A stretch of 64,000 nt of DNA from Membranipora membranacea (taxonomy: Eukaryota > Bryozoa > Gymnolaemata > Cheilostomatida > Membraniporidae): contig OU612071.1 in the NCBI GenBank assembly GCA_914767715.1, positions 3,844,001 to 3,908,000 of the forward strand, written 5' to 3'. The position numbers were made by a program, and so were the translations under genes. This document shows, piece by piece, positions 1 through 64,000 of the stretch (positions are counted from its first letter, which is position 1; each line of letters starts with the position of its first letter). The notes beneath the pieces are model-generated. The model searched no databases. It saw only the letters and a program-made list of their open reading frames with translations, and had not been told where the DNA came from.

Positions 1-3000
1 ATATATCTGCCTGTTCAACGAGAGCGCTTGTCTATAAAACTCCTCAGCGTCATGGAACCGTCCTCTGTCTCTGTTATTGGAACCCAAATTATTCAACACT
101 CTTACTATTTCCGCATCGTGGCTATTATGTGTATTCATCCTTCGAACCATAGCAAGGGATTGAAGATAAAAATCCTCAGCTTTGCTATATTCTTCCATGT
201 CATTGTAAATGTAACCTAAGTTGTCCAATACAGCGGCAATACATTCATGATCACTCTCCTCACCACAAAGACATCTGTACATCGAAAGTGATTTAGTGCA
301 ATAGTCCACTGCTTTGCTGAACTCTCTCATAAGGTTGTAGTTCGAGCCTAATTGCTCCATGACGTAGGCAATAGCGAACTGATTACTGTCCTCGCCATAC
401 ACAGATCTGTACATAGCAAGTGATTTCTGATACCATACCTCTGCTTATTTGTAATCACCTTGCACTCTATATAAGCAAGCTAGGTCTAAAAACACCTCGT
501 TTATACAGCTGTGTTTACTCTCTAGTCCATACACACTTCTGTACATTTCTAATGCTCTCTTACTGTAAAGTTCAGCTCTGCTATAATTCCCAGTCTCTTT
601 ATATAAGTCACCTAAACCCCTCAGGACATTGGCAATATTTGAGTGGTTTATGTCCTTTCCAAACATTTCTTCATACATAGAGAGTGCTTTCATATGCATG
701 CGCTCTGACTGCCTGAAGTCATTCCTGGCATTGTAAAGAGTTCCCAGGCTATCTTGTTGACTGGCTGCAGCTTGTACTAACGCACCCTGCCCATACACTT
801 CAGCTAACATCTCATCCTTTTTCTGATTATAGGCTGATTGGAGTTTGTTGTCCTCCCAATAAATTTCGCTGAGTAATTCTAAGCATTTGATTATGTTTGG
901 CGAAACTGATCGTATCAGTTTCAATCTGTCTGCTGCTGTGCACCATATCAAATCAGGCTTTGTACCATCATAATTATCAGATGTGGTATTTGGTATCAAT
1001 TCCCCGTAATAGCCGTAAAGGCGCTCCTCTGAAGCTTCATTGTAACACATCTGTAGTGCCTGCAATATTTGTGCCTCGGCAGTCTGTATTTTCCCTAGAC
1101 CTATGTTTACAGACCCAAGCTCTAGGAGTACGTCTGTTGATTTGCCACTTTCCAATGACGATAGTACAGCTAATGCGTCACTAAGATTCGCGAGTTTACG
1201 GTGAGACTATGCCAGCATAAGTTTACTTTTGTCATCACAGTATTCAGCATTTATATGTGATGCGTACTCCAAAGCCTCCCTGTACCGAGAGCACTTTATG
1301 AGTATGTCATTGACTGTTTCTGCACCCCATCTATAATTATCGCTTCCAAAATTGTCTATCAATTTTTGCGGGTCTGAGAGTTTTACAATGGCTGCGTGTT
1401 GCTCTAGGAGTGTCAATGCATCCATATATCGCCCAGCACTATGTAATGCAAAAAATTTGAAAGTCCAGTGTTTATTGGGTGTCTGGGTGGATACCAAGTA
1501 CTCATCGAGATCGTTCTGATCTAGCTCAGATAGGCGCACAGATATTCCTTCTTTGATCGGCATTGTTGTTTCACACAACTCAATGTAAAGCCCTCCTGGA
1601 ACAAACCACTTTCTGCAGGGTCCGGAGACTTCAACATCCTGGCTGTCTTTGTTGAGTGTTTCAGATTTGGTTGCTACCGAAACGCTGTCATTATGTGAAT
1701 CGTGAAACAGATATGCAGATAAGCGAATATAACATGCACATGCTAGCATGAATTTCAGAGACTGGTGAACAAATGCTGAAACTTTTCCTGCAGCAAGGAG
1801 GTTATCAGCTGCCAACCAAGCATTCTTTCCCGAACATTGCAGGACAATAGCGAGATCCAGCAAGAGAATTGACGGGAATCGGTATAGCTCTTTCTTCACA
1901 TCAACAGTGAATCCTCTTTCACTCAATTTCTGATCAAGCCTAAAATTGAATTTTTCCACATCAGCTTTGAGCATTTCCATATTGATGTGCTCACGCTTCT
2001 CAGGGACACACAGATCACTGATCTGAGCTACGAAATTGTCATAGATTGTATTAGGTCCATTTGCATGATGATAGATGACTTTGGTGTACTTTAGCATGGC
2101 TGTAAGATCACCTCTTAAAGCTTCAACATTGTCTGGATTGTGAAGTGTGCATTCAAAAATATTTGCTAGCTCTCCTGCAGTGAGGATAAATCGGTTTTTC
2201 TCTGTTCCAGCATGACCATTTCCAGTTGGGATGTTTCCGGCTTTCTTTTGAAGCCCATCAATCTTGAAGCCACTCATCGCCTGATCTCTGAACCAACCAT
2301 TGAGCTCTTCTATGTCCATATATTCCAGAGTTGTCTCCCCTAAACAACCTATTAGGAAATAACTGGTGACTGCCAATGTTTCAAAGTACTCCACAATATT
2401 AGGGGATTTCTCATCTATTAGAAACAGGTACTCCAGATCTGAGTAAGGTGTGGCTTCGCCTCGGGCTAATGAGCCAATAGCAAGAACACAGAAATCACAT
2501 GGGGGTGGATTCTTGAGAAAAGTGACAGACTCCCTGATAATGTCACATGCAAACGCCAGCATATCTGTTGAGCAGTCTTGTGATACATTCTGCATTAGAT
2601 CGGTAAACTCTGCCTTACACTCGGACGCAATCTCAGTCTCGAATTTTCCGACCAATATGTTGCTAAGACGAGTTTTCAATCTATTTCTCACATCTTTCAG
2701 CTGTGTTTTGAGACATTCAATTTTATTAGTTTGTTTTTCGAGTGAAACATCACACAACCTATCCCAGAAGCTCTTTTGAATGCTGAATGCTTCCTCAGCC
2801 CATCCCTCTTGGTCTGGCTGACGAACTGCGGCAGAGTTGTACAAAGCATGTGCCTAAAATAATGTAAAACATTACTGATTATCAAATAAACAAACATGAT
2901 AGCTCAGGATCTTTGTAATCTAATGACAGGGGTCAATTATTTAGGAACCTCTCTATTACATTCATCTTTGAAAGTTGAACGCTTTTGCGTGGCTTTAGCA

Positions 3001-3712
3001 AAAACTTTGCTAAGTGCATGAGAAAATGTATAAAACCAGCATAGAACACATGCATTGTCACTATTTGGTTCGTTGAGCCATCTGCCTGAGAGAGTGTATC
3101 ATCATTAAGGTGCCGATGTACCATTCTGAAAATTAGTATTATTTTGGTGATAGAGGTTAGCAATGAACAATGAGGGTAGTGTGTTCTGTGCTGTGTAAGC
3201 ACACACCTATTCACCAGTTGGCTAAGTGCACATTTCTTGCAAACCAGACCTATTACAATCATAAGAACTCTAACAAACAACTGGTGTCTGCAAAAACTAG
3301 ATCTATCAGGTACTTTACAAAAGAGAAAATTTTAACACTCTATCATTATGAACATGAGTTACCACTACCATCACCTGGTACAGCTGAGGCGATCATAGTG
3401 GCAGCCATCACATCATGGTATGCACCAGATAGGTGGTCTGACCATTTCAGAATTATCCAAAACAGACGCCATCAGAGATGTCAAGTCTACATCTTAAAAT
3501 AAACAAAATCCTAAACTTCAGTGTCAGGAAAGAAAGATATTAGAACTTACCTTGAGACAGTCAGCCCAGTGTTTTGTTGCTGCATATCGCTTCTTGTAGT
3601 AGTCAGCGAGCCGGGCTAAATGTGGCACCTGTGCCTTCAGATCATGCTTGGTGTTCAAATAGTAATCTCGCTTGAACTCGATTATGTACCGCTCTTCAAA
3701 CTTGTTTGCCAT
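1..3712 (-). pseudogene. Nucleotidyltransferase-like + TPR repeat protein, 3' end outside window; two in-frame stops
   Basis: Two exons are visible: 3551-3712 (ATG at 3712-3710, donor GTAAGT) and 2853 down to the window edge (acceptor TTTTAG). They join in phase. Residues about 181-195 read GSLARGEATPYSDLE, matching the GS...RGE...SDxE pattern of GlnD/DUF294-type nucleotidyltransferases. From about residue 690 there are roughly 42-residue kinesin-light-chain-type TPR repeats with the recurring pattern AL.MYR.VYG. One reading frame is open from 2853 to base 1 except for TAG at 1207-1209 (about codon 603) and TAA at 445-447 (about codon 857). No intron of workable size removes either stop. The protein could end at 1207 as a nucleotidyltransferase-only product of about 600 residues, or the copy may be a young pseudogene, or these may be assembly errors or alleles. 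The domain call is from motifs and the cellular role is unknown. Confidence 0.72.
2854..3550 (-). other. Intron of the nucleotidyltransferase/TPR gene
   Basis: The donor GTAAGT lies just below 3551 and the acceptor TTTTAG just above 2853. The flanking codons join AAG to GCA without a frame change, giving a continuous alpha-helical segment. Open frames inside it on either strand show no recognisable protein. Confidence 0.7.
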
Positions 3713-5700
3713 TGGACAGTTCTTCACTTTTAAATAACAAAAAAAGTTAGGACATCCATTTTGATTGCATGTTGAAAGCGCATAATATGAAGATAGTGCT
3801 TATTTCAATTTTTTATGAGATTTTTGCGTTTGCCATATTCAAAGTAGCTTCGTTCTGACAATAATCTCACGGATGCTCATATTTAAGCAGCCGAATCCCA
3901 TGGACTTTGTAAATGATACTCAGTTTGCACTTGAAAGGTTTGCAATTTTGATCCGAATGAATTTATTTTGCACATCGAGGAGAAGAATTACCATCGATGA
4001 TTAAGTGGAAATGAAAGTTTATGTATGAAGGAAATTAAGACAATGATTAGGCGCCTGGTCTTTTCAAACACGGATGAGATTCATTTTTTCAATACAGCTT
4101 GTTTGATATAATAAGATGCATATTTGGTAAGGATTGTAAGGTTAAACGTTCTGCAGACCAATTTGAAAACCTGAGCTAGCAAAGAGAAAGTTGGGCTAGA
4201 AGGTCTAACTTATTTAGCTCGTATGTCAATGATTTGTCATTGCACACACAAAGTGGGTACTAACACAGCGAGATATGAGATATTCATTAGGTTAGCTATC
4301 AGCCAATTCAGACAATGCTTGTTGTCTGTCACATTCGATGTTATCTTCTTACTGGGGTCAACCTAATGGGTCCTGATATTTAAACAGCATCCCAAGCGCC
4401 GTTCTCATATGTACTAAGGTATGTCATTGAAAGGAAAACGAGACACTTAGGCGCCTATATTATATTTCAGGCTTGTTTGATAAGCATCTTTTTCAATGGA
4501 TTTGTTTATTCTGAGTGTCGAATCCTGCTTGAATAACAAAGCTTTTTAAATAACTAGGATCTAATCATTTTTGAGTTTCATGTACGCCTTGAATGTTATT
4601 CGATGGTTCATTTGTTAGATAATGTAAGGCAAGGGATTGCCTTGACGCCAAAGGCATAGAATATTGTCTCGAATGAGGACTGATCAAAGTCTCATCGGCT
4701 AAATTCCTTGCTACGTGAGCCCACGAAATGCGTGGAAATGTCTTCCCACGCGTGGTGGGCGCGGCTTCATAGGCTAAACACACCCACTTTCCTTACCTTG
4801 TGACAACATTGCTAAGTGAATGACCAATGAGCCATGACCAATGAGTAAGGAGTAATGACAAATTAAATACGCTCTATTGTACCAACTGGCCAATGACAGA
4901 AGCTTAGGTTCACAGCGTGGTTAACAACACGAACATGCTGGTCTTTGAAATTGACGCATCGTTAGCATGCCCAATGGCGTGGTTTGACATTGAACAACGC
5001 ATGGAACGCGATTTCGTGGGCCTGTCTAGCTACACCTTTAGTATCTGAAATGGTGATGGGGGCATTCCCGAGCGCAAATTTCTACCATCATTTGAAATAC
5101 CCATATACAGCCTATAGGACATCTGTTTATATACAGCCTATAGGACATCTGTTTCAATTTTTATATGAATTTATTGATTTGAAACTCAAAGTTTGAGAAC
5201 CTAAACAATGGCCAAATAAACTTTAGATTTGAGCACTCTCTAAGCAATCCAATCTAACAGTATATTTTACTGAGATTATGTAAGAGCTCATAGGAGTTGA
5301 CTTACCAGTGATCTAAGACAGAATAGGTTCAGCAGAATGTACTGATCATATGCCCAACTGCTCAAACTGCACCAATATATGTGCTCAGCACCACCACTCA
5401 GTGAAATGTATTTTCACGCCGTTGCAGTTCTTTTACAGAAGTAAATATCTACAAACATCGGTTAAAGATCAATGTTATATTCCTGTAATCTTCCAAACCT
5501 AAATAACTATATGGGTTATGCATACAATATTAGAGCAAGCACAGTAGACTTGTTTAGTCGAATTTTCTAGGATATTTCGGTATGAGGTGCTATTTGCATA
5601 AAAATCATCCTAGATCACGAGATGCAATCGAGCACTTTCACTTTGGTACAACAATATGGCTACCAACAAAGGTACCTTTAAAACCACTATCAATCACTTC
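3713..5700. other. Intergenic, no gene recognised
   Basis: About 2 kb upstream of the TPR gene start. I see no coding pattern and no transposon hallmark. The only clear structure is a roughly 30 bp unit (core ATACAGCCTATAGGACATCT) present twice in tandem at about 5104-5153. The promoter of the TPR gene should lie near 3720-4000, but no core element can be named. Confidence 0.5.
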
Positions 5701-6924
5701 GTTTCATACCCAAGAATTGTTGGATAATTCTGTACAATTCTAAAATTGTTCGAAACTGACCCATATATCATTACCCAACCAGCAACCATTACTGTGTAAT
5801 TAACCCTGTCTGCTAAATAAATTACGTTCATCATAGCTATTGTATAGTTATAGTACTAGAACTGATAAGATCAGAGATCACCGAAAAGAGGCAAAACTCT
5901 TCGGCTCAGTTGGACGATCATAGTTTAGTTCACTGGTCAGATTGATGTTCGTCATTTGTCTGTATTCGGAGTTGCTTCCCCGTCCATTGGAGGGAAAACA
6001 ACTCCGAATTTACGCAATTGGATCAAAATTGATACCTTTACATTCAAAAATTGATGCTTCAAAATTGAGGCATCAATTGATGCCTCAAAATTGATGCCTT
6101 TACAGTTCTAGTCAATATTATATAATTGGATTGACATTGTATTCAATGAGTTTGTATTTAGATGACCAGGCAAGATCTCCTGTAATGAATAGATATTGCT
6201 GAGCAAGGTAGCATCAAAGTCTATAACGCGGGAGGCCCAGGTTCAAATCCCCGCCGGGGGAAAATCTTTTCGTCATGATGGAAATCGAAAGCATTCCATT
6301 CGAATTGTCCGCTCACAATTTTTGTAAGCACAGAAAACTCTTAGTAATGAGTATGATTACCCGACAAAATACTCATGTTCAACTCTTCTGTGTGTTGTAC
6401 CATACCCTACGTTATATTTTGTGCAATCTGTTAATATTGGCAGCAACTGCATAAATAGAATACATCAGCTAAACTATGCTAGCAGAATTATCAGAAAACT
6501 TTGCTACTAATAAAAATGTACAACATCGCTCACCAGTTGAGCGAGGAATTACTTTGTATCAATTGTCCTACATGCCTAAGTGGAGAGAAGTGATATGTGA
6601 ATGAGGCCATATTTTCCACAGAACCACTGACTACTGAAAATATCTGACTGATGCTAAAAAAATTCAAACTTGGTGTCACAGCAAGTAGTATGAGTACTGT
6701 TTATTGTCATAGTATAAACTACGCTCATTGTGATTATTGAGAGTGAATGGCTTTCGGCTATTTCTATTTGTTAGCCAAAGATGCTCTGAGCATGGAGTTA
6801 GCTCTGAATGTTATGGTATGTGGGCTGTGGGAGGCAAAGGTAAATCAACTATTGTAAGCCTGGTATATATTCATTACCTGTCTACAAAGGAGCTCTTGAT
6901 GTTATACTATATCATTCTCAGCCA
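5701..6924 (+). repeat. Left arm of a 1 kb inverted repeat
   Basis: This arm matches 12028-13016 on the opposite strand at roughly 95 percent by eye. It is longer because of about 240 extra bases at 5855-6097, which include a hairpin at about 5965-6008 (CGGAGTTG ... CAACTCCG) and repeats of AAATTGATGCCT. A tRNA-like B box (GGTTCAAATCC) lies at 6240-6250. Open frames shared by both arms (for example 6737-6931) have no recognisable domain. The element family is not identified. Confidence 0.75.
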
Positions 6925-8530
6925 GCCGTAAATGAGGTACTTCACTGTCAGGCTTTTATCAATCTTTTGGCATAAAATCATATAATACAACTTGAAAACG
7001 ATTTGTTTCATGGTGTTTCCCAATATAAAAAAGTTCCAGTTAGGGGACTCCCCAATTCGCATAGACTTTAAGCCGCCAAATCAAATTAATAAACAAAGTT
7101 AGACGTTATCATTATTGGGAACCGCGGCCCAAAACGGCCCGTGGCCCAAAACGGCCCGAGGCCCAAAACGGCCCGCAGCCCAAAACGGCCCAGCATGATT
7201 TATGAGTTCTCCAAGTCCCAAAACCTCTAAAAAGTGAGTTAAGTCAACGAACTTAAGTTTTTGGGAAAAAAATTAAGTTTTCAAACTTTTCGAAAAAACG
7301 GCCCATCTTTGATTTTGAGTTCTCCAAGTCCCAAAACCTCTAAAAAATGAGTTAAGTCAACGAACTTAAGTTTTTGTGAAAAAAACTCAACTTTTCAAAC
7401 TTTTCGAAAAAACGGCCCATCTGGGTTTTTTTTAGAGGTTATGGGACTTGGAGAACTCAAAAACCAAGGTGGGCCGTTTTTTTGAACAGTTTGAAAACTT
7501 GAGTTTTTTTCACAAAAACTAAAGTTCGTTGACTTAACTCGTTTTTTAGAGGTTTTGGGACTTAAAGAATTCAAAAACCACTGTTGGCTGTTTTTTTGAA
7601 AAATTTGAAAACTTGTGTTTTTTTCACAAAAACTTAAACACTTTGTTTGAGGCTGCTCTTTTGTATCACATCTTATTCTCCATATTTTATTCTATCATGT
7701 GAGCGATTTTCAGCTTTAGAGTCCAAATATTGAGGAGGTTATGGCCTCTCAAACTTCCAGGGTGATTGCCTTCAATCGGCATTGGGAATAAGCGGATGTT
7801 TCCCCTGGGGTATGTCACAACCATAGACATGTGACATAGATATTATGAGTTATTAGTTAATACACTAATAATCACAAAGATAAGATGATGATCAAAATTC
7901 AGACCTGGGTGGGAATCGAACCCGGGTACCCATACCTATAGGCAACGACGCTACCATCACGCCAACTAGGTTAGCTGGTTGTGACTAGGGATTGCCGGCT
8001 GATTCTTACTGCCGATAAATTGCCGTCACCTTGGAAGTTTGAGAGACCATAACTTCTTCAATATTTGGATTCTAAAGCTGAAAATCGCTCACATGATAGA
8101 ATAAAATATGGAGAATAAGATGTGATATTAAAAAGAAGCCTCAAACAAAGTCTTTTTGGGCCGTTTTGGGCCTCGGTCCGTTTTGGGCCTCGGGCCGTTT
8201 TGGGCCTTGGGCCGTTATGGGCCTCGGGCCGTTTTGGACCGCGGGCCGTTTTGGGACCAAACTGGGGACTCAGTCTAAATATCAGCTTACAATCCCCCCG
8301 ATTGGGATTTTTCCAAGGAGAATTCAGACTTGTGCTGAGTTTTTCCTCTTACATGATTACTACTGAAATGTGATGCTTTATATTTGTCTTGTCCACTGGG
8401 TGGGACTGAAAACAAACAAACCAATTTCAACTTTTGGCACTCCTGCCCTGATGAAAAATTCCTTAGAAAATCAATAAAAATAAATTGGAGAAAACTTGAC
8501 CCGTAGGAAGTACCTCATTTAAAATATATA
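6925..8530. mobile_element. Foldback element with GGCCCAAAAC minisatellites and a tRNA-like core
   Basis: The region is organised as a large nested inverted repeat. The outer parts are a 16-17 bp minisatellite with core GGCCCAAAACGGCCC at about 7121-7192 and its reverse complement at about 8155-8258. Inside the left part is a roughly 112 bp unit (AGTTCTCCAAGTCCCAAAAC) twice in direct order at 7200-7420, then twice inverted at 7430-7640. A further inverted pair, 7670-7770 against 8025-8130, surrounds a core with tRNA-like A and B boxes on the minus strand. No transposase frame is visible, so this would be a non-autonomous element. Its outer limits are uncertain. Confidence 0.6.
7903..7980 (-). 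repeat. tRNA-derived segment (A and B box) in the foldback core
   Basis: Read on the minus strand, it contains an A-box-like TGGCGTGATGG and a perfect B box GGTTCGATTCC at tRNA-like spacing, but the acceptor stem does not pair. It is therefore better read as a SINE head or tRNA pseudogene than as a functional tRNA. Confidence 0.55.
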
Positions 8531-8694
8531 ACCAGCCATTCTCACGATATTGCTTGCAGTGTACACATGAGAGATGGGATATCAATGGGCATCAACTGAC
8601 AGAAAAATGAGCATTAGGGAGATTCGTGGTAATAGCCTCCAAAGCTTCCAACTGTGTGGATATCAATAGGTAAAGACATTGTGACCTATTCTCT

Positions 8695-8817
8695 ATGTTT
8701 CTCTCCCTGCCTCCCTCCCTGCCTCCCTCCCTGCCACCCTGCCTCCCTTCCTCCCTTACCCCCTCCCTCCCTCCCTCCCTGCCTCCCTCCCTGCCTCCCT
8801 CCCCCCTCCCTCCCTTA
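8695..8817. repeat. Pyrimidine microsatellite (CCCTCCCTGCCT)n
   Basis: About 120 bases of CCTCCCTGCCTCCCTCCCTG-type simple repeat with strong strand asymmetry (pyrimidines on plus). Confidence 0.9.
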
Positions 8818-9858
8818 GACTAAGCATCAATCATATCGGGATGTGGCTTGTGATATGACCATCTGATCATTTACAGCTTTGATCGTTCATTACAGGTCAG
8901 AAAACTTAGAACCACAGAAATATCAAGTTTTTCTTGATCTAAGTTTGTTTTGATGTCAGTGGGAAATATAAAGTGGCACATAATCCTGTCACCTTATATC
9001 ATGCCAACATAAGCAGCATTTATCATGTGGATATTGAAATAGTTTACTAGGAACTTTACAGTCAAGGAAGTTTACATTAACAGAAAATATCGCAGTTTTT
9101 GAAAGCTTGCCAGCTCATTGAAATAATTCCAGTAATCAGTTTCGCAGGAAGGACCTGTTTATACATATCGAATATTGATACTTATGTGATGGTATAAATG
9201 ACAAAAATAAGGACTCATCATCCCATATGTACATAAGTGCCAACTTACAAGGAATTTAGCTTGTAATCCATATGAGGAAGTTTTGCCTACAGTACATCTT
9301 ATGCAATTTTGATACGGGCACTGTTCGGATTTGTCAATGCACCCAAAATTTAAGTGTATATGTGATGGATAATTTATTGGGAAGTATGAAGTCGCTGAAA
9401 ATACACAACTTTATTCAATTCCTATTATCAAGAATGAGGATTTTTTAGGCTACAATCTGCCAAGGTTATTCGTGCTAATTTCGCATTTATAATTTCTCCC
9501 TTTATTCCAACCAAATGCTATACACTGTTATGGATGTTATGGAATGCATTTTAACGAGATGGGTCATTTCTGCAATAACAATTAACAGCAGCAGTGGAGT
9601 CTTGCTTTAAAAGTTGATTCATCTTCTACTCTAAGTGGAAATGTGATGCTTACAAAATTAAATCTAATATCACAGGTTTTGGCAAGTTGCTGGCTCATCC
9701 AGTTAGAGTGATCTGTTTTGCGAGAAGGAAATGTTTATATACACAATAAGACAGATATCATCTAATGTGTATTTAATGTCCACAACATGCCGAGTAACTG
9801 AAGCAATTTACTGGGAATTGAGCTTGTAATCAATAGGAGGAGGTTCTGCCTACAGTAC

Positions 9859-10088
9859 TCACTCACGTCCATTTATAGTCTCGATAACCTGTGATACCAT
9901 GTGAGAAACCATGATCTTGCTTGTTCTTTTTTGTCTCGGTATCAGTACGGGTCTACGGACTGGATCCTGATGGGGAGAGGAGCATTTGAGGTCGGATGCT
10001 CTTCCTGACACCACCGTGACATGCCGGGAATCGAACACGGGACTTCTCGATTGAAAGACCCATGGCTTACCCATTGCGCCACAGCCGG
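9859..10088 (-). mobile_element. tRNA-derived SINE with 10 bp target-site duplication
   Basis: The head on the minus strand has an A box TGGCGCAATGGG (10070-10081) and a B box GTTCGATTCC (10027-10036). The central part, read on minus, contains GTCAGGAAGAGCATCCGACC, which resembles the conserved core I recall from MetaSINE-type animal SINEs. CCTACAGTAC flanks the element at 9849-9858 and 10089-10098, and the sister repeat copy at about 9290 has this sequence once. A second family member lies at about 42285-42500. Confidence 0.82.
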
Positions 10089-10141
10089 CCTACAGTACAT
10101 CTTATACAATTTTGATATGGGCACTGTTCGGATTTGTTAAT

Positions 10142-10806
10142 TACCGTGGCCTATAACTGCCACAGCATGAAGTGAAAACACACATTGACCCGCTACAAAT
10201 TGAGACATTTACCCGCCGCAAATCCATTTCTGCAAAATACCCTGCCACAAATCAGTTTTTGCAAAATCGTGGCCTATAACTGCCATTTACCAGCCACAAA
10301 TTGTTTACTGCAAAATACTCCGCCACAAATCGGTTTTTGCAAAATACCCTGCCGCAAATTCAGAGATTTACCTGTAAATAAGATTTTTTACAAAATGACC
10401 TGCTACAAATTCAGGCATTGACCTGCTGCAAATTCAGGCATTGACCTGCTACAAATCAGTTTTTGCAAAAAGACCTGCTACAAATCAGTTTTTGCAAAAA
10501 GACCTGCTACAAACTCAGGCATTAAGCTGCTACAATTCAGTTTTTGCAAAATGACCTGCTGCAAATTTGCTGATTTACCTGTGGCAAATTTGCTGATTAA
10601 CCTGCGGCAAAAGGAGGAAAGACTATTTGTTTTAACCGATGTATTACCGATATGTAAATAGCAACAGGCAAGAGATTGTCTTGGAGTTGTGCCATATTGC
10701 TGTACTGGATTTGTACTGAAATGGATTTGCGGCGGGTAAATGTCTCAATTTGTAGCGGGTCAATGTGTGTTTTCACTTCATGCTCTGGCAGTTATAGGCC
10801 ATGGTA
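10142..10806. mobile_element. Non-autonomous TIR element with ~100 bp TIRs and internal minisatellite
   Basis: The left end, TACCGTGGCCTATAACTGCC, is mirrored by the right end, which read inward starts TACCATGGCCTATAACTGCC. The inverted match continues for about 100 bases on each side. GTTAAT flanks both ends (10136-10141 and 10807-10812), while the uninterrupted sister copy has GTCAAT once. The flanks also contain TTAA, so a TTAA-type duplication with slightly different ends cannot be excluded. The interior (10240-10610) is a degenerate tandem array with core GACCTGCTACAAATCAGTTT. There is no transposase frame. Confidence 0.8.
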
Positions 10807-11647
10807 GTTAATGCACCCCTAAATAAAGTGTATATGTGATAGCTAATATATTGGGGAGTATGAAGTTGCTGAAAATACACAACTTCACAAAATTCCAATT
10901 ATCAAGAATGAGGAATTTTTTGGCTTCAGTCTGCCAAGGCAGTAATGCTATAAATATCTATCTGAATGTTATAGAATGCATTTTAACGAGATGGGTCTTT
11001 TCTGCAATAACAAAAGTCATATCAATTCACAGCAGTGACGGAGTCTTGCTTTAGAAGTTGATTCATTTTCTACTCGAAGTCGAAATGAGATGTTTACAAA
11101 ATTAAATCTAATATCACAGGTTTTGGCAAGTTGCTGGCTCATCCAGTTAGAGTGATCTGTTTTGCAAGAAGGAAATGTTTATATACACAATAAGACAGAC
11201 ATCATCTAATGTGTATTTAATGTCCACAACATGCCAAGTAACTGAAGCAATTTACTGGGAATTTAGCTTGTTATCTATATGAGAAAGTAATGCTTACAGC
11301 TCAACTTATACATCTTTGTCACGGGCACTGTGGGATTTGCCAAGGCACCCCAGTGAAGTGTTAATGATATAAATAATATATCGGTGAGTATAAAGCCGCT
11401 CAGAATACACAGCTCAATTCCAAGTATCAAGAATGAGGAATTTTATACTTCAGTCTGCCAAGGTAGTAATGCTATAGATTGTTATGAACGTTATAGAATG
11501 CTTTCTAATGGGATGGGCCTTTCTTCAAATAACAAAAGTCATAACAATTCACCGCATTGTTGGAGACTTTCCAACCTTTGTTTGAAGTGATGAAAAACAC
11601 AATTACTTAGATATGAATTCAAAAGGGGAAATTATGCATAACACACT

Positions 11648-11712
11648 GGTGTACAAAGTTATGGGCATTTGACGAGGGCGATCTGGGTTCGAGTCCCGGC
11701 CGTGGCAGATGT
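11648..11712 (+). repeat. tRNA-like fragment / SINE head
   Basis: It contains a B box GGTTCGAGTCC followed by CGGCCGTGGCA, with a weak A-box-like upstream part (TGGTGTACAAAGTTATGG). The acceptor stem does not close and no clean cloverleaf forms, so it is not called as a tRNA gene. Confidence 0.45.
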
Positions 11713-12027
11713 TTTTTCATTTTCAAAATAAAAATTTGACCACTCATTCGAGGCATGGAACAATAGTGAATGACATGCAGGCCTGGTTTTAAGAGCAAAA
11801 ATACAACCAATATAATTATTGTGTATCTGAGAAGCCTGTATTATGTCTATCAAACTCAACTCTCTCCATTAGATTGAAAGGTTTATTACTTTAAACGGTG
11901 TTGCCACTAGTCTTAGCCTAACATTTTAATACTATCTGTACTAGTGCCAACACCTACTAGGGAACTACCATCCAAGAGTGAGAGAGAAAAATGCCAAAAT
12001 TGCTTCCTGTACACCATATAACTGAGA

Positions 12028-13016
12028 TGGCTGAGAATGATATAGTATAACATCAAGAGCTCCTTTGTAGACAGGTAATAAATATATACCAGGCTTACAA
12101 TAGTTGATTTACCTTTGCCTCCCTCAGCCCACATACCATAACATTCAGAGCTAACTCCATGCTCAGAGCATCTTTGGCCAACAAATAGAAATAGCTCAGA
12201 GCCATTCACTCTCAATAATCACACGGAGCGTAGTTTAGACTATGCCAATAATCAGTACTCATATTACTTGCTGTGACACCAAGTTTGAGTTTTTTTAGCA
12301 TCAATCAGCATATTTTCAGTAGTCAGTGGTTCTGTGGAAAATATGGCCTCATCACATATCACTTCTCTCCACTTAGGCATGTAGGACAATTGATACAAAG
12401 TAATTCCTCACTCAACTAGTGAGCGATGTTGTACATTTTTATTAGTAGCAAAGTTTTCTGATAATTCTGCTAGCATAGTTTAGCTGATGTATTCTATTTA
12501 TGCAGTTGCTGCCAATATTAAAAGATTGCACAAAATATAACGTAGGGTATGGTACAACACAGAAGAGTTGAACATAAGTATTTTGTCGGGTCATCATACT
12601 CATTACTAAGAGTTTTCTGTGCTTACAAAAAATGTGAGTGGACAATTCGAATGGAATGCTTTCGATTTCCATCATGACGAAAAGAAAAGATTTGCCCTGG
12701 CGGGGATTTGAACCTGGGCCTCCCGCGTTATAGACTTTGATGCTACCTTGAACAGCAATATCTATTCATTACAGGAGATCTTGCCTGGTCATCTAAATAC
12801 AAACTCATTGAATACAATGTCAATCCAATTACATAATATTGACTAGAACTGTAAAGGCTTATACTATAACTATACAATAGCAATAATGAACGTAATTTAT
12901 TTAGCAGGCAGGGTTAATTACACAATAATGGTTGCTGGTTGGGTAATGATATATGGGTCAGTTTCGAACAAATCTAGAATTGTACAGAATCGTCCAACAA
13001 TTCTTGGGTATGAAAC
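12028..13016 (-). repeat. Right arm of the 1 kb inverted repeat
   Basis: Reverse complement of 5701-6924 without the extra ~240 bases. It contains the same tRNA-like stretch (B box on minus near 12703-12713). Both arms are about equally intact, so a recent duplication in opposite orientation or two insertions of one element are possible. The spacer is 5.1 kb. Confidence 0.75.
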
Positions 13017-16000
13017 TCAGTGAATTACGTGTCTATGGGCAGCCTGAGTACACAGAACACTCATTGAAGCATAGCTATGCTGACAGTAAATTTTCTAAAC
13101 TTCTTGTCAAAGTTTAATACATAGAGTTACTACTTGTGCATGATGATTACGTACTATCTAGTCATATAGAAAAAAGATGGGATTGTTAAATACAAGATCT
13201 TACCCAAGACAATGACTCCAAATCTGCTCTGAAATTGATATTATTCTCAGGTCAATGCTGATGATGATCAAACAACACACACGCCTGACAAATACATCAT
13301 ATCAAAGAGTACTAAACACTGTATGTGTATTTTGCGATGATAGACTTGATGATGGAAGGAGACATTGATGACAGGCAGCTTCAGTCAAGCGTAGGCCCCG
13401 CCTACAAAATAGTGGTTTACACAATGAACTAGTTCATTGGTTTACAGGGGACTTATGTCAGGGTGGGAAAAACCCTGCCATAATTCAATGGCAGATTTAC
13501 ATATCATACAGTTGTTAAGGCGAACTGCAATTTAATCTACCACATAAATATCATCCTATGCCACTCTCATTGTCACACAGATATATATTCTCCAGGGTAC
13601 CATCAAATAATTTGCAGCAAAAGCTGCAGTTTTTTTTAAATTCCTTACCACATCTTGGCAGGACCCATCTTAAAAAACAATTCAAAGTTCAATAATGCTT
13701 GCTTTTTTAATTGTTGTTACAGACAAATCACATGACAGGAACCATCCAGAAACGGTCAAAGTTCCATAATATTTTGCTTTTTAATTGTTATTGCGGACAA
13801 ATCACTTGACCTGAACCATCTAAAAACAATGACCTCATTTTGAACCACGAGTTGATGTACCAGTTTATAATCCATACAAATATTAATGATTTTACATTAT
13901 AGTTTAAATTTTAAGGTGTCAGGATTTTATTATGAAACTAACGTTGAGTTTAAAATACACAGAATGATTAACAGCCTATCAGTAGATAGGATTTTTAGAT
14001 GAACACAACACTTAATGGTGTTTTATTACAACTTTAAATTAACCCTGGTTTGCGGAGCTTTCTATTTCTAGCGTCACCTTATTATTGCGTCCCCGCCTTC
14101 TGCAATATATGTTGACCTGAATTCCAGAGCGACTGACATTATGAATGGTGAGAGAATTTGAAATAATATCATACTACACAACTAATACCGAACACTATCA
14201 GACCCTGTACAGCACAAGTATTATCAAACCCAGTACAGCACAATGCTGCTACCATTGCTCCAGTAAAAGAAGAAAGAGAATACAACTACAAGTTACCACC
14301 AACTTCAGTAATACTTGCACCAGCTGCACCTGCTTGCGCAACACTTATATCATTAAAGTAAAACTACCTGCTTGCACAACAATAATGTTTGTTTGTTTGT
14401 TTGTTTATTGCCTAAATTCTAATATCCATCCTGTGATAGGTTGATAGCATCGAATGTACAGCACATACATGGAAAAATAATAATAAAAGGAGTCTGAGCT
14501 GCATTAGTTAAAAAATCGCATATAAAATTCAAAAAAGGTATTTTGTCTTTTGGTTGTTCTACACTTGGATGGCCTATATTTATCATCATCAAAGTGAAAC
14601 TGCCTGCCAAAGCCGCATCATGTACTATCATATATATCAGTGTGTACTATACACCATTGAGCACACCGATAAGTATATGCAGCAGCCAGCCACAGCTTCA
14701 GGCAGTAGCATCAGGACCGTTGTCCTATTCAGTAGTATTTTAGACTGTCAAGTGAGAGAGTAGTGTTCAGATCGTTATTCTGCGCAGACGTGTATCTATT
14801 GATATTGGATTTTAAGTGATAAACTGTGTAAATTCATCGATTGTATAATAGAGTATAATTTTTATCGTTGTGTAACATCAGCTATATCAGTGCTATCAGT
14901 GCTTATATCAGCACTCATCGAACATTTAATATAACAAGGATAAAAATAAGGATACGGATACAAAGACAGTCAGGTCAGATTATTTAGAACACCTTTGTAT
15001 GTTTAATCTTATGTAAATATTTTATACATGTATTTTGCCTCAATTGATTTAAATGGTCAGGGAAATTAAATAAAATAATCTTATGCTAAACATATTAATT
15101 TTATGCCTGTCTGGTTGACGCAAGTTGGTAATCATATCCACCTGACTCTTCAGTAGTCAGGATTGTGTAGTCAAGGGCTGGCTTAAACTTCAAGCATTTG
15201 TGGACGGCCTTGGCCACTTTCATGTATCAGAGCTGAATCAATGAACTAAACCTTAGTTTAGTTCATTGGATGAATCATATTAAGTATCATAAATCACAGA
15301 AGAACGACAGCTCAGTCATCCAAAGACAAAGTGTGTTGTATCATATTGAGGAATAAAATTGACAGTCCTGATAAGACAGGAATTTCATCAGCAGCTATCA
15401 AAAGCTGCCATATATACAAAGTGAGACGTGTGATGATTTAAATAGACTGCGTATTATAATAGCCTTGAATTAAATCTAAGTGAAAAATTGAGACGTGTGT
15501 CTAATGCATTAAATTCAGTGGAGTAAATAAACTCTGTGTTGAGACCCTTTTGTGGGTTATATAGTAATTGTACTTCAAGCGACGGCTTTCAGTGCTAAAA
15601 CCAAATAGAACCTAAAACTCAAGATAAAAGCCCACTCGCTCATCAAAGAGTAGACTCGAAGCAAGCCAACTACACCTTGTTGTGTACACGGCCCAGTCCG
15701 TTTCTCACACTTATTGCACTTATTATAAGACACGCTGAAAAGAAGACCGATGCAATCTGACACTCCAAGCGCTACAAACATGATCAGTTAACCTGGATAC
15801 AAAGAATAATATTAACCTAATTTGGATGGGATTTTGATTATGTGAGCGTATTTGTTCACTTGTAATGTCTCTACTGATTAATTAGGGTATGGTGTAACAA
15901 TCTCATCGATATTTTCTGTCTTAGACAAAAGCAAGCAAACATTTTTTTGGTTATGAGCAAAGCATTCCAGACTTGTATTTTAATAAATATTTATCTAGAT

Positions 16001-17773
16001 GAATATGATACCCTGTTGCAGTTTAGTCAAAGTTGTTTGTCATCTGAGCAAGAAACTTACTTAAGTTTTGTGTAAATCGATAGCAGTCTCTATAAAATAA
16101 TATCTAACATTTTTGCATAATATAATGTGACAAACAGCTGACTTGCCCAAACCAAGGATTCTATACCAGTCTGACCTTGCGGGCAATGCGTCCAGCAAGC
16201 AGCTAATGACGATATACCGCAGAAATTCCTTGGAGAATAGTTTCACTTACCAAAAAGCAACTACTAATCAAAAACTAAATTTCATGGGTTTCAGAGCGAA
16301 AACTAATTTCAGTATAAAGATTGCGCATTAATATATAATGTACGCTTAGCCTACGTTTTTCATTTAGCGATCAAAGTGTATAGTGTAATAAACTCATGAA
16401 GCCGGGGGGGGGGGGGGGCTTATAAGCCAAGAGTAGCTGTTGACCAGATTACAACCTAATCTTTAATTATTGTATAAAAACTGAAATCAACAAGTATAGT
16501 TAAAAGTTGGAGTTATCTTTGACCAATCAAAGGGGAAACGACTCAAATCTTCAGTAAGGTTGTTAATTGCAAAGTTTAAAGTTGCACTGTTTTAAAGTTT
16601 GCAAAAATTCATCGGAGCTTGCCAGTCAAATCAAGATCATCAATCCAACCTAACTAGAACTGTAACATTTTAGCTCTGGTATCATGAGATTACATTGTTA
16701 ACATGTTAGGCGGTGCAGCTGCACACAGTGCCATTCAACCTGCAGAATTGACTTGTGAAATAGACTATCTCTGCAGCACAGTGGCTGCCTTCCATCAACA
16801 AAAGAGAACTCCAAACAGGTGAAGGCTAATATAGAATACCGAAACCAATGTTTTAGAAGCAGAGGATGTTCTAGCATATTTTTTACGAATATAGACGCTA
16901 TTCAGTCGAGCTCTTTGTGAATAATGCCATGTAACGTCTATTGAGTTGATAAAAGAAAAGACAAAATAAGGTAATATGAGGTCTGTGCTGACGATACTGA
17001 CATGAGTATGTGTACAGACTTTTCCAGTTACATTTCCTTTATATTTCTGGCTTTTTGCTTGCGCATTTGAATTACTAGTCAAGATGTCGATGATTGATTG
17101 TCGCGGCATCTTTTCGAAAACACTGGTCAATTTGTATCAACGCTATAATAGCCTGGATTGGATGAGCCGCAAAACAAGATGCTTGATGAGAAAAACAAGT
17201 TCTGAATTGCTAGTATATGGCTGTCTAAACAACCTTTGAAAAGAACTATACATACAAGTTATGGAAGGTCCAGCAAGTACAGATCTGCTTCACCAAATAA
17301 GGAAAAGAAACGCTATTGTGAAACACTTGTCCTGCATATCTAAACCATTTATAATACAATTGGATCAAATGAGGGTAATTATATAACAGTATGTTACCAG
17401 ATCTGAGATCTGAGACAGACATCACTGTGGTATACAAGATAATAACTCATCCTTAGTATTGGCTATCGACAGATTTTCAAATTTTGCCCATAAATAATAA
17501 TCAGTTGTGATCAGTCCAAATAAATAGTGCTTTGGAAAGTTTCACAATAGCTAACTCATCCAGAGATAAAAACATTGTGTTTTAACAGTAATTATGATGA
17601 TGCCTCAATCTAAGTTTTCAGACTGCAGATATTTCAGGGCATTGCTGTCTGAGCAGTCAGACAATATTAATCAGAATTCGAGATCCTGTTTTCTCGACTG
17701 GTAGGTGAGAGAAGCTATAATCTCAAACTATCAGGCATAACAAAACCCATGGCTGGATTAGCTCATAGCAAAT
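13017..17773. other. Intergenic, mostly unrecognised sequence
   Basis: No gene is supported. Structures seen: an ~85 bp direct repeat in two copies at about 13670-13830 (landmarks TTTTTAATTGTT and CAAATCAC.TGAC); short palindromes CAATGAACTAGTTCATTG near 13420 and AATGAACTAAAC...GTTTAGTTCATT near 15240; a GTTT run near 14390; and a 15-base G tract at 16404-16418. Open frames such as 14145-14444 show no known domain. Confidence 0.5.
16404..16418 (+). repeat. G homopolymer tract (15 G)
   Basis: Fifteen consecutive G in an otherwise AT-rich stretch. Its exact length is prone to sequencing error. Confidence 0.85.
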
Positions 17774-17779
17774 TTTATT
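17774..17779 (-). terminator. Putative polyadenylation signal of endophilin B
   Basis: TTTATT on plus is AATAAA on minus, about 170 bases after the endophilin stop codon. No nearer copy was noticed. Confidence 0.5.
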
Positions 17780-17951
17780 GCTAATAAAATAAAAAGAAAA
17801 TATAGGCTTATCATTAATTTCATAATACATTTTAAATAATATCTTTGATGGATTTGCTATTCATTATCTGTTATTCAGAACTTGGGTATAATAGAGTTAA
17901 TTTCAGCCAGTAGAGTAAGCTTTGCTGTAATACTTATAATAATAGTAATAT

Positions 17952-20900
17952 CTATTGTCTGATGATTTCTATGTAAGCCATTGGGACACGCCCCTTGGCT
18001 CCGCCCCGCTCTGCCATCATCCAATCAGAATCATCCGTAGGCCATACACTTATTAGCTGCAATAGAGAAGAGACACCGTGATTACCAAGTATATCTGACA
18101 TAACATGAGTAAGAGTGTTGTTCCACAAAACTTAGGCAGTTTTGGTCAAAACTAATCAGCTTGTTTTTTCATTTACTAGAGAGCAGGGCACTTTAATAGC
18201 AATGAGTGGGCATGAAAGCTTGCGACTTCATAAGAAGTGAGCTATATAACTTTGCCATCAACTCAACAATGAATTTTGAACTTAAGAGTCTTATGCGTAA
18301 AGTGTTACCCTCCACCGTAAACAAGGAGACAGTAAACACTGCTCAGCCACAAATAAATATAATACCTAATTCTCAAAGCAGGGAGAGGCTGCCCCTGTGA
18401 AAAAGTGAGTGTTGCTGAATTAATTCGGTCAAACAGTTACGTGTCGAAAAGGTAAAAATGTGCATGGGCCACGCCGCTTGGACTCATCTCAAGGTTCGAA
18501 ATTGATATGGGTGGAAATTCTTTCGGAGAGAAATATTTATGGATAACTAGAAAGCATCAGTATATTTGGAACAGTTAGCTGATAGCATGGGAAAGTGCAT
18601 GATGGGACGGATCAATATTTAGCATTTCCAGTGCATTGTGGCCAATATCTATTAATAGCGGACATTCACCTCATCAGCCTTTAGGCTTAGCTCATCACTT
18701 CTACTAGGCTCATAATCATATAACACTCTGGCCCGCTGTGTTATTGGTTCATCTCTCAATGAAGCAAAGCCGCCATTGGCTGGTTTAAGGTCATGTGACA
18801 TGGTAGTAGCGAATGAGCTTTTAGTTGAAGGTTGCTGATACCCTCCACCTCCTCCAATTATTGTTGCATTATTACTAGAGTGATAAAAGGGTGAAGAGGA
18901 AATGAGACAAAACATTAGATAAGCGGACGCACACAGCCATAACCTAGAACTGGGTACTGTATAAAGTCTAATAAATGCCCTGGTACAACAGCCATTCTCT
19001 CTCACAAAGATTCCACCATTTGGGCTGTTATGATCCGCCCCCAATTTCACGGTAGAATATTAACGGATTGTTTGTACAAAATACATAGTTTAAGAATTTA
19101 TTGAATTATTCCTGGGCATTTATTTGGGACTTTCCAGTAAGCCATCACCAAAATTGCATGATATTACTTTGCCATGTCCTCTACGATCAATGTTGGCTTT
19201 ATAAACCTTTTAAATTTTACAGAAGTGCTAAACACTCAATTTATGGAATGACTCAAAGCACTGACAAAGCACTTTCTATTTTGCAGCCTAAAGACCACTA
19301 CCATTACCAGCACCATCTACAACCACAACCTGTCCCCCAAGTGTGCTTGGTACCTGAGCTTAGCCTCTTTGTGAAATGATGGCAATCAGTAGTCTAGATT
19401 TAGGCTGTGAGAGCGAAAAATGTTAGAAGTGATTATTAATTTATTTGCGTGGAAATAACTTCTGGAAGGCCAGAGCAATATTGAGGTAGAATCTGTGATT
19501 GTAATACAAATTTTGTTGCAATATTGTCAATCATGATAAAACGTTGGGTGTTTTCTCTTTTTTAATAAGATCCGTGACACTTCATGCACAGTCTTCTTCT
19601 CAAATTGTGTTGAAGACCGAAATGTTGTGTTGATCCTTTTTTTGGAAAAATCAGGATTGAAGTAATCAGCACAGATTTGACCTCCATGTTGCTTTGGTCT
19701 ACTAGATTAGGACTACATGAAAACATCAACAATCTCATTCATAATACCTCATCAGCAATCAGTGACAACTCTGTGTCATCAGATGCAAAATAGTCATACA
19801 GCACTTTAGCTTTCCCTCTACTCTGATTGGCCACTTCTGGTGTCTCAGAGGGCGGAGCAGAGGGAGGAGCTAAATCATTTGATTGATAGCTTGATACTGC
19901 AGGACTAGGTGCTTCATTATGACTACTGCCATTGCTGGTAGCAGTGTAGCTGCCAAAAAGTTAAAATCAAATGCTAGATGATGCTGATTGATGGAAGGTA
20001 TTTGTGGTATTGTAATGTCTTCTGACCAATAGAATGTGTCACAGTATTCTATTGAATAGGAAAGTGAGCAACATCAGTAAGGTTCATAGCAAACGCATAA
20101 TTTTTTGCAATATTCGGTTGATATATATTGTCAAAAGGGTTAATAAAATATTAAAAGGACCTTTACACCAACATTATACATCAGTCAACCCATCTCAGTG
20201 ATTTAAGGCTATCATACCCGGCCTCAGCAGCATCAAAGGCGCACTAAGCAGGTAATAGCTTGCGAAGATCAGTAAAAATGGTACTAATCAAATCATAGGA
20301 AGACCTAAAGATCGCCTTTTTTGTCTGATCTGCGCTAAACAGCGGGTAGTTTGTGCATCATAGACTGATATGATAAGCCTCAGATCTAAGAGACAAATTG
20401 TTGTTGGGGCTATTCACAAGAGCCCCTTTAACTGGGATACATTCAGTAGTGGTTTTATTAGTGCTAACCTGCCGAGATGTCGCTGTAACTCCTGCATATA
20501 CTGATGACAGTTAGCGTAATAAGCAGCCTGAGCCTCAACAAAATCACTCAGACATCGAGAGTGATGATTGTGCGATGTACTAATACCTGAAATAATACAC
20601 ATGTCAAATGTAAGTTATATGTAGAGATATAGAGATACCAAATTGGAATGAAGGTTAAGTTCTGAGTCAAGTGCTACTTGGTGTCAGTGAAAGAAACGAG
20701 TCATGGCCCAAGATTTAAGTCATGACCAGTTAATGTTCTCAAACTCTGCCACGATTGCTACACATGCATTCCATTATCAGCGGCATCCAAAGTTATACTA
20801 CTAAGAAATTAATGTGGTTGAGTGTAAATGCTGCAACAAACAACTCGGGCAGAGTTTGAGCACTTTATCTTATCTTTGACATGGTGCTGGGCCCGGTCTA

Positions 20901-23900
20901 CCTAGCCATTGATGTGAGCATGATCTGGATAGTATGACTTACTGATCACATATTATATGGTTCTTCCTTTGGCTAAAGAAAGCCTACCTTAACTAATCAA
21001 CGCCCTATACATAAGAGCAGGACTAAGTAACCGGATAACTAGGTAACCATATAATAACTAACCTTCTAGTAACAACTTAGTAGACTCAGCTTGTTTATCA
21101 AACTCTGATTGGGCCTGTCTCAACTCTGACTCCGCCTACAAAAAATAGCAGATCGATACAAACCGTTATATATTTGTGCTGCCCTTTATCAAGAAAGGCA
21201 ACTCACAAGCACGATGTTTGGAGATATAAGACCAGCAGATTCAATGTTCATCTATCTTAGTTCAAAAGGTGGAGTTATCTTTGATCAAGTCTGATCACCA
21301 ACTATACAACGCAGATCTACAACACATGATTGAATATGTAAGCTGCTTTTGTGTGGCAAAGTATATAATGACGTGAGTCCTAAACTACATAGCAAGTGAT
21401 AGTGAAATATAAGGAGATATTTCATAGGTTAAATTATAATGTATGTATGCATAAAAAATTGTGTATATCATATTTCATATATATGTATTTGTGTATAAAA
21501 TACTTATTGAATCTTAGACTGAAAATTTAATTACTTTTAAAAATAATAATGCCGGTTACGCCTCAGTTAAAGCAAGCCGACTATACACAAGTTGCTGCTA
21601 GTGGCATTCCACAATCACCTAGTCTATGGCTGACAATTGAATGCCATTAATATCTGGTGTCATCAGGCATTCCAAAGCCCTGTTGGCAAAACCACCAGCT
21701 TATTATTACTACTGTACAGCACATAAGTTTTTGCTGCTTTCCACAATTGATTGACGTGACTTTGACATAAATTATAATGTTGTAGTTGTGAGAGCAGAAC
21801 GACACTAAACAATTGCTACTACTATGCTCGATCGCAACACATAGTCCACACACAATAACTACAGCCCCATAATAGAGACTTTATAATACTTGGTGTGGAT
21901 AGGAAGGTCTGTGACTAACTAAAGCACCATATACGATAAAACTGAAACAAATAATAGGCACAATCTATGGAAAATTAGCTAAAAAACACAAGCTTCTCTG
22001 AGTTAGGGTCGGTAGTAGTGCCTACTAATGACAATACTACCGCCCTAATTACAAAAACTTAGGTTCTCAAGCTAAGAGCAAACTGAATAATTTACACAAG
22101 AGAAGTCTTATCGAACCTTATTGATGAGTTCCTATAAAAGTAACCAGAATAAGACATGAGATCAAACCACCTGCATTCCTTTACTATATCTATGAGGTCA
22201 CTGAGGTGCTGCTCCTACACGTTATTGGAGATGGGGGAGGGGCGATTGTATAGCAGGATATTCAGGTTGTGGAGCGTCTTAAAGCCTGCTTTGTGTAGCA
22301 GGGAGGGAGGGGGTATGTTGCATTTCCTAGATAAAACTACAGTGTATCTCTAATAAAATGTTTCGTGACAAGCTCTGCAAGCATTTTTTTAAATCAAAAT
22401 GTATAACTGAGTTGGTGCGGACAGGTTCTTCTAAAATAATAAGCAGTGTTAAAGCCGTTGAGACTCAAAAGAGTGTTGCCGCTCACACTAAAGAGTGAAG
22501 AGCCTGGATTCCAAACCACCTTTGGGTTGGATGGCCACAAGAGGATGATCAGAGCCCCCTGCACTACGGTGCTGAGTGTACAACATAAATAACCTTATTG
22601 CCAAAATTGCTTGTAAGAGGTTGTGTAAGTTTTTAGAAGGATTAGATTAAGAATGCAAATGCTGGACATGATGGTGTGATGATATGACATTTCATCAGAG
22701 TCAGAATTTGTATATCGATTACAGACTGATTATTATCAAGCTGGCCCAAAATTGGCTTGGTGATACAACGACATCACCCATCACTCGGATGTTCAAATAT
22801 TACGTCTCTGATCAAGAGAAATCGGGCACTAAGGCTTAACAATGAAAACCAATATGAGGATAGGAAATAGTTTCTACACCACGACACTAGCTTGAGTGCA
22901 CAAGCTGTTTGCTTTGAAGGGGTTTGGGTACTAATTTGTCAGGTACCGTCCCAACAGCAGAGCTTGAGCACTCAAGCTAACACAACATATATACATGTGA
23001 CAACATCGAGAGAATAAAGAAAAATACCTCAATCTGAACTGGAGTCAACTTAGACTTAGACTGCAAAATAAGAACAGGATATCAGCAGAACATAACCATA
23101 TAAGTACACACTGATCACATGACCACATCGATCACATGACCAGGCTGATCACACAACCACACTGATCACATGACTACACTGGTCACATGATCGCACTAAT
23201 CACATGATGCACTATTTATTGTATATCCCTGATCGGTAGATCGTTCATTTATTCATGAAGCCCGAGTACCTTCAAACGGAATTCGGTGCAAGCACCCAAG
23301 GTTAAACTCTTTATTTAGAGGTGGGACGATGTTAGGTATTAAGACTAAATTGACTCAAACGGATCAGAGAAATTCATGCCGATAGTGCAAGTGTGATAAA
23401 AAACTAAGAACACTGATGTCTAAGAACACTGATGTCTAAGAACATTGATGTCTATGAACACTGATGTCTATGAACATTGATGTCTGTAAACATAGATCTC
23501 TCAGACATGTGAAATCTCAACAGTATTTACATCCTAAGAATGTATAAAAGATAGACACACTCAGACACCATCAAAAAAGATACTAAACTTTTATGTATAG
23601 AGTTAAGAGAGTTTAACTGCTACTTGTAATGTTAAAAGGCACATACTTCTGGAGGCTAATTGGATCATACTCGACCTATGTCTATATTTTACTTTCCCCA
23701 GGACTCCTAGCATTTACTGCAGATTACCATCAGCAGTCCCTCTTGACAAGCTTTGTTGGTGGTGGAGTAGGGGGGGGGGGACAAAGCTTATAGACTCTTG
23801 CGGCTAATTATCGCGAAGAGAGTTGTCATCTCTTAAAATTGGGAAGAATCTTATCAATCTTGGGATAAATTGAATTGGAAAATGGAAAACCAGTTTGTAG

Positions 23901-26900
23901 ACAATTTTTCTCCCCCGATGCCTTGATGATTTGACGCAAAAGTCTAGAAGCTTTATTCCCACCCACTACCAACAACCACTGCTTGTAAAGACAGGCTAAC
24001 CATTAGAATACATTCATATCTGATAGTTATTCTTCCGAGGGATAGGAGATTTACTCACATCCTGCCTGCCCTGTTCAGACCTGGCACGTTTAAGTTTAGT
24101 TTTAGCCGCATCTAAATCCAGCCTCCTCATCTCAAGAGCTCTCCTCTCTTTCTGTAAAGCAAATGATAATAAATAAATTCAAAAAGAAAAATAAATAAAT
24201 TTAACTCAAAAACTCCATAATTTTGAGTTGTCCTTGGAAACATCTGCCGATAAAAAGTAGGAGCAACTTTAAACTCAATTAATTAAATCTGACGCATATG
24301 CGACTGATGTATGTCCCAAATACCCTGAGCACATCCAGCTATGTGACTACAACGGCCCTATCCCTAAAAACTAGAAGCTAGAATGACTAACGCATGCTGT
24401 GTCAGTGCAGACAAATCAGGGCATACCATCAAACTACTTTTATATAAGGGCAAGGAAATACTGTGACCAAACTGTCACAGAATATGACACACAACACCCC
24501 AGGCTTTCAAATAGTATATTTCATATGCTTGGTCACTCACTGCAATAGTTTTGATGTCGTTATCCAGGAAAGATTTGAGCGGACTCAGATATTCATTAGT
24601 GGATCGAGTCACAAAGTCTCTCTCGCAATCTCCTAACTTCTGCTGAGTCTGCCCGACCTTGAGTAATGCGTTACCTGTAAACAAACAAGCAGATCAAATA
24701 ATCATAACTGATAATAATGTACATATCTGAGGAACAAAATTAAAAGGTTTCTATTATAAATTACAAAAAAACGCCTCAACAAGTTAGATTCCTTATAATG
24801 AGACAGACGATGGGTCAAACTGAAAACACCACAACAATTATAGCGATGGCATACAGAAATAATTTGACTACTTGGCCCAATTTTGAAAAAAAATATAAGA
24901 CCCCTTCCCTCTCTTTGTTACCAAAATTTTGAAATAGCCCATTTGATATTTGGGCTGTACTTTAAATTTCAGCCTAGTTATGTGACAAAACATGCTATCA
25001 GTGGAACCCTAAAGAACTGTAAGTGCTGAGCTACTTGTTAATACATGACAATACACTTGAACAACATATAACTTGTCAAGCGATGAAGTGATTGCACCAA
25101 TAAGTCTCATCACAGATATTTGTCTTCACCCTAGACAAGAACTACCCAAATTCACAGCCTGAGAATACACTAATTGTTCGAAAACTTTCAGGGAGGTTGA
25201 AAACGAATTGAATAACCAAGGGTCTCAAACTAAAAAGTAAAGTAACAATGAAGATGTTACTATGTTCATTTTTACATGTAACATAGAGTAGTTGTGCTCT
25301 CTCTTGATGGAAGGATATAACTCGAAACTATAAAACCTGACCTTTCGAAAAGTTTTAAAAGATTTAATTTGAATGATACGGATGACTTGTCCCCAAGCTT
25401 AGACCTTAGTTTTAGATTCAAAACCACTGTGTTAGGGTCAAAGTTAGGGTTTGGTCTTTTTAACTTATATAACACAGACTACTTGGCAAAAATAAACTTC
25501 ACTATAGGCTATTAGATTAATAATTAATATTCTTGAATCTACATCTTAGTGAGTATTTACCATAAGCCAGCTCTCCTTGTCTTGTGAGATGTGAGTTATA
25601 CCCTAATGATTTATAGTACACATGGTATTTAATCATAATATCTAGCTCTCAGCACAATGTAAACCGTAAGAAAATTTTTTTGTTTTGACACCACAACACC
25701 AATATATACGCTGATATGACATCACCAGTATATACGCTGGTATGACATCACCACTCTATGTATTGATGCAGTATTAGCATCACAGTTGCTGATGCCATGA
25801 CATCTAAAGTAGCCGGAATCTCAAATCCAAAACTTCTGTCTACCTCGGGTTAAGTCTAAACTCCTAGTTGGTGACCAGCCAACGTCACAAACTGGAACTC
25901 AATATAAACATACCAATCAAATCAGAGCTTCACTTACCGTATGATGATCCAGGGCCATAGGCAGCACTAGCCTCTAACATAGCACCCCCTAGCTGAGCAG
26001 CGTTAGATAGCCGCTCCTTTTTAGCATGACTCAGACCCGTCTCATTCAGGTTCTTATAGACAAAGTCCTCCGCCCGAGCCGCTGTAAAGTAAACAGTATA
26101 CTAAACATTGATTTTACGAGGATATGTAGATAATGAGTGATTGCGTCCCAGCCCTAAGATAACAATTAAAACTGAAATCAAAGATTTCAAAATGATTTCC
26201 AGGTGCTAGGACACGGCTCCAAAGCCACATTGTAATATAACTCAAAACATATCTTTACTTCATTGAGTTTAGCCTCACACTGGAATAATGCATCAGCCTG
26301 TAAACTAGTCTACATCATGTGAATTTCTGTTGAGTTAAGGCCAAAAAGAGATAGGAGTAATTTTCGCATCAGGATTTGTCGTACTGAAGTCCGAATTAAT
26401 AGCTCATAGACACATGGAACTAAACCTTATGTAGGACGGTAAGATAGCCTACAAGTTTGGTTTTGGGTGATTTTCCAGACTGATAATCCGTTTTCACGGC
26501 TATTTTGTAGTACTTCACACTGTTAGAATCCCCAGGGAGTGATGATGCTGATAGACGATTCATTGATCCACCAGATGTGTCAATTACACACACATCATTG
26601 CATAAATACATCAGAATTTGCTATACTTGCAAAGCAAACTCTCTGAAGGCCAATCAATAATTTTTGAGCTTAGCCGCAAAAATTTCCGGAAGAAAGAAAT
26701 CCAATGCAATGCCATGTACTCTAATAATCAATGATAAGCATACTTTATAAGAGTAAGGATATATATAGATCAAGCGTAATCCAATTGCATGCGTTCCAGT
26801 TGCTCCCTTTTGCTTGTCACTCCGCTGGCGTGACCAGTGGATCGGGAGCAATTCTGAATGCAGACAAATGGACCAAAAATGGTGTTGGATATATCCATAG

Positions 26901-29900
26901 GCCTGGTCTGTGTATGTATATTGACTGCAGCTGCAAAGTTATGTTTGATAGTGTGCTGGAAGATGCACTGGAAGGTCGGTGGATGCTTCAAGTGCCAGTT
27001 TGACGGCCAGGGTGTTGAGTTAACTCTCGAAAAAGATGAGGCTGTCATTAAATACACTATATAATTTAATCAGCAACTCGATGAGAAACTAGCCTCATTA
27101 TTAAGAACAATTTTCAAATGGGACAACGAATTTTGGAGCTGTTTGATTTTTACTGAGTGGTGATTTTTTGGTAACTAAGCTTGTTCGGCCAGTACCCTGT
27201 CTTGATAAATGTCAGTAAGTTATTTAACAACTTTCTGTAATCTGAAAGTCATGTTCCTGATCATTAGTTATTGTGTTGTGCATTGTACTGCACATCGTAA
27301 TCACAACAGATCCGTTCTTTGGACATTGATTGACAGATTGCCTCTGGAGAAATGTCAGAAAACGGAGACTAAGAAGCCAAAATGAGCAAAAACTCCTATA
27401 ATTATCAGTTTAACCTGGTTCAGCATTGGACAGGATAAGGAAGTAATTTTCTTACAAATGAAAGATAGGAATTAATTAAGCTTGTTGTGAAACTCTCGAA
27501 AAAGGGCATACATGGAAAGTTTGCCAAATAAATTTGGGGTTTGGGAGGGGAGGGCTTGAATTCTACACAGGAAAATTGGGCCTCCAAATCGACTATTGTG
27601 CCGAATTCATTTACCTTTTCCGTCAAATGCTAGGTTTTCCATACAGAAAACAAAGCTTACATATGACTGCACAGTAGTTGTCAGATCGTTGACTAGTTAC
27701 TGATTAGGATACAAACACCACATGCTGATTTAATCAGTGTGTTACCACACCAGGAGATAAAACTTCTTATCTCAATCTATAGCTGAGAATCACAGCAGTG
27801 CACTAACCAGGAGTTCATATGTGTGATTCACACATGGCTGATATAAATGATATCTCACACGGGATTGAACAGGGACAGAAGGCCTTGACATCAATGCCAA
27901 GCCAAGAAGTGTTTAATGATCAACCACTAAAATGCTTATTCCAAATATGGGTATTAATTGTAATTGGGTTCAGGCCTTTGGGGATTTATTTTGCCATTGC
28001 GTGGTTTTGCCTTTCAAGGAATTTGAGATTTGAGGGCTGGTAGGAATACTCTCAGTGATGATGATCTGATGGGACGAGAAAGCCAAAGCTATGAAAAGTG
28101 CCGAGAAAATTGCACAATTTTCAAACACAAAATTATTTATTCCAGAACCAATCAGAAGAAATTCGGGAAGTTTTCCTTCATATATCACGACGGGACATTG
28201 TGTGAGTTAGGTCATACTTTTGAGGGTATGATTATATCAAGTAATGGAATGTAAGATATATAAGAATGTACCTGATCATAATGGGGATTCTTCAGAATGA
28301 AATCTAGCAGAATATCTACGAGTTGTATGCGAACTTGGCACAATACAATCATCTTACAGTTTAGGGGATGGGTGGGTGGGCCAGCAGATCAAAATATTCC
28401 CAGCTCAGTACTGGTAGAAGTGGAGGTTACCATATCAGTGTTTAATAAGAACAAGTTTGGTCCGGTTTGCCTGCATTCCAGTTGCTCCCCTTCCAGTAAT
28501 ATGCGGCTTATCAGTGGAGAGGAACAACTGGAATGTAGGCAAACTGGACCAAACTTTTCTAGCTTCCGATAAGGATTCACCAGTGAAACACGATACAAAC
28601 TTACTAGGATCTGGATGTAGGAGATTTTCTGTACATTTTAATAATCTCTCAGTCTGTAATTTAGTTTTATCTGCTCTCTGTAATAACTGCTCAAAGTGTG
28701 CATCTAAATCTGTGTGCTCTGCTGTACCCAACTTCTCTCCAGTGAACTGTAACAATAACATTTGTACAGGCATATATGTGTACACAAGTAAATATGTGAT
28801 CAGGTTAGGCCCCTTTCAATAAGACGAATTTGTTCTCAAATCGAGACTCAAGCAGGTCTCCTCACCCACTGTGTTATCAGATAGCAATTTTGGTTTGAAA
28901 AGATCTCCGGAATAACCCAGAGTTAGCTAGAATGTAAGGTGGAAACTAGTCAGCTCGTACTAAGCAGTGTGTATATATGTTACTTCTCTTGATGAGCAAC
29001 AATTATAGCTCGGCAGTCTACAACGGTGTTGATCATTATTTCAGCCGGTGGTGGGATGAATTTATTTTCTGTTCAGCCTTTGATTTAGCCTGCCTTGACA
29101 AGCTTGTCAAGACAGGCTACCTCTGTCTGTGGGTATCAACACAACAACAAGAACAAACAAGTGAGTCTATCCCTAATTGATTGATTATTTATTTGTCACC
29201 TAATGAAGAAGAGGTGACCAGTAATTCTACTTCTAGATGGGTAAGTAGCCTAGCAAATGCCTGACTCGTCAAGCTCAAAAGCCAGGCAAACTGGCTTGAT
29301 TAAGTCCCCTTCTAACTTAGCTCAGTAGCTCAGAACCAACTACTACTAGCTAAGCCTAAGCTACAACCAACAGTACCGAGTGGACCATCACAACACCAAG
29401 TCCCACATGAATGAACTCGTTCTACATCAACACGAGCCGCTCTTGGAACCAACTGGATCCCCAAAGCAGACATCTCTGCCTCCTGGTTAGCCCACGCCCC
29501 GTTCCTCCCCTGGTTTTCTGGCAATTGAATCTCGGAACGTTAACGGACCATGAGCTGCCACATTTCCAGAGACTTCTACACTAAGAAGTGGAGATTACGT
29601 CGGCAAGTATCAAGTAAGTAAGTTGGACTTGGTAAGACTTAGAGCAATGGTCTGGACTTGATTGATGTAAATTTATTTTTTGCCGGCGTAATCTCCACTT
29701 CTTAGTGTAGAAGGTTCTGGAAATGTGGCAGCTCATGGTCCGTTAACGTTCCGAAGTCGGCTAGGGTGAATGGCCCATGACAGCCAAATCAGGTAGTACT
29801 AGACAAACAGTGGCACCCGGTGGGTCTCGAACTCGGGAACTAATGATCCTGAGTCCAACAACAACTTACAACGCCCCTGACAGTGAGCTTAATTAGTGAC

Positions 29901-30077
29901 TACACTTTAGTGGGCATAAAGGGCATTGTCCAAGTACATAGTTGAGTGATAATGAGATACCTTACTTCCCAGCTCTCTGTTATAACTCTTAATAGCTTAC
30001 AGAACCATTTAACTAACCTGGACAGCTCTGTTAAAGAAAGCTGAAGCTCCTCCAGCAAATTTCTTGAGATCCTCCAT
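17952..30077 (-). CDS. SH3GLB1/SH3GLB2-like: Endophilin B (BAR + SH3), complete, ten coding exons per transcript
   Basis: Endophilin B binds and bends membranes, with roles in mitochondrial and endosomal shape and in autophagy. Exons in transcription order: 30018-30077, 28605-28746, 25938-26081, 24541-24674, 24059-24151, 23028-23060, 21063-21135, 20469-20586, then 19748-19949 or 18670-18874, then 17952-18056. All junctions keep frame, giving 367 or 368 residues (human about 365). An amphipathic start (MEDLKKFAGGASAFFNRAVQ) is followed by the BAR domain (EKLGTAEHTDLDAHFEQLL, LDLDAAKTKLKRAR, DFVEAQAAYYANCHQYM). The SH3 domain has VLYDY, an acidic RT loop, DWMMAERG and a VP..Y end. The ATG at 30077-30075 is preceded by an acceptor-like TTACAG at about 30089, so a non-coding 5' exon is likely upstream. 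Assignment is secure; the B1 versus B2 split may post-date this lineage. Confidence 0.95.
18670..18874 (-). other. Alternative SH3 exon A of endophilin B (205 nt)
   Basis: The acceptor is CTCTAG and the donor is GAG then GTGAAT. It encodes a Gly/Ser linker, then RARVLYDYEPSRSDELSLKA ending ADE, the first half of an SH3 domain. It begins with one base that completes a Ser codon from the upstream exon (AG+T) and ends on a full codon, exactly like exon B at 19748-19949. Spliced after exon B instead, its first six bases would read TAA TAA. Confidence 0.85.
19748..19949 (-). other. Alternative SH3 exon B of endophilin B (202 nt)
   Basis: The acceptor is TTGGCAG and the donor is GAG then GTATTA. 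It encodes a Ser/Pro-rich linker, then KAKVLYDYFASDDTELSLIA ending ADE, a second version of the first half of the SH3 domain and the closer match to the vertebrate KARVLYDY...TELSLLADE. Its phases are identical to exon A (AG+C also gives Ser at the junction). Both are compatible with the single last exon, which starts at a codon boundary. Confidence 0.88.
20736..20872. mobile_element. MITE family B copy (TIRs ending CTCAAACTCTGCC)
   Basis: CTCAAACTCTGCC near the left end is mirrored by GGCAGAGTTTGAG at the right. Internal GCATTCCATTATCA is shared with copies at about 41045-41161 and, in part, 21590-21680 and 48239-48352. It lies in an endophilin B intron. Confidence 0.6.
21590..21680. mobile_element. 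Partial MITE family B copy
   Basis: GTTGCTGCTAGTGGCATTCC and the inverted GAATGCCATTA resemble the interior of the family B elements, but the outer ends are missing or diverged. Confidence 0.4.
22888..22980. repeat. Short inverted repeat (TAGCTTGAGTGCACAAGCT)
   Basis: TAGCTTGAGTGCACAAGCT at the left is mirrored with mismatches by AGCTTGAGCACTCAAGCTA at the right, around a ~50 base loop. It is intronic and MITE-like. Confidence 0.5.
23028..23060 (-). other. 33-nt microexon in the endophilin B BAR region
   Basis: TTGCAG precedes and GTATTT follows 33 bases encoding SKSKLTPVQIE. Both ends are on codon boundaries, and the flanking exons also end and begin on codon boundaries, so it can be skipped without changing frame. 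Without other species I cannot say whether it is constitutive. Confidence 0.7.
23098..23215 (+). repeat. Minisatellite, core GATCACATGACCACACT
   Basis: About six degenerate tandem copies of a ~19 base unit within an endophilin B intron. Confidence 0.8.
23403..23490 (+). repeat. Minisatellite, 17-base unit AAGAACACTGATGTCTA
   Basis: Five to six consecutive copies with single-base changes, intronic. Confidence 0.85.
26769..26877. mobile_element. Foldback MITE family A copy 1
   Basis: The left end ATCAAGCGTAATCCAATTGC and the right end with GCAGACAAATGGACCAAA are inverted relatives. The interior has TTCCAGTTGCTCCC mirrored by GGGAGCAATTCTGAA. It lies in an endophilin B intron. Confidence 0.7.
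28453..28556. mobile_element. Foldback MITE family A copy 2
   Basis: Nearly palindromic: AAGTTTGGTCCGGTTTGCCT at the left is mirrored by GGCAAACTGGACCAAACTT at the right, with CATTCCAGTTG against CAACTGGAATG inside. It is the best-preserved copy, about 50 bases from the 28605-28746 exon. Confidence 0.8.
29086..29119. repeat. 34 bp palindrome (one mismatched pair)
   Basis: TAGCCTG C CTTGACAAG joined directly to CTTGTCAAG A CAGGCTA, with no loop. Intronic. Confidence 0.85.
29532..29754. mobile_element. MITE with 74 bp arms
   Basis: Arms 29532-29605 and 29681-29754 are inverted copies with about three differences in 74. The outer end is TCGGAACGTTAACGGACCAT. The 75 base centre is unrelated to the arms. 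No transposase. It lies in the first coding intron of endophilin B. Confidence 0.85.
29765..29890 (-). repeat. tRNA-like fragment next to the MITE
   Basis: On the minus strand GAGTTCGAGACCC resembles a B box, preceded by an anticodon-arm-like GGACTCAGGATC. The A box is unclear, so it may be a degraded SINE. Confidence 0.35.
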
Positions 30078-31236
30078 AGTTTTTACTTCCTGTAATCAAT
30101 GAAATGTCACAATATTGATTACCCCAATGTTGCATTTCGAATAATTACTAATTACTGAGAAAAGACAACTACAGGTTGGTTGTTCTTTTGACAGTATAGA
30201 CAACTCCCAATCACTGTATTAAACTTAGGTTATAGCATTAGCAGGCCAAAATTAATGCCTACTGTAGATAGCGTAGCCAACAGCATCCGCAGTCATTCAT
30301 TACTGAAAGCCTTTTTGGAGGACTTGCCTTTAACGGACAAAAAAAATGATAATGATGAGGTTGTTCAGAAGGTTCCTCCTTCCTCATTATTCAAATTTCT
30401 CACTGCCTGCTGAAAGATTTGGATATTCTCGGAAAGCATTCTGGTGTCAGACTCAGTTTTGTGACACCAGAATGCTTTCAAAGCTGGTGTGATTTGGCAA
30501 ACACCGGCCAGCTACAAAGAGATCGATCCATATCTAGCTGCAATTCTCGTAGGAAGAAAATAAATACACAGCAACCAATAATATCTGGACACTCAGTTCA
30601 TGGTTTCAAATAAACATACTTCGTCTTGAACTTGTTTATTCTTTGTAAGATATAATATCAATAATAATGGTACTGAACTACATCAGTAATATCAATCATA
30701 TTTACAATGACTCTGTAATCAAACCTGATACTAATACTCAACACAAGTTTAGTTAAAAATCTGAATCAAGTAATTACTGAAAAATTCTCTTTATAGAACT
30801 GTTAGGTACAAACGGACATAATATACAATAAATTATCTAAGCAACATATTCAACGAAGATGATACATTACCGGCAAGTATAGAAATATAATAATATCACA
30901 TTTGAAAGACACCATGTTGGGTGTTAGAGACTATCCCATAATGCAATTCCACATTACAAGATCCTATCGCGGTTATTAGTATGGCAATAAGACAAATCTT
31001 TCGTTTGAATTCTGTTTGAAAAGCTCTTAAGCTAGTGGGCTTAGTCAGAATCAGATATTATCTGCAGAGAAAACATCCATGATTGGGTCGAAACTTAATC
31101 GATCTTTTGATTCATCGCAATGCTACAATATGGCACAACTCTCTCCTCCTCTCTCTCTGACGTAGACTGAGATCTTTTCACATCATGCTCTCTGGTAGGC
31201 TTGTGCCCACCCTCGCCCCGTACACTTCTCATGTAC
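30078..31236. other. Intergenic between endophilin B and the SLC25A35-like gene
   Basis: The two minus-strand genes are about 1.16 kb apart. This space should hold the carrier's 3' UTR (a possible AATAAA on minus at 30635-30640, about 600 bases past its stop) and the promoter and non-coding first exon of endophilin B. A perfect hairpin sits at 30432-30479. No other gene is seen. Confidence 0.55.
30432..30479. repeat. Perfect 18 bp hairpin with 12-base loop
   Basis: GAAAGCATTCTGGTGTCA, loop, then TGACACCAGAATGCTTTC with no mismatch. It could be a young palindrome, a MITE remnant or an RNA hairpin; the stem is somewhat short for a standard animal microRNA precursor. Confidence 0.9.
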
Positions 31237-34200
31237 TCATGTGCTATTAGCCTCATTACTTGAGTGGTATCTTATATATAACTCTCTGGTCTGATCCCAG
31301 AATACCAGGCTAAGCACTGTGTGTGGTCCGAGTCGAAACAAACTGGCTGCCCATCCTATAAGCAAAGGAAAACAACATGCTAAAATATATAAACACAAAA
31401 TTAAACTCTCTTATTCGCATTTTTGGTTCAAATCCCGATGGACTGAGCTTTGTTTGAAAATTGTATAGGAGCTGTCTCACAAATCTCTTGTGGACACAAC
31501 TCCGATACATTCAGCCGGCAGCCTGTACAATTGGTGCACTCAGGGAGTTTGGGACCCAAACTCCCTGAGTGCACTGGATTCAAATTATGCATTATATCAT
31601 GCGCAAGATGCAATCTTATCTGAAATGTTAAAATTAGTAATATACACAGATATCTGATACAATAGAACTATGTTTGCTTCATAAAAGATTTACAGCAACT
31701 ACATAAAATCTACTACTCAAACCTTGAATGTTAGAAAAACTCTAAACATAATTATTATTCCCTGCTCAAATTATTCTATGATCAACGTTTCTCTCCTACC
31801 CTGGCGGTGTGGAATAATTCAAATCAAGTTAATTCTGTCAGTGTTTGGATTGCTTTCCTCTACTGGTTATCTGGGGCTGATGAAGAAAGTGTTCAAGTCA
31901 ATATGCAGTCAATTCAATACTTTAGACAAATTCTCTCTTATCTAGCAAGTTGTGCCCTGAGCCAAATATCAACTGTTTGAATAAAAAAAGCCGGACGAAT
32001 ATTACACAATCTAGCTAGGGTATGAGTAGTAGCGTTGTCACATTTGCCCCTCGTATATAACAGAACATCAGCTGGCCACGTGACAGAACTGGGGGATAAA
32101 GGACCAAGGATTACTAACCTTTATAGAATCCCCAGAGTCCCTCCTTACGAAATATCTTCAGGAAACAGTCCGATATACCCGAGTATAAAACTCCACCTGT
32201 AAATAAATAATTATACTATCACAACTACAGTCACCGATATGAGAAGCTGAGTGTCATTTACTGGTTAGTCAGGTCCACTTGTGGCATAGATGTTCTCTTC
32301 TCATCATTTGGAAATTGTATGAGCTTTAGATGCTTTGTCACTTGTGCATAAACACAAAATTTTATTGCTTGGAACTGTCATAATCTTATCAAAAATATAC
32401 TGTCATATTAAATATAACACATTGATTGGTGGCTAATAAAGTTCATAATATTTTAACATGATGGCATTACAGTTTTGATATAGTCACACTTGGTGATAGA
32501 TGAGGCTTAATGTATTGTATTGGCTCAATTTTACTCCTGCTATCAATTCATGGGTAAAAATACTATTTTGAGATATTTTGTAAAACCAAATCAGTACATC
32601 AACAGGAAGCGTGATCATTTATTAATATATTATAACCTCATCTGCCAACTATGCAATAAATACAGCCTGCCTAACTACTGATGGATATGCCACGAGTCAT
32701 TGTGATTAAAAACACTGTCTATGAATAGTATCTCAAAATTCCTTGCAGCTTTTGGACAGAAATAGAATTTGTAGTGATGCAAGCAAAAAATGTAGGTTAA
32801 CTTTTACCCTAGTTATTGACCAGCACATGAGAGGACTCGCACTTTATCTCTGTTCTTTTTCCCTCTTACCAATGAACTAGGTAGTTCATTACTCTTACAG
32901 AGCATGACTTTGTGTACGGCTGAAATTTTGCTTATACCACTCAGACCTATCAGTTCTGATGACATGGCAGTATTGAATTTGGCAAATAAGGAGAGCAAAG
33001 ATTAACGCGATGTTTTGTCATTGGCTAAGCTTTGTGGGTTTAATTTTGTCCTACTTATTCAGGATGAAAAATGTTCATCACCCATAGTCACGCATTGTCA
33101 CTCATAGATAAGGAAATCAGGCTGTTTAAATGATTCAAAATACATGGATTATTATTTATGAATGATTATTATGAAGTTTTAACGTGACGGACCTCGACTT
33201 GTAGCTCCGACTACCTTCTGATTATAGAGACGGGTGGAGACAACATCAAAAGGAGTCATACAGGCCACAATACAACAGCCTGACAGTGTACTCGCTGTGA
33301 ATGGTATCATCAGGGAATCTCTCTCAAATATCTAAAACCATCACAGAACATGAGTAAATACATATCGATCAAACTACATAAGAGTAGAACGGCTAGAATT
33401 TAGTTTAACTAATTTGGGGTTAAGTAAATAGCTCGCCATAACTATTTCCTGATATTTCCCTCCAGCAAATACTAAGTTCTACAGGATGATGGTAACAAGG
33501 TATTAAGTTGTGATGCCTGAGTGCCCTACAGAGGAATTAGAATTACCCTTCAATATTTAGGAAAGAATTAAAATGGTTCACTTACAAATTGTCAAAGCAG
33601 AATGGTTCATATAGCTACATGCTACTAGATTTAGGCTTACCATCAAAGTAATTGTGCAAACTTCAATTCAGATTTCACCTAGTTGGGACAAAATTTGGTG
33701 GTCTCCAGAGGTTTAAGTTATGTCCAGTGCACTTTGTTATACATAGTTATAGATGAAATTTGGTGATTAACTTTGTTCTACTTATTAGAGTTGATTGTCA
33801 AGGACACAATAATATTTTTGTTTTCTCAATTTTTGCTGCCAATTATAATTATACAAGTATTTTAATCCAGTTCATAGTGGTGCGACCATTCTATGGGTTT
33901 ATAACTAGATCAATATTGACCCAGTTTTCCTGCGTTTGGGTTTGCTCCCCTTCCACTGACAAGCAACAGACTATTTCCCTGTGGCAGAGTGGTGAAGGGA
34001 AGCAATTCAGAATGCAGACAGACTGGACCATACTTGATACTAGTCATACAGTAGTGGTTTATTAGCCAGTAATATATCTATGTGTGCATCACTCACCTTT
34101 GTGCTGATGATATATTGTTTAGCCTGAGCGAAGGTTGAGAGCTGAGCTGCAGACCCGACCATCACACGAGCGACTGCACCTGACGAACCTGATAACACAA

Positions 34201-37200
34201 CACACAATAACACACAAGTATGGGGATAAAAATTGAGAGGAGAGCATGCTGGGTCCGTGTCAAATATCTAACCTTTCAAGTTTTGGTTATCGATCATCTT
34301 TAGTCTCTGGTTATATTACATTCTCTGACATCAAAAGGGAACAAAGGATTTTAATTTACATGTATGTAAATATTTGCTAAGAGTACATCAAATGAATAAC
34401 CTTGGCACAGACCAAGGTAACATTATTCAGTTCTAGTTTGATGCCAATACCTAGGGCGAGAAATGATTGAATCTGTTTGCGGCCCTGGGCATCCTGAACC
34501 ATGCACAGCTGCAAATGACACCCACCCATTGATCTATTACATATCAGAGACAAGAATACATGTCGCCAAATTTTGAGAAACTAAGTACAAAGATATTATA
34601 CATCTCGGCCTAGATCGGGTCTGACTTTGACGTGTTTAATATGCACTCCCCTCCCGTAAGTTACCGCCAGAACTTACCTCTCCACAGCCCGATGACTCCG
34701 TACTGAGTATAAATCTTAGCTAGAGATCGAGTCAGACCCTTACATTCGTTCTGATAACCGACGGCTATAGCTGAATTAGACTTAGCCTGCATGTGCGTCT
34801 TTATCTGAAAATTAAGAATATTAAAATTCAATATAAATTTTATAAATAATTTCAAATGAAATTATATGACAGACGAAGTCATGAGATTGATGTTTGATGT
34901 TATGTCAGGTTCAAATTCACAAAAAAAAAACATATTTGGGAAGGCCTTAAAAAGGCCGGATACTCTATGGGGTATGTTGATTATGTCATTAAATCTTCTG
35001 AGTGAAATTCACTTCAGTAATTAATCACATACACTGATTTGCTAACGTCATGTTCCAAGCTCAATTTCAGATGATCTAGATTTATGGTAACTTGATAATA
35101 ATGTTTATCACGAAGTGACCTTGAATGGGAAGTAATCACAAAGCTTTATTCAGAACTACTACACAAATCCTACAACTTCTCCCAGTCATTTCCACTTCAT
35201 GACATGACATCTAAGCTTCTTTTTGGCTTGGGTTGCTGAGAAGCTTTTTGCGGTGACATTGCTGTTTGATCACTGAGTAATACTCTTTGGTCTGATAAAG
35301 ATTTATGACTGTGACATCATGAAATAGTCTTATACCAATCTACAGAGCTATAATTTTACAGAATCCCAGACTAGACAAGAATAGAGCCTATAATTTGTCT
35401 TAGGTGTGGTTCCCATTGACATGATGTACGGGTCTTAATCGATCAAACTGCATTGTGATGTCGGCTGGTATGTGTGTACCTAAAGCATGGCCAAGAAAGT
35501 GAATGCCCTGTTAATTATAATGCTGTCACCAGCAATGTCTGATTACTTTGACAAATGGACAAGCATTACCGACACACTATTTTATTACAACTTTTATAGT
35601 GTTCAAACCGGCACTCTCACGATCAGGCCATATCTTGTAGTAGTAGTAGTAGATTACTGTAGTATTTATTATGATCTGCGGTTGATCACCCTGTTGTAGA
35701 ATGCTTGCTTACGTGACTGGTACTCAGACTGTCATGTTCAGAAGTTTAACTGATTTATGTGTAATTAATCGAGCAGACTGATAAATGGATATCTCCATGA
35801 ATTTTACACCAAGTTTGAGTATCAGGCTGTTCGAAAACTGAAGTAGCAGTTTGGCTATGTTTGGCTCAAAATCAAGCGTTGGAGGTATCGGGTTCGAAAC
35901 CCGCTGCAGTCTATTGACTTCTGGACTCAATTGACGCCCCAGGTGTGCTCCGACCTGTCTGCAAACTGAGAGCAACTTGGTCTTCGGACAGAGACATAAA
36001 CTTATGATTTTAACCCACATCGATGCCAGACATGAGGAATGCAGACTATGTCAGTAATTACATAAGTATTTCCTTGATGAAGTTACCTCACATCACATTA
36101 ATGCGATATATTATTACTCCCAAGTGTATTGTATCACTGAACAAGATGGTAATCACTGTGTTTCTTAATATGTGCACTTCTCATGAGCTCATGATTCACG
36201 TGGGTTTATTTTCCCCTTTCATTAATGCCTTAGATATGGAACATTCCTATAATTCGTGATCCAAAACAAGTTATTGGCCAACTGCCAATTGCATTGCTGA
36301 AAATCAATAATAGTCATTGATACATAAGCCTGCTTCAGGGAAGTAGCATTGAACAAGTACAATCGTAATCAATTAAATCCACATAATTCATAGTATTTTT
36401 TACACAATAATAATTATCACGCCGGCTATGCGTGTCGCCATCTACCTTAGGATTTTACAATCCTTCGCTGATCACGACCTTGGCCTTAGTAGGAGGATTG
36501 CCAAGTCAGGCGTTCCTCGGTACTGCTTGGCCTATGATATGATGTATGATAGGAGATCTCAATAATATTCTACACTGAAAGCCGCAGCTCAGCATTCAGA
36601 ATGTTTGTCCTGAGTTCTTCTGTAAAATCAATGTATCCGAAAGTTTATAACACGAGATGGCGTCAGTGTCAAGCTTTGATCTCTTACAGTCAAAACCTGA
36701 TACCGATGCGAAAGAGATAAAAATGATTTAACACTGGTACAAAAAAACAGACAGAAAAATTATTATTGTTTACGTGAAAAAACAGAGCATTAGAGTTTGG
36801 CGTAGCCTACTAATTTAGTTTACTCAACGTGTATTGGTAATTGTTGCTACGATAGATATGATGAAGTCTGATAACGTCTAGTTGAGTACACTACTGTATG
36901 CTAACTTCCAATATCACCGCAGTTAACGATTAAAAAATTGTTGTTCAGTCAGCTAGATTATTTCAATCAACAAGGCATATTCAATTTAGTTGATTTATTA
37001 AGGGACTGTGATCCTCCAATATGAAATTGGAGTCTGAACTCTCTAGATCTGATACATTCAGGCCTTGTACTTAGCACATGCGCCGGCAAAAATATCATGT
37101 TAATTGCGGTAAGAACGGAAAGTGGCATACAATAATATAATATGTACGTTAACTCAGTAAGGTAAAAGAAGATCGCTAGTGAAGTTAATGAAATGAATCA

Positions 37201-37613
37201 ACTTGAAGCCAACCTACCATGTAAATCGGGCTGCCGAAGAAGCCTCCGATCGATCCTGCCATCGCGCCACAAAGAATGCTGTTAATAAAGGGTGTCTGTC
37301 CGTTTGAGTCGCGAAACACTTTGCTGTCATTCAAGAGTTGGAAAGATCCCAAGCGGAACCCATTCATTACAAACTGGTAGGCCATTGCTGGCCGTATACC
37401 TTTCTGTAGAGCACAAACCCCCTCATGCCTGGCTACTGTGAAGAAGGCGTGAAACACATTCCTGTAATGAACTTGAAATTGTCCTTTAGCCATTAATTCA
37501 CCTTGAAGCTGCATTCTGGTTTTGACAACCTCCAAAGGATTTGTGAACACAGCAGCACCACATGTTGACACACCACCAAACAGGAACTCCATAATCTGTG
37601 GATGTTTAGGCAT
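31237..37613 (-). CDS. SLC25A35: Mitochondrial carrier of the SLC25A34/35 type, complete, six exons
   Basis: A six-helix inner mitochondrial membrane carrier whose substrate is not firmly established for this subfamily. Exons: 37218-37613, 34678-34804, 34097-34188, 33193-33331, 32119-32196 and 31237-31355. Phases close to 316 residues (309 if translation starts at the second ATG, 37592-37590, where the human protein starts). The three carrier repeats are visible: FTNPLEVVKTRMQLQGEL near residue 24, GSPIYMIKTHMQ near 127 and TPFDVVSTRLYNQ near 231. The end, FRLGPHTVLSLVFWDQ, matches the family. The donor after 33193 is GTCCGT, weaker than the others, but it is the phase that fits the next exon. 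Intron 1 is about 2.4 kb and holds a possible SINE. SLC25A34 and 35 are close paralogues, so the number is less sure than the subfamily. Confidence 0.95.
31534..31574. repeat. 41 bp perfect palindrome (20 bp arms, 1 base centre)
   Basis: GTGCACTCAGGGAGTTTGGG, one A, then its exact reverse complement. It lies in the last intron of the SLC25A35-like gene. Confidence 0.95.
33904..34044. mobile_element. Foldback MITE family A copy 3
   Basis: ACTAG then ATCAATATTGACCCAGTTTT at the left mirrors AGACTGGACCATACTTGAT then ACTAGT at the right. GGGTTTGCTCCCCTTCCACT mirrors AGTGGTGAAGGGAAGCAATT. It ends about 50 bases from the 34097-34188 exon of the carrier. Confidence 0.7.
35800..36012 (+). mobile_element. 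Possible tRNA-derived SINE in carrier intron 1
   Basis: An A-box-like TTTGGCTATGTTTGG is followed by a B box GGGTTCGAAACCC near 35888. Further on, GGTCTTCGGACAGAGACATA resembles a phrase recurring in animal SINE bodies. Borders and target-site duplication were not resolved. Confidence 0.4.
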
Positions 37614-40600
37614 ATTTGGGATGATGTTGTGTGAGGCAGTAGAATAAATTGGGTAGCAAATTAGCTAGAGATTCATCAGATAAGCAGCCAGACGATAGTA
37701 GTGGGCAACACGAACTAAAACACAAGTTTCATTCTTCACATTTGAGTGCTGAATTATAATTATTAATGACACACAAATAACCTTATTGCCAAAGTCAATG
37801 TTTTTAATAAATAAAGACATTGGTGCACGAGAGGAATAAGGGCCAATGAATGTGCACAGCAACGTGGCTGCAGGACTACAATGTTTGGTCTTGAAATATT
37901 TTCCAAGGAAGTGTGCAGTCAAGACTTCATCTGTCAGCTGGTTCGGTGACTTCAAAGTCATACAAGGTGAGCTAAAGGCATTTTGACTTCTGTGTGACTA
38001 TATCTCCTGGTGATCAACTCTCTCATTTTGAATGTAAATGATCACTTCTGGACACTTGCTTGCCTTAAATGAATTGGTATTGAAAGACAGCCACTGCAGA
38101 TAAATTACTTTGATTATTATTATAGTAATAGTGACTGAGGTTCTGTGTTTTTATACAAGAGATAATTGTCTCATAGTCATTTAGTTCACTCCCTACATGG
38201 AAGCTGCTAAACAAGACAATACTTTGAAAGTGGCAGTGCTTGATTTACTTTGGCTTTTAAATAATAATGAGGATTTCAAAGGTGAGTCAAAGTGTCACAG
38301 AAAGTGCCACTGCCCACTCACAGTCACCGTCTGTCACTGTGTGTTTGGTCCTTGGTGAGCCTGTCTTTACAATATTAGTATGATAAGCAAAATTTTTACA
38401 CTTTCCTTTCACTCAGATAGGTGTGTAGGCCTCATCCAGTTAGCACCATGTGCGTTATTATTGGGATGTTGAACAATATCTCAGCGGTTGTAGATTTACA
38501 GCACCATGCTTTCTTCTCAACAATTAAACTAGATGATTCAGAGCAATGGGCACAGGGACTCTTCAAGATTTCAGCTGAGCTAATGCACAGAACACTATGA
38601 AATTGAGTAGCGGACAACCAAAGTCCACCAAAACCTAGTATTAGTTGATTTAGTTTCGCATTTCGATCAACATGCGCTTGATTGGGGAATGTTTGTCCAG
38701 TATGCAAAATGAGTGATTGTACCAATACATTATTTGAAGGTGTTTTTCTTTCATATCGGAACACCTGAATGTTATTAAATAAAGGCTTGTATGAACTGGC
38801 TATATATTCACTCCTGGGTTGGTCTTGCGGACTAAGTTGCAGATCCACAGCTCATTGGGGAGCATAGTTAGATTTACTGTACCAGCTCCACACACCCTTT
38901 CATGTTTATAGATTCATCTAAGCCTGGTCTTAGTTTGGACTAAAATTAAAAAAAATTCCTTCAACTGTGTTGCTTGCAGGGCCTATTCTGATCGTAATCT
39001 ACAATTTATGCAAGTTGTTGGTCCTGTTACAAATCTGCTTGGCTAAGGAATTTTAATAAAGTGAAAACAGGCGTATTCATTATTAAATGGGTGATGCATT
39101 GATAGCAGCTAGCTCATCTACCACGTTTGTCTCCATTAATTTGCCTAATATCTTTTGGATCTCATTATATTCCATCGGACTTAACAAATAATTCTAAAGT
39201 TAATTTCCTTCACTTAAGATGCATGAGCAAGGCAAAGTTTTACTATCTTGGCCGTGAAGTTCAATAGAATGGTACATTTGTACCAATATATGATATATAT
39301 GAGCAGTAAACAATAAAATTAGGGTAAAGTCAGCGCGCAAAAGCATAACTTAAAGCAACCGCATCAACTTGCATGGCGATAGGAGGTGGAATGTAGATTT
39401 GATTCTTGAGAGGACGGTTCAGTCACCTATTAGGTGATTAGATGTTGATATTTACTAAGGCATACCATTGATAGTAGCTAGGGTTGAGCTATGGCGTTGT
39501 TATTTGAACAGCATGTTTGGAATTTGGGTCTGCGCACACTGGGAGTGTTTGGAAACTACGTTTGATGAATGAAATTACATGTTTTGATTATGAAGCTAAT
39601 ATTTGCCCAAGGCTTGCTTAACATGAAGGGATTTGATAAGATCCAAACACACAACAGATTACGCACATAGGCCCCGCTCCATACTTTTATATTATGCCGG
39701 CTGATCATACCAACTGAACTGTAGATCTCTTTCCAACCAAGTACTGCTTCACCTAGTCTGGAATGGCAAGTTAGGTGTGAAGCAACTTCTGGTCTTATTG
39801 TCATGTGGGTGGCATTACTAAAATGTATTTTCGTAATTTTATTTAACCTTTGGAAACTGTTGCCATTGTGCAATGGGTATCTGCAAAATGTCGCTACTGT
39901 AACTCAAATCTTTCAACGCAATGTTTTGGACACCCATGCAAACAGGTCTATTCTTCAAGGATGAAAATAGTCACAGGTTAAAATTCATTATTGATTAATT
40001 TTGATTTTTGCAAACTTGTATCAGTTTTTATTCTGAAACAAGGCAACTTGAAATTGAATCGATAGCAATCTAACCTAGCTTATATACTAGTATACTTTTC
40101 AAAACCAGCAAATAAACCTAACTTTAGTTCACTCATGAAAACCAAACTTAAATCTTGTGAAAAGTTACATCGCATGGGGTTTTTAGCTTTGTTAGAAGCA
40201 GTCTATTTTGAGCTCACAAAGACTGTATTTACCTGTTTCAATTCATTAATAATTAGTGCAGTGGAATCTGATGTTATACTTGTTCACATGTTCAAAAGAT
40301 CTTTTGTCTTCAGTTAAGCTATTGAATTTAGAAACCTCACCAATTAATTTTGTGGGATAACTTTCATTCAACTGTCTATTAGTTGTGAACATTATAAGGT
40401 GTCTTGTTGCATCTTAGCCTCAATAATTCTACCCGATAAAGGGGTTCCCTTAAGCGCTCCTCTCAAAATGTGTTCTTTCTGAGGATATAGATCTATTTGA
40501 TAGTCAGGATGGGATGTTTTGTGGTGGCAACATAAGTTTTGGAGAGAGCTAATCCTCGCATAGCATCACAAGCTGTGACTAAGCAGCAGAGAATTTTCCC

Positions 40601-40885
40601 TGGTCTAAGCAGCTTGTTAATGTTAGTCATTGAAAGCTGTCAGCAGCTGAGGAGTATCGACAGGATTATCATACAGATACTACTCACACCTTTTCTGTGA
40701 CCTATCAAAGTCTTATCACCTCACCCATAGTCAGCGTTGGAACAGCTAGGATTATAACACTAATATCTCAGAGTTGTCAACAAGCAGTAGCCGATAATTA
40801 CAATCAACTGCTGGGTGACCTCGACATTACAATGAGGGTTGTTATGCAGGTGTTAGATTCTAGTTTCATTTACAGGAACATCGTA
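37614..40885. other. Intergenic between the divergent SLC25A35-like and ARMC9 genes
   Basis: 3.3 kb between two divergently oriented start codons, so it must hold both promoters. No CpG-rich block, core promoter element or additional gene can be named. TTTACAG just before 40875 looks like an acceptor, suggesting ARMC9 has a non-coding 5' exon upstream. Confidence 0.5.
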
Positions 40886-43800
40886 ATGCCGTCTGGATCT
40901 ACTGCACACCGTGGAGATGGAGATCACGCTGCTGGCGGTGGCAGCGTGGAGGCAGAGCTCAACGGCTGTATCAAAGAGGTATGTGTATAGTTTAAGAAGA
41001 TTCAGTTTAAATGTCAAAACTTCCCATGCTTCCTACTTATTTTAGTGCTCGAACTCTACCAGGTTGCTAGTGATGGCATTCCATTATCAAACACAGTCAG
41101 ATGGTGGGATGTAGTTGATGATTGAATGCCGCAAACAGCGATCCATGCATAGTTTGAACACATTGAGTAGCTTCCTACTGGCGTCTATGTACAAATGTCC
41201 AAAGTTCAATTGAATTTTGGGCATGCTGAAAGGTAGAAGGCCATTCCTGGTGTTGTAATTCACATTCTGCTTCCCAATTCCATAAAAAAATGAAATGAGG
41301 GAACAAGCTTTTCCGTTCAGGCTGCTGGTGTTGCACTGGAAAGAATGTAGAATATCAAGTTGCAAAAAGTTGATACTATGCAGTGTGCATTGTTATCCGG
41401 GCCTCAGTTTTCATTTTGAAAGAAATTAATGTTTTTAGAGTTTGTCTGCAGCTAAGTGTGGGTCAAGTTATTGTTTAGAGTAGGTGGTCTGGGTAATAAC
41501 TGAGAGTAGTTTTTGTACAGTGAAATAGAGGTTTTGTCTTGGTATAAATCACAGCCATTGTTGTGGTTAATTAAGTTTTAAACTTTTTTGAAAAGAAATA
41601 CAAGACTGAAAAGTATTGTGTTGATGTAATTAAGACTGCTGAACTGTGCGCACAGCAGACCTGCCCTTACTCATGTGTTTGTGATATGGGAAGCAGGCTA
41701 ATTCCCTTCTAAAACCCACCAAAAAGATTAAAATTGTGATTCTTTTCACATTTCAATCTACAAACACCCTCTTTTGAGTGCTCATGCCTGATATTCACAT
41801 GATTGCCCTTACAATTCAGCAATCTTCTCATCCACTGTATGGCAGGTCTGACTAACTGTTGGGCCTGGTGGGCTGCATTGGTGTTTTAATTTGTTTGCTC
41901 TGATTTTTGAGATAATGTCCTGTGCTAGCTCTGCTATCAGGTTACCATATAAAGTGCCCTTGTTTTGCCCTTGTTTAGCAGTCAATGACTTTTAGATTTC
42001 GCAATGGATATCGAGACCTTTAATTTGCTTGGTGTTAATTTCACACCGTAGGGCAAACAAGATGTGTGGGTTGATTCATGAGACTCTTTGTGTGATCCTT
42101 TGAGAGGAGGAATGTGCAATGTTTACTACTGAATGATGTAAAAAGCCATCCCAACACCCACTCTGGAATCTCAGCTGTTTTCTCATCAATGGACAGCAAA
42201 CACCAAAAAAATAGCTTGGCTACGGCTCTGATGTCAACTTAGATACGATTTAACATTGTAACATTGTGAGTGTCAATAAAAAAAGACTCACATATACTTA
42301 TAGTCTCGCTACCCCGTGATACCGTGTGAAAAACTTTTATGTTACGAGGTTTTTTCCCGGTATCAGTACGGGTCTACGGACTGTATCCTAATATGGCTCG
42401 GGGGCATTTGAGGTCGGACGCTTTCCCTGACACCACCGGAATAAAACATTGGACCTCTCGATTGAAAGACCCATGCCCTGAACCCATTGCACCACTGCTA
42501 CAGTGAAAGTGTAAACAAGCTTTTGAAATTGAAACAGTAAACCTGACTAAATCTGTGATGTTGAAATGATTTGCTTCTATTAATTGGTTCAGCCTCACCC
42601 TCAAACATGAAGGATAAAGTGATTTAGTTGACTTAAAGCCTAATTCTTGTTTGAATTGGTAAACAGCTTTCAGAAGGAACTTTTGCAGAAACTTAAAGCT
42701 AGTGCCTTTTGTAGGACACCGTTGTAAATGTCAATCCGGATACATATATGGGTCTCATATGTGGCGAGATTCGAATAGAACACATAACCTATTTCGGATT
42801 ATGCTTATATAAGATGAATCACACCTGAGGGTACATTTTTAACATCAGCTCTGACATTCAAAAGTTATTTTTAGGAGCATCGGTTCCATTCAGCTTGATT
42901 GTGAATAGCGGCTGCATTAATGTTGCAAATTTTACCATGTCAACCTACTGCCACAAACTCAGAGAACTGTGCCTAAACTCAATTACAAAGAACTCTAATA
43001 CATTTAACCTTGTTTCTCTCTGTTCTCTAGTATCTGGAGGTGAAGAAGTTGAATGACACTGTAGACACTTTCGTGGATGAATGTCAGAGATACGGCCTCA
43101 AGCTCCCAGATGGTGGAAGGGGTGGAAGCGCCAACCCTAAATATGTGACCATACATGTAAGTTCAGGCTTTCAGGTTTTTGTCATATTTGTCTGATCAAA
43201 TTATCCTCCAAGGCATAAACTAAAACTAGCTCTTTAAAGACAATTTTTAACATGCATTCATGTATACAAACCTTGATTAACTCAGTTTTCAAAGTTTACC
43301 AGATCTAATAACTGACTGTACGGCTCAATGTGAGAACGGCCTTGTCTCTACAAAATATCCTACCCCGAGAAGTCGGAAGGGCACACGAGAGGCCGAGAAA
43401 ATAAGACAGGAACTGGGATCTGGTAACCTGAAACCCGCATCACTACAATAAACTAACCTTGGTTCCTGATATCATTCATTCCACACATAATTGAGCTCTG
43501 CCCCAAATCAATTAGCCTATGAACCTCAAGCTAACATTACCTTCTGATTCACAGGGAGAGATGATGAGACTCTACCAGCAGGGATCTTTTATGGAGTTCT
43601 TCCAGCTGTGGGACGAGCATCTCTCAGAGGAAGTGAAGCGTGAAGTCTCCAGTCAGAAACTTGAGTTCAAACTTAACGTCTTCTTCGCTGTGTTTTCTCT
43701 CCTCCAGCAGAAGCGTGGGGGCAGCTTCGGTAATCAGGTTAGTAGGTGACATATTTATATATGCCTAGTAGTTATAGAAGTGCCTGTGTTGCTTTGATTT

Positions 43801-46800
43801 TCACCATTGGTATGATCATGGAGCATTTAGTCTAGAATTAGTACTAAAAACAGGATGAATACTAACTCTAAACAAGATGCTTCATGATAGATAAATTTTA
43901 TTGTAACTTTCCAGTTCGAAGTACTGTCGGTTTCAAATGAGTTGGATGGACTGCTGAGCAACTGTAAATACAATCATATAAGTTTATCTGAATATGTAAC
44001 TGGGCCATGTTGTGATTGGTTCTAATGGTACTTTTTCACATGAGGTATACTTTAGTAAACTAATTGACTCTATTTTAAATTTTGCGTCTTAGAAAATGTT
44101 CTCAAACACCTGCTTGAATTCTCACAAATTAGTCACTGATTTGAGATGAGTGTGTCGTTTATCTCTCTCGTTCTTGTTTACAGTCACCAAACACGATGCA
44201 GGAGCAGGGGATGGCTAACCTTAAGTATTATCTGGAGACTAAAGGTTCTAACATGAGTCAAACAACTGAGTTCCTACCCTTCTTTGCACTGCCCTTCATA
44301 CCAAACCCTCGTAACCACCCTTCTCTTCAGGATATATTCCAGGTTAGATCTAATGCTATGATTGAAATAGCATCATTCCTCAATCATGTCAGTGCATATA
44401 ATCAGAAATCAGAATGTTGTAAGGAGATAAACTGTTCACTAGACTACGTCCCCTCTGCAGGGTCTGTGCTGAAACTTTGGTTAGGGACATGATGTTTTTG
44501 TCGATTCAATAGTTGAGATACAAAATATAACATGTCAGGATACTTTTTGCAGAATACACAGTTGTGTTCCCAAGGACCCAGATTGATGGCTTCTTACGAT
44601 TAGTATTTGGTTGATGTCAATTCTTAACCAGCAGATACAGTAATGGGAGGTGTATTTAATGTATTAAAGTAACATAATGGTTTTTGTGTTTTTTGCAGGA
44701 CTCTTGGAGCACAGACTTGAAGGCGGAGCTTCAGAACTTCCTGTCCAATGCCCTCAGATCTTCAGCAAAGCCTCGCCTGTATGAAATCTACACAGCTGGT
44801 ACTAATGAACAAGGTACGGCTTGCACCATAGAGTAATAACGATAGTTACAATATTATACACTATGTAATAACTCTACTACTTAGTGTACTAAGTGTCTTA
44901 TCTCCTGTTTTATATTTCTATCAATCAGAGGAGCCTTGATAGTGAACAGTTTTGAGTCAGACTCCTACTCTCGTCCCTCATAACTTACCGCTGCTTCTCC
45001 TATCAACAAAGCTCAATTCTCAGAACATCGCGGCTGTCTCTTTGAACAATGGATCAGACCAAAATGATTTCTCTCTGTCATCTCCCTTGAATTGACTTTT
45101 GATCGATCAAATGTCTCATAACTTGTCTTTCGTTGTCAAATTGTGCGTTTGGACTGTCCATATCCAACATTTAAGTAAGTGTGAAGGAATCAGGTTTTTG
45201 GTATCATTCATTATTAGTATCTTCCCATCTCAACTTTGAGCGAAAAGGAGTTGAAACTGGGCCATATGCTGTTGATAAACCATACAGCAGTTTTCTAAAT
45301 TAGATGGAGACCTCTAGAATGATACCTTAAGACCTGATTCCTTCACACTCACTTTTAACCTCATCACTAAGAACAACTTTGACAGTACCAAATACCCAAA
45401 TCTATGATAAGATTATTATAATGCATCTCTATCTCTCAGGTAAGCGCCTCTCCCAGAAGCAGACACAGCAGCAGATATATGACTCTGAGAAGAGAGCCAT
45501 GCTGTTTAACAGGAAATACCAGAAGATACAGGCTGACTATCATAACCTTATCAGTATAGCCGCGGATCTCATCGACGCACTCGAGTCAGCTGTACAGGGA
45601 CATCCGGTAAGTACCCCTTACTTAATATCAATGGATCTGTTCGTTCTGAGCTATATCAAGTTTAATCCAATTGCCTGCATTCAGAGTTGCTCCCTTCCAC
45701 TGGTCACGGCCTTTGCCTGCTTTGCCTGCTTTGCCTGTGACGTGACCAGTGGATCGGGAGCAACTGTGAATACAGGTAAATAGAGCCCACTTGGTCTAAT
45801 TCAGAGGTTATTGGATGAAGGAAGTTCACGACATCTTTCATTGTTGGCTAGTCACAAGTTCACAATATCTGCAAATGTGATACTTGAACAAGTGACAAGT
45901 TCCCTTAAAAGTTAATTCAGGCTTGTACATGTGATTGAAGATGACACTCTCCCTTGTTGTGTCAGAAGTTCAGCTCAGTCTCTGAGGGACCCGGTGCTGA
46001 CCCTACCAGCAGACTGATGCCGTCTGTCGTTGACTGAAGTTCGTTGACTTTTGGTTTAATTGGCGGCCATTGACTAATAAATGGTTTATTGGAGATTCAG
46101 TCATCAATCTCAGTCAGGATGTGATGTTGAATAGTCTGCTGATTGCCTCCCATTGTGTGATCAACATTCCACTAATTAACTCTATGATGTCAGTCAGCGC
46201 AGACATTTAGTTTAGCCTGCGGAACTTACACCGAAGAGAGAAATATCATGATGGGCTCGGTGTGCACCCCTTAATGGAATTAGAGTTTAGGCTATTTGTT
46301 TGGGTGGGGGTCTTATACCGTTTCAGTGATGTCACTCGGTACAGGCTGGTGACCAATTCTATACGTGTTTACGCGTTTACCTGTTGGAGTGGCTTGGGTA
46401 CCAAAGTAGAATATTAGGGGTGTCTCGCCTAGCAGCCACAATCAATGAACTTTTTTTATCTGAGAAGGTAGCTGCCAAGCTCTATGAACACGTGGTTCAG
46501 AGGCTTGATCTTTGATGTTGTTTGCGTAGGTGTGTGGGTGTTTGTTAGAAAAATGCTGTTACCTAATTGACTGGATTTCGTCATTGGTTTGTGAGGCCAA
46601 GCAATTAATCTAAATATCACTGGCTGAGTAGTTTCAAAAGCAAGGCAGCCGGGAGGCATAAATAAGGATGCAAAAAACTCTTTATCTGATACATGATCGT
46701 ATGAATTACCTCCATCAAGGAGTGATGTCTCTTTTCAACATATCTAACTTCTCAGTGTTAAATGGAAGCCTTTTGTGATCAATCGCGTAACTATACTAAT

Positions 46801-49800
46801 TGCTCAGGCTCTAACACTAAGGGTGAATGGGACACCCTGGTTTCAGAGAGGTTGGTGTTTTGCTACTATCTCTGGGTATTGGGTCTGCAAAACCGCAAAA
46901 CAGTGCTCAGTCAGTTGGAACAGGGGGTCAAAGCTTCCTGGTTAGAGTTGACGGCAATCAGTCATTGTTTGAGGGGTTGAATGTGAAGTGGCTTTCACTC
47001 CACACCTGTGGTAAGACTGCCAGCCTACCTGAGCAGAGCACGACTTTGGATAGAACACGTAGTCTTAGTTTCAGTTAACTGATTTTCCGGTCTCCATTTT
47101 TTGGAATTGCATGCAATGAAAGCATGTTTAAACTCAATAACGCCCCTCCAACATTCAACAATGCCAATATTATTTCCCTACGGAAAGCAATTCTAAAGTT
47201 CAGGCCTTGCGTTCTACATTTACTTCTGTGTACATGCGCTCTACTCATTCTCCTATTTTCCAGTAATTCTCCACAGCAGAGCCTAGCTGAACTTTTACCA
47301 CTGAGTTTTTGTTGTTCTTATTCAGCCATGTGAACTGAGGAATTTATAATCCGCACAAAATCAATTATTATGAAAATGCTGCTGCTTTAAATAATTCATT
47401 AAGCATCATTGAAAACTTATGCATTGGTTGATTACGTAAAGTAAATATGAGTATTAATTCTAGAGAACAATAGTTGGCTCTGCAACTTGAATGTTTCAAG
47501 GAAAGCTTGTATAGGTAAAATACAGCATGGTTAAGTGGTTTTCACAAATTTTCATAATGTCATAATATACCTTTTCTTTTTAGCAACCTCTAAAATTTCC
47601 TGCTCACCAAACTCAAGCAACTACTTCAATGTAAAACGATTGAGTCCGTATTTAATTTTCGTATTTACGTAAGAAAGGTGTATAATTTACAAGATGAACA
47701 ATGAATTGTTGCGTACCTTGTGCTCCTCTCCAATCATTGCAGTCTATTTCATTACTCCTCATCATTTTTTTTATATAGGTTGATCCTATTTCATTCTGCT
47801 GATTGATACTATTTCCCCTTTTTATCTGCAGGTTGATACAGAGTTTTTGCAGACGATGTGTCAGAGACTGTTTGCTAACCAGCTGAGACAGAGTGTATCA
47901 GGTAGTGTAGATCTGAAGAGACCTGGTACTGCTGGTAACATGCTCAGACAATCTATCGCTGTCAATAAGGTGAGAGTCAAGGTCAAACTGACTATGAAAT
48001 TACACTAATTACTTCTCTGCCCACTGACATCGAGACTACACTATTAACATGAGTATCTCTGATTGTTAGAGTCAATTTAGTATGAGTACCTAACATGCTC
48101 ACTCCTAATTAATAAAATTGAACATGAGTCGTTACACCAAATTCCTTGTCATGGTACTCATACTAAATTAATAAATTCACTCTTTATCTTCGATCAGAGA
48201 TATGCATGCGATAGTATATCACATCATCAGTTTGCTGTCTCTGGCCAGGTTGCTGGTAGGTTCAATCCATTATCAACTTCAACCAAGCGAACAATCGGGA
48301 TGTAGTTTTCAATTGAATACTGCTATCAGCAACCTGGCCAGAAATTCATCACTTCTAGTCAGGTTTAGCATCTTCAGCCAGACTTGACTCAAGTATTGCG
48401 CAACCCAGCAGGATATGTGATCGCACAGAGCAGCTTATCTTGTCAATATTCCTCAGACACTAGTAGTTGTTAAACTTTGCCCCCCTGCCTATTACCAAAG
48501 ACTAGCAAGATGAGACTCTTTGGAGTGGTTTGGACATGTAAAATTTTAGTCAGCAATGTAAAACATAAGATTCTGGGGACAGTATCAGTACAACAGCTGA
48601 GAATCTTACTCTTACTCGTTGCAGGTAAATGAGTCAGCGTCAGATTACCTGCAGGTGAGCGAGTTGGACTATGATAAGATTAAGTATGTGATGACTGATG
48701 GAGATTACGAACAGAGGTCTCTGTTACTGCAGGCTCTCAGATGGGTGGGTATTAGATCAACATTTGGTTGCATGTGCCCGTATTATGAGTTAGTCATGTC
48801 CTACGTGGGGGAACAACTCTTAAATAGTGCATTCAGTCCGTTTGGCCCCATTCTCCTGCATACTTAGTTAGGCGGCTTACTCATTGGAAAGGGGAGCAAC
48901 TCTGAAATTCCAGCGCATTGGGTCAAACTTGTCAAATCGTATTAATAAACACATACGTATCAATTGTCACTAGAGGATTTAATTTACATTTTTCAGAATT
49001 TTTAAATGGCAAATCATTATTCTTGTTTAAAACTTTCTCATAGCGAATTTATGATTCTGTGTTCCCTTTGATGGCATGTATGATGATATACGTTCTGTGA
49101 TTACAGAGATTGACCCGCGCGTCTGCCGGTGAGAGAGATCAGGTTCTATCAGCCTATATCAGGCATGATCTACTCGGATGTAGTCAGTCTGGAGTTCATC
49201 GGGTAAGTCTATAAAATATTACTGTCATATAATGTGCGTTTATTAATTTTACAACTAATATCATGGACTTCAGGATAAAACAGGGCCATATAAGGTAAGC
49301 AAACCTTAATCAGCTAAGCAAACAGCTGAAAGTAGCCAGGATGGCACAAAGGTGCAACATTTAGCACTTGATATTCACTGCCAGGTGTTTGGTGCTGCAG
49401 GAGTCCCACTGGGGGAGCTTTCAAGTTTGATTGTTCCATCCCTCAGCACCATGGGACATGCAGACATAAATATGACACTGGTCAGGGGAATTCTCCTTTT
49501 AATGATCCTGAGTTTATCTGGTCATTGACCCTACTCCTTAGTGCAAATACATTTACACTAATGGAGATTATATATAATTCTGACTTGATTTTGATATGAT
49601 GAACATCTTAATATTTGTGGTCTCATGTCGTTAAAGATTTTCGGTACATAGACTCATGTGCAAATGAAACTATGGGGATATTTGCATTTTCATGTTATTA
49701 CTTTGCCATGTGATGGTTCTTTATTTACTCTTGTTGTTACAGCGAGGTATGATGGCTCTGTTTAAATGTGAAGATGAAGTAGTCAGACAGTATACAGCTC

Positions 49801-52800
49801 GACTCTTCAATGCATTCGCAAGTCTGTCTAAAGGTAAGAGTACAATCTCAATACAGGGAAGAGATGAAACTGGTATCAGAGATAAGGGCTGGGCATGTTT
49901 CACACTCAGACATTTTTCAGGACATGTGTACTGTAGCAGGTTAATTTGTTTATTACTGACAATAGAGGAGTAAGATCCGAGGGGAGGACGTAAGGATTGC
50001 ATATTGAAAATCTTTTGCATTAAATTTTTGGACTGGAACTTTCAAGTATCATTGTGTTAGCCAACGTAGAATTTTAACATTACACATAAGGGATTGTATT
50101 GACTCCATTAATGGTTAACTACAGTGTTATTAAATGTGTGGGATAATTAAGTTTGACTTGGTGATGATGACCTGTTGTGTCTCATGCCTTGAGGTTTTGT
50201 TTATCTGATGCTGAAATGAGTGAGTTTGGGTTTGTCTTCTCTCTGATTCATCGGTCCTTTTGGTGAGACAACTCCAATTTAGAGGGGCAATTACTGTCAT
50301 TACTTGTCTTTGTTGTTCTCATTCTCATCAATTTGTTTACAGGTCGTACATACCTATCTCACAACGAGGAGCTTCTGAGGGCCTTAGTGGAGAATTTACG
50401 CGCTGAGGACAGGGATACAATCACCCGGGAGAATGTGCTCGGAGCTCTGCAGAAACTTAGTCTAAGGTATGGTCGGTTATAATTGGTTTCACTGTGCTGA
50501 TCAGTGTTCACTACCTATAGCTTGCAGTAGTGGCATCAAAGCTACAAAATACCAAAGTTGGGTAGGCTAGTAGGCACAAACTTTAGTTTTTGACTCCTTA
50601 TATCTTGTGAAATGTACTGCTTCCATCCATGTCATACAATGTTGACTTTTTACTCTTTTATGATAATTGTTGTGTTGGGGAACTAATGCGCAGATTCCTG
50701 TGTAATGAGCTTTCCCTTTAGGGTTGATGTGATTTCCACGACTATGATTTCTCGATAATTCAATGACAAATTATGTTGTGGTTACTTTAGGAGACAGTTA
50801 CAGACATCAATGATAGATGAGGGGATTATAGAATGGTTAATAAGATTACTGAAGGATAATGATGACCTCTCAGATTATAACCTTGAGTACGCTGTGGCTC
50901 TCACTATGAACCTCTGTCTCAGAAACGCTGGTAGGATGTTATATGATTGTGATTATGTACTTTCACTGTATCTACATGTCTATGACTGTATATGTATGAT
51001 TGTACCTCTATGGCTGCGCATCTATGTCTCTATGGCTACACATCTATGTCTCAATGTTATGGACTATGCATTTCTACTTTACTCCATTTTTGTATGCAGT
51101 GTATGATAGAAGAATGAATGAGCAACCCAACTAGAACAGTGAGAATGATTAGGTCATATCAGGTCCTGTCACATACCCTATACTTGATGGGATGACGACC
51201 TGAGACAAATGTCCGATTCGTCTACCTATTTCGTTAAATCTCTTGTTTCATGGTATTTACTTCACTTATCAAGTTGCGCCATGATCCGTATTGTTGTTTT
51301 CTTGAAGGTAAGATGCGTTGCGCTCGTGAGCCGAAGCTTGTTTTGGAGGTACTTTGTGATCTCCTCGGACACGAGAACACAGAGATCCGACCGTATGTGA
51401 ATGGTGCACTGTACAGTATACTCGGTATACCTTCTATCAGAGAGAAAGCTAAATCTATGGTAAGGGAGATAACAACAAATTTACTAAAATCAATAAGGGA
51501 AGTTAGCTCTCACTTTCTGCATGATGATGTCACTATCAACAGGATGTGCAATACAAGAAACAAGCACATAGTGACATCATTATGCATTGAATGTGGGTTA
51601 CCTTCCCTTATGGGAGGCACTTTTTCTACAATCAATAATTCACGCCAAGTAGAGCATTGAAATTTGTTATTTGAATCTGACATAACTTTTGTCATAAGTA
51701 ACTGCCGGACTATAACATGCATTGGTCTTTGTTGGGTAGTCTTAATATACCAATAAAATTAAATACCTATTTAAATCAAAAAGTATTATACTATATGCTG
51801 GTTCCAAGATATCATTGTTCAAAGCTCTATCTTGTAACTTTGATCTGATTACAGGGTATGGAGGACATCCTGAGGTGCTTCATCAAAGATGGCCAGCCAG
51901 ATATGAACAGACAGATCGAGTTCATCGTCAAACAACTCAACTCATGTAAGTCGATATTTAAGTTGTTGACTCAGTCAGTCATCAGGTCAATCTTAAGTCT
52001 CATGACTTGAGTCACTTGATCTTGGTGACATGAGTTCAGTCTGTGAACATAGTTCTTTCTGATATGATAAGTCAATAGATGGGGGTCTTTCAATTATAAA
52101 CAGCCAAAATCGCAATCTGATCGCTCACTCAGTTCGTGAGTGATTCCTGCTAGGGTCTAGCTCAGAAATCGCTCACTTTACTGAACTATATACATTTGAG
52201 AGGCTGAATTTAAGCGATTTTGTCTGATTGAAAGACCAAGTGAGTAATAATTTTGAGCAATGCGTTAGTGATGATTTGCTTTAGTAAACCATTGCTCATT
52301 CTAATTGAAATTGAAAATGATGAGTCAATTAATGAGGGTATCAAAGCTTTACTCAAATGACCTCTGAGACTTAGTTGTTAATCTCAAGTCGCGCTCTATA
52401 AGATGTCAACTTCATTCTTTGAAAATTATCAGCTAGCATTCAGAAGCTGACCAACCTAAGAAAGCAGCAAACGCGATAACATGAGAAGTTTTTCTCTCTA
52501 TTTTAAGAGTTGTCTCCTTTCAAAACGAAGTTGTCAGATCATTTTCAACTTATTCAGTCCCCGTATTGAATGATAATATTATGATTTTGGAGTGAATTAT
52601 GAGGAAACTAACTGTAGAGAAATTCTAAGCCAGAGAAAAAACTTCATGAACGCTTCGGAGTTTTATTTTTTGTCCCTATTCTCATCTACCTATCGATGTT
52701 GTATTTATGCTTATCTGAGTGATGAATGTTGTAACTTACATTATTTCAGTCGATTCTCCTCCAGGTATTCATGTTTATATATCATTTAATGTATTATTTA

Positions 52801-55800
52801 TATATTTATTTTATGTGTCCACTGTATTCACTGATCAAGCCATGTGGTACATCAAGTAGTCACTGGCACATGTACTTCTATACAATTAGTTATATATTAT
52901 ATGTTCCACACCTGTCTGTTGGCAGCTAAATTATGATTTTTCAATTAAAATGAACACATCCTAGCCTCAAGCAATCCAACCCTATGCACTAAAGTAGTTA
53001 CAGCAAGACCAATCTCACTAGAGAAGTTAGAATAACACAAACATGGAGATAGGAAAGGAACCTTTTCATCCAGATATTAAAGTGATCAAAGAAAATGAAA
53101 ACCGTGGTCTCTATGTGGTATGCCACAGAATAAAAGCTTAACGTGATTTCTGATTGTTGATACGGTTATCTAGAATTCAAACCTGTAATTTGATTGGCTA
53201 ATAAGCTTACTTTGAATCCTAACCTGTTATATGATTGGTTACTATGAGCTTCGACCTGTAATATGATTGGTTGATTATAGCTGATAACACAGCAGACGAC
53301 TTATCAGACGATGAAGATGATGATGATGATGATGAAGATCAGGATGCTATGGAAGCTGATCTGGATAAGTCTGAGGCCCTCAGACCTGAACAGGGCAGAT
53401 TACAGGGAGATAGGCTACTTATCACTCTGTACACTAATGATAAGAAGAACAGGGTGAGGAACTCGGGCTATATATGTTAATATTGACTGGGGTTTTATTG
53501 GTCTATATCCCCAGAAAACAATAATTTTTTAATGTCTATTGCAAGCTATAAAATGGATCCGGTGAATATTATTTTTTAAGTGTTTATTGTTAACGGTAGC
53601 TTTTCAATACCATGATCAAACATATGTGCTGAAATATCAGTGTTTAATGGGTATTCTGTGCAGTACAGATGAGATATTTTTTAGTAATTAGCACTTACAT
53701 TCACCTACATAATACATCATGTACAATGTTCGAGTCTGTCTATTCGTAGATTCCTCAGGTTAGAGGAGGTATAATAGTCAGATCGCCCTTCATAATGGCA
53801 GTCAGTTGCCACTCATTACATAAACAATGGCCTCACCATTTTGCACTTGTAGAATATTAACAATTCCTTGTCATGTTTGTACTTTTTCTCTGTTGACAGT
53901 TGAAGAGACTGCAGCAGTCCGAGGCTCCGTTTAATCGTCCTGTCACGCCGAGTCAGATGAGACCCATATCACATAGTATCGCTCCCAGGTTAGTTAATGA
54001 CTCAGCATACACCTCATTACGTTAACCTGAATGTATTCTAGACTCTGGAGTGCTGCTTGTTGTTGCTGGTTGATTGACCTTGTGGAAAGGCTGTATGTTA
54101 CGCATGCTACTGCATGTTATTATATAGAATCTTCCAAAAATTCATCGCATTGACTAACTCCCAATTTCAATCACATCATGGAGAGCAGAGTATAGGTTGT
54201 TACAGTCTGCTTGTGTATGTACCTGCACGTCCCCATCTCTCATAGGTGGCAATAGCATGTGAAGATCTGCTCATTGTAAAATATAGGGAGCAGTATTGGG
54301 CAAATGATTATTTTATAAATGGGATAACACTCCTAATCACTGATATACATGAATTCATATCAATGCTCCTAATCAACATTTTTGCAATTGGCTAAACCAC
54401 TAGATAATGTTCCGATTCAAATAACTACATTAACTGGAGGTATTGTATCATAATGTTCTAGCTCCTTGCCATCAACAAGCATTTCCCCTTTTCCACAGTC
54501 TCAAAAGCTGCAGTGAGGAGGAACTTAAATTTCCAGATGCTGAAATAAACATTAAAAAATACTGTAAAAAAAAATAAAAAGGGTAAGCAAAATTTGCTGC
54601 CTGTTTATATTTTTCTTGTTCTCGGATTCTTGACAACGATGATATTGGTGTTATAATGTTTACAGCTAACAAATAACACTACGTCGTTCTTATTTATGAT
54701 AGCTTTAGCTTGAGTACCTCAGCTGTTTTGTTAAGAATGGTAAGAGTGTTCAACTCTGCTACCATTTCATACAAGCGACTAGGGTACACAGGTTAAGGAG
54801 ACTGCCCCAAGATGGCTTTTATAACTCTCACAACTGTTTACCTGTTATTAAATACTCTTTGATTAAATTTTAGCCCTAGGCTCCGTCAATCTAAGATAGG
54901 TTGGGCGGACGAAGACGACCCCGCCGATAATGTAAATCTGCAGATTGCTGTGTAAATACTTCATTATTATAATCAAAGTTTATACATTCCGTTTTATGGT
55001 TTCTTAATTGTTAGAAACTTATTGTTATTCTCTCTGTCGGGCTATCTTTTACTCAGTTTGACCTTGACCTTAATATAACCTTGCACTTTGACGCCACATT
55101 CCCTTATAAGTAGATATAAACCACCACACAAAACTAACAACTACATTAGGGACTCGGCCTGTGATCAGTTGGTTCAGCAATTTAGCTTCATTACCCCTGC
55201 TAAATATTACTGTTGACCTGAGATCCCTGGGACTTAAAGATGTGGATCAACTTTATTCTTTTCATTCCCTATAAATTCAGTGCTTCTATGCTTAGCTTAT
55301 CTAATGTAAATTCTACAGCTTTTGATTACACAGAATATTATTGAAAGAAGAAAAAATTTGTAATACTTTTTATTCTACGATTAACTAAGGTTCTTAGTGA
55401 GTTTAGTCATATGTAAACGATAGCTTTTGTAATTCAACCAGAACATGATCTTAGTCTATAACTTTGATCCTTGGCACAATAACCTTCTCTCCAGTTTGAC
55501 CTTACTGACCTTGACCCTACTGACCTTGACCTTTTATTACAGCCCTCTGCTTGCTGCTGTTGCTGAGAGGCCACCTACAGGTAATAGTTACAGTAAGTCA
55601 GGCAGACCACGTACAGGAGAGAACAGCAGGAGTTCTATGAATAGACCGAGCAGTGGAGGAGGAGGCAGACCGCACAGCGGTAGATCAGCTCATAGCAACG
55701 GGTATGTTAGTTTGTGTTAACTCTATTGAACCGATCAATGCTTTTGTCCACATCATGAGAAATATCGTACAATGAATGTTACGCTGTGGAACAGTTACAA

Positions 55801-58800
55801 AATTGACATGTCGAACCGTTAATGATGAATTGCTCAACTAAATGGAATGTTTTTTGTTCTTGCAGTTGTCATCGGTTTGCAATCATATGCACCACAAGCC
55901 ATCTTAGCAAGAGAATAAAAAGTAAATGCGACTTTGAAGACACATTTAACAATATCGTGCTCTAGCAGAGTCACTTTCAAAATATGGCTCCAGAAAGGAC
56001 AATAATGTCAGCTTGTAAATTTTGTGCTACTGATACTGGTCTTATTACAGAGTGCAGTGGAGTATTTCTCTTGTATATCTCAGCATTTGCAGATCAAAAT
56101 TACATGTTATTTTAAATATTATTTTGATATTTACATATGTTGTTTTTGCAGATCTAGAATGAGTCATCACTCCGGGAGTTCTGGTAGAAGAGACAGTCTT
56201 ACTCACTCACAGAGTCCCAGTCCTACCTCCCATACAAACGGTGAGTCTGATTAACTTACTGCTCATTCCACTCTACAATCATAGGTTATACAATATCTAA
56301 TATCTATTGATAGAACAAAAGTTAATATCTGGCCATATCTGTAGGTTCTTCAGAAGGAGCCACCCAAAGTTGATTTCCAAAACATTCAGTTGATACGCAT
56401 TGGATATTTAGATTTCGTGACTCTGAAGCGCAATCACTTGGTCACTTATTCTCTGGCCATGTTTCAGTCAGCCCTCAATCAGTAATGCTAGCAGCTTTTG
56501 CTCTTTGGCCACATATCTCCCTCACCACAGCCTATAACAGTTTGATTTTCCTTTAGAGACTGATGAAATGTAAGATTATTTCCATGCTGTAATTATCCAT
56601 CATCTGTATTGCTGAAGATCAGAAGACTGTGTGAGATCAAACTTTTCTCTAGATTATTTTCACACTCCATTATGTTTATAGGAGGGATGTCTGAGAGGCC
56701 GCACACTCGATCAGGCAGCCGGCCCACATCAGCAAGTGGAGAAGGTGGCAGCAACCTCACCCCTAGGCCCAGGAGCGGAAGTAAGAGTCGAAAAACCCCT
56801 ACAGCCTCACCCTCCGGCTTAAAACCGTAAGTAGGCATTCTGGTGTACATATCGTTTTGGTGCAATATTTTTGTTTATAGAGGAGTTGTCTGCTTATTTT
56901 GTCAGTGAGGATAACTCCTAATTATATTTGTTTTTCAAGTTTACATTACGCACTAGAAAAGTGTCTGAACAACGATAATATGTGCATTTGTACCCATGAT
57001 TCCCATGATTCCCATGATATTATATTTTAAATATTAGATTTATATTACTAAAACTTGGCATTTCTTAATTGAAAGACTCTTCTGTGGGTTTCATCCCTAG
57101 CTTCTTTGTACTCATCAACTTCCCCAAGTATTATTACAATAGATATTGTTTTAAATACCTTACAGGGTCTGATATATGAAGTACTTTACTCTCTAAGTTC
57201 TGTTTGTTTCAGCAAATATGAATACAAGGAAGCTTTCAGTGCTAAGCCCAAGATCCCTCGTACTCCAGATAGCAGAGGGAAGGGTATGCTACCGCCCCAA
57301 CCTACATACAGTGATAGTCTACCTAGCCCGAGGCCCAACTCTGGCTCTAGTGAGAAAGGAAGAAGGTACGCAAGATGACCGCCCCAACCCAACTACCTCA
57401 GTTTAACTGACCCATATTATTGGTAATTTCGTGTGCTGGATTGACACTTAGCGTGGCGGCTTAGGCTTATCACCCATAGATGTATGCTACCGTAGTGATA
57501 GGACAGAAAATGTCACATTTATAAGCGTTTTGAGTCTCTTCGAAGAAGTCTAAGACTTTCAATAATAGTATGCTTTAGTTGTGTTAGGCAAAAAAGGTGG
57601 CTGTGTGACTATGCTAAGGCAAAAACAGATACATAGATGGAAGGACTTAGTGCTGTTTGGGATGTCCTAGAGGTCTACATTACTAGCACTTGAGTGAGGG
57701 CAAGTGTGACCAATATGTGGCCTTATATGAATTATTATGTAAGAATATCTGATTTGCCTACTCTGAGTATGACCTTTGTGACCAAGTGGCAGCACACAGC
57801 CACATTTAAGTTCTGAACCTTCTCATTGTTGTCACGTACACGAATAGTCTGACCTCATAGCTTTAGTAAGATGTGGCCTGCTATAGGACTCCTAGGCAAA
57901 GATATAGTAGAATGTATGTCCTTTGGTAGAAATAGGGAATACATTGCCTTAGTTTGCAATGTTGGCTTTAAAAGTATCAGTATCAGTAATTAGCCTGTTG
58001 TAACACCATCAATTCTGCCCACTATCAACTCTGCCCACTATCAACTCTGCCCACTATCAACTCTGCCCACTATCAACTCTGCCCACCATAAACACTGCCC
58101 AACATCAACACTGCCCACCATCAACTCTGACCTCCATCAAGTCTGGCGAATGAATCTAAGGACCTGTTCTTATTTCGTCTGCACTACTTGATATTATACT
58201 CCGTCAAGAGTTAACCAGGGGAAGGCAATTTCTTTTTTATTCATGATCTGTACTACTCACCCTTGTTACATTTATTATTTGTCAATCTTGAATAATCTCG
58301 GCATTGAATAAGAGTGATGACAATGATTGATGGTCAAAATTAACTAAGCAATGCCAAGATTAAAATTATTTTCCCATGTAGTTCAGAATTTCTGCATTTC
58401 TGAATATCTCCATTGTTGATCATAGTCCCAAAAAAAAAGCTTGCAGGTAAAAAGTCAAATGAATTATTTTAGCAAATTGTGAGCAGATAACTCCAAATTT
58501 ATACAGCTCATTGTTTTTTATATGAGTTTCAATCCACATGAAAAGTATATAAAAGTGGTTCAATAATGTGAGTGGCACTTAGGTGAGTTGGGGGAGTCTA
58601 TTTTACACACCCATGCAGAAAACTTCATTCAGTCAAATGAATTTAAGCTCTATATATACCACTTTCCCATCCCCCTATCAATCCTTGACCCACTATAGTT
58701 ATGACTTGTTGTAGGATCTTTAGAAATATGAAAACAAGGTTCAATTCATTATCCTTATTCAATTATATTTATCTATTCACTGGATATGTTTTCATTTCAT

Positions 58801-59272
58801 TCAAACTTCTTCTTCACCAGTTCTCTCGACGTTGGGCTATCTTTTCTTGTTGGGTTTTACTTTTGTAAAAACTTGCTAGCGCTTTTTAATTTGGTTTCGA
58901 CAAGTCCTTCTCGGTCATTTGGGCAGCAAATTTTTTTAAGTTTTGATTTTTATTTGGAGATAAAGATGATTCATTTTTTTATCTATGTCCACACATATTT
59001 AGTCACATACTATATCCTAGGAAACTTAGCCATTAAAATATTGATATGGAAGTTTTATTTAGACACCGACTTTGCGATATTTATCACAATGTAGAAGGCG
59101 TAGCTTCTTCGAATCATAGATTGAGATCGGCCACTACTATTGCTGTTTACAGTGGACAGCAATGTTGTGTTAAATTTTTGATGGTTTGCTGTGATACGAT
59201 AGTACACAATGTGTCACAAACCATATTCACCTGCTTGCCTTAACTTTGAATTCTTTTTCTTACAGAAACTAA
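40886..59272 (+). CDS. ARMC9: ARMC9 (LisH and armadillo-type repeat ciliary protein), complete
   Basis: ARMC9 is a ciliary basal-body/tip protein, and human mutations cause Joubert syndrome. Exons: 40886-40978, 43031-43156, 43555-43737, 44184-44342, 44699-44813, 45440-45606, 47832-47969, 48625-48744, 49107-49202, 49743-49833, 50343-50466, 50791-50930, 51308-51459, 51855-51945, 53281-53453, 53900-53988, 54874-54951, 55543-55701, 56152-56240, 56682-56826, 57213-57365 and 59266-59272. The sum is 895 codons (human about 818). Landmarks: a LisH-like start ([12 protein letters not shown]); LETKG...[32 protein letters not shown]; the armadillo region ([62 protein letters not shown]); an acidic run after residue 600; then a Ser/Arg/Pro/Gly-rich tail. 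The last junction is uncertain: reading through 57365 would end the protein after three more codons. Confidence 0.95.
41045..41161. mobile_element. MITE family B copy
   Basis: GTGCTCGAACTCTACC at the left mirrors GCATAGTTTGAACAC at the right, with GATGGCATTC against GAATGCCGC inside. It lies in ARMC9 intron 1. Confidence 0.65.
42285..42500 (-). mobile_element. Second copy of the tRNA-derived SINE
   Basis: Same orientation and order as 9859-10088: on minus, an A-box remnant near CCCATTGCACC, a loop matching TCTTTCAATCGAGAGGTCC, the GTCAGGGAAAGCGTCCGACC core and a tail with CGTAGACCCGTACTGATACC. The B box is degraded, so it is older than the first copy. It lies in ARMC9 intron 1, antisense to the gene. 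Confidence 0.75.
45173..45354. mobile_element. MITE with ~37 bp TIRs (GTGTGAAGGAATCAGG)
   Basis: AGTGTGAAGGAATCAGG...GGTATCATTC at the left is mirrored by GAATGATACC...CCTGATTCCTTCACACT at the right. TTAA lies at or near both ends, so a TTAA-type insertion is possible. ARMC9 intron 5. Confidence 0.75.
45655..45790. mobile_element. Foldback MITE family A copy 4
   Basis: ATCAAGTTTAATCCAATTGC, then CATTCAGAGTTGCTCCCTTC, mirrored inside by GATCGGGAGCAACTGTGAAT. An internal TTTGCCTGC triplication has expanded the loop. It starts about 50 bases after the donor of ARMC9 exon 45440-45606. Confidence 0.7.
48069..48176. mobile_element. MITE-like inverted repeat (AATTTAGTATGAGTACC)
   Basis: CAATTTAGTATGAGTACC is mirrored by GGTACTCATACTAAATT around a ~65 base centre. 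ARMC9 intron 7. Confidence 0.7.
48239..48352. mobile_element. MITE family B-related copy (TCTGGCCAGGTTGCTG)
   Basis: CTCTGGCCAGGTTGCTG at the left is mirrored by CAGCAACCTGGCCAGA at the right. The interior has TCAATCCATTATCAAC and GATGTAGTT, shared with the copy at 41045-41161. ARMC9 intron 7. Confidence 0.7.
48836..48930. mobile_element. Foldback MITE family A copy 5
   Basis: AGTCCGTTTGGCCCCATTC at the left and GCGCATTGGGTCAAACTT at the right are inverted relatives, with GGAAAGGGGAGCAACTCTGA inside. It is shortened and degraded. About 90 bases after the donor of ARMC9 exon 48625-48744. Confidence 0.6.
51494..51610. mobile_element. MITE with 43 bp TIRs (TAAGGGAAG...GATGTCACTAT)
   Basis: The arms at either end of the 117 base element are inverted copies with several mismatches. 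The outer end is TAAGGGAAG and the inner end ATGATGTCACTAT. It lies about 35 bases after the donor of ARMC9 exon 51308-51459. Confidence 0.8.
53179..53282 (+). repeat. Three tandem copies of a 3' splice-site-containing unit
   Basis: ACCTGTAAT.TGATTGG followed by a short A/T stretch and AG-CT occurs at about 53180-53207, 53221-53250 and 53254-53282. The last copy supplies the real acceptor of ARMC9 exon 53281-53453; the two upstream copies end in AAG-CTT and GAG-CTT. Confidence 0.8.
54874..54951 (+). other. 78-nt in-frame cassette exon of ARMC9
   Basis: The acceptor is TTTTAG and the donor is GTAAAT directly after GCT GT. It encodes [20 protein letters not shown] and a further six residues. 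The upstream exon ends with AG, and both this exon and the next one (55543) begin with C CCT, so skipping leaves the frame and the junction Ser-Pro unchanged. If the donor is not used, the next codon is TAA, giving an early end. Confidence 0.65.
56996..57022 (+). repeat. CCCATGATT triplet repeat
   Basis: Three tandem copies of a 9 base unit within an ARMC9 intron. Confidence 0.8.
58013..58140 (+). repeat. Minisatellite, 17-base unit CCACTATCAACTCTGCC
   Basis: About seven to eight copies; the first four or five are almost identical and later ones drift. Last intron of ARMC9. Confidence 0.9.
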
Positions 59273-59535
59273 TCATGTGGAGATCTTATCAGCTCACAGC
59301 CAGCGGTGGAGACTTCCCTACTATTACCACGGCCTGGTAACCGTGTGTCAACAAGGGCTAATATTATAACTTCTGCTTTGTCTTGAAATAGCCAGCTTGG
59401 ATGTGAATGCTTTTTTTCCAGAGCAAAAGTGATGCACTCTATCATGCTTGATAAAAAAAATAGGGAACACAGGCTATAACTCTGTCTTTGGTAGGCCTGT
59501 CCAGTAGGCATATGGAGTAAGGATAGCTACTTTCA

Positions 59536-59541
59536 AATAAA
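59536..59541 (+). terminator. Putative polyadenylation signal of ARMC9
   Basis: AATAAA about 265 bases after the stop codon at 59270-59272. Confidence 0.4.
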
Positions 59542-60139
59542 GATATATCTTGGAACAAGAACTTCTCTGTTTGAAAATTTACATCTGCTAGGCATTCTGG
59601 GAGTTTTTTAAAAATTGATGGACATCACTTCTTATGCTAGCTGAGCGTGGCTGTTCGAACATATTATTATGGTCTATGACTCTATTTATTTGGCAACTGC
59701 CTTCTGTTAGAAATATCGCATTCACGGGTTGAAAGGCTATTTTACTATTTTACTTAAGGATGCCAGATTTATTTTTCTTTTTTGTCATGAGCTCTTCACG
59801 GTCATAGAGTGAACATGGTTTTTTGGTGATTGGTACAACCCTACACGGATTTAAGGTGATCGTTCCAGCCCTACGCGGTATTTCCTATCACTCGGTGTCC
59901 TGCTATAATTAGGTTTCCTTGATTATCATTATTTTCATTTATTATTTTATTTTGATGGGAATTTAAGTGAGATATTACTTCAACAACGCTTACCTCTTTA
60001 CTAAATTAATTATCTCAACTTTTTTTCTTTTTTTTTTAACCAGCCATCATTATTGTAGACAATCAATCAGAATAATTTTTTAGTCCCGATCACAGCGTAT
60101 TTTTAGTATCACAGTGTATTTTTGATATGCATCACACAA

Positions 60140-60210
60140 GTTACCCACAATGCAACTCTCTAAAAGTCCATGGTCTGGTAATTTCAGAATGTAATTGCAT
60201 TATGGGTAAC
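60140..60210. repeat. Hairpin / MITE remnant (GTTACCCACAATGCAA)
   Basis: 16 base arms with one mismatch around a 39 base loop. A related CCCATAATGCAATT occurs near 30935. Confidence 0.6.
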
Positions 60211-61079
60211 CTCTTCACTTAACGTTACAGTGTAGAATATGTTGCTTAACTCGATGTAGCTTACCTATAAGGATATTTGCCATGTTGATTCCGTCCGATT
60301 TTTCTTTATATTTTGCATAGAATAAAACTCAGAACATAATATATTATTTGTGTATTTTATTATCTATATTTGAAACAGCTTGCTAGGACTCAGTTGGTCA
60401 GTTTGGTTTGCTGGTCCCCAATGATTGTTGTGCTTCAACAGTCCAAACCAAACATCCCTTGTTAAGTCCGAGACAATGTTAAAAACATTCAAACCTAATG
60501 TGCGCCTGAGTATGTCAAAAGTGTAACGGTATGAATTAGCTCCAACTGATATTTATGTGGAACGATAAGGCACCAGATCTGGTTCTATAAACAGAGCTAA
60601 AGTTTAGTCGAAATCCCCAAAGGAGCGAATACTATTAGCTAGAGGTTAGTTAAGCCAGTTAGAGGGGTTTAAAAGCTGTAGTAGCGCCTCTCCATATTTG
60701 GTAGCATCATGAAGGTCACAGTCTAATTAAGAGCACAGTGGCTAACTCTCAAATAGCCCCCCGACATAGTTGAAACTAATAGTACGTATTTAATGATCGT
60801 TTTTCAGAGCATGGTCCCCAAAATTGGGCAAGGTCTTTAAAAATTATTTTTATAAATTTTTGATTCGCCTTATTTTTTCACCTGAGCAAATGTCATAAAC
60901 TAAGCTGACACTAATTTCCGCCAGCCTGTATTAAGTATATAAGGTGTCCTGTGATGTTAGCGGGTATGAATTACAATTCTCCTGCAAATACTGTCATTCT
61001 CTAGGCTAGAAACATGATAAGAAGAATTAAGAATGCTTTGCAGATAACTGCCTTGATTACCTGAAATCAATAGCCAATA

Positions 61080-61210
61080 TGAAGACACTGATTGGTTAAT
61101 TAGATGGAGTGAACCAATCAGAACCATCATATTCCCTCTCTCCCATCGAACAACCAATCAGAATCAACACATTTAATTTTTCCCACTCAACATCCAACCA
61201 GGACCAGCTC
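61080..61210. promoter_or_regulatory. Cluster of CCAAT-type motifs, possible upstream promoter region
   Basis: TGATTGGTTAAT, GAACCAATCAGAACC, CAACCAATCAGAATC and CATCCAACCAGGACC occur within 130 bases as imperfect ~45 base repeats. They may be NF-Y-type sites of the downstream secreted-protein gene, or simply a degraded tandem repeat. Confidence 0.3.
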
Positions 61211-61656
61211 ATTTTCTGCACTCTAATGGAGTAACAGGAATTCAATCCTCAATCAAACAGATATTTTGTTATTCTGTCTCAAAAGAACTATTGGAGATCA
61301 ATATCTTAGCTAACAATAAACAAGCTGCAAGATGAGTAGTGTGATCAATTCTTTTTTTTCCCATCAATATTATTAATTGTCATCAAATATTTATAGTATC
61401 AACCTACGGTCTATCATCATTATCTATAATTATTATACAGTTAACTATATTTACCTGTGGTCTAACATTGTCGCCATTATAGCCTGAGAATACGATGCAG
61501 GTGGGGTAGTTTTATCTTCAGTTTCTTCTAATTGATTGTGGTGCATTAGCTGCCATTTTATTTCCGTTGAGCTGCCATTTGTTTAGCTGTCTCATATTAC
61601 ATTGCATTTGGAGTCTCTTTGTTAACGACACAAATTGCCTTTAAGTACATTGTAAA

Positions 61657-63952
61657 ATGGAGAATCGTGTGGGACTTGTAACACTGCTGGTGGTGTATCT
61701 CGTGCTGTTCAAGCCATCCCACTCAGGTTAGTGTTATGAAAATACAAAATTTTCATTTGACAGGAACTGCACATCTTTTAATTTCCTTGAAGTTTGAGAA
61801 AGCCTCATAATTGTGAACGAAAGCAGATGTTGACAAGGGAAGAGCTTCATCGACCAACAGTGGAATAATTTTTCTTAAATTTTGCGGTGCATGTTTTACG
61901 ATTGCACAGAAATTACAGATGTCTATGTAATTAGGCTGTGTAAGATCTTATTTAGAGATGATGAGATGTTGTGTGGCCGTGACCTGTCTCACCGATAGAT
62001 TACGACATCCCAAGCTCCTCACTTCGACAAAGCCCGCTGTAGTTTTTAATATACCATTCTATTCATTCTAAAAGTCTGGGAAAAAATAATTAGACATGCC
62101 TAACATGGCCACTGCCAATTTTTCTCTTAGTCTGCAACACAGACAGTGAGACATGGCTAATGAATTTCACCAAAAAGCCACACAGCTGAAAGGATACAAG
62201 TGTATGTTTTTGAGGGATCTTTGTTAACGACAGGCTTATTTATTTTTCAGGTCGAGCTTTTCCACACCCTGTTGGATTTTGGATGTTCGATAAACAGTTC
62301 GAAGGCAAAGATCTATCAGGTAAAATATTAGGATTGTTGCAACATAGGTTCACCCAGTCATAGGTCAGGTCACAGGGTCGAATATGTCATAGGTTCGTTT
62401 ATAGTGATATATTTTAGTGGAAAGAAGAGGTCATAGGGTAAAGGTCATGCGGCTTCAATGTTCTTTCTTATTCTTAACATGTGGTGGAGAAGTTATAGAA
62501 GGCTAGAGAATTCGGTGATAGATAATGATGTAAATTTCACTGTGCTTCCATGAAATCAAACCTAGAAAATTTTGGGGCTGTCCAATCCATAGAAGTGCCT
62601 CCTGCTGAGCTTGAAGGTTCAGTTCACTGTGGCCGAGCGTGATTATAATTTAAGGTTACAGATTGGGAGGGCAGGGTTCAAGTTCCAGCTTTCAAGGTTT
62701 TAGCTCGACTTAAACCCATGGAAATGGATGCATATTGAAACACAGTGAATATGCAATAATGCTGTCGTCCTGTGTTAGCTCCTGACATCGAAGCCTTGAT
62801 TTTCTAATCACAACATGAAAATCGGAAAGTTAAATCATAATATCAGAATTCTGTATTAGAGGAAAATATTCTGCCTACTTGATCATCTTAGGTAAAATAT
62901 TAATTGTAACCAATTTTACCATAGTTAAGGATCTGGATGTCTGAAATATGGCATGAGACAACCAATCAGTTCCATATTCATATCAATCTTTTAACAATTA
63001 TCAATTAATTCAAAGTGTTCAAAGTGATCAAACAATCGATCAACCATGAAATTTAACTATTCATCAATCACGATGGAACCTGCTGCGTTGTCAGTTTGAA
63101 CTTCTAAATCAATAAACGTTAATTCTCCACTTATTTACTTACTGGTGAAACAAAGACGAATTAGTCCTGGGACTATCAGGTACAAAATACCAATATTGAT
63201 TTCCCATTACAATAGTTCTTGACCTGATTGTATTAAGAACAGCCAAAATGAAGCCTTACCACAGGTTTACCTGAATTATATTGATTTTTACTCCAATCAA
63301 TATGTTCAAGGTCATTCCCGTTATTAGGAGACATATCATATGTCTCTTCTTACACAACGGCCAAAATTTATGTGGGTATTTTTATTCTATAATCTTGATT
63401 GTTAATATTCCAGGCCACGATGTGTGACCTGAGGTCGGTTTTCATGTTAATTGAGATGAGTGATGTTTAGCAATCCTCTCCTGCCTATGCCCTGAATTAG
63501 AATTGAACTTATTATTAACTTATTTCATGTTTGAAACGGGCCCGGGAGAGGGGGTAGTGCATCCGGCGGGGGTCATGAGTTTGGGGCTCAAAGAAGTTAC
63601 ACACATACAATCATGCAAGCTTGTTGGTTTGATAGTTTAGACATGCATGTCAATGCTCAAATTTTCACATGTTTACTGATAGACCACTGCAAAACAAAGG
63701 CTACATTGTGCCTCATCAATACAGAGCTGAACAACTGATAACCATGATGTTAAATCCGGTCGTACAAAGAGAGAGCTAAGTGATTTATTGTATTGGACTA
63801 AACTCATACTCTCACCAGATTATGCTATTATCCAATCTGTCTATTATTATTGTAGGAAATGGTAATGATGCAGAGCTGTACAACACCGAGTGGATGTCAG
63901 GACCCTGGGGGACTCCGGACAGAGCTATGAAATTCACTGGAGCCGATGATCA
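61657..63952 (+). CDS. Secreted protein with laminin-G/concanavalin-like domain start, 5' part only
   Basis: Exons 61657-61726, 62251-62319 and 63856-63952 join in phase; the last ends with donor GTAAGC and the gene continues beyond the window. The first exon encodes a hydrophobic signal peptide (LVTLLVVYLVLF, cleavage likely near SHSGRA). The next two encode PVGFWMFDKQFEGKDLSG and then NGNDAELYNTEWMSGPWG and AMKFTGADD. The order W-x-F/L-D...D-x-S-GNGNDA...L-x-F-x-G is typical of the first strands of LamG-like jelly-roll domains (Laminin_G_3 type) in animal extracellular and pentraxin-like proteins. Ligand and full architecture cannot be seen. The ATG choice is supported by the signal peptide immediately following. 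Confidence 0.75.
62625..62705 (+). repeat. Degenerate tRNA-like SINE head in intron
   Basis: An A box TGGCCGAGCGTG and a B box GGTTCAAGTTCC at SINE-like spacing; the rest of the cloverleaf is absent. Confidence 0.4.
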
Positions 63953-64000
63953 GTAAGCTAGACTTATCTCCCCCAAATCCTATGTTAGATTTATCTCCCC

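Follow-up and report, generated by a model that had tools for sequence, protein, structure and literature searches.

In the bryozoan Membranipora membranacea, the gene encoding endophilin B contains two neighbouring exons, here called exons B and A, each of which encodes a linker and the first half of an SH3 domain, although only a single exon encodes the second half. The question raised by this locus is whether the two exons are alternatives to each other. Our analysis of the window, i.e. the entire 64-kb stretch of contig OU612071.1 to which all coordinates refer, indicates that they very probably constitute a tandem-duplicated, mutually exclusive pair, a choice between which would replace the linker together with that half of the SH3 domain which carries the RT loop.

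The gene is encoded on the minus strand, between 30077 and 17952, and has 11 coding exons. These exons and two intronic elements discussed below are as follows.

30018-30077, minus strand: exon 1 (coding part from the first ATG), MEDLKKFAGGASAFFNRAVQ, aligned with human endophilin-B1
28605-28746, minus strand: exon 2, start of the BAR domain, by alignment to human endophilin-B1
25938-26081, minus strand: exon 3, BAR, by alignment to human endophilin-B1
24541-24674, minus strand: exon 4, BAR, by alignment to human endophilin-B1
24059-24151, minus strand: exon 5, BAR, by alignment to human endophilin-B1
23028-23060, minus strand: exon 6, 33-nt microexon (SKSKLTPVQIE), by alignment to human B1 chain 6up6
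21063-21135, minus strand: exon 7, BAR, by alignment to human endophilin-B1
20469-20586, minus strand: exon 8, end of BAR; its last bases, AG, are the first two of a Ser codon
19748-19949, minus strand: exon B, linker and first half of SH3, KAKVLYDYFASDDTELSLIADE
19161-19195, minus strand: 35-nt element in the intron after exon B
18670-18874, minus strand: exon A, alternative linker and first half of SH3, RARVLYDYEPSRSDELSLKADE
18244-18278, minus strand: 35-nt element in the intron after exon A
17952-18056, minus strand: exon 11 (coding part), the sole last exon, which encodes the second SH3 half and the stop

The alignment of the protein containing exon B (367 aa) to human endophilin-B1 (6up6) covers residues 4-365 and scores 344 bits (E = 9.5e-102), whereas the best endophilin A chain reaches 61 bits against the whole protein; endophilin B is the closer of the two, and the assignment of the gene to endophilin B by the first-pass annotation was borne out. 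Pfam detected the BAR domain (PF03114, 214 bits) and SH3_9 (46.7 bits in isoform A and 43.2 bits in isoform B), and the arrangement of an N-BAR domain followed by a C-terminal SH3 domain, which is the architecture of endophilin B, is present in both isoforms. Within the BAR domain, microexon 6 is in frame and fills an 11-residue gap relative to human B1 chain 6up6. According to the available parts of two reports, exons 6 and 7 of vertebrate neuronal Bif-1 also lie within the N-BAR domain (PMC10269655, PMC5891588), and exon 6 is possibly an alternative microexon that is shared with vertebrates or has arisen convergently.

Several other features were observed. Broken inverted arms at 5694-6924 and 12028-13023, which are 94-99% complementary in four blocks of 162-281 nt, enclose approximately 5 kb with more direct and inverted repeats and might represent either a mobile element or an inverted duplication of recent origin. 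A self-comparison of reading frames revealed a short dispersed repeat, found on the minus strand at 26657-26938 and 45707-45847, among others. The minus strand at 445-2853 contains long reading frames with TPR repeats, one of which resembles the nephrocystin-3 TPR below the cut-off, and a DUF294-type nucleotidyltransferase-like stretch, and a mitochondrial carrier reading frame is present at 37185-37664 on the same strand (Mito_carr, 4.7e-20). Elsewhere in the genome, a separate SH3 domain is encoded in one reading frame at 1489-1656 of locus L008 (RALYDFEPENEGELAFNEGD...), which, by the human sequence, we take to be endophilin A-like; no second match at E ≤ 1 was obtained in this 3,135-base locus.

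The splice frames of the pair define what each combination of exons can encode. Exon 8 ends at 20469 (...CTC GGC AG/gttagc), exon B extends over 202 nt from 19949 to 19748 (cag/C...GAG/gtatta), exon A over 205 nt from 18874 to 18670 (tag/T...GAG/gtgaat), and the last exon begins at 18056 and terminates with a TAG stop at 17954-17952. Exons B and A are adjacent, lie on the same strand between the same two exons, and are similar in length and identical in phase. Inclusion of exon B alone gives a complete protein of 367 aa and inclusion of exon A alone a complete protein of 368 aa. When exon B is joined to exon A, the junction reads GAG TAA TAA, so that a stop follows right after exon B and the product has 333 aa. 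When both are skipped, it reads AGC TAA TAA, with a stop from the second base of the last exon and a 266-aa product comprising BAR only. Because both of these joins run into TAA TAA, the two single-inclusion forms are the only full-length products of the four. The first-pass annotation had given the coordinates, phases and peptides of the two exons, the completion by each of a Ser codon begun by AG and its end on a full codon, a single last exon (from 18056) for the second SH3 half, and an immediate stop upon double inclusion; all of these held to the base when the junctions were re-read and the spliced sequence was spelled out. The stop upon skipping of both exons is an addition to that annotation.

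Stops located more than 50-55 nt before a junction, the usual limit, trigger decay through exon-junction complexes. The stop created by the join of B and A lies 202 nt upstream of the last junction, and that created by skipping both lies within the last exon, for which the exon-junction rule therefore predicts no decay. When the gene is read in its two shifted frames, 6.5% and 12.5% of the codons are stops, and tandem stops account for 0.3% and 1.6%. The occurrence of two consecutive stops at both wrong joins is striking, but it was noticed post hoc. Open frames alone are weak evidence in this gene: 36 of the 2,356 phase-fitting AG..GT stretches of 150-300 nt are open, a number that includes the real exons.

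Homology searches connected both exons with the SH3 domain of endophilin B. A tblastn search of the window with the human B1 SH3 domain gave E-values of 5.0e-8 for the last exon, 2.7e-7 for exon B and 5.9e-7 for exon A, followed by 1.7 for the next match. The two exons also detected each other in the window: the exon A query found exon B at 5.6e-4 (next match, 0.59), and the exon B query found exon A at 6.4e-4 (next match, 1.8). Among 177,635 distinct PDB sequences, the exon A peptide alone matched best the endophilin B1 SH3 domain 1x43 (E = 8.8e-4), followed by Endophilin-B1 6up6 (0.022) and PACSIN2 (0.12), and the exon B peptide alone matched, at E-values up to 1, only 1x43 (7.1e-4) and 6up6 (0.002), both of which are endophilin B1. 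Exon A together with the last exon matched 1x43 at 3e-16, the next protein outside endophilin B being Grb2 at 6.7e-9, and the match of exon A continues into the linker (FASLRDEPITQRARVLYDY versus LNDLKESSNNRKARVLYDY). The possibility that exon A lies in a separate gene was rejected, as it fits the endophilin B last exon and finds its own closest relative in endophilin B1.

On the general SH3 model, the exon A half scores better than the exon B half. Taken alone, exons A and B reach 20.8 and 14.6 bits with Pfam SH3_1, both under the family cut-off of 22.9, as expected of half-domains, and they are not among the 61 matches of a genome-wide SH3_1 search at E ≤ 1e-3. That exon A derives from a different SH3 gene of this genome was rejected in a partial test covering 8 of these 61 matches: exon A scores 28.5 bits to exon B, a modest lead over the 24.6 bits for the best of the eight loci.

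The SH3 halves of exons A and B are identical at 14 of 22 residues. Identity to human B1 amounts to 15 of 22 residues in exon A and 16 of 22 in exon B; since both are about equally near human B1, neither gives the impression of decay. The final 23 codons of the two exons specify the same residue at 14 positions (seven with the same codon and seven with synonymous codons), and 35 of the 69 nucleotides are identical and 34 differ. When 34 changes were placed at random on either exon in simulations, approximately five identical residues were obtained, with a maximum of 11 in 20,000 runs each; 14 identical residues were reached in 0 of 20,000 runs from either exon, and a stop was created in approximately 66% of runs. 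The retention of protein identity with divergence at synonymous positions indicates that the duplication is old and that selection has acted on the protein, and the best reading of the pair is that it is old and under selection. The claim of homology applies to the last 22-23 codons only, because no clear alignment can be made between the two linkers. The proposal of the first-pass annotation that both exons represent the first half of an endophilin B SH3 domain is supported: they are homologous, in phase, constrained and incompatible with each other. Taken from the genome sequence, the gene structure, the phase fit, the homology of the SH3 halves, the constraint at the protein level and the stops in both wrong products can be considered established.

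The same data bear on two explanations in which only one of the exons would matter. One exon might be an unspliced relic, or pseudo-exon, next to a normal exon, and the absence of a G at position +5 in the donors of both is compatible with this idea. However, the reading frame is uninterrupted through the 68 codons of exon B and the 69 of exon A, both have GT-AG sites and correct phases, both retain the SH3 core with the identities to human B1 described above, and their synonymous sites have diverged without loss of protein identity; we therefore regard a relic as highly unlikely. The other explanation is an artefact of the assembly, either with the haplotype copies of a single exon lined up in tandem or with a piece of another gene. 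Curation of the assembly removed 17 haplotypic duplications (PMC10290214), which shows that errors of this type can arise, but a divergence of 34 of 69 nt in the best-matched part is far too high for haplotypes. Furthermore, an all-against-all comparison of window frames of at least 25 codons (E ≤ 0.01) detected no second copy of any other coding exon of the gene, and an artefact is vanishingly improbable.

The introns that follow the two exons, introns 9 and 10, also share sequence. A 35-nt stretch after exon B (19195-19161) is identical at 27 of 35 positions (77%) to a stretch after exon A (18278-18244), this being the best of all placements searched. None of 200 shuffles reached this value (maximum, 25), the match ranks first among the 45 intron pairs of the gene (the next has 24), and it was not equalled by any of 300 random pairings of genuine window segments of matching lengths (maximum, 26). 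Each copy is the best partner of the other in the whole window, where the next best scores were 21-23. By blastn, the match was obtained at E = 0.003 with word size 7 and was not listed with word size 11 at E ≤ 1e-3. The similarities of intron 8 to introns 9 and 10 were not beyond those of shuffles, of which 119 and 25 of 200, respectively, were as good. As the element is common to both following introns, it supports duplication of the exon together with the following intron. Its conservation (77%) exceeds that of the coding SH3 half (51% at the nucleotide level), so that it may also be a retained control element, although any best-scoring stretch will inevitably appear well conserved.

How exclusivity could arise has to be considered separately for protein and RNA. 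For the full-length protein, the outcome is exclusive because the incompatibility of the frames suffices. For the RNA, no device for strict exclusivity was found in the sequence of this gene among spacing, site types and pairing. Steric hindrance requires a distance from donor to branch point of under 50 nt, and the intron between exons B and A, at 873 nt, is too long for it, so that, judged by intron length, steric exclusion of the B-A join can be rejected. Incompatibility of U2- and U12-type sites was also rejected, as all sites are GT-AG and, judged by eye, no donor follows the U12-type consensus. Seven of the ten donors of the gene have a G at +5, and the three without it are those of exon B, exon A and microexon 6. 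This distribution fits weak donors open to regulation, although chance could explain it with only ten sites.

Pairing sequences in the introns around the pair, a search for which had been suggested by the first-pass annotation, did not emerge above shuffled controls. Whole-intron duplexes were matched by 8 of 40 shuffles for introns 8 and 9, 37 of 40 for introns 8 and 10, and 20 of 40 for introns 9 and 10. The best ungapped stem between introns 8 and 9 (14 bp, 19988-19975 with 19319-19306) was equalled or beaten in 3 of 40 shuffles, seven further region pairs gave poorer ungapped stems (8 to 36 of 40 shuffles as good), and a joint docking site for both 35-nt elements was matched in 33 of 60. 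No Rfam family reached the gathering threshold in 16500-30500. A single UGCAUG is present in the intron after exon B at 19588; one hexamer is not taken as evidence.

The two exons would supply different faces to an otherwise unchanged domain. The ligand groove of an SH3 domain is built by the LYDY tyrosines, an acidic residue, and a Trp, a Pro and a Tyr at such places as are found here: the tyrosines of LYDY and the acidic residue preceding LSL are retained in both exons, and the common last exon contributes the tryptophan (SDW), the proline (VP) and the tyrosine (AY). The RT loop reads FASDDTELSL in exon B and EPSRSDELSL in exon A. The linker of exon B is proline-rich (APPSAPPSETPE) and contains the tetrapeptide PSAP, a TSG101 ligand motif, which may occur by chance in a proline-rich stretch; that of exon A is without PSAP and has a run of five glycines. 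The differences in RT loops and linkers described in the first-pass annotation were thus read in both sequences, and we infer that SH3-A and SH3-B would differ in partner binding.

In the mechanism that we propose for the mutually exclusive pair, productive mRNA would take either exon B or exon A between exon 8 and the last exon, so that the N-BAR domain and the second SH3 half would remain constant and the linker and the RT-loop half of SH3 would be exchanged. Both exons would be transcribed and chosen according to cell type or stage, the weak donors would leave this choice to trans-acting splicing factors, and the double-inclusion transcript would probably be removed by nonsense-mediated decay. 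The SH3 domain of endophilin B1 reportedly makes a self-inhibiting contact with the protein's own N terminus, and the change in the RT loop could shift either ligand preference or this contact.

Alternatively, both exons may be real and their exclusivity loose, with noisy use and with double or skipped transcripts that are degraded or encode BAR only, mainly tuning the dose of SH3-bearing endophilin B. The negative outcome of the searches for an RNA-level device is in line with such use, as are the frame of the skip-both form, which stays open up to a stop within the last exon and would yield the 266-aa BAR-only product, and the Sh3glb1 transcripts without exon 11, encoding an incomplete SH3, described for a monocyte subgroup in the available part of PMC12559242. 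However, the RT loops differ while the adjoining residues are constrained, which would be needless if dose alone mattered, and we consider this explanation unlikely. Building on the mutually exclusive pair, one may also imagine a three-state switch between SH3-B, SH3-A and BAR-only (both skipped) forms, which would retune both partners and self-inhibition and be steered by the 35-nt element flanking exon A. We regard such a switch as doubtful; if true, it would be the first known swap of the peptide-recognition half of a classical SH3 domain by mutually exclusive exons, of which, to our knowledge, there is no earlier case.

If both exons are used, one gene would produce two versions of endophilin B, alike except for the linker and the half of the SH3 domain with the RT loop. 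This would amount to a natural swap experiment, in which the same membrane-bending part and the same second SH3 half are combined with two RT loops and linkers, and it could show which functions of endophilin B depend on the choice of SH3. It would also mean that SH3 recognition has been diversified within one gene by exon exchange, not solely by gene duplication.

Among known systems, the FYN kinase also carries an SH3 domain. Its tandem-duplicated exons give rise to the tissue-specific isoforms FynB and FynT, but, in the available text of PMC9741552, these exons span the SH2-kinase linker and the beginning of the kinase domain, not SH3. Another system combines alternative splicing with a neighbouring SH3-like module (PMC2365960); there, mutual exclusivity concerns 5' exons, and HOOK is the site of internal variation, and no swapped SH3 half is mentioned in the accessible part of that paper. 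Vertebrate SH3GLB1 (Bif-1/endophilin B1) belongs to the same family as the present gene, and its isoforms vary by cell type (PMC10269655). As far as the available portions of the reports extend, the variation described in SH3GLB1 concerns exons 6 and 7 inside the N-BAR domain, not two versions of an SH3 exon (PMC10269655, PMC5891588), and the skipping of exon 11 that leaves an incomplete SH3 (PMC12559242).

In the open-access literature, as far as its text was available and with most subscription journals and genome annotations outside the scope, no mutually exclusive SH3 exon pair of endophilin was found, consistent with the statement of the first-pass annotation that no such pair had been described in endophilin B. 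The word 'endophilin' occurs 0 times in the main texts, to which this count refers, of PMC5740500, PMC9741552 and PMC4465641. In the accessible part of PMC5740500, mutually exclusive exons are recognized by junction reads for each exon and none joining both except for frame-shifting joins, and 377 (60%) of the human clusters include exons whose length is no multiple of three. For Membranipora membranacea, PMC10290214 lists ERR6464929 as a poly(A) RNA-seq run. It is well supported, on the evidence of the gene itself, that exons B and A represent a new example of a known splicing event, in a protein and a domain for which we found no described case. With the tandem-duplicated mutually exclusive exons described in the available texts of PMC5740500 and PMC9741552, they share an arrangement of adjacent homologous exons of similar length and the same phase, and a swap, predicted in the present case, inside a folded domain; compared with the surveyed class, the part that would be swapped here is the RT-loop half of an SH3 domain in a BAR protein.
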